Positions 1 through 28,434 of a stretch of 28,434 bases of DNA are shown piece after piece (position 1 is the stretch's first letter; every line of letters starts with the position of its first letter). The DNA is taken from IMG/VR virus record IMGVR_UViG_3300027710_000105, positions 1 through 28,434 of that record; one strand, 5' to 3'. The stretch is from a virus. The notes below the pieces were generated by a model. It saw nothing but the letters and a program-made list of their open reading frames with translations. It was not told the origin of the DNA and did not search any database. A program made the position numbers and the translations under genes.

Positions 1-127
1 CAATCATTTGGATTGCTAGTCCTCGGTATGCGGCCTGTGTTCGGTCTGTGATGTAGGTTTGATACAGCAACCCCATAGCCTCACGGGCTTTAAGTAGATT
101 GAGTTCGTAGACGTTAGGTTCGTTCAT
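1..127 (-). CDS. Small phage protein, 3' part outside window
   Basis: An open frame starts at ATG 127 behind a good ribosome-binding site (AAAGGGGAT, about 8 nt upstream) and stays open to the window edge, giving at least 42 residues (begins MNEPNVYELN). It contains an AREAMGLLYQTY stretch that is probably helical. It starts 3 nt after the stop of the gene at 131-316, as the next member of the same minus-strand operon. Its MNE start and operon position resemble the HFGV family, but the C-terminus that defines that family is not visible. Function unknown. Confidence 0.65.
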   Translation of the reverse strand, partial: MNEPNVYELNLLKAREAMGLLYQTYITDRTQAAYRGLAIQMI

Positions 128-130
128 ATC

Positions 131-316
131 TTATCCCCTTTGCGGTTCTTGACAATATTTTTCATCTAGTTGATTGATGTTGGTAAGTCCCATTCTCAAC
201 CAAAGTCGTTCTCGAATAGTCAACCAATGCGGTGTTCCATCACGGCAAAACAACAACGGTCCATCAATGTGATTCCATTTGATATGTGGTTTGCTATCTG
301 CTGGATATTGTATCAT
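131..316 (-). CDS. Hypothetical protein, 61 aa
   Basis: Short soluble protein rich in Trp, His and Arg (TPHWLTIRERLWLRMGL). Its ATG overlaps the TGA of the preceding gene in an ATGA junction, so translation is probably coupled. No domain recognised. Gene reality is supported by the chain of ATGA overlaps and by the operon reading frame, not by homology. Confidence 0.6.
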   Translation of the reverse strand: MIQYPADSKPHIKWNHIDGPLLFCRDGTPHWLTIRERLWLRMGLTNINQLDEKYCQEPQRG

Positions 317-522
317 TCTTCAACTCCGAAATGTTCTTTTGCCGCAATGCCCCATACACCAGATTGATTCATTGCGGGATCAGACTCGGCTATCCATTCA
401 CCTCCAACTTGTTCATTAGGTGAATCAAACATAATAAAGGTGTCGCCAGACTTTAATTCATTGAGTCGGATAGTTGTCCATTCTGACTCATCTTTTCTTT
501 TGACTATACGCAGTTCGTTCAT
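313..522 (-). CDS. HFGV-family small protein, 69 aa
   Basis: Ends in KEHFGVEE, the C-terminal signature shared by six small proteins in the first 2.4 kb. The N-terminal half differs from the others: it has an RIVKRKDESEW start and a GDTFIMFDSPNEQVGGEW segment suggestive of a small beta fold, and lacks the usual AELIVKEC helix. It may be a fusion of another domain to the family tail. It overlaps the upstream 34-aa membrane protein gene by ATGA. Similar tails occur in many uncultured phage genomes (established pattern); function is unknown. Confidence 0.65.
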   Translation of the reverse strand: MNELRIVKRKDESEWTTIRLNELKSGDTFIMFDSPNEQVGGEWIAESDPAMNQSGVWGIAAKEHFGVEE

Positions 523-623
523 TCGAAACCTCGCTCAATATGAGCCTGCGAAGACAAATCTAACCAACAAGCGGCTCCAATACAAGCCACCCATACAAAT
601 AAAACAAGTAACCAATATGTCAT
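519..623 (-). CDS. Tiny single-pass membrane protein, 34 aa
   Basis: ATG at 623 overlaps the TGA of the preceding HFGV-family gene, and its own TGA overlaps the ATG of the next gene, so both ends are ATGA junctions. The peptide is MTYWLLVLFVWVACIGAACW followed by LDLSSQAHIERGFE: one hydrophobic helix of about 18 residues, then a short charged tail. It is probably an inner-membrane small protein. Function unknown. The double overlap is the main reason to believe it. Confidence 0.65.
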   Translation of the reverse strand: MTYWLLVLFVWVACIGAACWLDLSSQAHIERGFE

Positions 624-823
624 TCTTCAACTCCAAAGTGTTCGGCAATCATGTTATCAACATAGCAGTTGCCACCTCTGTTTTGATATTCCTTAGCTAC
701 CTGCATACATTCTTTCACAATCAACTCAGTGTACCGAGCCAAAAATTCATCAGGGATGTTCCAAGCACCGGACAAGTCTGCTAGAGCCAAGTCAGCGAGT
801 TCGTGTAGTTTCTGTTGGTTCAT
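620..823 (-). CDS. HFGV-family small protein, 67 aa
   Basis: Typical family layout: N-terminal MNQQKLHELADLAL helix, central YTELIVKECMQVAKEY helix with the conserved LIVKEC core, a loop, and the tail IAEHFGVEE. Start ATG 823 has CAAGGAGAA upstream. It is the first gene after the sigma70 promoter at 856-884, so it heads an early operon running down to the left edge. The family has no assigned function. The conserved tail could be a protein-docking peptide (inference). Confidence 0.75.
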   Translation of the reverse strand: MNQQKLHELADLALADLSGAWNIPDEFLARYTELIVKECMQVAKEYQNRGGNCYVDNMIAEHFGVEE

Positions 824-855
824 CTTATTTCTCCTTGTGTGTTTAAGATGTATTA

Positions 856-884
856 ATTATACAATGCTTTTGATTTCTGTGTAA
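856..884 (-). promoter_or_regulatory. Sigma70 promoter, copy 1 of a duplicated module
   Basis: Minus-strand -35 TTACAC (884-879), 17-nt spacer, -10 TATAAT (861-856). Immediately upstream is a CTACTA-TTTT-TAGTAG hairpin (885-900). The whole module, hairpin plus promoter plus leader, is nearly identical to that at 1670-1710. Drives the operon starting at 823. Confidence 0.8.
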
Positions 885-906
885 CTACTAAAAATAGTAG
901 GTTTGT

Positions 907-1128
907 TCATTCTTCGACTCCGAAATGTTGTTTAATCTGTTCACTAATCATACGACCAGTCCAAGCAGGATGTTCTTCACAAGTCACTAACATTTCCCTA
1001 ACAATTAACTCGGCGAACTTCGCCAACTTGGCCATCAACTCTGGATCGTCGATGACGTAAGAGTCGTCAAGGACTCGTTTGTTGATAAATTCAGCCTGGA
1101 ATGCTTGTTCTAAAATTCGTTCGTTCAT
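907..1128 (-). CDS. HFGV-family small protein, 73 aa
   Basis: An open frame extends upstream to 1149, but ATG 1128 follows AAAGGAAAC at normal spacing and gives the family-typical start MNERILEQAF. Contains KFAELIVREM and the tail IKQHFGVEE. It ends just before the duplicated hairpin-promoter module. Acidic, soluble, unknown function. Confidence 0.75.
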   Translation of the reverse strand: MNERILEQAFQAEFINKRVLDDSYVIDDPELMAKLAKFAELIVREMLVTCEEHPAWTGRMISEQIKQHFGVEE

Positions 1129-1138
1129 TTTGTTTCCT

Positions 1139-1315
1139 TTAGAATTCACAAATCACACTGGCTTGATCCAGTGCTTCATCTTTGGACGAAAACGGTTCGC
1201 TCACTGTGGTCCAGTTGTCACTATTCTCATCTTGGCGAGTTTGAACATACCAGTCTCTGTGTTGTTTAATGACACGAACCAAAGGAACACCAGTGATTGT
1301 TACGATATTTTTCAT
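1139..1315 (-). CDS. Hypothetical protein, 58 aa
   Basis: Begins MKNIVTITGVPLVRVIKQHR and continues DWYVQTRQDENSDNW and SKDEALDQASVICEF. The pattern of a beta-rich start, WYVQ strand and a final EALDQA helix resembles small phage beta-beta-alpha proteins of unknown role. Ribosome-binding site CAGGAG lies 7 nt before ATG 1315. It is the first gene after the consensus promoter at 1348-1376, and its stop is 11 nt before the start of the next HFGV gene. Confidence 0.7.
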   Translation of the reverse strand: MKNIVTITGVPLVRVIKQHRDWYVQTRQDENSDNWTTVSEPFSSKDEALDQASVICEF

Positions 1316-1347
1316 TTCTAACTCCTGTTTTGTTGCTGTATGTGTGT

Positions 1348-1376
1348 ATTATAACATTGAATCAATTATTTGTCAA
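1348..1376 (-). promoter_or_regulatory. Sigma70 promoter, perfect consensus
   Basis: -35 TTGACA (1376-1371), 17-nt spacer, -10 TATAAT (1353-1348). The -35 box overlaps the last codons and stop of the upstream gene (1366-1638). Drives 1139-1315 and the operon beyond. Confidence 0.9.
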
Positions 1377-1638
1377 CCTTTTTAACATAGACAGTGCGAC
1401 CTTCCAGTCTTTTCGGATCGCTGTAATATGCTCGTTCCTTGGTGTCATCAAACCACCCAGTTTGTTTGGGAATATCGATCCTACGCCATTGATGCAATTC
1501 AACATATTCGGGTTGTTGAGTGGAGTTCTTTTCCCGCGGATCTATCTCACCGTTGAACCCGCCATCGGCAGTTTCGGTAATTACGCCCCAACTGATATCA
1601 GGTGATGTGGGTTTTGTTTGTTGGTTGTGTTCGTTCAT
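1366..1638 (-). CDS. Hypothetical protein, 90 aa
   Basis: Begins MNEHNQQTKPTSPDISWGVI; has a Trp/Arg-rich centre (YVELHQWRRIDIP) and a basic C-terminus (LEGRTVYVKKVDK). ATG 1638 follows AAAGGAAATTGA, and the gene is first after the duplicated promoter at 1670-1698. No family recognised. The DNA of its last four codons doubles as the -35 region of the next promoter. Confidence 0.7.
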   Translation of the reverse strand: MNEHNQQTKPTSPDISWGVITETADGGFNGEIDPREKNSTQQPEYVELHQWRRIDIPKQTGWFDDTKERAYYSDPKRLEGRTVYVKKVDK

Positions 1639-1669
1639 TTCAATTTCCTTTTGTGTTTAAGATGTGTTA

Positions 1670-1698
1670 ATTATACAATGTTTTTGATTTCTGTGTAA
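1670..1698 (-). promoter_or_regulatory. Sigma70 promoter, copy 2 of a duplicated module
   Basis: -35 TTACAC (1698-1693), 17-nt spacer, -10 TATAAT (1675-1670), preceded by the same CTACTA/TAGTAG hairpin as copy 1. About 70 bp around it match 836-905 almost base for base, an intragenomic duplication of hairpin plus promoter plus leader. Confidence 0.8.
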
Positions 1699-1720
1699 CT
1701 ACTAAAAATAGTAGGTTTGC

Positions 1721-1918
1721 TCATAGTTTAACTCCGAAATGTTGTTTTAATCTATCCGATAATGTCAAACCACGATAGTCATCATTCTCAATAAAAATAG
1801 CACACTCTTTCACAATCAACTCGGCAAAAATGAATTGAGGCAGTGGCTGATCGGATTCAGATTGATAATATCGGGAATTTGCCTCATCCCAAAGTTCCTT
1901 GATTCGCTGTTGATTCAT
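1721..1918 (-). CDS. HFGV-family small protein, 65 aa
   Basis: MNQQRIKELWDEAN start, FAELIVKECAIFIEN core and the variant tail LKQHFGVKL. ATG 1918 overlaps the stop of the preceding family member (ATGA), so the two are translationally coupled. Last gene before the duplicated hairpin-promoter module. Unknown function. Confidence 0.75.
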   Translation of the reverse strand: MNQQRIKELWDEANSRYYQSESDQPLPQFIFAELIVKECAIFIENDDYRGLTLSDRLKQHFGVKL

Positions 1919-2121
1919 TCTTTAACTCCGAAATGTTCTTTAACTGCTTTTTCAGCAAGTTCACCGTGTGGTGATAGATTGCGAGTCATTGCGGCACATT
2001 CTTTCACAATCAACTCGGCGAATTTTTCAAGTCGGTGTATTTCTGAATAATTTCCAAAGGTACCAGTTTTATCAACATCAAATCCACATTCATTGGCAAG
2101 TTTGGCTGTTTGTTCTTTCAT
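1915..2121 (-). CDS. HFGV-family small protein, 68 aa
   Basis: Starts MKEQTAKLANECGFDVDKTG, has the core KFAELIVKECAAM and the tail VKEHFGVKE. ATGA overlap at both ends with sister genes. The variable part between core and tail (TRNLSPHGELAEKA) differs from every sister, the usual pattern of this family: conserved helix and tail, divergent middle. Confidence 0.75.
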   Translation of the reverse strand: MKEQTAKLANECGFDVDKTGTFGNYSEIHRLEKFAELIVKECAAMTRNLSPHGELAEKAVKEHFGVKE

Positions 2122-2342
2122 TCTTCAACTCCGAAATGTTCTAATAGATCGATCCCGTATGGGCATCGAGATTCATCCTGGCGGTCAATCCAATCAGCAC
2201 ATTCCTTCGCAATCAATTCGGCGAACTTCTTAATATCGTCGTCTGATAGTTGAAGCTCTGTACGATAGTCGCCATGACCATAGCATACGCTACGTTTAGT
2301 TGCTCCAGCTTGTAGAGCAAGTTCTTTAATTCGTTCGTTCAT
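2118..2342 (-). CDS. HFGV-family small protein, 74 aa
   Basis: The frame is open further upstream, but ATG 2342 overlaps the TGA of the 31-aa membrane gene and gives MNERIKELALQAG, the family-typical start. Core KKFAELIAKECADWIDRQ, tail LLEHFGVEE. It has two extra Cys (SVCYGHGD, SRCPYG). The ATG is 5' of a weak ribosome-binding site, so coupling to the upstream gene probably drives initiation. Confidence 0.75.
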   Translation of the reverse strand: MNERIKELALQAGATKRSVCYGHGDYRTELQLSDDDIKKFAELIAKECADWIDRQDESRCPYGIDLLEHFGVEE

Positions 2343-2434
2343 TTCAGTAATCCCAAATAAGCTAGTGAGAATGCCACAACGTGAAACGCTAGGGCTGTGA
2401 CGGCCCATATGATTAAGCCAGTTCGTTTACTCAT
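2339..2434 (-). CDS. Tiny membrane protein, 31 aa
   Basis: MSKRTGLIIWAVTALAFHVV then AFSLAYLGLLK: a positively charged N-terminus followed by one long hydrophobic helix, so the N-terminus is likely cytoplasmic. Overlaps both neighbours by ATGA (2431-2434 and 2339-2342). Function unknown; same style as the 34-aa and 27-aa membrane peptides nearby. Confidence 0.65.
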   Translation of the reverse strand: MSKRTGLIIWAVTALAFHVVAFSLAYLGLLK

Positions 2435-2586
2435 TCCACTTCCTTCACCCAGTGATAATCGCCCATTGCTAACCACTCTTCATCCAGATATTCTGCACGG
2501 TCCCGAGCTTCTTGCTCGGTGTCGAAACACTCGCCACAGATGTCCAAGTGGGTGCCGTCTGGGCGCTTACGATAGATTTGCCACAT
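2431..2586 (-). CDS. Hypothetical protein, 51 aa
   Basis: MWQIYRKRPDGTHLDICGEC followed by FDTEQEARDRAEYLDEEW and a WVKEVE end. One beta strand, a CGEC pair and an acidic helix; the layout recalls small phage proteins of the DWYVQ...EALDQA type at 1139-1315. ATG lies directly after the TAA of the 27-aa gene (TAAATG), and its TGA overlaps the next ATG. Function unknown. Confidence 0.65.
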   Translation of the reverse strand: MWQIYRKRPDGTHLDICGECFDTEQEARDRAEYLDEEWLAMGDYHWVKEVE

Positions 2587-2670
2587 TTAGAATCCATCCT
2601 TGACGATGATTGCCAGGCCCATGATGATAACAGGCATGAGTACGATGATTAAATTAGTGATAGCGGTCAT
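2587..2670 (-). CDS. Tiny membrane protein, 27 aa
   Basis: MTAITNLIIVLMPVIIMGLA then IIVKDGF: almost entirely one transmembrane helix. ATG 2670 follows CAAAGGAATCA, a good ribosome-binding site, and is the first start after the promoter at 2701-2729. Heads an operon of two membrane peptides, a 51-aa protein and three HFGV genes. Confidence 0.65.
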   Translation of the reverse strand: MTAITNLIIVLMPVIIMGLAIIVKDGF

Positions 2671-2685
2671 ATTGATTCCTTTGTT

Positions 2686-2961
2686 TCAATCTATGTATAG
2701 ATTATATGCCCAAACTGAATTAAAGTCAACCTTTAATGTAGTCGAACAGGTGAACCTTATCGTAAGCATTTTTACTACAGGAAGATTGTTACGCCAAATT
2801 GCGAACTTTGTTATTAGCCGTTCAGTTTTGTCTAGTAAATTGTTTCCGATTACTGGAATAGGACTGATGATAAGTGCCAGTATTAACAAAAGTGTTACAA
2901 ATGGAATCATTGGAATGGTGATGGTCCAAAAGATAATATTCAATTTAAGTTTTGGACTCAT
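2686..2961 (-). CDS. Membrane protein, 91 aa
   Basis: N-terminal region has two hydrophobic stretches (NIIFWTITIPMIPFVTLLLI and LALIISPIPVIG), followed by a polar, basic tail. ATG 2961 overlaps the stop of the preceding gene (ATGA). Its 3' third overlaps the promoter at 2701-2729, so the tail may be poorly constrained. Unknown function. Confidence 0.6.
   Translation of the reverse strand: MSPKLKLNIIFWTITIPMIPFVTLLLILALIISPIPVIGNNLLDKTERLITKFAIWRNNLPVVKMLTIRFTCSTTLKVDFNSVWAYNLYID
2701..2729 (-). promoter_or_regulatory. Sigma70 promoter
   Basis: -35 TTGACT (2729-2724), 17-nt spacer, -10 TATAAT (2706-2701), located inside the 3' end of the membrane protein gene 2686-2961. Drives the operon that starts with the 27-aa gene. 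Confidence 0.85.
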
Positions 2962-3161
2962 ACCAGTTCTCCGGTTTCATCGTTGACACAGCCTAGATAG
3001 ACTGCCTCAACATATAATTTGATATCAGGTGTGTTGAACAACAAAATGAACTTGTCTGCCTGCTGTTTGGTTGTAAATTCTTTTTCAAGAAGGACCTTGT
3101 GCAGGTTAGGCTCACCGTTTTCTACGGGGTGGACATAAACGATGTGTACGAATTTGGTCAT
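2958..3161 (-). CDS. Hypothetical protein, 67 aa
   Basis: MTKFVHIVYVHPVENGEP then LLEKEFTTKQQADKFILLFN and YLGCVNDETGELV. Alternating strand-helix-strand pattern of a small alpha/beta protein. ATGA overlaps with both neighbours. No family recognised. Confidence 0.65.
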   Translation of the reverse strand: MTKFVHIVYVHPVENGEPNLHKVLLEKEFTTKQQADKFILLFNTPDIKLYVEAVYLGCVNDETGELV

Positions 3162-3304
3162 AGAATTATCTTGATAATGTAATCGTGCTTGATGTTGGCT
3201 TCCAGAAATTTCATTTTAGCATCATGCTTGTTTTCAGCAAGAACCTCAAAATGCTCTAATCCGGGCTTTTGATAAGACTTGTATACCACTAGGTATGTTG
3301 TCAT
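3158..3304 (-). CDS. Hypothetical protein, 48 aa
   Basis: An upstream extension to 3364 exists, but it overlaps the preceding gene. ATG 3304 follows TTGGGAGATAAA and gives MTTYLVVYKSYQKPGLEHFE, with a beta strand, then AENKHDAKMKFLEANIKHDY, then IIKIIL. Same small alpha/beta style as its neighbour. Unknown function. Confidence 0.65.
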   Translation of the reverse strand: MTTYLVVYKSYQKPGLEHFEVLAENKHDAKMKFLEANIKHDYIIKIIL

Positions 3305-3305
3305 T

Positions 3306-3509
3306 TTATCTCCCAATCGCTTCAATGCGCCCAAGGTATGCTCGGGCACCTGTAAGTTTAACATCTAACCGATCTAATGCTTCCGCATAGTATTGGTCAA
3401 TGTGTTTGGCGTGTGTAATCTTTCGTTCTTCCTCAGCGGCAAACTTAACATTGAAAATAGCATGTTCCACTAATAGAACTTGTTGCTTGGCTTTTTCTAG
3501 TTCAGTCAT
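3306..3509 (-). CDS. Hypothetical coiled-coil-like protein, 67 aa
   Basis: MTELEKAKQQVLLVEHAIFN onward is predicted to be almost wholly helical, rich in Glu, Lys, Ala and Leu, with heptad-like spacing of hydrophobics (VLLVEHAIFNVKF, EALDRLDVKLTGARAYLGRI). ATG overlaps the TAA of the gene upstream by one base (TAATG). Probably a small helical-bundle protein; no function assigned. Confidence 0.65.
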   Translation of the reverse strand: MTELEKAKQQVLLVEHAIFNVKFAAEEERKITHAKHIDQYYAEALDRLDVKLTGARAYLGRIEAIGR

Positions 3510-3838
3510 TACTTTACTCCGAATGTGTTAAGTGCTGGTTGCAATGTGTTAATCAATTCAGTCTCGCGGCTATGTGCAGGGCGCTTGCCACGCACAACTT
3601 CCAACTCACCGAATACAAAACGCTCGGCACCACGCTCACGCAATGCACGAGACAGGCCCCAATCTTTGTTCTCAGTCATGGCCCTTTGCATGTGCTTTTG
3701 CATACGACGGCGTAGTGTTTTGAAAACATTGCCTTTGAATTCCATAGCAGTCAGACCAATGTAGTACTCAAGTGTTACAACATCCTGGATGTAGTACAGA
3801 ATCTGATTGCGGTCACTGCGGCGTTTTCTTGAGTTCAT
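3509..3838 (-). CDS. GIY-YIG-like nuclease-fold protein, 109 aa
   Basis: Residues 14-30 (LYYIQDVVTLEYYIGLT) match the opening strands of the GIY-YIG fold. They are followed by a basic helix (RRRMQKHMQRAM), an ERGAERFVFGELE strand and a final RETELINTLQPALN, where the Glu is in the place of the family's metal-binding residue. A small domain near the usual 90-100 aa core. ATG 3838 is preferred over an upstream ATG because it directly follows the promoter: only 6 nt separate TATAAT from this ATG, so the mRNA should be leaderless. It may be a resident nuclease, since it lacks a late promoter and a DNA-binding tail. Confidence 0.7.
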   Translation of the reverse strand: MNSRKRRSDRNQILYYIQDVVTLEYYIGLTAMEFKGNVFKTLRRRMQKHMQRAMTENKDWGLSRALRERGAERFVFGELEVVRGKRPAHSRETELINTLQPALNTFGVK

Positions 3839-3844
3839 GCATGA

Positions 3845-3873
3845 ATTATAGCACCAAATCCATTTATTGTCAA
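3845..3873 (-). promoter_or_regulatory. Sigma70 promoter giving a leaderless mRNA
   Basis: -35 TTGACA (3873-3868), 17-nt spacer, -10 TATAAT (3850-3845). The start codon at 3838 begins 7 nt after the -10 box, where transcription normally starts. The promoter shares the CAATAAATGG extension of the -35 with those at 4295 and 20269. Confidence 0.85.
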
Positions 3874-3896
3874 ATTTGGGCATATAGCACTTTAGA

Positions 3897-4106
3897 TTAC
3901 TTTTCTGTAACAGTGTAGTTTAGGCGGTTAAACCCAACATACGGAGACGAACCGTAACCTGCAAATACTTTGCTGTTGAGTACTAAAGTAGCAGTTCCCT
4001 TACGGGACATTTTTTCTGCTAAACGGTACCAGTGTGATCCTTCGGTCATTCGGGAATGACCTGAAGCAGACTGTCTAACCAAAACATCAAATGTGAATGA
4101 ACGCAT
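3897..4106 (-). CDS. Hypothetical protein, 69 aa
   Basis: MRSFTFDVLVRQSASGHSRM, then WYRLAEKMSRKGTATLVLNS and KVFAGYGSSPYVGFNRLNYT. Basic, beta-rich and Gly/Ser-rich; could bind nucleic acid, but no motif proves it. Good ribosome-binding site TAAGGAG before ATG 4106, and it sits downstream of the 47-aa gene in the same operon. Confidence 0.65.
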   Translation of the reverse strand: MRSFTFDVLVRQSASGHSRMTEGSHWYRLAEKMSRKGTATLVLNSKVFAGYGSSPYVGFNRLNYTVTEK

Positions 4107-4121
4107 TTTAATACTCCTTAC

Positions 4122-4265
4122 TTAATCCAAAAATATCACGCGACCGTCTTGTACTTCAACTTCACCGCTCATGTCGCCCAAATATTCGCCGCCGTTCTGA
4201 GAAACCATTATTTCAGATTCCCCGTCCAATTGGGACAACAATTCTATCAATTCACGAACTAACAT
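4122..4265 (-). CDS. Hypothetical acidic protein, 47 aa
   Basis: ATG 4265 has AAAAGGTAAAGAAA upstream and follows a leader from the promoter at 4295-4323. Peptide MLVRELIELLSQLDGESEIM then VSQNGGEYLGDMSGEVEV. An N-terminal LxELIELLSQLD helix followed by a beta hairpin is a common small-phage-protein layout of unknown function. Confidence 0.7.
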   Translation of the reverse strand: MLVRELIELLSQLDGESEIMVSQNGGEYLGDMSGEVEVQDGRVIFLD

Positions 4266-4294
4266 TTTCTTTACCTTTTCTTTACTATGTCCAT

Positions 4295-4323
4295 AGTATA
4301 GCAGGTTACCCATTTATTGTCAA
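4295..4323 (-). promoter_or_regulatory. Sigma70 promoter
   Basis: -35 TTGACA (4323-4318), 17-nt spacer, -10 TATACT (4300-4295), driving 4122-4265 and 3897-4106. The roughly 120 nt upstream (4324-4441) hold no gene I can support. Confidence 0.85.
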
Positions 4324-4441
4324 ATTTCGGTGAATTCGCTAGTTGTCAGTCAGTAGTTAGTCCTGAATAAAGTATCGGTCCTAGAGTCCCTGAGGTAGTA
4401 AAATGAGTACTTTAGTTTCAGAAAAATGTAACTAAAAAGTA

Positions 4442-4840
4442 TTACCACAATTGCGGTTCATGAGTTGGTACATCTTTCAGAATCATGAGAATTTCAGTTT
4501 GCTCAGTGTAAACCAATCCCACAGCTTCCAATATATCGCGGCGTTCTTCTACTGGAGTTTTCAACCACGCATCAACTACTTCATAAGACCCGTGAGTAGT
4601 GCCATTGACCAGATGATTCATGATCCACGATACTGTTTTCTTCAATGCAACTATTGTATTTGCAGGATGACTTCCACTTATTGCCGACATAAAATCATTT
4701 GCAAGTACAGCATTCCAGAAGCCACCGGGATGAAACCCGTGAACAAGATAGTTGAAAATAGGATCAGCGTATTCTCTAGGAATTTCGTATTGAGCGAAGG
4801 TTCCCATAAATTTGTTTTTACTATGTGTTGTCAACTTCAT
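4442..4840 (-). CDS. Conserved phage protein of unknown function, 132 aa
   Basis: Contains HGFHPGGFWNAVLANDFMSA and HPANTIVALKKTVSWIMNHL, a sequence type I recognise from many phage genomes: (F/Y)xxGxxPGGFxxAxLANDFxxAxxxAHPAN, annotated only as hypothetical. The first 25 residues (KNKFMGTFAQYEIPREYADP) fit the same family. ATG 4840 overlaps the stop of the TOPRIM gene (ATGA), so the two are co-translated, hinting at a role alongside DNA metabolism (inference). Confidence 0.8.
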   Translation of the reverse strand: MKLTTHSKNKFMGTFAQYEIPREYADPIFNYLVHGFHPGGFWNAVLANDFMSAISGSHPANTIVALKKTVSWIMNHLVNGTTHGSYEVVDAWLKTPVEERRDILEAVGLVYTEQTEILMILKDVPTHEPQLW

Positions 4841-5358
4841 ACAAACCTCGCTACCAGATTGTTTACAAATTCGTCCGAGCTATCACCTAGATCGTGGTCT
4901 TCACAGAATACTGCAACATCACCAAACTTAGCGAGTTTACGACCTGCATCATCGTTATCACAGACTGCGACAACTTTGCGGTTCAGCATTGTTAACCAGT
5001 TACTCAAGTCCTTACCTGTGTTGTTGCTTAATACTGCAAGGGCACTCACACCTTTAGCTGTCAATCGTGCGGCATCAAACACACCCTCACACACAAAAAC
5101 AACATTCGGTGTCAAGTGCAAACTTTCTACTCCCCAAACACCCAGTGTAGGTTGCTTGCGATAAGTGAAATACTTGCCCGATTTTGGATTGTTGTTAGGT
5201 TTCTTCTCACCGAACCGACGGTACTGCTGGTATCCACAAAAATTTCCCGACAAGTTCCACAGGTAAAAAGTGGCAACATCGTTCTCAAGATCCAGCACAG
5301 GACGATGGAGTTCAAGATCCAAATGTCGCTTTTTCAGATGTTCAACTAATGTTTCCAT
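4837..5358 (-). CDS. TOPRIM-domain protein (primase-like), 173 aa
   Basis: Residues 85-165 carry the TOPRIM core: VVFVCEGVFDAARL (strand then the catalytic-type Glu91-Gly92), a Gly-Val-Ser-Ala-Leu-Ala strand, KVVAVCDNDDAGRK (DxD at 134-136), and EDHDLGDSSDEFVNNL. The N-terminal 80 residues hold Tyr/Arg-rich strands. Compared with full primases it lacks a helicase and has no obvious zinc finger, so it may be a free-standing TOPRIM accessory of replication or repair. ATG 5358 lies 6 nt after the -10 box at 5365, so this mRNA too should be leaderless. Confidence 0.8.
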   Translation of the reverse strand: METLVEHLKKRHLDLELHRPVLDLENDVATFYLWNLSGNFCGYQQYRRFGEKKPNNNPKSGKYFTYRKQPTLGVWGVESLHLTPNVVFVCEGVFDAARLTAKGVSALAVLSNNTGKDLSNWLTMLNRKVVAVCDNDDAGRKLAKFGDVAVFCEDHDLGDSSDEFVNNLVARFV

Positions 5359-5364
5359 GCCTCA

Positions 5365-5393
5365 ATTATAAACCCAAACTGATTATTAGTCAA
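5365..5393 (-). promoter_or_regulatory. Sigma70 promoter giving a leaderless mRNA
   Basis: -35 TTGACT (5393-5388), 17-nt spacer, -10 TATAAT (5370-5365), then GAGGC-type bases and ATG 5358. The GAGG just before ATG would lie upstream of the predicted +1 and so would not be in the transcript. Confidence 0.85.
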
Positions 5394-5415
5394 GTTTGGT
5401 GGTGTAGTACTTTAG

Positions 5416-5604
5416 TTACACTTTTGTGATTTCTGCGCGCCAGTAGCACTCTCGGCTTCCGCCTGTTTCCCAGTGAGCTTTATAGGCTTTAGCTTCTTCT
5501 AGGGTAGTGTAATACCTAGTGTCATCAGGGTCAACTCGTTGCACACCGCACTCATATTCAGTGACAGTGACTTTATAAACACCAGTTAGTTTGACTTCTG
5601 CCAT
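5416..5604 (-). CDS. Hypothetical protein, 62 aa
   Basis: MAEVKLTGVYKVTVTEYECG, then RYYTTLEEAKAYKAHWETGG and CYWRAEITKV. A beta strand, a TLEEAKAYK helix and a closing WRAEI strand form a compact beta-alpha-beta unit common among phage small proteins. Strong ribosome-binding site AAAGGAAG, and first gene after the promoter at 5646-5674. Unknown function. Confidence 0.75.
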   Translation of the reverse strand: MAEVKLTGVYKVTVTEYECGVQRVDPDDTRYYTTLEEAKAYKAHWETGGSRECYWRAEITKV

Positions 5605-5645
5605 ATCGTCTTCCTTTCTCGGGGGTTGCTATCTACTGTAACTAC

Positions 5646-5674
5646 AGTTTAACAGAGAAAGGATTTATTGTCAA
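5646..5674 (-). promoter_or_regulatory. Sigma70 promoter
   Basis: -35 TTGACA (5674-5669), 17-nt spacer, -10 TAAACT (5651-5646). Serves 5416-5604 with a leader of about 35 nt. Confidence 0.75.
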
Positions 5675-5676
5675 GT

Positions 5677-5955
5677 CTAGTGTACTATTTCCCCTACAGA
5701 GGTATTCATGTAGATTTTTATTTCTTTACGCAGGTCTTTTTCTGTATATCCTAAATCTGCTAACTCTTGTATTAATGCTACAAATAATCCATGAGTAGCA
5801 ATACCGGGAATATAATCCGGATCATCATTATCATTTTCAAATTCGTCTAATAATGGTAATAATGTATCATATATAAAATCACATGCTAATAATGCACTAT
5901 TTTCTATTTGTTCTACTTCTTCACTAGTATTAACTATTTTAACTTCTTTTGCCAT
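5677..5955 (-). CDS. Hypothetical acidic protein, 92 aa
   Basis: Very acidic: SALLACDFIYDTLLPLLDEF then ENDNDDPDYIPGIATHGLF, ending in a ELADLGYTEKDLRKEIKIYM helix. ATG 5955 lies 4 nt after the stop of the GNAT-like gene, suggesting one transcript. Codon use is AT-richer than in the first 5 kb, as in the GNAT-like and PP-loop genes beside it, so 5.7-8 kb may have a different origin. No family recognised. Confidence 0.7.
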   Translation of the reverse strand: MAKEVKIVNTSEEVEQIENSALLACDFIYDTLLPLLDEFENDNDDPDYIPGIATHGLFVALIQELADLGYTEKDLRKEIKIYMNTSVGEIVH

Positions 5956-5958
5956 ATA

Positions 5959-6408
5959 TTACTCACTTACTGGTTTTGTATATTCATAATTAACGGTTTC
6001 TATATTCTCACGGAATATAATAGCACCATTTTTTAAATGAAATCTTCTGGCCATATTAGTTTTCGGGCTTAGTGTTACAAATCTATTAACGCTTGGATAT
6101 TGTTCTTGTATTTCTTTAACTGCTCGTATCAATAGTTCAGCACCTTTCCCGGCTTTATAACTCCATATAGTATAGAATACAGCAGTTGTCGGTACTTTAG
6201 CAGTATTCTTTAAATCGTCTACACCTGCGGGTACAAAATCATGAAAGCTAACACAGACCATTGCGTCAGGGTCATCTTGATTTTCAGCAAGAGCCGCTAC
6301 TATTCTGCCATCACTTACTCGAAAATCTGTGGGTATTTCCGGTCTTACCGGGTCATCTTTTATAAAGCTTAATAATTTGTGTGTTAGGTCTGTGATGAAG
6401 TGTAGCAT
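5959..6408 (-). CDS. GNAT-like acetyltransferase-fold protein, 149 aa
   Basis: The central part reads VFYTIWSYKAGKGAELLIRA (a strand, then the Gly-x-Gly region where GNAT proteins bind acetyl-CoA), followed by a helix VKEIQEQYPSVNRFVTLSP, then KTNMARRFHLKNGAIIFREN. MARRFHxxNGA is the usual GNAT 'A..FY.k.GF' segment. Family members in phages are annotated as hypothetical or N-acetyltransferase; the substrate is unknown. ATG 6408 has GAGGAAAAA upstream, and a late-type box GCTAAATA lies at 6434-6441, so late expression is likely. Confidence 0.7.
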   Translation of the reverse strand: MLHFITDLTHKLLSFIKDDPVRPEIPTDFRVSDGRIVAALAENQDDPDAMVCVSFHDFVPAGVDDLKNTAKVPTTAVFYTIWSYKAGKGAELLIRAVKEIQEQYPSVNRFVTLSPKTNMARRFHLKNGAIIFRENIETVNYEYTKPVSE

Positions 6409-6433
6409 TTTTTCCTCGAGGCAGTATTACTCG

Positions 6434-6441
6434 TATTTAGC
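6434..6441 (-). promoter_or_regulatory. T4-type late promoter box (CTAAATA variant)
   Basis: Minus-strand GCTAAATA 26 nt before ATG 6408. The +1 should fall near 6428, leaving a leader with a ribosome-binding site. Divergent to the plus-strand late box at 6485. Confidence 0.55.
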
Positions 6442-6484
6442 ACAAATGTTATAATATACTATTATTTAGCATAATTTCAAATCT

Positions 6485-6492
6485 ACTAAATA
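6485..6492 (+). promoter_or_regulatory. T4-type late promoter box, leaderless spacing
   Basis: ACTAAATA followed by TTATC and then ATG 6498. With the T4 rule (+1 six nt after the box) transcription would begin at the A of the ATG. No ribosome-binding site is visible. A sigma70-like TATAAT also lies at 6450-6455 without a good -35. Confidence 0.55.
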
Positions 6493-6497
6493 TTATC

Positions 6498-7400
6498 ATG
6501 GAAAATGTTATTGAATGGAATGTTGGGTTAAACGGATTTAAGAAATGTTCCCTAATATTAGGAGAAAAATCTCATAAATTTACTACAGAATTAGTAGATG
6601 ATTCATTTGAATATGGGCGTAGTATCACAGAGATATTCAACGACCATTTAGCAAACAGACAAACTAAATATGTAGAAGTTTTATATAGTGGTGGATTAGA
6701 CAGCGAATTGGTATTATTATCATGTATGAAAAACAACATACCAGTAATTGCACTAACATTGGTTATTAGAGTAGAAGGGCTAGTAATCAACACCCATGAT
6801 TTATATTATGCTGAGAAGTTTTGCAGAGAGCATAATATAACCCATAAGCTAATTGATTTTGATGCAAGCAAATTCTTTTCAGAAGGTAACCATTTAAGTT
6901 ACTTAGAACCATATTATATCACTGAACCACATGTAGCCACACATTTCTGGCTATTAGAAAAATGTAGTTATTTCCCAGTACTAGGGGGTGATTGGCCATG
7001 GGCTCATACCTTTCCTGAAAATAAAATATTGTCTCCATTTAGATTAGAGTTTTCTAGTTATGAGAGATTTATGGTAGATAAAGGTATACATGGCATAGGA
7101 AATATGGTAGGTCAAAGTTTAGAATCTAGTTGCAAAATGATACAACTACAATTAGATTATAGTACAGGTAATGAATCAGTGTCCAATTTAAAAAGTAAAA
7201 TGTATCAATCTTTATTTCCTGAATTAGCACCTAGATTACGGAGTTATGGTTGGGAGAATCATAAGTCAAAAACATTTAATATATTGATGTATAAGATAGA
7301 ATTGATAAAAAGATTAAATCTTACTAAAAATCATATCAAATGGAACCATACAATTAAAAATTTATTAAACACACCAGTAACTGAAAATGACAAATTTTGA
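6498..7400 (+). CDS. PP-loop (N-type) ATP pyrophosphatase-like protein, 300 aa
   Basis: Residues 59-73 (VEVLYSGGLDSELVL) hold the SGGxDS PP-loop that binds ATP and forms an adenylated intermediate in asparagine synthetase, QueC, GuaA and TilS relatives. The next strand, NNIPVIALTLVI, and the helix DLYYAEKFCREHNITHKLID fit the HUP fold. No glutaminase or zinc cluster is visible, so it is not complete AsnB or canonical QueC. It overlaps the next gene by 14 nt and is divergent from 5959-6408. A role in adenylating a small molecule, base or peptide during late infection is inference. Confidence 0.8.
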   Translation: MENVIEWNVGLNGFKKCSLILGEKSHKFTTELVDDSFEYGRSITEIFNDHLANRQTKYVEVLYSGGLDSELVLLSCMKNNIPVIALTLVIRVEGLVINTHDLYYAEKFCREHNITHKLIDFDASKFFSEGNHLSYLEPYYITEPHVATHFWLLEKCSYFPVLGGDWPWAHTFPENKILSPFRLEFSSYERFMVDKGIHGIGNMVGQSLESSCKMIQLQLDYSTGNESVSNLKSKMYQSLFPELAPRLRSYGWENHKSKTFNILMYKIELIKRLNLTKNHIKWNHTIKNLLNTPVTENDKF

Positions 7401-7968
7401 TACGCATGAATCTTTCTATCACGGATTAATTAAAAGTAAATTATGGTTATGTGAGGAATTAGAAGTTGTAATGTACAGTGAGTTTATTAAAAACCCTACA
7501 TTACATGTTTTAGGCTGCTGGGATAATTTAATGGCATTTATGTTACTTACACGCAAACCAGAATTCTATAGCACTGTTTATGGATATGATATAAATCCAG
7601 AAGCAATTAATACTGCCAATCGTGTATGTGATATGTGGCTATACGAGAAACCACATGTATATAATCGTGTACAGGATGTAAATGACTATGATTACAGTTC
7701 ACATACTAATAGTGTTTTCATTAACTGTAGCATAGACCAAATGGATAGCAACAAATGGTACGAAACTGTGCCCAATAACAGTGTAGTATGTATTCAAACT
7801 ACTAATATGACGGATCCAGACTTCCCCTGGTATATAAAACAAACCACAGGAAGTCTGGACGACTTGATTAATAAATTTAATTTTACAAAATTAATATACT
7901 CTGGTGAAAAGCATATTCAATTTCAAAAAGATGGTTACAAACGATTTATGATTATAGGGTGCAAATAA
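7387..7968 (+). CDS. SAM-dependent methyltransferase-like protein, 193 aa
   Basis: Rossmann features: TLHVLGCWDNLMAFMLL (motif I, with GCWD where many have GxGxG), VYGYDINPEAINTANRVCDM (acidic motif II binding the ribose), and a later strand VVCIQTTNM. The weak glycine motif means it could be a divergent or inactive member. Its start lies inside the PP-loop gene (14-nt overlap), so the two are co-translated and probably act on the same substrate (inference). Ends at the bidirectional terminator. Confidence 0.65.
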   Translation: MTNFDTHESFYHGLIKSKLWLCEELEVVMYSEFIKNPTLHVLGCWDNLMAFMLLTRKPEFYSTVYGYDINPEAINTANRVCDMWLYEKPHVYNRVQDVNDYDYSSHTNSVFINCSIDQMDSNKWYETVPNNSVVCIQTTNMTDPDFPWYIKQTTGSLDDLINKFNFTKLIYSGEKHIQFQKDGYKRFMIIGCK

Positions 7969-7993
7969 AAATAGGACCCGAAGGTCCTATTTT
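7968..7993. terminator. Bidirectional Rho-independent terminator
   Basis: Perfect 11-bp stem (7968-7978 with 7983-7993) around a CGAA loop, with A/T tracts on both sides giving U-runs on either strand. It overlaps the stop codons of both convergent genes. Confidence 0.9.
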
Positions 7994-8594
7994 ACATTGC
8001 GGGTCCGTAAACTTCTTCACGGCTCTTCATACCAACTTTACCACCTTCTGCTACGATACGCTTGACAACGTCCTCGAATAAGATAGGTCTAAAGTCAGTT
8101 TGTTCCACACAAACACAATGATAACGAGGATCGATGACCTCATCAAATTGTGTAGTGTTACCCCATCTAACTTGTTGAGTTACACGGTGTGTATGGAGAT
8201 GTCCGTGAATGTTAGTCCCGAATCGACCGAGATTGCTTTCGTGCATAGGGATGTGACTGAGAATACAACCATTCATCACATGATACGCACGGATATCTCT
8301 AAAGTAAGGAGTGTATTCCTCAAGTCTAAAGATATCGTGGTTGCCCTTGATTAACACCTTGTCACCGTTTAATCTAGCTAATGTCTTTAACGCTTTACGA
8401 TTGATTACCACATCACCTAAGTGATAGACCTTATCGTTAGGGCGCACAGTCTCGTTCCACATCTTAACCATAGCCTCATCCATTTCATCTGGATCAGTCC
8501 ACGGTCGGATCTTTGTGACACCGTCTGCTTCTGTGAACTTACACACTCCGGTATGACCAAAGTGCGTGTCCGACACTAAAAACACTGCTGGCAT
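7992..8594 (-). CDS. Calcineurin-like metallophosphoesterase, 200 aa
   Basis: All motifs of the family are present: SDTHFGH (8-14, Asp and His metal ligands), GDVV (60-63), GNHD (84-87, catalytic His), a His in SHIPMHE (113-119) and GHLH (131-134). It hydrolyses phosphomono- or diesters with two metal ions; phage relatives are annotated as phosphoesterases with unknown physiological substrate. Start ATG 8594 uses a ribosome-binding site (AAAGGAA) that lies inside the last codons of the upstream endonuclease gene, which suggests that gene was inserted between promoter and this ATG. Confidence 0.9.
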   Translation of the reverse strand: MPAVFLVSDTHFGHTGVCKFTEADGVTKIRPWTDPDEMDEAMVKMWNETVRPNDKVYHLGDVVINRKALKTLARLNGDKVLIKGNHDIFRLEEYTPYFRDIRAYHVMNGCILSHIPMHESNLGRFGTNIHGHLHTHRVTQQVRWGNTTQFDEVIDPRYHCVCVEQTDFRPILFEDVVKRIVAEGGKVGMKSREEVYGPAM

Positions 8595-8595
8595 A

Positions 8596-9099
8596 TTAAT
8601 TCCTTTCTTTCAAATATGTTATTGCTAAATTCAAAGTATCAATCGAATCGTTTAAGAAACCTATACCACAATTGCATTTGTAACATAACAATCCCCTAAC
8701 TTTCCCATTATCATGATTATGGTCTACTGTAAACTTTTTACCTAGTAAATCATTACATATTGCACATTTACCATCTTGTGATGAAAATATTTTATCAAAT
8801 GTTTCTTGGGTGATATTATATTTTGCAAGTCTTTTTCTTTGATACTGTTCTTCCAATTTAGAAGGATTTGCATCCCTCCATTTTTTCAACTTTTTATTAT
8901 TCTGCTCATTTGTTTTTTTATACGGGGCCATCAATTCCTTATCGTATAATTTATGTAAATTTCTTTTTGTATTACATTGCACACAACTATAACTAGAAAC
9001 ATGTTTTTCTAGAGAACCACATACTTTACATGGTTTTCCGTTATATGTCTTTTTGTTTTCTTTAATAGCTAGGTCTCTCTCTGATGATCGTTTTTGCAT
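8596..9099 (-). CDS. HNH endonuclease, endonuclease VII type, 167 aa
   Basis: The C-terminal half matches the recombination-endonuclease-VII HNH pattern: CAICNDLLGKKFTVDHNHD (Zn Cys pair plus catalytic DH), GKVRGLLCYKCNCGIGFLND (second Cys pair, Gly, Asn). N-terminal CKVCGS...CVQC forms another zinc ribbon. ATG 9099 is chosen over an in-frame TTG because TTTGGAG precedes it. Expression should be late only: late box GATAAATA at 9124-9131 with a 9-bp inverted repeat around it (see 9108-9144). It is likely a free-standing homing endonuclease. Its last codons (AAAGAAAGGAAT-TAA) supply the next gene's ribosome-binding site. Confidence 0.85.
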   Translation of the reverse strand: MQKRSSERDLAIKENKKTYNGKPCKVCGSLEKHVSSYSCVQCNTKRNLHKLYDKELMAPYKKTNEQNNKKLKKWRDANPSKLEEQYQRKRLAKYNITQETFDKIFSSQDGKCAICNDLLGKKFTVDHNHDNGKVRGLLCYKCNCGIGFLNDSIDTLNLAITYLKERN

Positions 9100-9107
9100 T
9101 TTTAACT

Positions 9108-9144
9108 CCAAAGTGTATGATTGTATTTATCATAAACACTTTGG
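9108..9144 (-). promoter_or_regulatory. Late promoter inside a translation-blocking inverted repeat
   Basis: Arms CCAAAGTGT (9144-9136, minus strand) and ACACTTTGG (9116-9108) flank the late box GATAAATA (9131-9124). Read-through RNA would pair the arms and bury the TTTGGAG ribosome-binding site. RNA starting near 9118 lacks the first arm, so the site is free. Confidence 0.7.
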
Positions 9145-9153
9145 AATTGAGCA

Positions 9154-9369
9154 TTACACACGCTCTTTTTTAACTCGCCCAATACGAGATTCTTTATTCC
9201 AATCATACGCAACGCCATCTGGGCATTTGCCGTCAGTTACACTATCAACACCGAATATACCACATACTTCAAAGTCCGGACCACTGATAGTCACAAACTC
9301 ATTTAGTGATTTAGCATAGTCCATTGCGGATAACAGGTCTACAAATTCTAATTCTTTTACCTTATACAT
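9154..9369 (-). CDS. Hypothetical protein, 71 aa
   Basis: MYKVKELEFVDLLSAMDYAK then FVTISGPDFEVCGIFGVDSV and a basic C-terminus (RIGRVKKERV). Strand-helix-strand pattern. Ribosome-binding site TTAAAGGAAT, with the start 10 nt after the previous gene. Recognised only as a phage small-protein type; no function. Confidence 0.7.
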   Translation of the reverse strand: MYKVKELEFVDLLSAMDYAKSLNEFVTISGPDFEVCGIFGVDSVTDGKCPDGVAYDWNKESRIGRVKKERV

Positions 9370-9378
9370 TTTATTCCT

Positions 9379-9687
9379 TTAAGCAACCATCCAATATTCG
9401 TTTTCTTTTAACTCAATTGATTCACTGCCATCATATTCATTTACTTTAAACAATGTACCTTCTGGTATCCATTTTACTTGTAAGTCTGTCATGCCGCCTT
9501 TGTAGATTTCAGGATACTTTAGTGTTACATATGTGTCTAATTCAGCCCACTTTTCTTTCTCAACAAATTTTACGATTGCTGGATCAAAAAGTATTTCAGG
9601 ATATTCATAGTTCCATGTATACCAGCCTGCACCGAAGCCAGGTGAATACAACACTGCTACCTTTCCATCTTCATTTAACTTGTTCAT
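9379..9687 (-). CDS. Conserved phage protein of unknown function, 102 aa
   Basis: Carries GKVAVLYSPGFGAGWYTWNY, PAIVKFVEKEKWAELDTYVT, and GGMTDLQVKWIPEGTLFKVN followed by EYDGSESIE. The GWxTWN, WxPEGTxFxxxEYDGSE pattern is one I recognise in many phage genomes as a conserved hypothetical. ATG 9687 overlaps the stop of the phosphatase-like gene (ATGA), so the two are co-translated. Confidence 0.8.
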   Translation of the reverse strand: MNKLNEDGKVAVLYSPGFGAGWYTWNYEYPEILFDPAIVKFVEKEKWAELDTYVTLKYPEIYKGGMTDLQVKWIPEGTLFKVNEYDGSESIELKENEYWMVA

Positions 9688-10148
9688 TCTATACTCTTAA
9701 AAGTTCGCCAGTCATCAATGTTTGGCTTTTCATCTTCATCATATGTCCAACCCAATGCCTTCATCATACGATGCTTGACTAACAAGTTAGGACTGCGAAA
9801 TCTACCAGTGTCTTCAAAACCCATCATAACACCTACCTCACAAACTGCACCACTGCGGCAGATACCTGCAAAGCAATGAACAACAACATTCATTCTATTG
9901 TCTTTGGCATGCTGTAGTAGTCTAACCAATTCGTTTGCTTGCTCCTGACTGCAACGCATTGCCTCGTCAAGAACAATATCATTCTTTTCTACATCCAAAA
10001 ATTCAAAATTGTGAATCTCTTTGAACTTATGAGCAGGAGTTGGTCTCCAGCTAGCTGGGTCAACGATGCTAATTAGCATACTATTCTCACCGGCTTCGTG
10101 ATGAAACCTAGTAGGTATATCTGCTGCCGCTACATTTTCAATCCACAT
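9684..10148 (-). CDS. Protein-tyrosine/dual-specificity phosphatase-like protein, 154 aa
   Basis: Residues 88-101 read VVVHCFAGICRSGA, the HCx5R(S/T) P-loop of the Cys-based phosphatases: Cys92 is the nucleophile and Arg98 binds phosphate. A general-acid Asp could come from the region around residues 45-60 (LDVEKNDIVLDEA). The tail (RTFKSIE) overlaps the next start. Phage phosphatases of this fold are known, but targets are rarely known; it could act on host phosphoproteins or on nucleotides/RNA 5' ends. Expressed from the promoter at 10169. Confidence 0.85.
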   Translation of the reverse strand: MWIENVAAADIPTRFHHEAGENSMLISIVDPASWRPTPAHKFKEIHNFEFLDVEKNDIVLDEAMRCSQEQANELVRLLQHAKDNRMNVVVHCFAGICRSGAVCEVGVMMGFEDTGRFRSPNLLVKHRMMKALGWTYDEDEKPNIDDWRTFKSIE

Positions 10149-10168
10149 TTCTTATCTCCTATACTAGT

Positions 10169-10197
10169 ATTATACTCCCAAACTTATTTAATGTCAA
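10169..10197 (-). promoter_or_regulatory. Sigma70 promoter
   Basis: -35 TTGACA (10197-10192), 17-nt spacer, -10 TATAAT (10174-10169), then a short leader with AGGAGAT before ATG 10148. Confidence 0.9.
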
Positions 10198-10212
10198 ATT
10201 TTAGATATGGGA

Positions 10213-10240
10213 AAAGGTGTTGTATTTCTACAACACCTTT
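10213..10240 (-). terminator. Rho-independent terminator with GAAA tetraloop
   Basis: Minus strand: 12-bp perfect stem AAAGGTGTTGTA / TACAACACCTTT around a GAAA loop, followed by TTTT. Ends the 10262-10645 transcript just before the next promoter. Confidence 0.85.
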
Positions 10241-10261
10241 GGGGTTCCACCTGCACATTGA

Positions 10262-10645
10262 TTACTTTCCTCGGCGAACAGACTTACTTATCGCAACGGT
10301 TAAAATATAATCGCTTAATACTACTAAATCTTCCTTGTCCCAATTATTGAATCCGTATGCTTTATTGAGGAAATCTTTGGCACGTGCATAAGCATGGCGC
10401 TGGTGTTTATCTGGGGTTTCTGAAATTGCTGGTTTATATAGAATTGAATTACCGTCAACTTCTCCTCGTTCAGCTTTTTTACGATTTTGTTCGGATCTGG
10501 CCAGTTGTTTTAAGTGCTTTAGATACGCTGACTTGAATCGGAATACTAGCCCGGTCCTAGGACATTTCCAGCCGTTAAATACTTTTCCGGTAAATTCTAC
10601 AGGACTCTGGTCGATTGGGTTTAATATTACATCTATTTTTGGCAT
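10262..10645 (-). CDS. Hypothetical basic protein, 127 aa
   Basis: MPKIDVILNPIDQSPVEFTG, a GWKCPRTGLVFRFKSAYLKH segment and an RSEQNRKKAERGEVDG basic helix, then KHQRHAYARAKDFLNKAYGF. The CPRTG plus basic composition suggests nucleic-acid binding, not proven; only one Cys is present, so no zinc finger can form. The ribosome-binding site before ATG 10645 is weak. The start is divergent from the GIY-YIG gene, with which it shares a 70-nt intergenic region. Confidence 0.65.
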   Translation of the reverse strand: MPKIDVILNPIDQSPVEFTGKVFNGWKCPRTGLVFRFKSAYLKHLKQLARSEQNRKKAERGEVDGNSILYKPAISETPDKHQRHAYARAKDFLNKAYGFNNWDKEDLVVLSDYILTVAISKSVRRGK

Positions 10646-10658
10646 ATTACATACTTAG

Positions 10659-10697
10659 CATAAATAACATTGTAACTCGCATTTTATTCAGTTACAA
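10659..10697 (+). promoter_or_regulatory. T4-type late promoter plus leader hairpin
   Basis: CATAAATA at 10659-10666; predicted +1 near 10672. The leader then forms an 8-bp hairpin, TTGTAACT (10670-10677) with AGTTACAA (10690-10697), before the AAGGAAAA ribosome-binding site and ATG 10716. The hairpin sits at the 5' end and leaves the site free, unlike the blocking repeats of the HNH genes. Confidence 0.65.
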
Positions 10698-10715
10698 CTA
10701 ATAAGGAAAATTATC

Positions 10716-11225
10716 ATGAATATATATTATGTTTATGCCTATCTTCGTAAAAATGGCACACCCTATTACATAGGTAAGGGTAAAGGAAATAGAGCATATA
10801 ACAAACACCGCATTGCTAGACCAAAAGATACAAGCCGTATAATATATCTAGAAACCAAACTAAGCGAGATAGGCGCACTTGCTTTAGAAAGACGAATGAT
10901 TCGTTGGTACGGTAGGAAAGACAATAATACCGGAATACTAAGGAATCTTACTGACGGAGGGGATGGTGTTTCCGGGCAACATTGCTCTACCAAGACAAAA
11001 CAGAAGATATCAAAAAACAAAAAAGGACAACAAGCCTGGAATAAAGGTATTACATACCGAAAAGGAATTGCGAAATCTGATTCAATGCGAAAGTCCTTAT
11101 CTGCGTCTATGTTAGGCAATAAATCAAAATCCAGTTACTGGATCGTCCGTGATTTAAAAACAAATATCGAAACAACTATATTTAATTTAAAAAACTATTG
11201 TATGGAAAACGGCATACCGTATTGA
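10716..11225 (+). CDS. GIY-YIG homing endonuclease, 169 aa
   Basis: N-terminus [20 protein letters not shown] is the GIY-YIG core (Y...YYIGKG), followed by [20 protein letters not shown] with the metal-binding Glu. Then come NUMOD3-like DNA-binding repeats ([28 protein letters not shown]). Opposite strand to all neighbours and with its own late promoter: a free-standing homing endonuclease. Its final codons (ENGIPY-stop) are read from one arm of the terminator that belongs to the converging Ro60-like gene, showing how the 3' end runs into host-gene signals. Confidence 0.9.
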
Positions 11226-11241
11226 CATAGGGTATGCCGTT
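11208..11241 (-). terminator. Terminator of the Ro60-like gene
   Basis: 11-bp perfect inverted repeat AACGGCATACC / GGTATGCCGTT (11208-11218, 11231-11241); on the minus strand it is followed by TTTT. The left arm also encodes the last residues of the plus-strand GIY-YIG protein. Confidence 0.8.
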
Positions 11242-11284
11242 AGGGTTAATAATGGAATTTTACATTCGCATTGTTATCGGTTTA

Positions 11285-12700
11285 TTAAACTGAGTATCGG
11301 TCAGCCATAATCGTTTTCATCATTATACCAGTTGGTGTGAACTCAGAAGGATCTGCGCCCAAAAGACTTGCCATGATGCTTGGTGAGAATCCGCTCACTA
11401 ATGCAGTGCCGCTTTTATCTGCATTGACAGGTGCATTATCTGAACTATTTAAATTCCAAAAAACAACTTGCGGCGCAGTGTAACCGGCTTGTGCATACTT
11501 GCGTTGGATCATTTCCATTGCAGAATCATCGTGGGTTACACATTGATTAAACTGCATGTCAGAAAGGATCAACAACATCTTAGGCATGTCACTTTCAGGG
11601 ACGTTACCCTTGACTGCAACACTTAGGATCTTGTCCATAGCCTTGTGCAAGTTAGTGTCCATTGCCCATGTGCTTGATACCATTTGGTTGATCTTCTGAA
11701 CGATAGTACCCTTTAGAGTAATCAATTCAGGAGTACCACTGAAAGTCAAGAATGTGTCCTTAAACGCACCCTTGTTCTTGTCAGCAAGGTATAGACCGAG
11801 CGATACACTAACGTCCAAACATGTTACACTACCAGTTCCACCTGCTGGGCAAGTCATAGAACCAGAAACGTCTACCAATGGTAGAATGTTTGCATCGTTC
11901 ATGTAGTTAGGCAATGCATCCCATTGTGCGGTTACGTGATCCAATTCGGTCTTACCCAAAGTAGAACGGCCGTATGATGAGATTAGACCCTTCAAGACTT
12001 CATGAGGGAACACTGCCGAAGCATTGACCTTCACAGTCTTGTCACCACTTACCAACTTAGCCACATATTCAGCGAATGTAGTAGAATGACGGTTGAACGC
12101 CTTCTTGTAGATTCGTGATGCCTGTGAAGGCACATGACTGTAGTTGATGTTATCCCAATCATTCGCACACATTTGTGTTTCAACAACCTTAGTCATTGAC
12201 ACCAATTGCTTACGATATTGCTTAGGAGTCATTCCGAAGAATTCACGGATTTCACGTGCGACTTCACCCTTACGAGGAGTCCACTTTGCGGCTAAGCCGT
12301 TCTTTGCACGAAGGTTGTCACCTAGCAAAGAATATGCCTTAGCCTTAAGATCCTTGTCCTTAAAGACAAACAAGTCATCGAAACGACCTACTTCAGGGAT
12401 CTTAACTAGCAAACGTGCTGCCGCTTCTGGGTCATGCTTTTCCAAGTATGACAAGATATCACGGAACAGTTGACGTTCGCCTGCACCACCACGTGCATCA
12501 CGTGCCCACAAAGCCACACGCAAAGCGAGGTCCTTGTCTTGCACATAAGCCGCAGTGAATGCCGGGATAATGTTCTTACCACGGCTTGCACCGATATTAT
12601 AGAACAGATCAACCACTGAATTAGCGGTTGACTTACGAGCCTTCATACCATTAGCGGTACGGGCTTCTTGATTTGCGACTGCGTTTACAAATGCGTTCAT
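11285..12700 (-). CDS. Ro60-like (TROVE/DUF2828-type) RNA-binding protein with vWA domain, 471 aa
   Basis: Residues 30-270 are helical-repeat-like with the family hallmark ARDARGGAGERQLFRDILSY (67-86) and IPEVGRFDDLFVF (101-113), where Ro60/TROVE and DUF2828 proteins form the RNA-binding ring. Residues 270-471 are a von Willebrand A domain: NILPLVDVSGSM (MIDAS DxSxS at 277-281), Thr349 in WAMDTN, and LLILSDMQFN with Asp381. Ro60 proteins hold Y RNAs and misfolded RNAs; some phage members are annotated only as DUF2828. ATG 12700 follows AAAGGAAAAC; an upstream in-frame ATG at 12772 lies inside a structured RNA and is rejected. Upstream are three tandem Y-RNA-like elements, downstream a terminator. 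The TROVE/DUF2828 call is from motifs only. Confidence 0.85.
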   Translation of the reverse strand: MNAFVNAVANQEARTANGMKARKSTANSVVDLFYNIGASRGKNIIPAFTAAYVQDKDLALRVALWARDARGGAGERQLFRDILSYLEKHDPEAAARLLVKIPEVGRFDDLFVFKDKDLKAKAYSLLGDNLRAKNGLAAKWTPRKGEVAREIREFFGMTPKQYRKQLVSMTKVVETQMCANDWDNINYSHVPSQASRIYKKAFNRHSTTFAEYVAKLVSGDKTVKVNASAVFPHEVLKGLISSYGRSTLGKTELDHVTAQWDALPNYMNDANILPLVDVSGSMTCPAGGTGSVTCLDVSVSLGLYLADKNKGAFKDTFLTFSGTPELITLKGTIVQKINQMVSSTWAMDTNLHKAMDKILSVAVKGNVPESDMPKMLLILSDMQFNQCVTHDDSAMEMIQRKYAQAGYTAPQVVFWNLNSSDNAPVNADKSGTALVSGFSPSIMASLLGADPSEFTPTGIMMKTIMADRYSV

Positions 12701-12716
12701 TTTGTTTTCCTTTGTC

Positions 12717-12775
12717 AGAATGTGTTTATTTTTCAGATATAAGTTGAAATTTTTAAATTTTGCTGTTAACATTCT
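12717..12775 (-). ncRNA. Y-RNA-like element C3 (leader of Ro60-like gene)
   Basis: Terminal helix AGAATGT (12775-12769) with ACATTCT (12723-12717), then TAACAGCAAAA directly after the 5' strand. The 3' strand ends 5 nt before the ribosome-binding site of the Ro60-like gene. The AGAATGT arm could instead join a 13-bp helix with 12902-12914, so two exclusive folds exist. Confidence 0.55.
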
Positions 12776-12785
12776 ATGTTTAAGC

Positions 12786-13038
12786 AGGATGACCGTAACT
12801 GGTGTTTTTATTTTCTGGTCAGCCTTTCCCCTGTATATCGGTTCAGTTACCTTGACCCTATCAACGATTCACGTTGACTATCTAAACTTGTGTCTGCGTT
12901 AGAAACATAGAATGTCTTTCCAATCTGTCGTCCATTCCTTCAATGTCTAGTTTCCTAGAACAGTATTTCTACTGTGTCCTGCAACCATTTTCTATGGCAG
13001 TTATTTCAGAGTTGATTGTAAGTTGCTGTAATCATCCT
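12786..13038 (-). ncRNA. Y-RNA-like element C4
   Basis: Terminal helix AGGATGA (13038-13032) with TCATCCT (12792-12786), then TTACAGCAACT after the 5' strand and GCTT after the 3' strand. Inside are hairpins ACAGTA-GAAA-TACTGT, CTAG-GAAA-CTAG and CCAT-AGAAA-ATGG. At 253 nt this is the longest copy. Confidence 0.5.
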
Positions 13039-13049
13039 AGAATACAAAC

Positions 13050-13196
13050 AGGTTAGTTGTTGACTGCTTTTTGAATAGGGCCATCACTCCTATTGCGATA
13101 GATGCATTTCAATAGTTACCTTCAACGTCTGTAGACTCCAATAACTACCATACATTCCATCAGTTCCATTATAGTTTGGATTGCTGTAACTAACCT
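13050..13196 (-). ncRNA. Y-RNA-like element C5
   Basis: Terminal helix AGGTTAGTT (13196-13188) with AACTAACCT (13058-13050), then ACAGCAATCC, with GTTTG after the 3' strand. Inner hairpins include AATAGG/CCTATT and TAGTTA/TAACTA. First of three tandem elements after the promoter at 13220. Confidence 0.5.
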
Positions 13197-13219
13197 TTAA
13201 TTAATCTTTCAATACATGT

Positions 13220-13248
13220 ATTGTAACACTGTATTGATTTATTGACAA
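13220..13248 (-). promoter_or_regulatory. Sigma70 promoter of the Y-RNA-like leader and Ro60-like gene
   Basis: -35 TTGTCA (13248-13243), 17-nt spacer, -10 TACAAT (13225-13220); a 14-bp palindrome CAATACATGTATTG (13210-13223) overlaps the -10. Transcripts would cover elements C5, C4, C3 and then the gene. From 13249 to 13364 I see only small hairpins. Confidence 0.65.
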
Positions 13249-13364
13249 TTGCTTTTGGGTAAACATGTTAGGTTGTCCTCGTCCCTAACTTTGCGACAAT
13301 TTGTTTTAGGTTTTTGTATTGCTACGGATTCGCTTTACCTTAAACCGCAAAAGGATTTAAACTT

Positions 13365-13454
13365 TGGCAGTGAGTTAGGGATTCGAACCCTAGTGCCGTT
13401 TACACGACCATCACCTTTCCAAGATGCGCCCTTAAGCCTCTCGGGCAACTCACT
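13365..13454 (-). tRNA. tRNA-Ser(GGA)
   Basis: Class II tRNA with long variable arm; acceptor AGTGAGT/ACTCACT, anticodon loop TTGGAAA, T-loop TTCGAAT, encoded CCA. Reads UCC/UCU. Last tRNA of the array in the direction of transcription. Confidence 0.92.
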
Positions 13455-13458
13455 ATGT

Positions 13459-13548
13459 TGGCGGAAGCGGTGAGATTCGAACTCACGGGACGCTTTCACG
13501 CCCGGCGGTTTTCAAGACCGCTGCCATAGGCCACTCGACCACGCTTCC
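13459..13548 (-). tRNA. tRNA-Ser(TGA)
   Basis: Class II; perfect anticodon stem GCGGT/ACCGC with loop CTTGAAA, encoded GCCA end. Reads UCA. A second, weaker Ser(TGA) gene lies at 24066. Confidence 0.95.
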
Positions 13549-13553
13549 GTATT

Positions 13554-13629
13554 TGGCATCCCGGGTAAGCCTCGAACTTACAACCCCTGGTTTTGGAGAC
13601 CAGTGCTCTGCCAATTGAGCTACCGAGAT
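13554..13629 (-). tRNA. tRNA-Trp(CCA)
   Basis: Anticodon stem CTGGT/ACCAG, loop CTCCAAA; acceptor ATCTCGG/CCGGGAT; encoded CCA. Confidence 0.93.
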
Positions 13630-13633
13630 ATAT

Positions 13634-13855
13634 TTATGGGTTTTTTCTAATTCGTTTTAGATATTCTCTACCTACCAAGCCTGCTTCAACTTCCTGAAGT
13701 GCTGTCACAATAGGACCTGCTTTAGTATTAAGTGTAGAACGATGTCCACGTTTCAGTTCTCGTACACGGTGTGATGCAATGAGTACTAGATCAAAACGAT
13801 TACCCACCATATTAACTGCATCTTCACTGGTATATCTTACTCTGCTTTCACTCAT
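13634..13855 (-). CDS. rpoZ: RNA polymerase omega subunit homologue, 73 aa
   Basis: The sequence RYTSEDAVNMVGNRFDLVLI, then ASHRVRELKRGH and KAGPIVTALQEVEAGLVGRE, aligns over its length with bacterial omega: R(I/V)TxEDxxxxxxNRFDLVLxAxxRARxL and VTALREIExGxI are the family hallmarks. Omega binds the beta' subunit and aids polymerase assembly; it is normally about 70-90 aa, so this copy is full length though it lacks the C-terminal tail of E. coli omega. It lies between tRNA-Gly and tRNA-Trp, with AAAGAAGAT before ATG 13855. In a phage it could replace host omega and retune the polymerase (inference). Confidence 0.88.
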   Translation of the reverse strand: MSESRVRYTSEDAVNMVGNRFDLVLIASHRVRELKRGHRSTLNTKAGPIVTALQEVEAGLVGREYLKRIRKNP

Positions 13856-13879
13856 ATCTTCTTTCGTTGTTGTTAAACT

Positions 13880-13955
13880 TGGAGCGGGATATCAGGTTCG
13901 AACTGACGACCTAGTGCTTGGCAAGCACTCGCTCTACCAACTGAGCTAATCCCGC
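13880..13955 (-). tRNA. tRNA-Gly(GCC)
   Basis: Acceptor GCGGGAT/ATCCCGC, anticodon stem AGTGC/GCACT with loop TTGCCAA, T-loop TTCGAAC, encoded CCA. Reads GGC/GGU. Confidence 0.95.
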
Positions 13956-13963
13956 ATATTCTT

Positions 13964-14354
13964 TCAATACAGAGGAAGACCTTGGGCGGCCCTTCCCCTA
14001 CCTTTATTTGCGCCTCCCAGAAATTCTGTTTGGCTATGACAATTTGGACAAATAAGTCTTAAATTGTCAGGATGATCGTTCGACGGATCACCATTTATAT
14101 GATCTACATGAAGTACAAGTTTTTTGTTTTGCCAATCACTTATACCACATACTTCACATTTATAACCTCTTGCCTCAGCAAGATAATTTCTCGCTGTAGG
14201 TCTATCTATTCTCTTTTCTAGCAAACCAGAAAAGAATTTTCTTTTGTGTTCTGCTGATTTACCTTGAACAGCACATTTCATACTGCAATATTTGTTGTTA
14301 CCTTGATGGCTCCAGCGACACTCTTTCTTACAAAATCCACATATATATTTTCAC
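13964..14354 (-). pseudogene. HNH homing endonuclease with frameshift near its start
   Basis: From 14281 down, an intact HNH protein is encoded (CEVCG, DHINGDPSNDHPDNLRLICP, NCHSQ). Upstream of that ATG the same frame continues with an N-terminal zinc ribbon (ICGFCKKECRWSHQGNNKYC) but hits TGA at 14353-14351 with no ATG. A GTG at 14354-14352 with AAAGGAGT 9 nt before it is the natural start, in another frame. Adding one AT unit to the (AT)n tract at 14341-14349 would fuse the two frames. So this is a slippage mutation, a programmed event, or a sequencing error. Late box at 14375-14382. Confidence 0.7.
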
Positions 14355-14390
14355 GGTAGATTACTCCTTTAGAGTATTTATGCTCTACCG
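14354..14390 (-). promoter_or_regulatory. Late promoter inside a translation-blocking inverted repeat
   Basis: Late box CATAAATA (14382-14375) lies between arms CGGTAGA (14390-14384, minus strand) and TCTACCG (14360-14354); the second arm ends at the GTG start and the loop holds AAAGGAGT, itself able to pair with ACTC. A late RNA starting near 14369 would lack the first arm. Confidence 0.65.
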
Positions 14391-14402
14391 ATAAAAATGC
14401 GT

Positions 14403-14546
14403 TTATCTTGTAACTTTTCGTTTCAACATGATGTAGTAGTATTTAATACCACGCCATGTTGGGAACAAATTAAATTCAATAATAGGAGTAACTTCTTTCG
14501 AAATGTTTCCATAAGCACGATCAATAACATCTTTACTCTTGCTCAT
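14403..14546 (-). CDS. Hypothetical basic protein, 47 aa
   Basis: ATG 14546 follows TAGGAGTAATT. Peptide MSKSKDVIDRAYGNISKEVT, PIIEFNLFPTWRGIKYYYIM, ending LKRKVTR. Basic and aromatic-rich. It sits between tRNA-Val and the HNH gene. No family recognised; the strong ribosome-binding site supports it. Confidence 0.6.
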   Translation of the reverse strand: MSKSKDVIDRAYGNISKEVTPIIEFNLFPTWRGIKYYYIMLKRKVTR

Positions 14547-14563
14547 AATTACTCCTATGTGTT

Positions 14564-14637
14564 TGGTACCTCGTTGGAGAATTGAACTCCCGTATCCACC
14601 GTGTAAGGATGGCGTTCTACCATTAAACTACCGAGGC
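14564..14637 (-). tRNA. tRNA-Val(TAC)
   Basis: Acceptor GCCTCGG/CGAGGT-type pairing, anticodon stem CCATC/GGTGG with loop CTTACAC, T-loop TTCAATT, encoded CCA. Reads GUA. Confidence 0.93.
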
Positions 14638-14647
14638 CTAATTCTAT

Positions 14648-14827
14648 TTAACCAAGTTGGTTACTATCTTTAACTTCTGTTTGACTAGCAATTTTTTCAA
14701 ATGCTTCATCTTCGTTCTGTTGATCCTCAATCACTCTAGGGTCGGGCTTACGAAAGATTGCATCAAAGTTGTTTGCAAACTCTTGTTGACTGACACTGTA
14801 TGGTCGTGGACTAGAACCCTTGCTCAC
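14648..14827 (-). CDS. Conserved small phage protein, 59 aa
   Basis: GTG start 14827 behind GAGGAGATAAGAA. Peptide begins MSKGSSPRPYSVSQQEFANN, then FDAIFRKPDPRVIEDQQNED. The MS+G+SPRPxSVxxxEFxxNFDxIF pattern recurs in phage genomes as a hypothetical protein. GTG overlaps the stop of the upstream gene (GTGA), so the pair is co-translated. Confidence 0.75.
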   Translation of the reverse strand: MSKGSSPRPYSVSQQEFANNFDAIFRKPDPRVIEDQQNEDEAFEKIASQTEVKDSNQLG

Positions 14828-14991
14828 TTCTTATCTCCTCGACTCCCACCTGAACGTGAGTTGCTTTTTTCAATCTCAACAAAACTACGAATAAAAGCCC
14901 CGCGCACATGAGCATCACTAATCAATGCCGCGGCACGTTTAACTGATTTGGGCACTTTCACTGCTTTCGCATCATAACCTCTACATGTCAT
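14824..14991 (-). CDS. Conserved small phage protein, 55 aa
   Basis: MTCRGYDAKAVKVPKSVKRA, AALISDAHVRGAFIRSFVEI, then EKSNSRSGGSRGDKK. Highly basic with an RxFIRxFVEIExSNSRSG end; I recognise this type from T4-like phages, where it is a conserved hypothetical. Ribosome-binding site AAAGAGGAAAT. Encoded within the tRNA array as a two-gene unit with 14648-14827. Confidence 0.75.
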   Translation of the reverse strand: MTCRGYDAKAVKVPKSVKRAAALISDAHVRGAFIRSFVEIEKSNSRSGGSRGDKK

Positions 14992-15015
14992 ACTATTTCC
15001 TCTTTAAAAAATGAT

Positions 15016-15091
15016 TGGTCTCCGATGAGAGATTTGAACTCCCGCGACATGCTCCCAAAGCATGAATACTACCAGGCTATATGAATCGGAG
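15016..15091 (-). tRNA. tRNA-Pro(TGG)
   Basis: Acceptor CTCCGAT/ATCGGAG, anticodon stem CATGC/GCATG with loop TTTGGGA, encoded CCA. Reads CCA and, by wobble, other proline codons. Confidence 0.94.
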
Positions 15092-15097
15092 TTTATT

Positions 15098-15168
15098 TGG
15101 TTGCGGGGGAAGTATTCGAAACTTCTGGGCCGAGCTTATGAGACTGACCGATCGCCTGAATCCCCGCA
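15098..15168 (-). tRNA. tRNA(CAT), Met or Ile2, shortened D-arm
   Basis: Acceptor TGCGGGG/CCCCGCA and T-arm GAAGT/ACTTC are perfect; loop CTCATAA gives anticodon CAT. Only 14 nt lie between acceptor and anticodon stem (usually about 19), and the anticodon stem has one C-C mismatch. Possibly decaying. CCA encoded. Confidence 0.75.
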
Positions 15169-15171
15169 TAA

Positions 15172-15240
15172 TTTATAAATGTACTTCTTTTTCACTTACA
15201 GAGCCAGTCTTATCAGCTGGGTGTGAAACACATTTATAAA
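15172..15240 (-). ncRNA. Structured spacer RNA E1
   Basis: 11-bp inverted repeat TTTATAAATGT / ACATTTATAAA; inside, GTTTCAC/GTGAAA and CCAG/CTGG helices. Directly precedes the 5' end of tRNA(CAT). Carries the AAACACA/TGTGTTT motif shared by other spacer RNAs. The flanking 15241-15441 holds an open frame of about 50 codons (ending at 15250) without a convincing start, perhaps a gene remnant. Confidence 0.45.
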
Positions 15241-15441
15241 GTGAGACTGCTACTTACACCACATAAGCCCAATCTCTGAGTTGTTACTCTGTCCATACCC
15301 ACCTGATTTAGTCGGTAGTAAATGTCCTTTGTGATTTCTCAAGTCGCCCTTAAATAGAGCCTTGCGGTAGATCCAATGCACCGTACAGTTATCGTTACTG
15401 TAATTACGCAACCATCTTAACGTCGGTTGTCACGGGTTTCT

Positions 15442-15515
15442 TGGTGGAGGATAACAGAATCGAACTGTTGCGAAAACCTTGCAAAGGTCCCAGGCTACCA
15501 TTACATCAATCCCCC
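15442..15515 (-). tRNA. tRNA-Ala(TGC)
   Basis: Acceptor GGGGGAT/ATCCTCC, loop TTTGCAA (anticodon TGC), T-loop TTCGATT, encoded CCA. Confidence 0.93.
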
Positions 15516-15592
15516 ATATAGAAACACACTTGGTATAGTAACAAAAGCTATCACGGATGAACCCAATTTTTATCAAATATGTTTTTATATGG
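15514..15592 (-). ncRNA. Structured spacer RNA E2
   Basis: Spacer between tRNA-Leu(TAG) and tRNA-Ala. Its 5' arm starts with the CCA of tRNA-Leu (CCATATAAAAACATA) and pairs imperfectly with TGTGTTTCTATATGG just before tRNA-Ala; inner helices TTGG/CCAA and ATAG/CTAT. Confidence 0.45.
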
Positions 15593-15674
15593 TGCCCCCC
15601 AAGAGACTCGAACTCTTACACCTTTCGATACCAGAACCTAAATCTGGCGCGTCTACCAATTCCGCCAAGGGGGC
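15590..15674 (-). tRNA. tRNA-Leu(TAG)
   Basis: Class II with variable arm; acceptor GCCCCCT/GGGGGGC, anticodon stem CCAGA/TCTGG with loop TTTAGGT, encoded CCA. Reads CUA/CUN. Confidence 0.94.
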
Positions 15675-15676
15675 AA

Positions 15677-15763
15677 TTATAATATAACACACTACGAACC
15701 TCTTTCTAAGTTATGGGCCTAGCGAGTATTCCAAATGTGTTCATGTAATGTGTTATATTATAA
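15677..15763 (-). ncRNA. Structured spacer RNA E10
   Basis: 15-bp perfect inverted repeat TTATAATATAACACA / TGTGTTATATTATAA. The minus-strand promoter -10 (15762-15757) overlaps the 5' arm. A competing helix CCAAATGTGTT (15731-15741) with AACACATTTGG (15833-15843) spans the promoter region, and 15801-15835 forms a separate 12-bp hairpin. Confidence 0.45.
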
Positions 15764-15785
15764 CAGATAATTATTTATCTATCAA
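15757..15785 (-). promoter_or_regulatory. Sigma70 promoter within the tRNA array
   Basis: -35 TTGATA (15785-15780), 17-nt spacer, -10 TATAAT (15762-15757). Drives tRNA-Leu(TAG) and downstream tRNAs. Confidence 0.8.
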
Positions 15786-15840
15786 CTATTTTGGACAACT
15801 GTTTCTCATTCTGTACATTGTATAGAATGAGAAACACATT

Positions 15841-15914
15841 TGGAGCGGGGTAAGAGAATCGAACTCTTGACCGAAGATTGGAAATCTGCTGTTTTACCAT
15901 TAAACTAATCCCGC
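15841..15914 (-). tRNA. tRNA-Gly(TCC)
   Basis: Acceptor GCGGGAT/ACCCCGC, loop TTTCCAA (anticodon TCC), one C-T mismatch in the anticodon stem, encoded CCA. Its first 15 nt also encode the end (AGLV-stop) of the endonuclease at 15900-16472. Confidence 0.9.
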
Positions 15915-16472
15915 AATGTAATCCCAAGCAAGTTGTGATTTATTCAATACATATATTTTAGCATTATTTTGAGTAGCACACAACCTTACTTTTACCGAAT
16001 CTATCTTAATCAAATAATCATTTTTTGGATCAAGATAAATGTCAAATTCTGTAAGATAGAAGTCAGGTGTATAATGCCTTTGCTTTCCTGTTTCATCTAT
16101 CCATTTTAATCTTTTAGGTCTAATCCATTTGATATTATTTTTGTCCAACTCTTTAGCTAAAAGCAATTCATAGGAAGATTCTAACAATACACCATTATAT
16201 TCAAATGTTTTACGATAATTTTTACCACCAAAACCTCTTTCAATTGCTTTTGCAGATAGAAAGTTTTTAGTATCTTGTGTATGAAGGTTCGTACCACGAT
16301 TTTTGCGAGTAGCAACCATCATTTTAGATTGATCCTCTTTGGTACGTGAAGTAAAATGTTTACTACGCATACACATTTGTTTTGTAACACTGAATTTTGC
16401 AGACACTTCAGCAATAGAATGTCCTAAATCATAATATTTTTGTATCTCGGACCAGTTATATTTATTTTTCAT
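15900..16472 (-). CDS. Putative PD-(D/E)xK-type homing endonuclease, 190 aa
   Basis: Residues 8-45 form a helix-turn-helix-like start (WSEIQKYYDLGHSIAEVSAK). The C-terminal half has LLESSYELLLAKELDKNNIK (Glu), then WIRPKRLKWIDETGKQRHYT and PDFYLTEFDIYLDPKN (PDF Asp and the PKN Lys): the restriction-like E...PD...xK arrangement seen in some phage homing enzymes (Vsr/EDxHD-like). Late box GATAAATA then GATTT then ATG 16472, so leaderless late mRNA. The stop codon TAA is the one in the D-arm of tRNA-Gly(TCC), and a tRNA 5' fragment lies just upstream. Confidence 0.7.
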   Translation of the reverse strand: MKNKYNWSEIQKYYDLGHSIAEVSAKFSVTKQMCMRSKHFTSRTKEDQSKMMVATRKNRGTNLHTQDTKNFLSAKAIERGFGGKNYRKTFEYNGVLLESSYELLLAKELDKNNIKWIRPKRLKWIDETGKQRHYTPDFYLTEFDIYLDPKNDYLIKIDSVKVRLCATQNNAKIYVLNKSQLAWDYIAGLV

Positions 16473-16477
16473 AAATC

Positions 16478-16485
16478 TATTTATC
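16478..16485 (-). promoter_or_regulatory. T4-type late promoter box, leaderless spacing
   Basis: GATAAATA, 5 nt (GATTT), then ATG 16472. No ribosome-binding site. Confidence 0.7.
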
Positions 16486-16525
16486 CCAAGACTAAGGTAT
16501 TACCATTATACAATCGTGAATACGA
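16486..16525 (-). pseudogene. tRNA 5' fragment upstream of an endonuclease gene
   Basis: Minus strand CGATTGTATAATGGTAATACC resembles a tRNA acceptor end plus D-arm (compare tRNA-Thr(TGT) at 25128), broken off where the late promoter and endonuclease gene begin; no matching 3' half follows. Confidence 0.5.
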
Positions 16526-16531
16526 ACCCCG

Positions 16532-16539
16532 CATAAATA
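16532..16539 (+). promoter_or_regulatory. T4-type late promoter box, leaderless spacing
   Basis: CATAAATA, then TATTT, then ATG 16545. Confidence 0.65.
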
Positions 16540-16544
16540 TATTT

Positions 16545-16709
16545 ATGTATATATATGATGCTATCACAAAGACCGGACTTGTTATCCACTTATCAATGAG
16601 TGATGACCATACTTTTTACATTATGATATTTGATATTGACAATTTCAAATTGACCATGAAATTCTTCAATAACATTGAAACAGCACTTGCTTTTGTACAA
16701 GCATTGTAA
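16545..16709 (+). CDS. Hypothetical small protein, 54 aa
   Basis: ATG 16545 is placed 5 nt after a late box, as for several homing genes here; a longer frame upstream runs into the endonuclease promoter region and is rejected. Peptide MYIYDAITKTGLVIHLSMSD, DHTFYIMIFDIDNFKLTMKF, FNNIETALAFVQAL: alternating beta strands and a final helix. No family recognised. Ends 6 nt before the tRNA-Cys 3' end on the other strand. Confidence 0.6.
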   Translation: MYIYDAITKTGLVIHLSMSDDHTFYIMIFDIDNFKLTMKFFNNIETALAFVQAL

Positions 16710-16714
16710 CTGTT

Positions 16715-16792
16715 TGGAGCAACGGGTCAGATTTGAACTGACGGTTTTTCGGATTTGCAATCCGATGCATTGGGCCTCTCTGCCACCGTTGC
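16715..16792 (-). tRNA. tRNA-Cys(GCA)
   Basis: Acceptor GCAACGG/CCGTTGC, anticodon stem TCGGA/TCCGA with loop TTGCAAA, encoded CCA. Confidence 0.94.
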
Positions 16793-16801
16793 ATGTTGTT
16801 T

Positions 16802-16889
16802 TGGCGGAGCATGTAGGAATCGAACCTACTCACCCATTGCTGAATGATGGATTAGCAATCCATTGCCTTAACCGGTCGGCCAATGCTCC
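16802..16889 (-). tRNA. tRNA-Ser(GCT)
   Basis: Class II; acceptor GGAGCAT/ATGCTCC, anticodon stem ATGGA/TCCAT with loop TTGCTAA, encoded CCA. Reads AGC/AGU. Confidence 0.95.
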
Positions 16890-16937
16890 TTAAATTTGTT
16901 TAAAATCACCCTTAATGAACAGATTATGAACATTATT

Positions 16938-16945
16938 CATAAATA
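16938..16945 (+). promoter_or_regulatory. T4-type late promoter box, leaderless spacing
   Basis: CATAAATA, then CAATT, then ATG 16951. No ribosome-binding site. Confidence 0.7.
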
Positions 16946-16950
16946 CAATT

Positions 16951-17343
16951 ATGAAATGCTTAACTTGCTCAACCCCACTAACCGGAAGACAGAAAAAATT
17001 CTGTTCCAGTGTTTGTAAAAACGCTGATATAAACAATCGTCACAAGGACTATGCTTCACAGCGAATCAGAGGTGAATCTAGAAAACTTGAACTAATTAAA
17101 ATGAAGGGAGGATCGTGTGAAATTTGTAATTACAATCATAACTATTCCGCACTATGCTTCCATCATTTACACGATAAAAAATTCCAAATTGATATTAGAC
17201 AATGTTCTAATCGTTCCTGGGAGACACTTGTAGAAGAGGTGAACAAATGCTCACTGCTATGCCACAACTGTCACATGGAACTACACTATCCTAACAACTT
17301 GGTGCCTCCACCTGGACTCGAACCAGGAACCAACAAATTATGA
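16951..17343 (+). CDS. HNH homing endonuclease, 130 aa
   Basis: Zinc-ribbon N-terminus (CLTCSTPLTGRQKKFCSSVC), then CEICNYNHNYSALCFHHLHD (Cys pair and HH catalytic site) and CSLLCHNCHMELHYPNN (Cys pair, His). Leaderless late mRNA predicted. The frame continues past the natural-looking HYPNN end for about 13 codons (VPPPGLEPGTNKL) that are simply the antisense of tRNA-Met(CAT), and the stop TGA is in that tRNA. Opposite orientation to the array. Confidence 0.85.
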   Translation: MKCLTCSTPLTGRQKKFCSSVCKNADINNRHKDYASQRIRGESRKLELIKMKGGSCEICNYNHNYSALCFHHLHDKKFQIDIRQCSNRSWETLVEEVNKCSLLCHNCHMELHYPNNLVPPPGLEPGTNKL

Positions 17344-17376
17344 GTTTGACGCTCTAACCAATTGAGCTATAGAAGC
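17300..17376 (-). tRNA. tRNA(CAT), Met or Ile2
   Basis: Acceptor GCTTCTA/TGGAGGC (with wobbles), loop CTCATAA, T-arm CCTGG/CCAGG, encoded CCA. Overlapped by the 3' end of the plus-strand HNH gene. Confidence 0.88.
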
Positions 17377-17398
17377 GAATCCTTGCATTTAAAACCAT

Positions 17399-17426
17399 AC
17401 TATAATACACTCCCAATGCGTGTCAA
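17399..17426 (-). promoter_or_regulatory. Sigma70 promoter within the tRNA array
   Basis: -35 TTGACA (17426-17421), 16-nt spacer, -10 TATAGT (17404-17399), directly upstream of tRNA(CAT). Confidence 0.8.
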
Positions 17427-17436
17427 GCACTGTAGC

Positions 17437-17560
17437 TTTGTAGGTACACCAAGAATCACAGTTTCGAACCTGTGTAATGTAGCACTCGTCAAAGGAAACC
17501 GTTAAGTTCAAAGCCTAAGACTATCGGGCAAGCTGTGTCCCATTACGTTGACAAGAGTAT
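17437..17560 (-). ncRNA. tRNA-like or degenerate structured RNA
   Basis: Contains a T-arm-like hairpin CACAG-GTTCGAAA-CTGTG and helices GTAATG/CATTAC and GTCAA/TTGAC, but no acceptor with CCA and no anticodon arm. Either a decayed tRNA or another structured spacer. Confidence 0.35.
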
Positions 17561-17599
17561 ACTATAGTATGGTGCATGATTTCTCATGCATCATATGTT

Positions 17600-17683
17600 T
17601 GGTGCGACTGACCGGACTCGAACCGGTACGCACTAGGCGGCAGATTTTAAGTCTGCTATGGCTACCAATTACATCACAGTCGC
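17600..17683 (-). tRNA. tRNA-Leu(TAA)
   Basis: Class II; acceptor GCGACTG/CAGTCGC, anticodon stem GCAGA/TCTGC with loop CTTAAAA, encoded CCA. Its first 15 nt encode ATVM-stop of the endonuclease at 17669-18106. Confidence 0.95.
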
Positions 17684-18106
17684 ATTTTTCTTTCTACCGC
17701 CACTACGATTCAAGGCGATATTCTTTTTGTGTTCTTCACTCTTAGGTTTTCCTTTGTTTCCTGCACCGTTATTGTTTCCTGTACGACTTTGTAATCTACA
17801 AGCCTCTTCATAACCGTACTTTTCAACTTTGATATCCCAAGGGCTTTTGAAGGTGCCATTATTTTTGGCATCTTGAACATTTTCTTTTCTTGTTCCCCAG
17901 TAAAGATGTTTTGGGTTTGAACACTTGTCATTATGACAGGCGTGACACAAATCAACTTTGCTAGGCAAGTTTGTATCTAAGTACTGTGCTAATACACCTC
18001 TATGTACCGTACTATTGCCACCGCGCTCAACGCAAGGCTCTGTAAGGTCTAAGTGTTGTGTACGCACATCCCTAGATTCATTTATCCAGTTTTCAACTAA
18101 AATCAT
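17669..18106 (-). CDS. HNH homing endonuclease with NUMOD-like tail, 145 aa
   Basis: HNH_3-type core DLCHACHNDKCSNPKHLYWG then TRKENVQDAKNNGTF; C-terminal KGKPKSEEHKKNIALNRSGG is a NUMOD3-like DNA-binding segment. ATG 18106 is preferred over an in-frame TTG because TAAGGAGATTG precedes it. Late box CATAAATA at 18125-18132 places +1 just ahead of the ribosome-binding site. The final codons GCG ACT GTG ATG TAA are the 5' end of tRNA-Leu(TAA), so the tRNA provides the stop. Confidence 0.88.
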   Translation of the reverse strand: MILVENWINESRDVRTQHLDLTEPCVERGGNSTVHRGVLAQYLDTNLPSKVDLCHACHNDKCSNPKHLYWGTRKENVQDAKNNGTFKSPWDIKVEKYGYEEACRLQSRTGNNNGAGNKGKPKSEEHKKNIALNRSGGRKKNATVM

Positions 18107-18124
18107 TTTCAATCTCCTTATGTT

Positions 18125-18132
18125 TATTTATG
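18125..18132 (-). promoter_or_regulatory. T4-type late promoter box
   Basis: CATAAATA; predicted +1 near 18119 leaves a short leader with AAGGAG before ATG 18106. An 8-bp repeat (GTTTATTT/AAATAAAC) overlaps the box. Confidence 0.65.
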
Positions 18133-18192
18133 CTAAACACGAGAAAATAAACGATTTAGTGTTTACCTACGAATTTTTAAAGAACAGATGCT

Positions 18193-18221
18193 AGTATATA
18201 TCACTTTGCATTTGTTGTCAA
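18193..18221 (-). promoter_or_regulatory. Sigma70 promoter
   Basis: -35 TTGACA (18221-18216), 17-nt spacer, -10 TATACT (18198-18193). Upstream of the HNH gene and tRNA-Leu(TAA); probably the tRNA promoter displaced by the inserted gene. Confidence 0.8.
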
Positions 18222-18239
18222 TGAATTTGTAAGTAGTGT

Positions 18240-18660
18240 CACCATCGTTATAGACACCATTCACCCATTTATATAAAGCCGGCTGGGACTCGGTACGCTA
18301 CTAGGGATAGATCCAGATGATGACCACTTCATGCTCGTCCCACTCAAGCGACAAGCCGGGCAACGAACCCGCATCCTTTTACTATATTGGTAGTTCGAAC
18401 ATACCTTTATAGCGTGACTTCTCTTGCTAACACTTACAAAACTGATATGAAACACATTCCCTTACCCCGATGAAGTTATCGTTGGACAACAGGTATCTCT
18501 CCTGCTTTTCTATGATGGATGAACATGTTTCAAAACAAAATAGAAATCGGTACACATGCTAGCTGATTTGTGCTTGCACTGCACTAATAGGCAGTGAGTA
18601 GTCGCCACTCTACTTTTCCTCCGACTTCAAAACTCGATGATCGAAGACGACCAATTTAAA
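18240..18660 (-). ncRNA. Gene-free stretch with several structured RNA segments, including E4
   Basis: Hairpin CTATA-AA-GGTA..TACC-AA-TATAG (18384-18414) with a TTCGAAC loop. Element E4 (18448-18532) has imperfect arms TGAAACATGTTC/GAATGTGTTTCA and inner hairpins GCAGG/CCTGT (7-nt loop) and CGAT/ATCG. A third cluster near 18545-18650 has hairpins CACTG/CAGTG and AGTAG/CTACT. No convincing gene; a short frame ending EVVIIWIYP (stop near 18302) may be a gene remnant. Confidence 0.4.
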
Positions 18661-18714
18661 CTTTATTATATAAAATACGTATGTAATAAATACTCTATAT
18701 AATAACTTTAAATT

Positions 18715-19410
18715 ATGGAAATACAAGACATTTGCTATACACCGATTGACGCCAAAACAGTAGAAAACTTAAATGTTGATGACGTTAGAGCATGGGTTGA
18801 AGAAACTGTACCACAAACTCATATTAGTGGAACTATTGCAAAAGGTGCTCACAACACATTGAGGTCTCGCTATCCTTGGAATATTTGCTATGCTTATCTA
18901 GATCGAGCAGGAGGATGGCAAAACAATTTTGACGTTAAATTTCCAGAGCTGGCTGATAGCTTTACATCATCCTTTGGACTACAACTATCAGACATATCCG
19001 GTGTACTTTTGTTGCCAAAAAATGAATTATTTTCTGGTTTAGGAGTCTGGCATTCTGATCCTGACATAGGGGGTTTACGAATGTACCTGGAAAACAAAAA
19101 CTTTGAAAAGAATCCGTTGTATTACAAAAAATCTAAAGTTGCACGTACTGGATTGAATACATTAGGAACTGCAACTGACAATGATCCTAGATTTCACGAA
19201 GAAATGCATGTATGTAAAATACTTAAAGAAAACCAAGCATTTTATTTGAATAACATGCAAGGTGTACATAGTCCATTCATTGATTCTAGCTGCCAACGTT
19301 TTGCTGTTATTATCTCGGCAAAAAATGGTGATACATCTATCATAGAAAAGACCAAACAGCTTATCATTGATTCTGCGATAAAATACAAAGATTATGCTTT
19401 AATTTATTAA
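18715..19410 (+). CDS. 2OG-Fe(II) oxygenase-like protein, 231 aa
   Basis: Double-stranded-beta-helix hallmarks: GLGVWHSDPDIGGLRMYL (His113-x-Asp115 metal ligands), then LNNMQGVHSPFIDSSCQRFA with distal His185 and Arg195, which would bind 2-oxoglutarate. It hydroxylates an unknown substrate; similar stand-alone enzymes occur in marine and freshwater phages. Plus strand inside a minus-strand tRNA array. AATAAATA lies at 18685-18692, 22 nt before ATG; no clear ribosome-binding site. Substrate could be protein, nucleic acid or a small molecule. Confidence 0.7.
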   Translation: MEIQDICYTPIDAKTVENLNVDDVRAWVEETVPQTHISGTIAKGAHNTLRSRYPWNICYAYLDRAGGWQNNFDVKFPELADSFTSSFGLQLSDISGVLLLPKNELFSGLGVWHSDPDIGGLRMYLENKNFEKNPLYYKKSKVARTGLNTLGTATDNDPRFHEEMHVCKILKENQAFYLNNMQGVHSPFIDSSCQRFAVIISAKNGDTSIIEKTKQLIIDSAIKYKDYALIY

Positions 19411-19415
19411 TCAAT

Positions 19416-19492
19416 TGGCGCACCGTAGGGGACTCGAACCCCTGGCCTCTTGCGTGACAGGCAAGCGATCTAACCAACTGAGCTAACGGTGC
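19416..19492 (-). tRNA. tRNA-Asp(GTC)
   Basis: Acceptor GCACCGT/ACGGTGC, anticodon stem CTTGC/GCAAG with loop CTGTCAC, encoded CCA. Confidence 0.95.
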
Positions 19493-19501
19493 AAATAAAA
19501 C

Positions 19502-19576
19502 GGTAGTTGGAATCTTACTTCAACACGCTCTAGGCGTATCGGTCTGGTGGAGTTAACCACGATTCAAGCAACTACC
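19502..19576 (-). ncRNA. Novel structured RNA, family A/B, copy A
   Basis: 75 nt between tRNA-Tyr and tRNA-Asp. Outer helix GGTAGTTG/CAACTACC, inner helix GAATC/GATTC, hairpin GTGG-TTAACT-CCAC, then CAGACCGA, hairpin CGC-CTAGA-GCG, then GTTGAAGTAA. Copy B at 27522-27591 conserves the joining sequences while the inner helix and second hairpin change by compensating pairs. No CCA, no anticodon arm. Confidence 0.6.
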
Positions 19577-19582
19577 TAATCT

Positions 19583-19669
19583 TGGTGGAGACGACTGGAG
19601 TCGAACCAGTAGTGCCTTTCGGGCGGCGGATTTACAGTCCACTGGGGTTACCAATTTTCCTACATCTCC
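19583..19669 (-). tRNA. tRNA-Tyr(GTA)
   Basis: Class II; acceptor GGAGATG/CGTCTCC, loop CTGTAAA, long variable arm, encoded CCA. Confidence 0.95.
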
Positions 19670-19675
19670 AAGATT

Positions 19676-19750
19676 TGGAAGAGCTACGGGGAATCGAACC
19701 CCGCTTACAAGGATGAAAACCTTGTGTCCTAACCGATAGACGATAGCTCC
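19676..19750 (-). tRNA. tRNA-Glu(TTC)
   Basis: Anticodon stem CAAGG/CCTTG with loop TTTTCAT; T-arm CGGGG/CCCCG; acceptor GGAGCTA/TAGCTCT; encoded CCA. Confidence 0.94.
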
Positions 19751-19760
19751 ATAATAAAAC

Positions 19761-19842
19761 GATACACTAGCCGACCCCGGGATTTTAACCCAGTATTCAT
19801 ATTAGTTTTACACGAGTTTTACGCTCGGTCAATTAGTGTATC
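19761..19842 (-). ncRNA. tRNA-like structured RNA with extra outer helix
   Basis: Outer 9-bp helix GATACACTA/TAGTGTATC; inside, TTGACC/GGTCGG, a 7-nt-loop hairpin CGAG-CGTAAAA-CTCG and a T-arm CTGGG-TTAAAAT-CCCGG. Lacks CCA and a proper D-arm. Confidence 0.45.
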
Positions 19843-19845
19843 AAA

Positions 19846-20100
19846 AGATGATTCACTGCACTCATTTCCTTAGATCGCTCGGTGCAGTGAATGAAATCAT
19901 ATAGAAACACATAAAAGCAATACTAACCTGCAATTCACCGCCTCTCTCGGACTTGTTAAAAAACTGCCGATTGCGTAACTTAGCTGGACTTTCAAACTAA
20001 TATGCGTTTTTATATGATTCCTCGCTACACGTTCTTTCACAAGATTGTGGACTGTTATCACTCAGCATCATTATCGTGCTTTGTGTTGTCTATGCGAGGA
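19846..20100 (-). ncRNA. Tandem structured RNAs (hairpin, E5, and a third element)
   Basis: No gene here. 19851-19892 is an 11-bp hairpin (ATTCACTGCAC/GTGCAGTGAAT). 19896-20018 (E5) has arms ATCATATA/TATATGAT next to the AAACACA motif. 20019-20100 has arms TCCTCGC/GCGAGGA. Each could be a separate processed RNA between tRNAs. Confidence 0.4.
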
Positions 20101-20165
20101 TATCACATTTTATAAATTTTTAATGAACTGTTAGCAACTACTCTATCATTTGTTGCTATGTGTCT

Positions 20166-20194
20166 ATTATAACACCGTTTGAATTAATTGTCAA
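20166..20194 (-). promoter_or_regulatory. Sigma70 promoter, perfect consensus
   Basis: -35 TTGACA (20194-20189), 17-nt spacer, -10 TATAAT (20171-20166). Drives the structured RNAs and tRNAs Glu, Tyr, Asp. Just upstream, 20199-20244 forms a 10-bp hairpin TTTGTTTCAG/CTGAAACAAA. Confidence 0.9.
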
Positions 20195-20268
20195 GAACTT
20201 TGTTTCAGTGCCGTTGCATATGCGGTGGACCTATCTGAAACAAACTCTTTTTCTCAACTCATGCTATG

Positions 20269-20297
20269 ATTGTATCATAAGCACCATTTATTGTCAA
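20269..20297 (-). promoter_or_regulatory. Sigma70 promoter
   Basis: -35 TTGACA (20297-20292), 17-nt spacer, -10 TACAAT (20274-20269). Upstream, TGTTGTA-GAAA-TACAACA (20308-20325) repeats the GAAA-loop hairpin of the terminator at 10213. Confidence 0.8.
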
Positions 20298-20326
20298 ATT
20301 TTATCTTGTTGTATTTCTACAACAGA

Positions 20327-20438
20327 ACCAAATTAAAACACACTATGAGAATCACACTTCCCAAGTTCTCACGCTTGGTTACAACTAGAAGTTACAGACA
20401 GATTCGGCTGTCCTGTGAGTAATGTGTTTTAATTTGGT
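20327..20438 (-). ncRNA. Structured spacer RNA E6
   Basis: 16-bp perfect inverted repeat ACCAAATTAAAACACA / TGTGTTTTAATTTGGT. The 5' arm begins with the ACCA end of tRNA-Arg(TCT). Inside are helix TCACA/TGTGA and three hairpins (GACAG/CTGTC, AACT/AGTT, CCAAG/CTTGG), a cloverleaf-like layout. Confidence 0.55.
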
Positions 20439-20509
20439 CCGGGGTACAGGAATCGAACCTGTATCGACTGCTTAGAAGGCAGCTATATTATCCATTATAT
20501 TAACCCCAG
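20435..20509 (-). tRNA. tRNA-Arg(TCT)
   Basis: Acceptor CTGGGGT/ACCCCGG, loop CTTCTAA, T-loop TTCGATT, encoded CCA. Reads AGA. Confidence 0.94.
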
Positions 20510-20518
20510 ATAAATTTC

Positions 20519-21106
20519 TTACTTGCCCCTATTGTAGCAGATTGATGAATTATTGTCAAGCCCTCTATCACGGAGAATTTTATTTCTTCTTTTGTAAATT
20601 GCCGCGTTAGAAATTCCTAACATATTCTCCAACTCAGATATTCCATGCTTACTCATTAAGTCGATAAGGTCAATCTTATCCCAATCAACCTTGCGTCTGT
20701 TTGTTGTAGCACACGTAGGGGAACAGAAACTATTTGTAATAGGTTTATCTGAGCCACATACAGGACAAGAATCATATTCTTGTATTTTTTTAATAGAAGT
20801 AAATTCTTCATTAAAGATAGCGTGTTGTTCAGGTAACTCTCTTAGACCTGCATGAATCTCACTATGGCAATTGTGGCAAACTAAGATGCATTTTTTTAAT
20901 TCACCAACTACTTTATCCCACGTTTTAGGATTGGCTCTTAACCTACCAAACGCTAATTCTTTTTGTGTCGGATCTATATGATGGAAAGCCAATCCCTCTT
21001 TACATGTATCGTAACCACAGCATTGACATTTGCCCCCCATAGCTTCCACCATACGCTCTTTAGTGCGGTGACGCCATGCTTTAACTCTATTTGATGATAT
21101 TGACAT
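20519..21106 (-). CDS. HNH homing endonuclease with C-terminal zinc ribbon, 195 aa
   Basis: HNH core CQCCGYDTCKEGLAFHHIDP and CILVCHNCHSEIHAGL; then CPVCGSDKPITNSFCSPTC zinc ribbon; and KIDLIDLMSKHGISELENML, GISNAAIYKRRNKI helix-turn-helix. Start ATG 21106 behind AGAGG. Late-only control is predicted (see 21111-21156). The last 13 codons (to RGK-stop) cover the complete promoter of tRNA-Arg(TCT), so the 3' end of the gene runs through tRNA control sequence. Confidence 0.88.
   Translation of the reverse strand: MSISSNRVKAWRHRTKERMVEAMGGKCQCCGYDTCKEGLAFHHIDPTQKELAFGRLRANPKTWDKVVGELKKCILVCHNCHSEIHAGLRELPEQHAIFNEEFTSIKKIQEYDSCPVCGSDKPITNSFCSPTCATTNRRKVDWDKIDLIDLMSKHGISELENMLGISNAAIYKRRNKILRDRGLDNNSSICYNRGK
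20531..20559 (-). promoter_or_regulatory. Sigma70 promoter of tRNA-Arg, inside an HNH gene
   Basis: -35 TTGACA (20559-20554), 17-nt spacer, -10 TACAAT (20536-20531), entirely within the final codons of the HNH gene. Confidence 0.85.
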
Positions 21107-21110
21107 AAGA

Positions 21111-21156
21111 TATAACCTCTAACCTTCATATCTATTTATACAAAGTAGAGGTTATA
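21111..21156 (-). promoter_or_regulatory. Late promoter inside a translation-blocking inverted repeat
   Basis: Perfect late box TATAAATA (21140-21133) between 11-bp arms TATAACCTCTA (21156-21146) and TAGAGGTTATA (21121-21111). The downstream arm contains the AGAGG ribosome-binding site. Late RNA (+1 near 21127) lacks the upstream arm. Confidence 0.8.
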
Positions 21157-21165
21157 GTTATATAT

Positions 21166-21244
21166 TGGCTCCGGATGTGAGATTCGAACTCACCTAACCA
21201 GTGATTAACAGTCACGCCCATGCACCTAGCTCGGGTTTTCCGGA
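21166..21244 (-). tRNA. tRNA-Asn(GTT)
   Basis: Loop CTGTTAA; acceptor TCCGGA paired, last pair A-A; T-arm GTGAG/CTCAC; encoded CCA. Confidence 0.9.
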
Positions 21245-21252
21245 ATAAAATT

Positions 21253-21328
21253 TGGTGCCCACACCATGATTCGAACACGGCACCTACGCATTACAAGTGC
21301 GTTGCTCTACCAAATGAGCTATGTGGGC
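21253..21328 (-). tRNA. tRNA-Thr(TGT)
   Basis: Acceptor GCCCACA/TGTGGGC, anticodon stem ACGCA/TGCGT with loop CTTGTAA, encoded CCA. Reads ACA. Confidence 0.95.
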
Positions 21329-21346
21329 GTCTTTTTATTTAACTGA

Positions 21347-21375
21347 AGTATATCACAACGAAACTTTTTTGTCAA
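21347..21375 (-). promoter_or_regulatory. Sigma70 promoter
   Basis: -35 TTGACA (21375-21370), 17-nt spacer, -10 TATACT (21352-21347), driving tRNA-Thr and tRNA-Asn. Confidence 0.85.
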
Positions 21376-21394
21376 GCCTCATTGTGATATCTTC

Positions 21395-21955
21395 CTAAGA
21401 AAGCAAGATTCTCGAATGCTTCGGGACACCTGATAGCAAGTATTCCATTTGATCTGCTAGGATCGTGCGATGTTGTAGAATCATGTTTTCGTAATGGTTG
21501 GGTGCATACGGTGCGTACAGTAGTTCCATACGTGCTTCTTTCAAAGACTTATGGCCCTTCTTGCTGTTACAATCCTTACACGCAGTAACTACGTTCATCC
21601 AAGTATTTTCGCCACCATGATACTTTGGTACAACATGGTCACGGCTTAGATTGTTATAGTTGGGATGATGCTCTCCGCAATATGCACACACGTACCTATC
21701 ACGACCAAACAATGTTCGGTTAGTAAGTGCTACAGTAGTATGCTTATGAGGGTTAAAACTATGACCCTTAATTGCAATTATTGAAGGAGTTTCTAGGTAG
21801 CTTTCAGTTCCGTCATTTTGAATTCCCCCGCGGTACTTAGCCACAATTTCACCCATTGACCATGCTACTGAATCAGTTGCGTGGTAGGCGATTGCGTCAT
21901 CGTATGAGATCCACTGACGGGGAACTCCTGAGATATCTAATGCTAGAACGGACAT
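21395..21955 (-). CDS. HNH endonuclease (HNH_5-type), 186 aa
   Basis: N-terminal LALDISGVPRQWISYDDAIA, middle RDRYVCAYCGEHHPNYNNLS then RDHVVPKYHGGENTWMNVVT and ACKDCNSKKGHKSLKEARME. This matches the widespread cellular and phage HNH_5 family (CxYCG, SRDHVxPxSRGG, NVVxACxxCNxKKG). It has a normal leader with CAAAGGAGTATAGC and no late box, so it behaves as a resident gene, not like the invading HNH genes. Possible role in DNA processing or packaging (inference). Confidence 0.85.
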   Translation of the reverse strand: MSVLALDISGVPRQWISYDDAIAYHATDSVAWSMGEIVAKYRGGIQNDGTESYLETPSIIAIKGHSFNPHKHTTVALTNRTLFGRDRYVCAYCGEHHPNYNNLSRDHVVPKYHGGENTWMNVVTACKDCNSKKGHKSLKEARMELLYAPYAPNHYENMILQHRTILADQMEYLLSGVPKHSRILLS

Positions 21956-22000
21956 GCTATACTCCTTTGCGTTACTGTCTACATCTATTTAATGCCTTGA

Positions 22001-22075
22001 TGGAGGGACATGAGAGATTCGAACTCCCGACCTTTGGTTTCGAAGACCAAGACTCTTCCTCTGAGTTAATGTCCC
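22001..22075 (-). tRNA. tRNA-Arg(TCG)
   Basis: Acceptor GGGACAT/ATGTCCC, anticodon stem TTGGT/ACCAA with loop CTTCGAA, encoded CCA. Reads CGA. Confidence 0.94.
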
Positions 22076-22082
22076 ATATTCT

Positions 22083-22111
22083 ATTATATGACAAACACCA
22101 TTATTTGTCAA
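22083..22111 (-). promoter_or_regulatory. Sigma70 promoter, perfect consensus
   Basis: -35 TTGACA (22111-22106), 17-nt spacer, -10 TATAAT (22088-22083), placing +1 a few nt before tRNA-Arg(TCG). Confidence 0.9.
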
Positions 22112-22120
22112 GTTGTTGTG

Positions 22121-22651
22121 TCAATCTGCTGAGGGGAAATTACTATCTAAAAATTTTATAGCATCGTTCATTGTAAACGGTCTAGTAAAACTTATTGAAA
22201 CAAGATATCGCATCTCATTTGAGAAATTAAAACCTGTATGCCACTCAGATCCATTGAACAAATACATAGAGTTTGGCTTATATTTCAATGGTTTGATATT
22301 GGGTATGTGACCAGGACCCAAACTTTTGTTGTTTTTATCACCGAACAATGTGTAACTGTTGTCAAAACAATTTAATAATACACTCATTGACGCATTTCTA
22401 TCGTAATCACGATGCCAATGATAACTAGTATTTGGTTCTAATCGTTGAATATAGAGGCGTTCTGGTTCAACAAAATTATCTATCAACATTTTAGTCTTGG
22501 GGTTATCATTGAATATAGACGCAGGAATTCTGAGTGCCCATTCAACGTGGTTGACTATACGATACCAATCGTCAGGGGATGCATCGTTCAGCATAGACCA
22601 CAGACTATCCATAGTCTGTTGTGTTAATGTTTCAAATTCTTTAAAATACAT
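22121..22651 (-). CDS. 2OG-Fe(II) oxygenase-like protein, 176 aa
   Basis: SYHWHRDYDRNASMSVLLNC carries His80-x-Asp82, followed by PNSMYLFNGSEWHTGFNFSN and EMRYLVSISFTRPF with His138 and Arg148, the HxD...H...R set of 2-oxoglutarate oxygenases related to aspartyl/asparaginyl hydroxylase. Distinct from the 18715 gene but the same fold class. Late-type box ACTAAATA (22663-22656), 4 nt, then ATG 22651: leaderless late mRNA predicted. Substrate unknown. Confidence 0.78.
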   Translation of the reverse strand: MYFKEFETLTQQTMDSLWSMLNDASPDDWYRIVNHVEWALRIPASIFNDNPKTKMLIDNFVEPERLYIQRLEPNTSYHWHRDYDRNASMSVLLNCFDNSYTLFGDKNNKSLGPGHIPNIKPLKYKPNSMYLFNGSEWHTGFNFSNEMRYLVSISFTRPFTMNDAIKFLDSNFPSAD

Positions 22652-22655
22652 CAGT

Positions 22656-22663
22656 TATTTAGT
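22656..22663 (-). promoter_or_regulatory. T4-type late promoter box (CTAAATA variant), leaderless spacing
   Basis: ACTAAATA, ACTG, ATG 22651. No ribosome-binding site upstream. Confidence 0.55.
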
Positions 22664-22688
22664 GTTGTATTTTACTAAATTGAATTAT

Positions 22689-22767
22689 TGGTACCCCCTC
22701 TCGGAGTCGAACCGAGAACACTCTTCCTTTTGAGAGAAGCGACTTTGCCAGATTTGTCCAAGGGGGC
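22689..22767 (-). tRNA. tRNA-Leu(CAA), copy 1
   Basis: Acceptor GCCCCCT/AGGGGGT, anticodon stem CTTCT/GGAAG with loop CTCAAAA, T-arm CTCGG/CCGAG, encoded CCA. The variable region is only about 6 nt, unusual for leucine. Nearly identical body to the copy at 27154. Confidence 0.85.
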
Positions 22768-22768
22768 A

Positions 22769-22844
22769 TGGTGGCTACAGCTGGACTCGAACCAGCAACA
22801 CAAGAATTTTCAGTCCTCTGCTCTACCATTGGAGCTATGTAGCC
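22769..22844 (-). tRNA. tRNA-Phe(GAA)
   Basis: Acceptor GGCTACA/TGTAGCC, loop CTGAAAA, T-arm GCTGG/CCAGC, encoded CCA. One base from the next tRNA. Confidence 0.93.
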
Positions 22845-22845
22845 A

Positions 22846-23019
22846 TTATTTTGTTTGCGGAATCTTTCTGAGACTATCTAGTTTCACTAGACACTCACGC
22901 TGAGTTTCCATTCTGAACACACGCAGATAATCTACGCCGTCAATCTTTTGAATGTCCTTCAGATTTTTACAGAAGAACTTTTCTTTGTTTCTCATGTTTT
23001 CAAAATAAACTGTTTTCAT
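22846..23019 (-). CDS. Hypothetical protein, 57 aa
   Basis: MKTVYFENMRNKEKFFCKNL, KDIQKIDGVDYLRVFRMETQ, RECLVKLDSLRKIPQTK. A basic, mixed alpha/beta protein with a KDIxxIDGVDYLRVFR strand. Strong ribosome-binding site CAAGGAGAA; start 1 nt after the stop of the 30-aa gene; its stop is 2 nt before tRNA-Phe. Recognised as a phage small-protein type; no function. Confidence 0.75.
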   Translation of the reverse strand: MKTVYFENMRNKEKFFCKNLKDIQKIDGVDYLRVFRMETQRECLVKLDSLRKIPQTK

Positions 23020-23020
23020 T

Positions 23021-23113
23021 TCATTCTCCTTGATAAAGTGACTCTCTGTAAATTTCGCACAACAAAGTCCATGAATCTATTTGTTCTTTTACTACCCTAT
23101 TCCATGTAATCAT
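23021..23113 (-). CDS. Hypothetical protein, 30 aa
   Basis: ATG 23113 behind AAGGAGATAATAA; peptide MITWNRVVKEQIDSWTLLCE then IYRESLYQGE. One amphipathic helix. Ends one base before the next ATG, forming a two-gene unit with 22846-23019. Confidence 0.55.
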   Translation of the reverse strand: MITWNRVVKEQIDSWTLLCEIYRESLYQGE

Positions 23114-23128
23114 TTATTATCTCCTTGT

Positions 23129-23203
23129 TGGTATCTCCGATCAGAATCGAACTGATATCTATTCTTTAGGAGAGAATGGTTCTATCCATTGAACTACAGA
23201 GAT
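23129..23203 (-). tRNA. tRNA-Arg(CCT)
   Basis: Acceptor ATCTCTG/CGGAGAT, anticodon stem ATTCT/AGAAT with loop CTCCTAA, encoded CCA. Reads AGG. Confidence 0.93.
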
Positions 23204-23208
23204 GTGTT

Positions 23209-23221
23209 TGGTGCCCTTGAC
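23209..23221 (-). pseudogene. Orphan tRNA 3' acceptor strand
   Basis: GTCAAGGGCACCA directly after the CCA of tRNA-Leu(GAG). CAAGGGC pairs perfectly with the orphan 5' acceptor GCCCTTG of the half tRNA at 23975, so both look like pieces of one broken tRNA-Leu. Confidence 0.55.
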
Positions 23222-23301
23222 TGGTAGGATCGACGAGACTCGAACTCGTAAACTGCTGACTCTCATTCAGCAAGGTATACCAATATTCCCTTCACGATCC
23301 C
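23222..23301 (-). tRNA. tRNA-Leu(GAG)
   Basis: Acceptor GGGATCG/CGATCCT, D-arm AAGG/CCTT, anticodon stem GCTGA/TCAGC with loop ATGAGAG, T-arm ACGAG/CTCGT, encoded CCA. Short variable loop. The D-arm and anticodon stem also encode the last residues and TGA stop of the endonuclease 23267-23908. Confidence 0.82.
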
Positions 23302-23908
23302 ATTTATTGATTCGTTGATGTAGTTCTTCTATAGTAATACCGCACATCATTGATTTTTTAGCATTATCCGAGTGTAAGATAAATTTACAATTTGCAGGAT
23401 GTGAAATAACTTTTGGGTCTATACCAAAGTTATATCCATACTGGACTGAAACAATATGATCTCTTACTACTCCTGTTTTATTGGAAGTTCGATGGTACAT
23501 ACCAAACTTTTTTAATAACTCAAATCCTTCAATCTTTTCTATAATCCCAGCTAAATTGAATTGACATTGCTCTCTATAGATCACCTTGTTCAATTTTTCT
23601 TGATCAGATATTTTTCTTTTTCCTAATTGGTTTTTGGCCGCCGCAGCTATTCTTGGGTCGGTTTCTTTAGTTAGCCCCTTAGCCCAGGACATTCTATCTT
23701 TAATTTCTACCGGAAGGTTTTTATATGTTTCGACATAATCTCTTCCGCATTTTTTTAATCCGTTGCTGTTCTTCTTTTTATTTGCTAAACAACTGTTGCT
23801 ACTTTTACAGCACATTAATCTATTAGATCCGTTGATAAATTTAGCAACGGTGCCGCAACCATAAGAACATAGCTCAGTAGTTTGTATAGGATTGGAAATT
23901 CTTTTCAT
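23267..23908 (-). CDS. HNH-variant homing endonuclease, 213 aa
   Basis: Zinc-ribbon start (CSYGCGTVAKF...CCKSSNSC), then GVVRDHIVSVQYGYNFGIDP, KVISHPANCKFILHSDNAKK. The RDHxVSV...SHPxNC..HSxNxKK block is shared with 26201-26983, defining one subfamily of phage HNH-like homing enzymes. ATG 23908 lies 4 nt after CATAAATA (23920-23913), so a leaderless late mRNA. Its stop TGA lies inside tRNA-Leu(GAG), and half a tRNA-Leu precedes the promoter. Confidence 0.82.
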   Translation of the reverse strand: MKRISNPIQTTELCSYGCGTVAKFINGSNRLMCCKSSNSCLANKKKNSNGLKKCGRDYVETYKNLPVEIKDRMSWAKGLTKETDPRIAAAAKNQLGKRKISDQEKLNKVIYREQCQFNLAGIIEKIEGFELLKKFGMYHRTSNKTGVVRDHIVSVQYGYNFGIDPKVISHPANCKFILHSDNAKKSMMCGITIEELHQRINKWDREGNIGIPC

Positions 23909-23912
23909 ACTA

Positions 23913-23920
23913 TATTTATG
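23913..23920 (-). promoter_or_regulatory. T4-type late promoter box, leaderless spacing
   Basis: CATAAATA, TAGT, ATG 23908. Directly upstream is the 13-bp hairpin 23925-23953. Confidence 0.7.
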
Positions 23921-23924
23921 CAAT

Positions 23925-23975
23925 ACACGCAAACTCTGACAGAGTTTGCGTGTCTACCAATTCCACCACAAGGGC
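23925..23975 (-). pseudogene. 5' half of a tRNA-Leu ending in a perfect hairpin
   Basis: GCCCTTG acceptor, D-arm GGTGGAATTGGTAGACAC, then ACACGCAAACTCT-GTC-AGAGTTTGCGTGT, a 13-bp perfect hairpin replacing the anticodon arm. The rest of the tRNA is missing; the endonuclease late promoter follows. Confidence 0.65.
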
Positions 23976-23984
23976 ATAAAATTT

Positions 23985-24059
23985 TGGTAGTCGATAGTGG
24001 TGTCGAACCACTGACCTCTTCGATGTCAACGAAGCGTTCTACCGCTGAACTAATCGACT
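23985..24059 (-). tRNA. tRNA-Val(GAC)
   Basis: Acceptor AGTCGAT/ATCGACT, anticodon stem CTTCG/CGAAG with loop TTGACAT, T-arm AGTGG/CCACT, encoded CCA. Confidence 0.95.
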
Positions 24060-24065
24060 ATATGT

Positions 24066-24157
24066 TGGCGGAAAGCAGAGGAGTCGAACCCCATCCCTGT
24101 TAAGAGAACCTGGTTTTCAAGGCCAGTCGCAGGACCAACCCCGCTGCATTACTTTCC
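24066..24157 (-). tRNA. tRNA-Ser(TGA), second copy
   Basis: Class II with long variable arm; acceptor GGAAAGT/GCTTTCC, D-arm GCAG/CTGC, loop CTTGAAA with a C-A mismatch in the anticodon stem and an imperfect T-stem; encoded CCA. More degenerate than the copy at 13459. Confidence 0.82.
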
Positions 24158-24165
24158 AATATTAC

Positions 24166-24241
24166 TGGTCTCCGTGATAGGTCTCGAACCTACGGCCTCA
24201 AGTTCCCCGAACTTGCGCTCTTCCAACTGAGCTACACAGAG
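24166..24241 (-). tRNA. tRNA-Pro(GGG), C33 variant
   Basis: Acceptor CTCTGTG/CACGGAG, anticodon stem CAAGT/ACTTG with loop TCGGGGA, encoded CCA. Position 33 is C, not the nearly universal U. Confidence 0.85.
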
Positions 24242-24248
24242 ATAATTC

Positions 24249-24617
24249 TTACAAGGAAGAAATACTCTTCCATTTATATTTTCTAGCACAATGAATACTA
24301 TTGTTCAGTGCGCTTGCACATGGAAACTTATGACCTTTTCTGAAAGTCCATTCGTTTATTTTGAATGACTTCAATACCTGATCACCGTTCCACCATCCAC
24401 GCTCACACTTAATGTAACCTAGTTCTTCTAACTGGTTACGCAACTTAGTGAATTCATCGTGGTCTTTGTTACTGATACTGACACCCTTGTCATATCCCTT
24501 AAGGACTTTGATAAGGTCCTCGTGAGTTGGATTATTACGATCTTTGATAAAGTCGTGTTCAGTCCTAACAATAACATCACAAATAAAACTTTCATCAATA
24601 GTGAATTGTCTTAACAT
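24249..24617 (-). CDS. Conserved phage protein of unknown function, 122 aa
   Basis: Features: DVIVRTEHDFIKDRNNPTHE, FTKLRNQLEELGYIKCERGW, WNGDQVLKSFKINEWTFRKG, HKFPCASALNN. The xLRxQLExxGYIxxERGWWNGDxVLKxFxxN pattern is one I recognise in T4-like phages as a conserved hypothetical. It has a modest ribosome-binding site (AGGATC) and stops 8 nt before tRNA-Pro(GGG). Possibly a winged-helix-like DNA-binding protein (inference). Confidence 0.75.
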   Translation of the reverse strand: MLRQFTIDESFICDVIVRTEHDFIKDRNNPTHEDLIKVLKGYDKGVSISNKDHDEFTKLRNQLEELGYIKCERGWWNGDQVLKSFKINEWTFRKGHKFPCASALNNSIHCARKYKWKSISSL

Positions 24618-24633
24618 TACTGATCCTGTTGTT

Positions 24634-24734
24634 TGGTCGGCGTAGTTGAAATCGCATCAACAAGCCAGGTCATGTCTTTTGTACATTATGCACAGGACCT
24701 GCTGAGGCTTCCTCAGTACCCGGGATATACGCCT
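24634..24734 (-). ncRNA. Cloverleaf tRNA-like RNA without a normal anticodon
   Basis: Acceptor GGCGTA/TACGCC followed by G-A-CCA, T-arm GTTGA-TGCGATT-TCAAC, hairpin CTGAGG-AAG-CCTCAG and a long arm CAGGTC/GACCTG. 101 nt. Ends in CCA like a tRNA, but no 7-nt U33 anticodon loop can be drawn. Confidence 0.5.
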
Positions 24735-24739
24735 ATGAT

Positions 24740-24813
24740 TGGTGCTCAAACTAAGAATCGAACTTAGATTTCATTCGTACCAAGAATGTGTTCTACCATT
24801 GAACTATAAGAGC
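24740..24813 (-). tRNA. tRNA-Thr(GGT)
   Basis: Anticodon stem CATTC/GAATG with loop TTGGTAC, T-arm CTAAG/CTTAG; acceptor GCTCTTA/TTTGAGC has two T-T mismatches; encoded CCA. Possibly beginning to decay. Confidence 0.85.
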
Positions 24814-24966
24814 AAGTTGGGAGCCTAGCTATCTTAGTGTCAGTAAGACTCACTAGATTGTCTCGTACACAAGAGTTTACACTACCTATATAATCATACT
24901 ATAGTGTCACACACCAGCATAGTGTGCTAGATTACTCGGGACTCATCGTGTCGTCTATCCCTTAAC
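24814..24966 (-). ncRNA. Structured spacer between tRNA-Ile and tRNA-Thr
   Basis: Begins right after the CCA of tRNA-Ile; AGTTAAGGGA pairs with TCCCAACT at the other end (2-nt bulge). Inner hairpins CACAC/GTGTG and TAGTG/CACTA. No gene. Confidence 0.4.
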
Positions 24967-25041
24967 TGGTACCCGGTGATGGTTACGATCCATCTACAGC
25001 TGCCTTATCAAGACAGTACCTCACCATTCGGTCTACCGGGT
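24967..25041 (-). tRNA. tRNA-Ile(GAT), copy 1, odd T-loop
   Basis: Acceptor ACCCGGT/ACCGGGT, anticodon stem CTGTC/GGCAG with loop TTGATAA, encoded CCA. T-loop reads ATCGTAA instead of TTCGANN. Confidence 0.88.
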
Positions 25042-25054
25042 ATAAAATTAAAAT

Positions 25055-25128
25055 TGGTGCTCCTTGACAGAATCGAACTGCCGTATCCGCGTTACAAAGG
25101 CGGTGTAATACCATTATACGAAAAGAGC
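25055..25128 (-). tRNA. tRNA-Thr(TGT), second copy
   Basis: Acceptor GCTCTTT/AAGGAGC, loop TTTGTAA flanked by CCGC/GCGG with one C-C mismatch, encoded CCA. Confidence 0.85.
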
Positions 25129-25185
25129 TAATTGGTGGAGATGCCGGGATTCGAACCGCGGACAAGAACTTTTACAGAGTTAGAG

Positions 25186-28434: not shown

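Follow-up and report, generated by a model that had tools for sequence, protein, structure and literature searches.

A phage-encoded RNA polymerase omega subunit within the tRNA array of a T4-related jumbo phage

Bacteriophages are known to modify, cap or re-target the RNA polymerase (RNAP) of their hosts, or to bring their own enzyme. No description of an exchangeable core subunit supplied by a phage was found. Phage T4 adds factors to the host enzyme and modifies its subunits (gp55, gp33, AsiA, MotA, Alt/Mod, Alc), and supplies no core subunit. The phages described here differ from T4 in carrying a gene for the omega subunit; they probably share with T4 the use of the core enzyme of the host, and they too encode a gp55-type late sigma factor. 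The phiKZ/AR9-type phages are likewise jumbo phages with RNAP-subunit genes. They encode beta/beta'-like subunits, whereas none was found in 12 records of omega phages. The small subunit bS21 is, like omega, an exchangeable part of a host machine that is encoded by large freshwater phages, and the same swap logic has been proposed for it. However, it acts on ribosomes, the hosts predicted for the published phages are Bacteroidetes, and omega is not mentioned (PMC9723584). Bacterial RpoZ/omega (PF01192, TIGR00690) shares the fold, the length class and the core motifs with the phage protein, the closest of the sampled bacterial omegas being about 50% identical. In contrast to RpoZ, the phage omega is phage-encoded, has a remodelled N-terminus and replacements of R52, K45 and A27, and forms a long-stemmed clade of its own.

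The omega gene and its place in the tRNA array

The window, i.e. the whole stretch of DNA analysed, comprises 28,434 nucleotides (IMG/VR record IMGVR_UViG_3300027710_000105, positions 1 to 28,434). The following features surround the omega gene:

13634-13855, minus strand: phage RNA polymerase omega gene, 73 aa, ATG to TAA (family profiles, PDB sequence and fold searches)
13858-13865, minus strand: Shine-Dalgarno-like purine stretch GAAAGAAG, just 5' of the omega ATG (sequence read)
13554-13629, minus strand: tRNA-Trp(CCA), directly downstream of omega (ARAGORN)
13880-13955, minus strand: tRNA-Gly(GCC), directly upstream of omega (ARAGORN)
13365-28362, minus strand: tRNA array holding omega; 32 tRNAs (ARAGORN), interspersed with HNH-type and further ORFs

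The ORF codes for a genuine omega subunit of RNA polymerase, belonging to a clade of T4-related jumbo phages. Its product is MSESRVRYTSEDAVNMVGNRFDLVLIASHRVRELKRGHRSTLNTKAGPIVTALQEVEAGLVGREYLKRIRKNP. An initial annotation had proposed a phage-encoded omega with intact core motifs; NRFDLVL and VTALQEVEAG both occur in the 73-aa product, and the ORF spans exactly 13634-13855. The strand had been left unstated and is in fact minus, the plus strand across the same positions being interrupted by stops. The protein scores 43.7 bits against Pfam RNA_pol_Rpb6 (PF01192; cut-off 26, E 2.8e-11) and 36.2 bits against NCBIfam TIGR00690 rpoZ (cut-off 23.6). Both curated cut-offs are exceeded, so that a chance ORF is excluded. 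Omega chains were matched by phmmer in the PDB at E-values down to 7e-11, and a profile search returned E. coli omega at E 4.6e-14. An AlphaFold model (pLDDT 82.7) yielded RNAP omega chains as top PDB matches in Foldseek, the first with probability 1.00 and, for a protein of this small size, an E-value of only 2.7e-3. Thus, curated cut-offs, PDB sequences and fold agree with the identity first proposed. The omega core (NRFDL, A23, R26, ALxE) and the omega fold are both present.

Host-type polymerase subunits had been called rare in phages, and for omega the databases agree. Among 50,697 phage records, no phage omega was found beyond apparent bacterial contaminants, and PHROGs v4 contains no family matching the window omega. 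One annotated region with an rpoZ match was read and showed the context gmk-rpoZ-spoT; it was rejected as apparent contamination. The remaining rpoZ records are named as Salmonella genomes, or are tiny or unverified and unannotated, and look contaminated as well. No paper describing a phage omega was found in the open-access literature searched. The main text of a huge-phage survey lists 'RNA Pol' among phage-encoded functions and does not name omega.

As initially claimed, the gene is located inside the tRNA array, between tRNA-Gly(GCC) and tRNA-Trp(CCA). It ends 4 nt before the tRNA-Trp gene, close to the 3' end of the array, all 32 tRNAs of which are on the minus strand. This place is conserved. 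A first scan of viral contigs detected 63 omega loci with 63-100% identity. Over 60 loci in IMG/VR carry omega relatives, which almost always lie within a tRNA array and precede tRNA-Trp. Trp(CCA) comes next downstream in 52 relatives, out of 53 that have any downstream tRNA at the locus. On the upstream side, where 60 relatives have a tRNA, the nearest is Gly(GCC) for 36 of them and Val(TAC) for 23. Most relatives also possess a similar Shine-Dalgarno-like stretch, as seen on comparison of the upstream sequences. The contaminant-like rpoZ matches in public phage records might suggest that the window omega is likewise host DNA or an assembly artefact. With the same gene and tRNA context recurring at these viral loci, and a phage clade devoid of bacterial omegas, the probability of an artefact is practically negligible.

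Other genes occur in and near the array. Two overlapping small ORFs (14648-14827 and 14824-14991, minus strand; 59 and 55 aa) between tRNAs have no Pfam or PHROG match. A tRNA-like gene at 24070-24157 (minus strand) was not called by ARAGORN and reached 35.9 bits with the tRNA-Sec model (cut-off 47). Its anticodon loop, CUUGAAA, would suit either tRNA-Ser(UGA), in a form whose variable arm is long, or tRNA-Sec, the former being more likely. Weak matches to the Y RNA-like YrlA were obtained at 25772-25885 and 23149-23283 (minus strand; 28.8 and 24.0 bits, gathering score 69). They may be tRNA-derived chance matches, since YrlA has a tRNA-like part, yet the record also encodes a Ro-like protein. 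This 471-aa protein (11285-12700, minus strand) with DUF2828 and DUF7788 adjoins the 3' end of the array and resembles the Ro60/TROVE type. It matches phrog_850, 'RNA-binding protein', at E 7e-141, and has relatives in 676 phage records; no match was found among the ORFs of a related 348.7-kb phage contig (G003, the L049 record).

In about 11 relatives, a nucleosidase gene (PF01048, PNP/UDP-phosphorylase superfamily) overlaps the omega stop codon by 8 nt, for instance:

L044, 8215-8757: PF01048 nucleosidase gene overlapping omega
L008, 2231-2773: PF01048 nucleosidase gene overlapping omega; also at other loci

A functional link between omega and the nucleosidase was considered and dropped, because the adjacency is limited to part of the relatives and three others carry the nucleosidase gene at tRNA-Trp, away from omega.

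The phage omega family and its carriers

The family was assembled from the best 80 of 256 relatives found in an alignment-based scan, the other 176 of which may include bacterial DNA. Divergent omegas were added from two further scans, phage gene content being assumed for some of the divergent contigs. Phage omega is under strong purifying selection. The median Nei-Gojobori dN/dS is 0.14 over 589 non-independent pairs (5-95% range 0.07-0.25). These values bear on the reading of omega as a mere passenger, without a part in transcription, of a mobile tRNA/homing-endonuclease array. The array does abound in HNH-type ORFs and small variable genes, as such a reading would have it. However, the selection data speak against it, as do the fixed position on divergent contigs and the retained core residues, and mere cargo is very improbable.

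The phage omegas form one clade with branch supports of 100/99 in a first and 100/100 in a second tree. In the first tree, the stem measures 1.77 substitutions per site and no bacterial omega falls inside the clade. A single long-stemmed clade fits one old acquisition of omega. Phylogeny had been expected to name the donor; the clade is well supported, but the trees, built on 74-78 columns, settle no bacterial sister and name no donor. Most phage omegas, though not all, tend towards betaproteobacteria in local alignment scores. The scans that gave the closest bacterial omegas covered Gammaproteobacteria as defined by GTDB, with the former betaproteobacteria included, and the first of these bacterial scans had patterns biased to gammaproteobacteria.

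The window is assigned to a phage, since it stems from an IMG/VR record and shows synteny, over its left half, with the 202-209 kb region of the T4-type contig G003. The record represents part of a T4-related jumbo phage, a very large phage from a lake. G003 encodes homologues of the T4-type proteins gp41, gp43, gp44, gp46, gp47 and UvsX, and a late sigma factor (phrog_12791, E 1.6e-70). Its large terminase, an ORF picked by eye whose matches are annotated as terminase, has Sinorhizobium phage Phosso, Agrobacterium phage Atu_ph07 and Pseudomonas PA5oct-like phages as nearest cultured relatives (about 50% identity). A Gram-negative porin of G003 found matches in the plasmid collection only in Burkholderiales, which makes a Burkholderiales host likely. 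The host-type genes of G003 (porin, DnaK-like, ClpX, ClpA-like, DnaJ) are located at 27986-28891, 239518-241464, 241737-242942 and 296296-299394. A bS21 gene is present in 6 of 12 omega-phage records. One 524-kb IMG/VR record harbors two different omega/tRNA arrays far apart (L005, L042). With two arrays and two omegas, it may be a joined bin, possibly of two phages.

The probable polymerase partner of phage omega

Neither PF00623 (RNA_pol_Rpb1_2) nor PF00562 (Rpb2_6) was detected in 12 omega-phage records of up to 524 kb, which are possibly incomplete; 14 of 14 control genomes were positive. On this count, the omega phages were not placed among phages with a multisubunit RNAP of their own. 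Sigma70_r2 was likewise found in 0 of the 12 records. Five of 16 records encode a gp55-type late sigma factor (phrog_12791), and the four longest, each above 300 kb, are among these five. AsiA, MotA and gp33 gave no sequence match in the 348.7-kb G003. The minus strand of the array, which is the coding strand, contains eight sigma-70-type promoter matches of at least 11/12, with 0.28 expected from dinucleotide shuffles, and the plus strand contains none. The one relevant to omega is:

15757-15785, minus strand: nearest strong sigma-70-type promoter upstream of omega, TTGATA-17-TATAAT, TG-extended (consensus match only)

Near-perfect sigma-70 promoters, several of them TTGACA-17-TATAAT, recur on the minus strand throughout both window halves; the plus strand has none of comparable strength. 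With no beta/beta' found, a T4-type late sigma factor and sigma-70 promoters, the host polymerase is the likely target of omega, and the enzyme used with it is likely the host's.

Dependence on the host enzyme also bears on a hostile role. Dominant-lethal omega mutants of E. coli associate more tightly with alpha2-beta-beta', reduce the binding of sigma and halt initiation (PMC7700224). A phage omega might likewise outbind host omega on core RNAP and stop transcription initiation of the host. However, the phage itself appears to depend on host RNAP, as judged from its sigma-70-type promoters, its gp55-type late sigma and the lack of detected beta/beta' genes. A general poison would be self-defeating, unless the late sigma escapes it, and poisoning is improbable.

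Altered residues and the possible role of phage omega

Positions with at least 97% invariance among 107 distinct proteobacterial omegas were compared, in one alignment, with those of 65 distinct phage omegas. L19, L21, A23, R26, R28, A50, L51 and E53 are retained in 63-65 of the 65 phage omegas, and N15, R16 and F17 in 51-60. R52 occurs in none, being replaced by Q, E, M, K or L, and K45 is likewise absent from all 65 (mostly G), although both residues are invariant across the 107 bacterial omegas. A27 is found in a single sequence (mostly V), and D8 in 12. The changes K45 to G, A27 to V and V6 to S are phage-only and near-invariant. Between the start methionine and the equivalent of A2-R3, the main phage clade carries four residues, usually [ST]-[EQ]-S-R. 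In the window omega, this extension contains no start codon, and the Shine-Dalgarno-like stretch precedes the upstream ATG. The extension is followed by A/V-R-Y-T in the main clade, i.e. the A-R-x-T segment is largely retained. Divergent phage omegas show PRIS, PGRT, PRQT or GLT in the N-terminal segment, or lack it. A start of MAR[VIL]T from residue 1 occurs in 107 of 107 bacterial rows, most of which were trimmed to this motif and have an assumed start, and it is lacking in phage omegas.

These differences have to be set against a plain supply of spare omega. Omega is a latch or chaperone of beta' (PMC7700224), and G003 encodes DnaJ and ClpX, identified by Pfam, and DnaK and ClpA, read by eye. 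An ordinary spare omega might stabilize beta' folding or RNAP in a long infection, alongside these phage homologues. However, the same few sites set the phage omegas apart from all 107 proteobacterial ones, which would be needless in a plain spare, and this alternative is possible yet doubtful.

The N-terminus matters for the alarmone ppGpp. In E. coli, ppGpp touches the omega main chain at A2, R3 and V4 with the terminal phosphate of its 3' diphosphate (PMC10191844). RNAP with an omega lacking residues 2-5 binds ppGpp at background level only (PMC7676912). Given these contacts and the changed phage N-terminus, an altered Site 1 is a reasonable prediction, and the sequences suggest such an alteration in phage omega. 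On the other hand, Site 1 may survive, since A/V-R-Y-T is largely retained in the main clade. The loss of R52 was rejected as proof of a lost Site 1 and is suggestive only; in the Gram-positive controls, the position is E in B. subtilis, while mycobacterial omega retains R. No role of R52 itself was found in the accessible literature.

The only ppGpp site to which omega contributes is Site 1, whose role in E. coli is the control of elongation and of transcription-coupled repair. Site 1 is dispensable for the stringent response of E. coli, which runs via the DksA-dependent Site 2 (PMC10191844). An omega swap alone would therefore not escape stringent control at initiation. The initial annotation had suggested that phage omega counters ppGpp control. 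The remodelled N-terminus and the loss of R52 in 65 of 65 phage omegas do suggest an altered Site 1; the idea needs correction with regard to stringent control at initiation, which a swap alone would leave in force through Site 2. A tentative and rather unlikely version holds that the swapped omega, with its contact segment displaced and R52 lost, would make host RNAP respond less to ppGpp at Site 1. Transcription of the long tRNA array and of the late genes would then escape ppGpp-induced pausing and backtracking.

The favoring of phage promoters, also suggested initially, has a precedent by analogy. GafA of Rhodobacter activates gene-transfer-agent genes by contacting omega directly (PMC9638019). 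There too, omega is a control point for virus-like genes, but the activator contacts host omega, whereas the omega phages carry omega themselves. Loss of omega redistributes RNAP within the prophages of E. coli (PMC5811629). On host RNAP, phage omega could offer a surface to a phage activator, to which K45 to G, A27 to V and V6 to S might contribute, and promoter choice rather than the ppGpp response would change. The phage omega has no extra domain, which weighs against this docking platform, and the proposal is speculative, on the unlikely side.

The preferred and probable reading is broader: phage omega would be made early and swapped into host RNAP, altering either Site 1 or activator docking. 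The promoters suggest that the sigma-70 holoenzyme of the host would transcribe the gene early on, together with the tRNA array. The conserved core and the lack of detected phage beta/beta' genes suggest that phage omega binds host beta', replacing host omega or beside it. The replacement, proposed initially, is plausible in view of the host-type promoters in the array and of the beta/beta' genes not found. An infection-specific core enzyme would result, later to be used with the gp55-type late sigma of the phage. The constant differences (N-terminus, R52, K45, A27 to V) most likely change the function of the bound omega. The effect would probably be a weakened or altered ppGpp Site 1, and hence altered ppGpp-induced pausing, or changed contacts with activators. 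The gain from a swap may be small, since omega is non-essential in E. coli (PMC7700224). The likelihoods given are not exclusive, several alternatives sharing with the preferred reading the first step, in which omega joins host RNAP.

If true, this would be the first known exchange of a core subunit of host RNAP by a phage, within the literature searched. The phage omegas are natural variants that may separate the folding role of omega from its roles in ppGpp binding and activator docking, which are still poorly understood. If omega joins host RNAP, the strategy of swapping a small subunit, proposed for bS21 in ribosomes, would extend to transcription.
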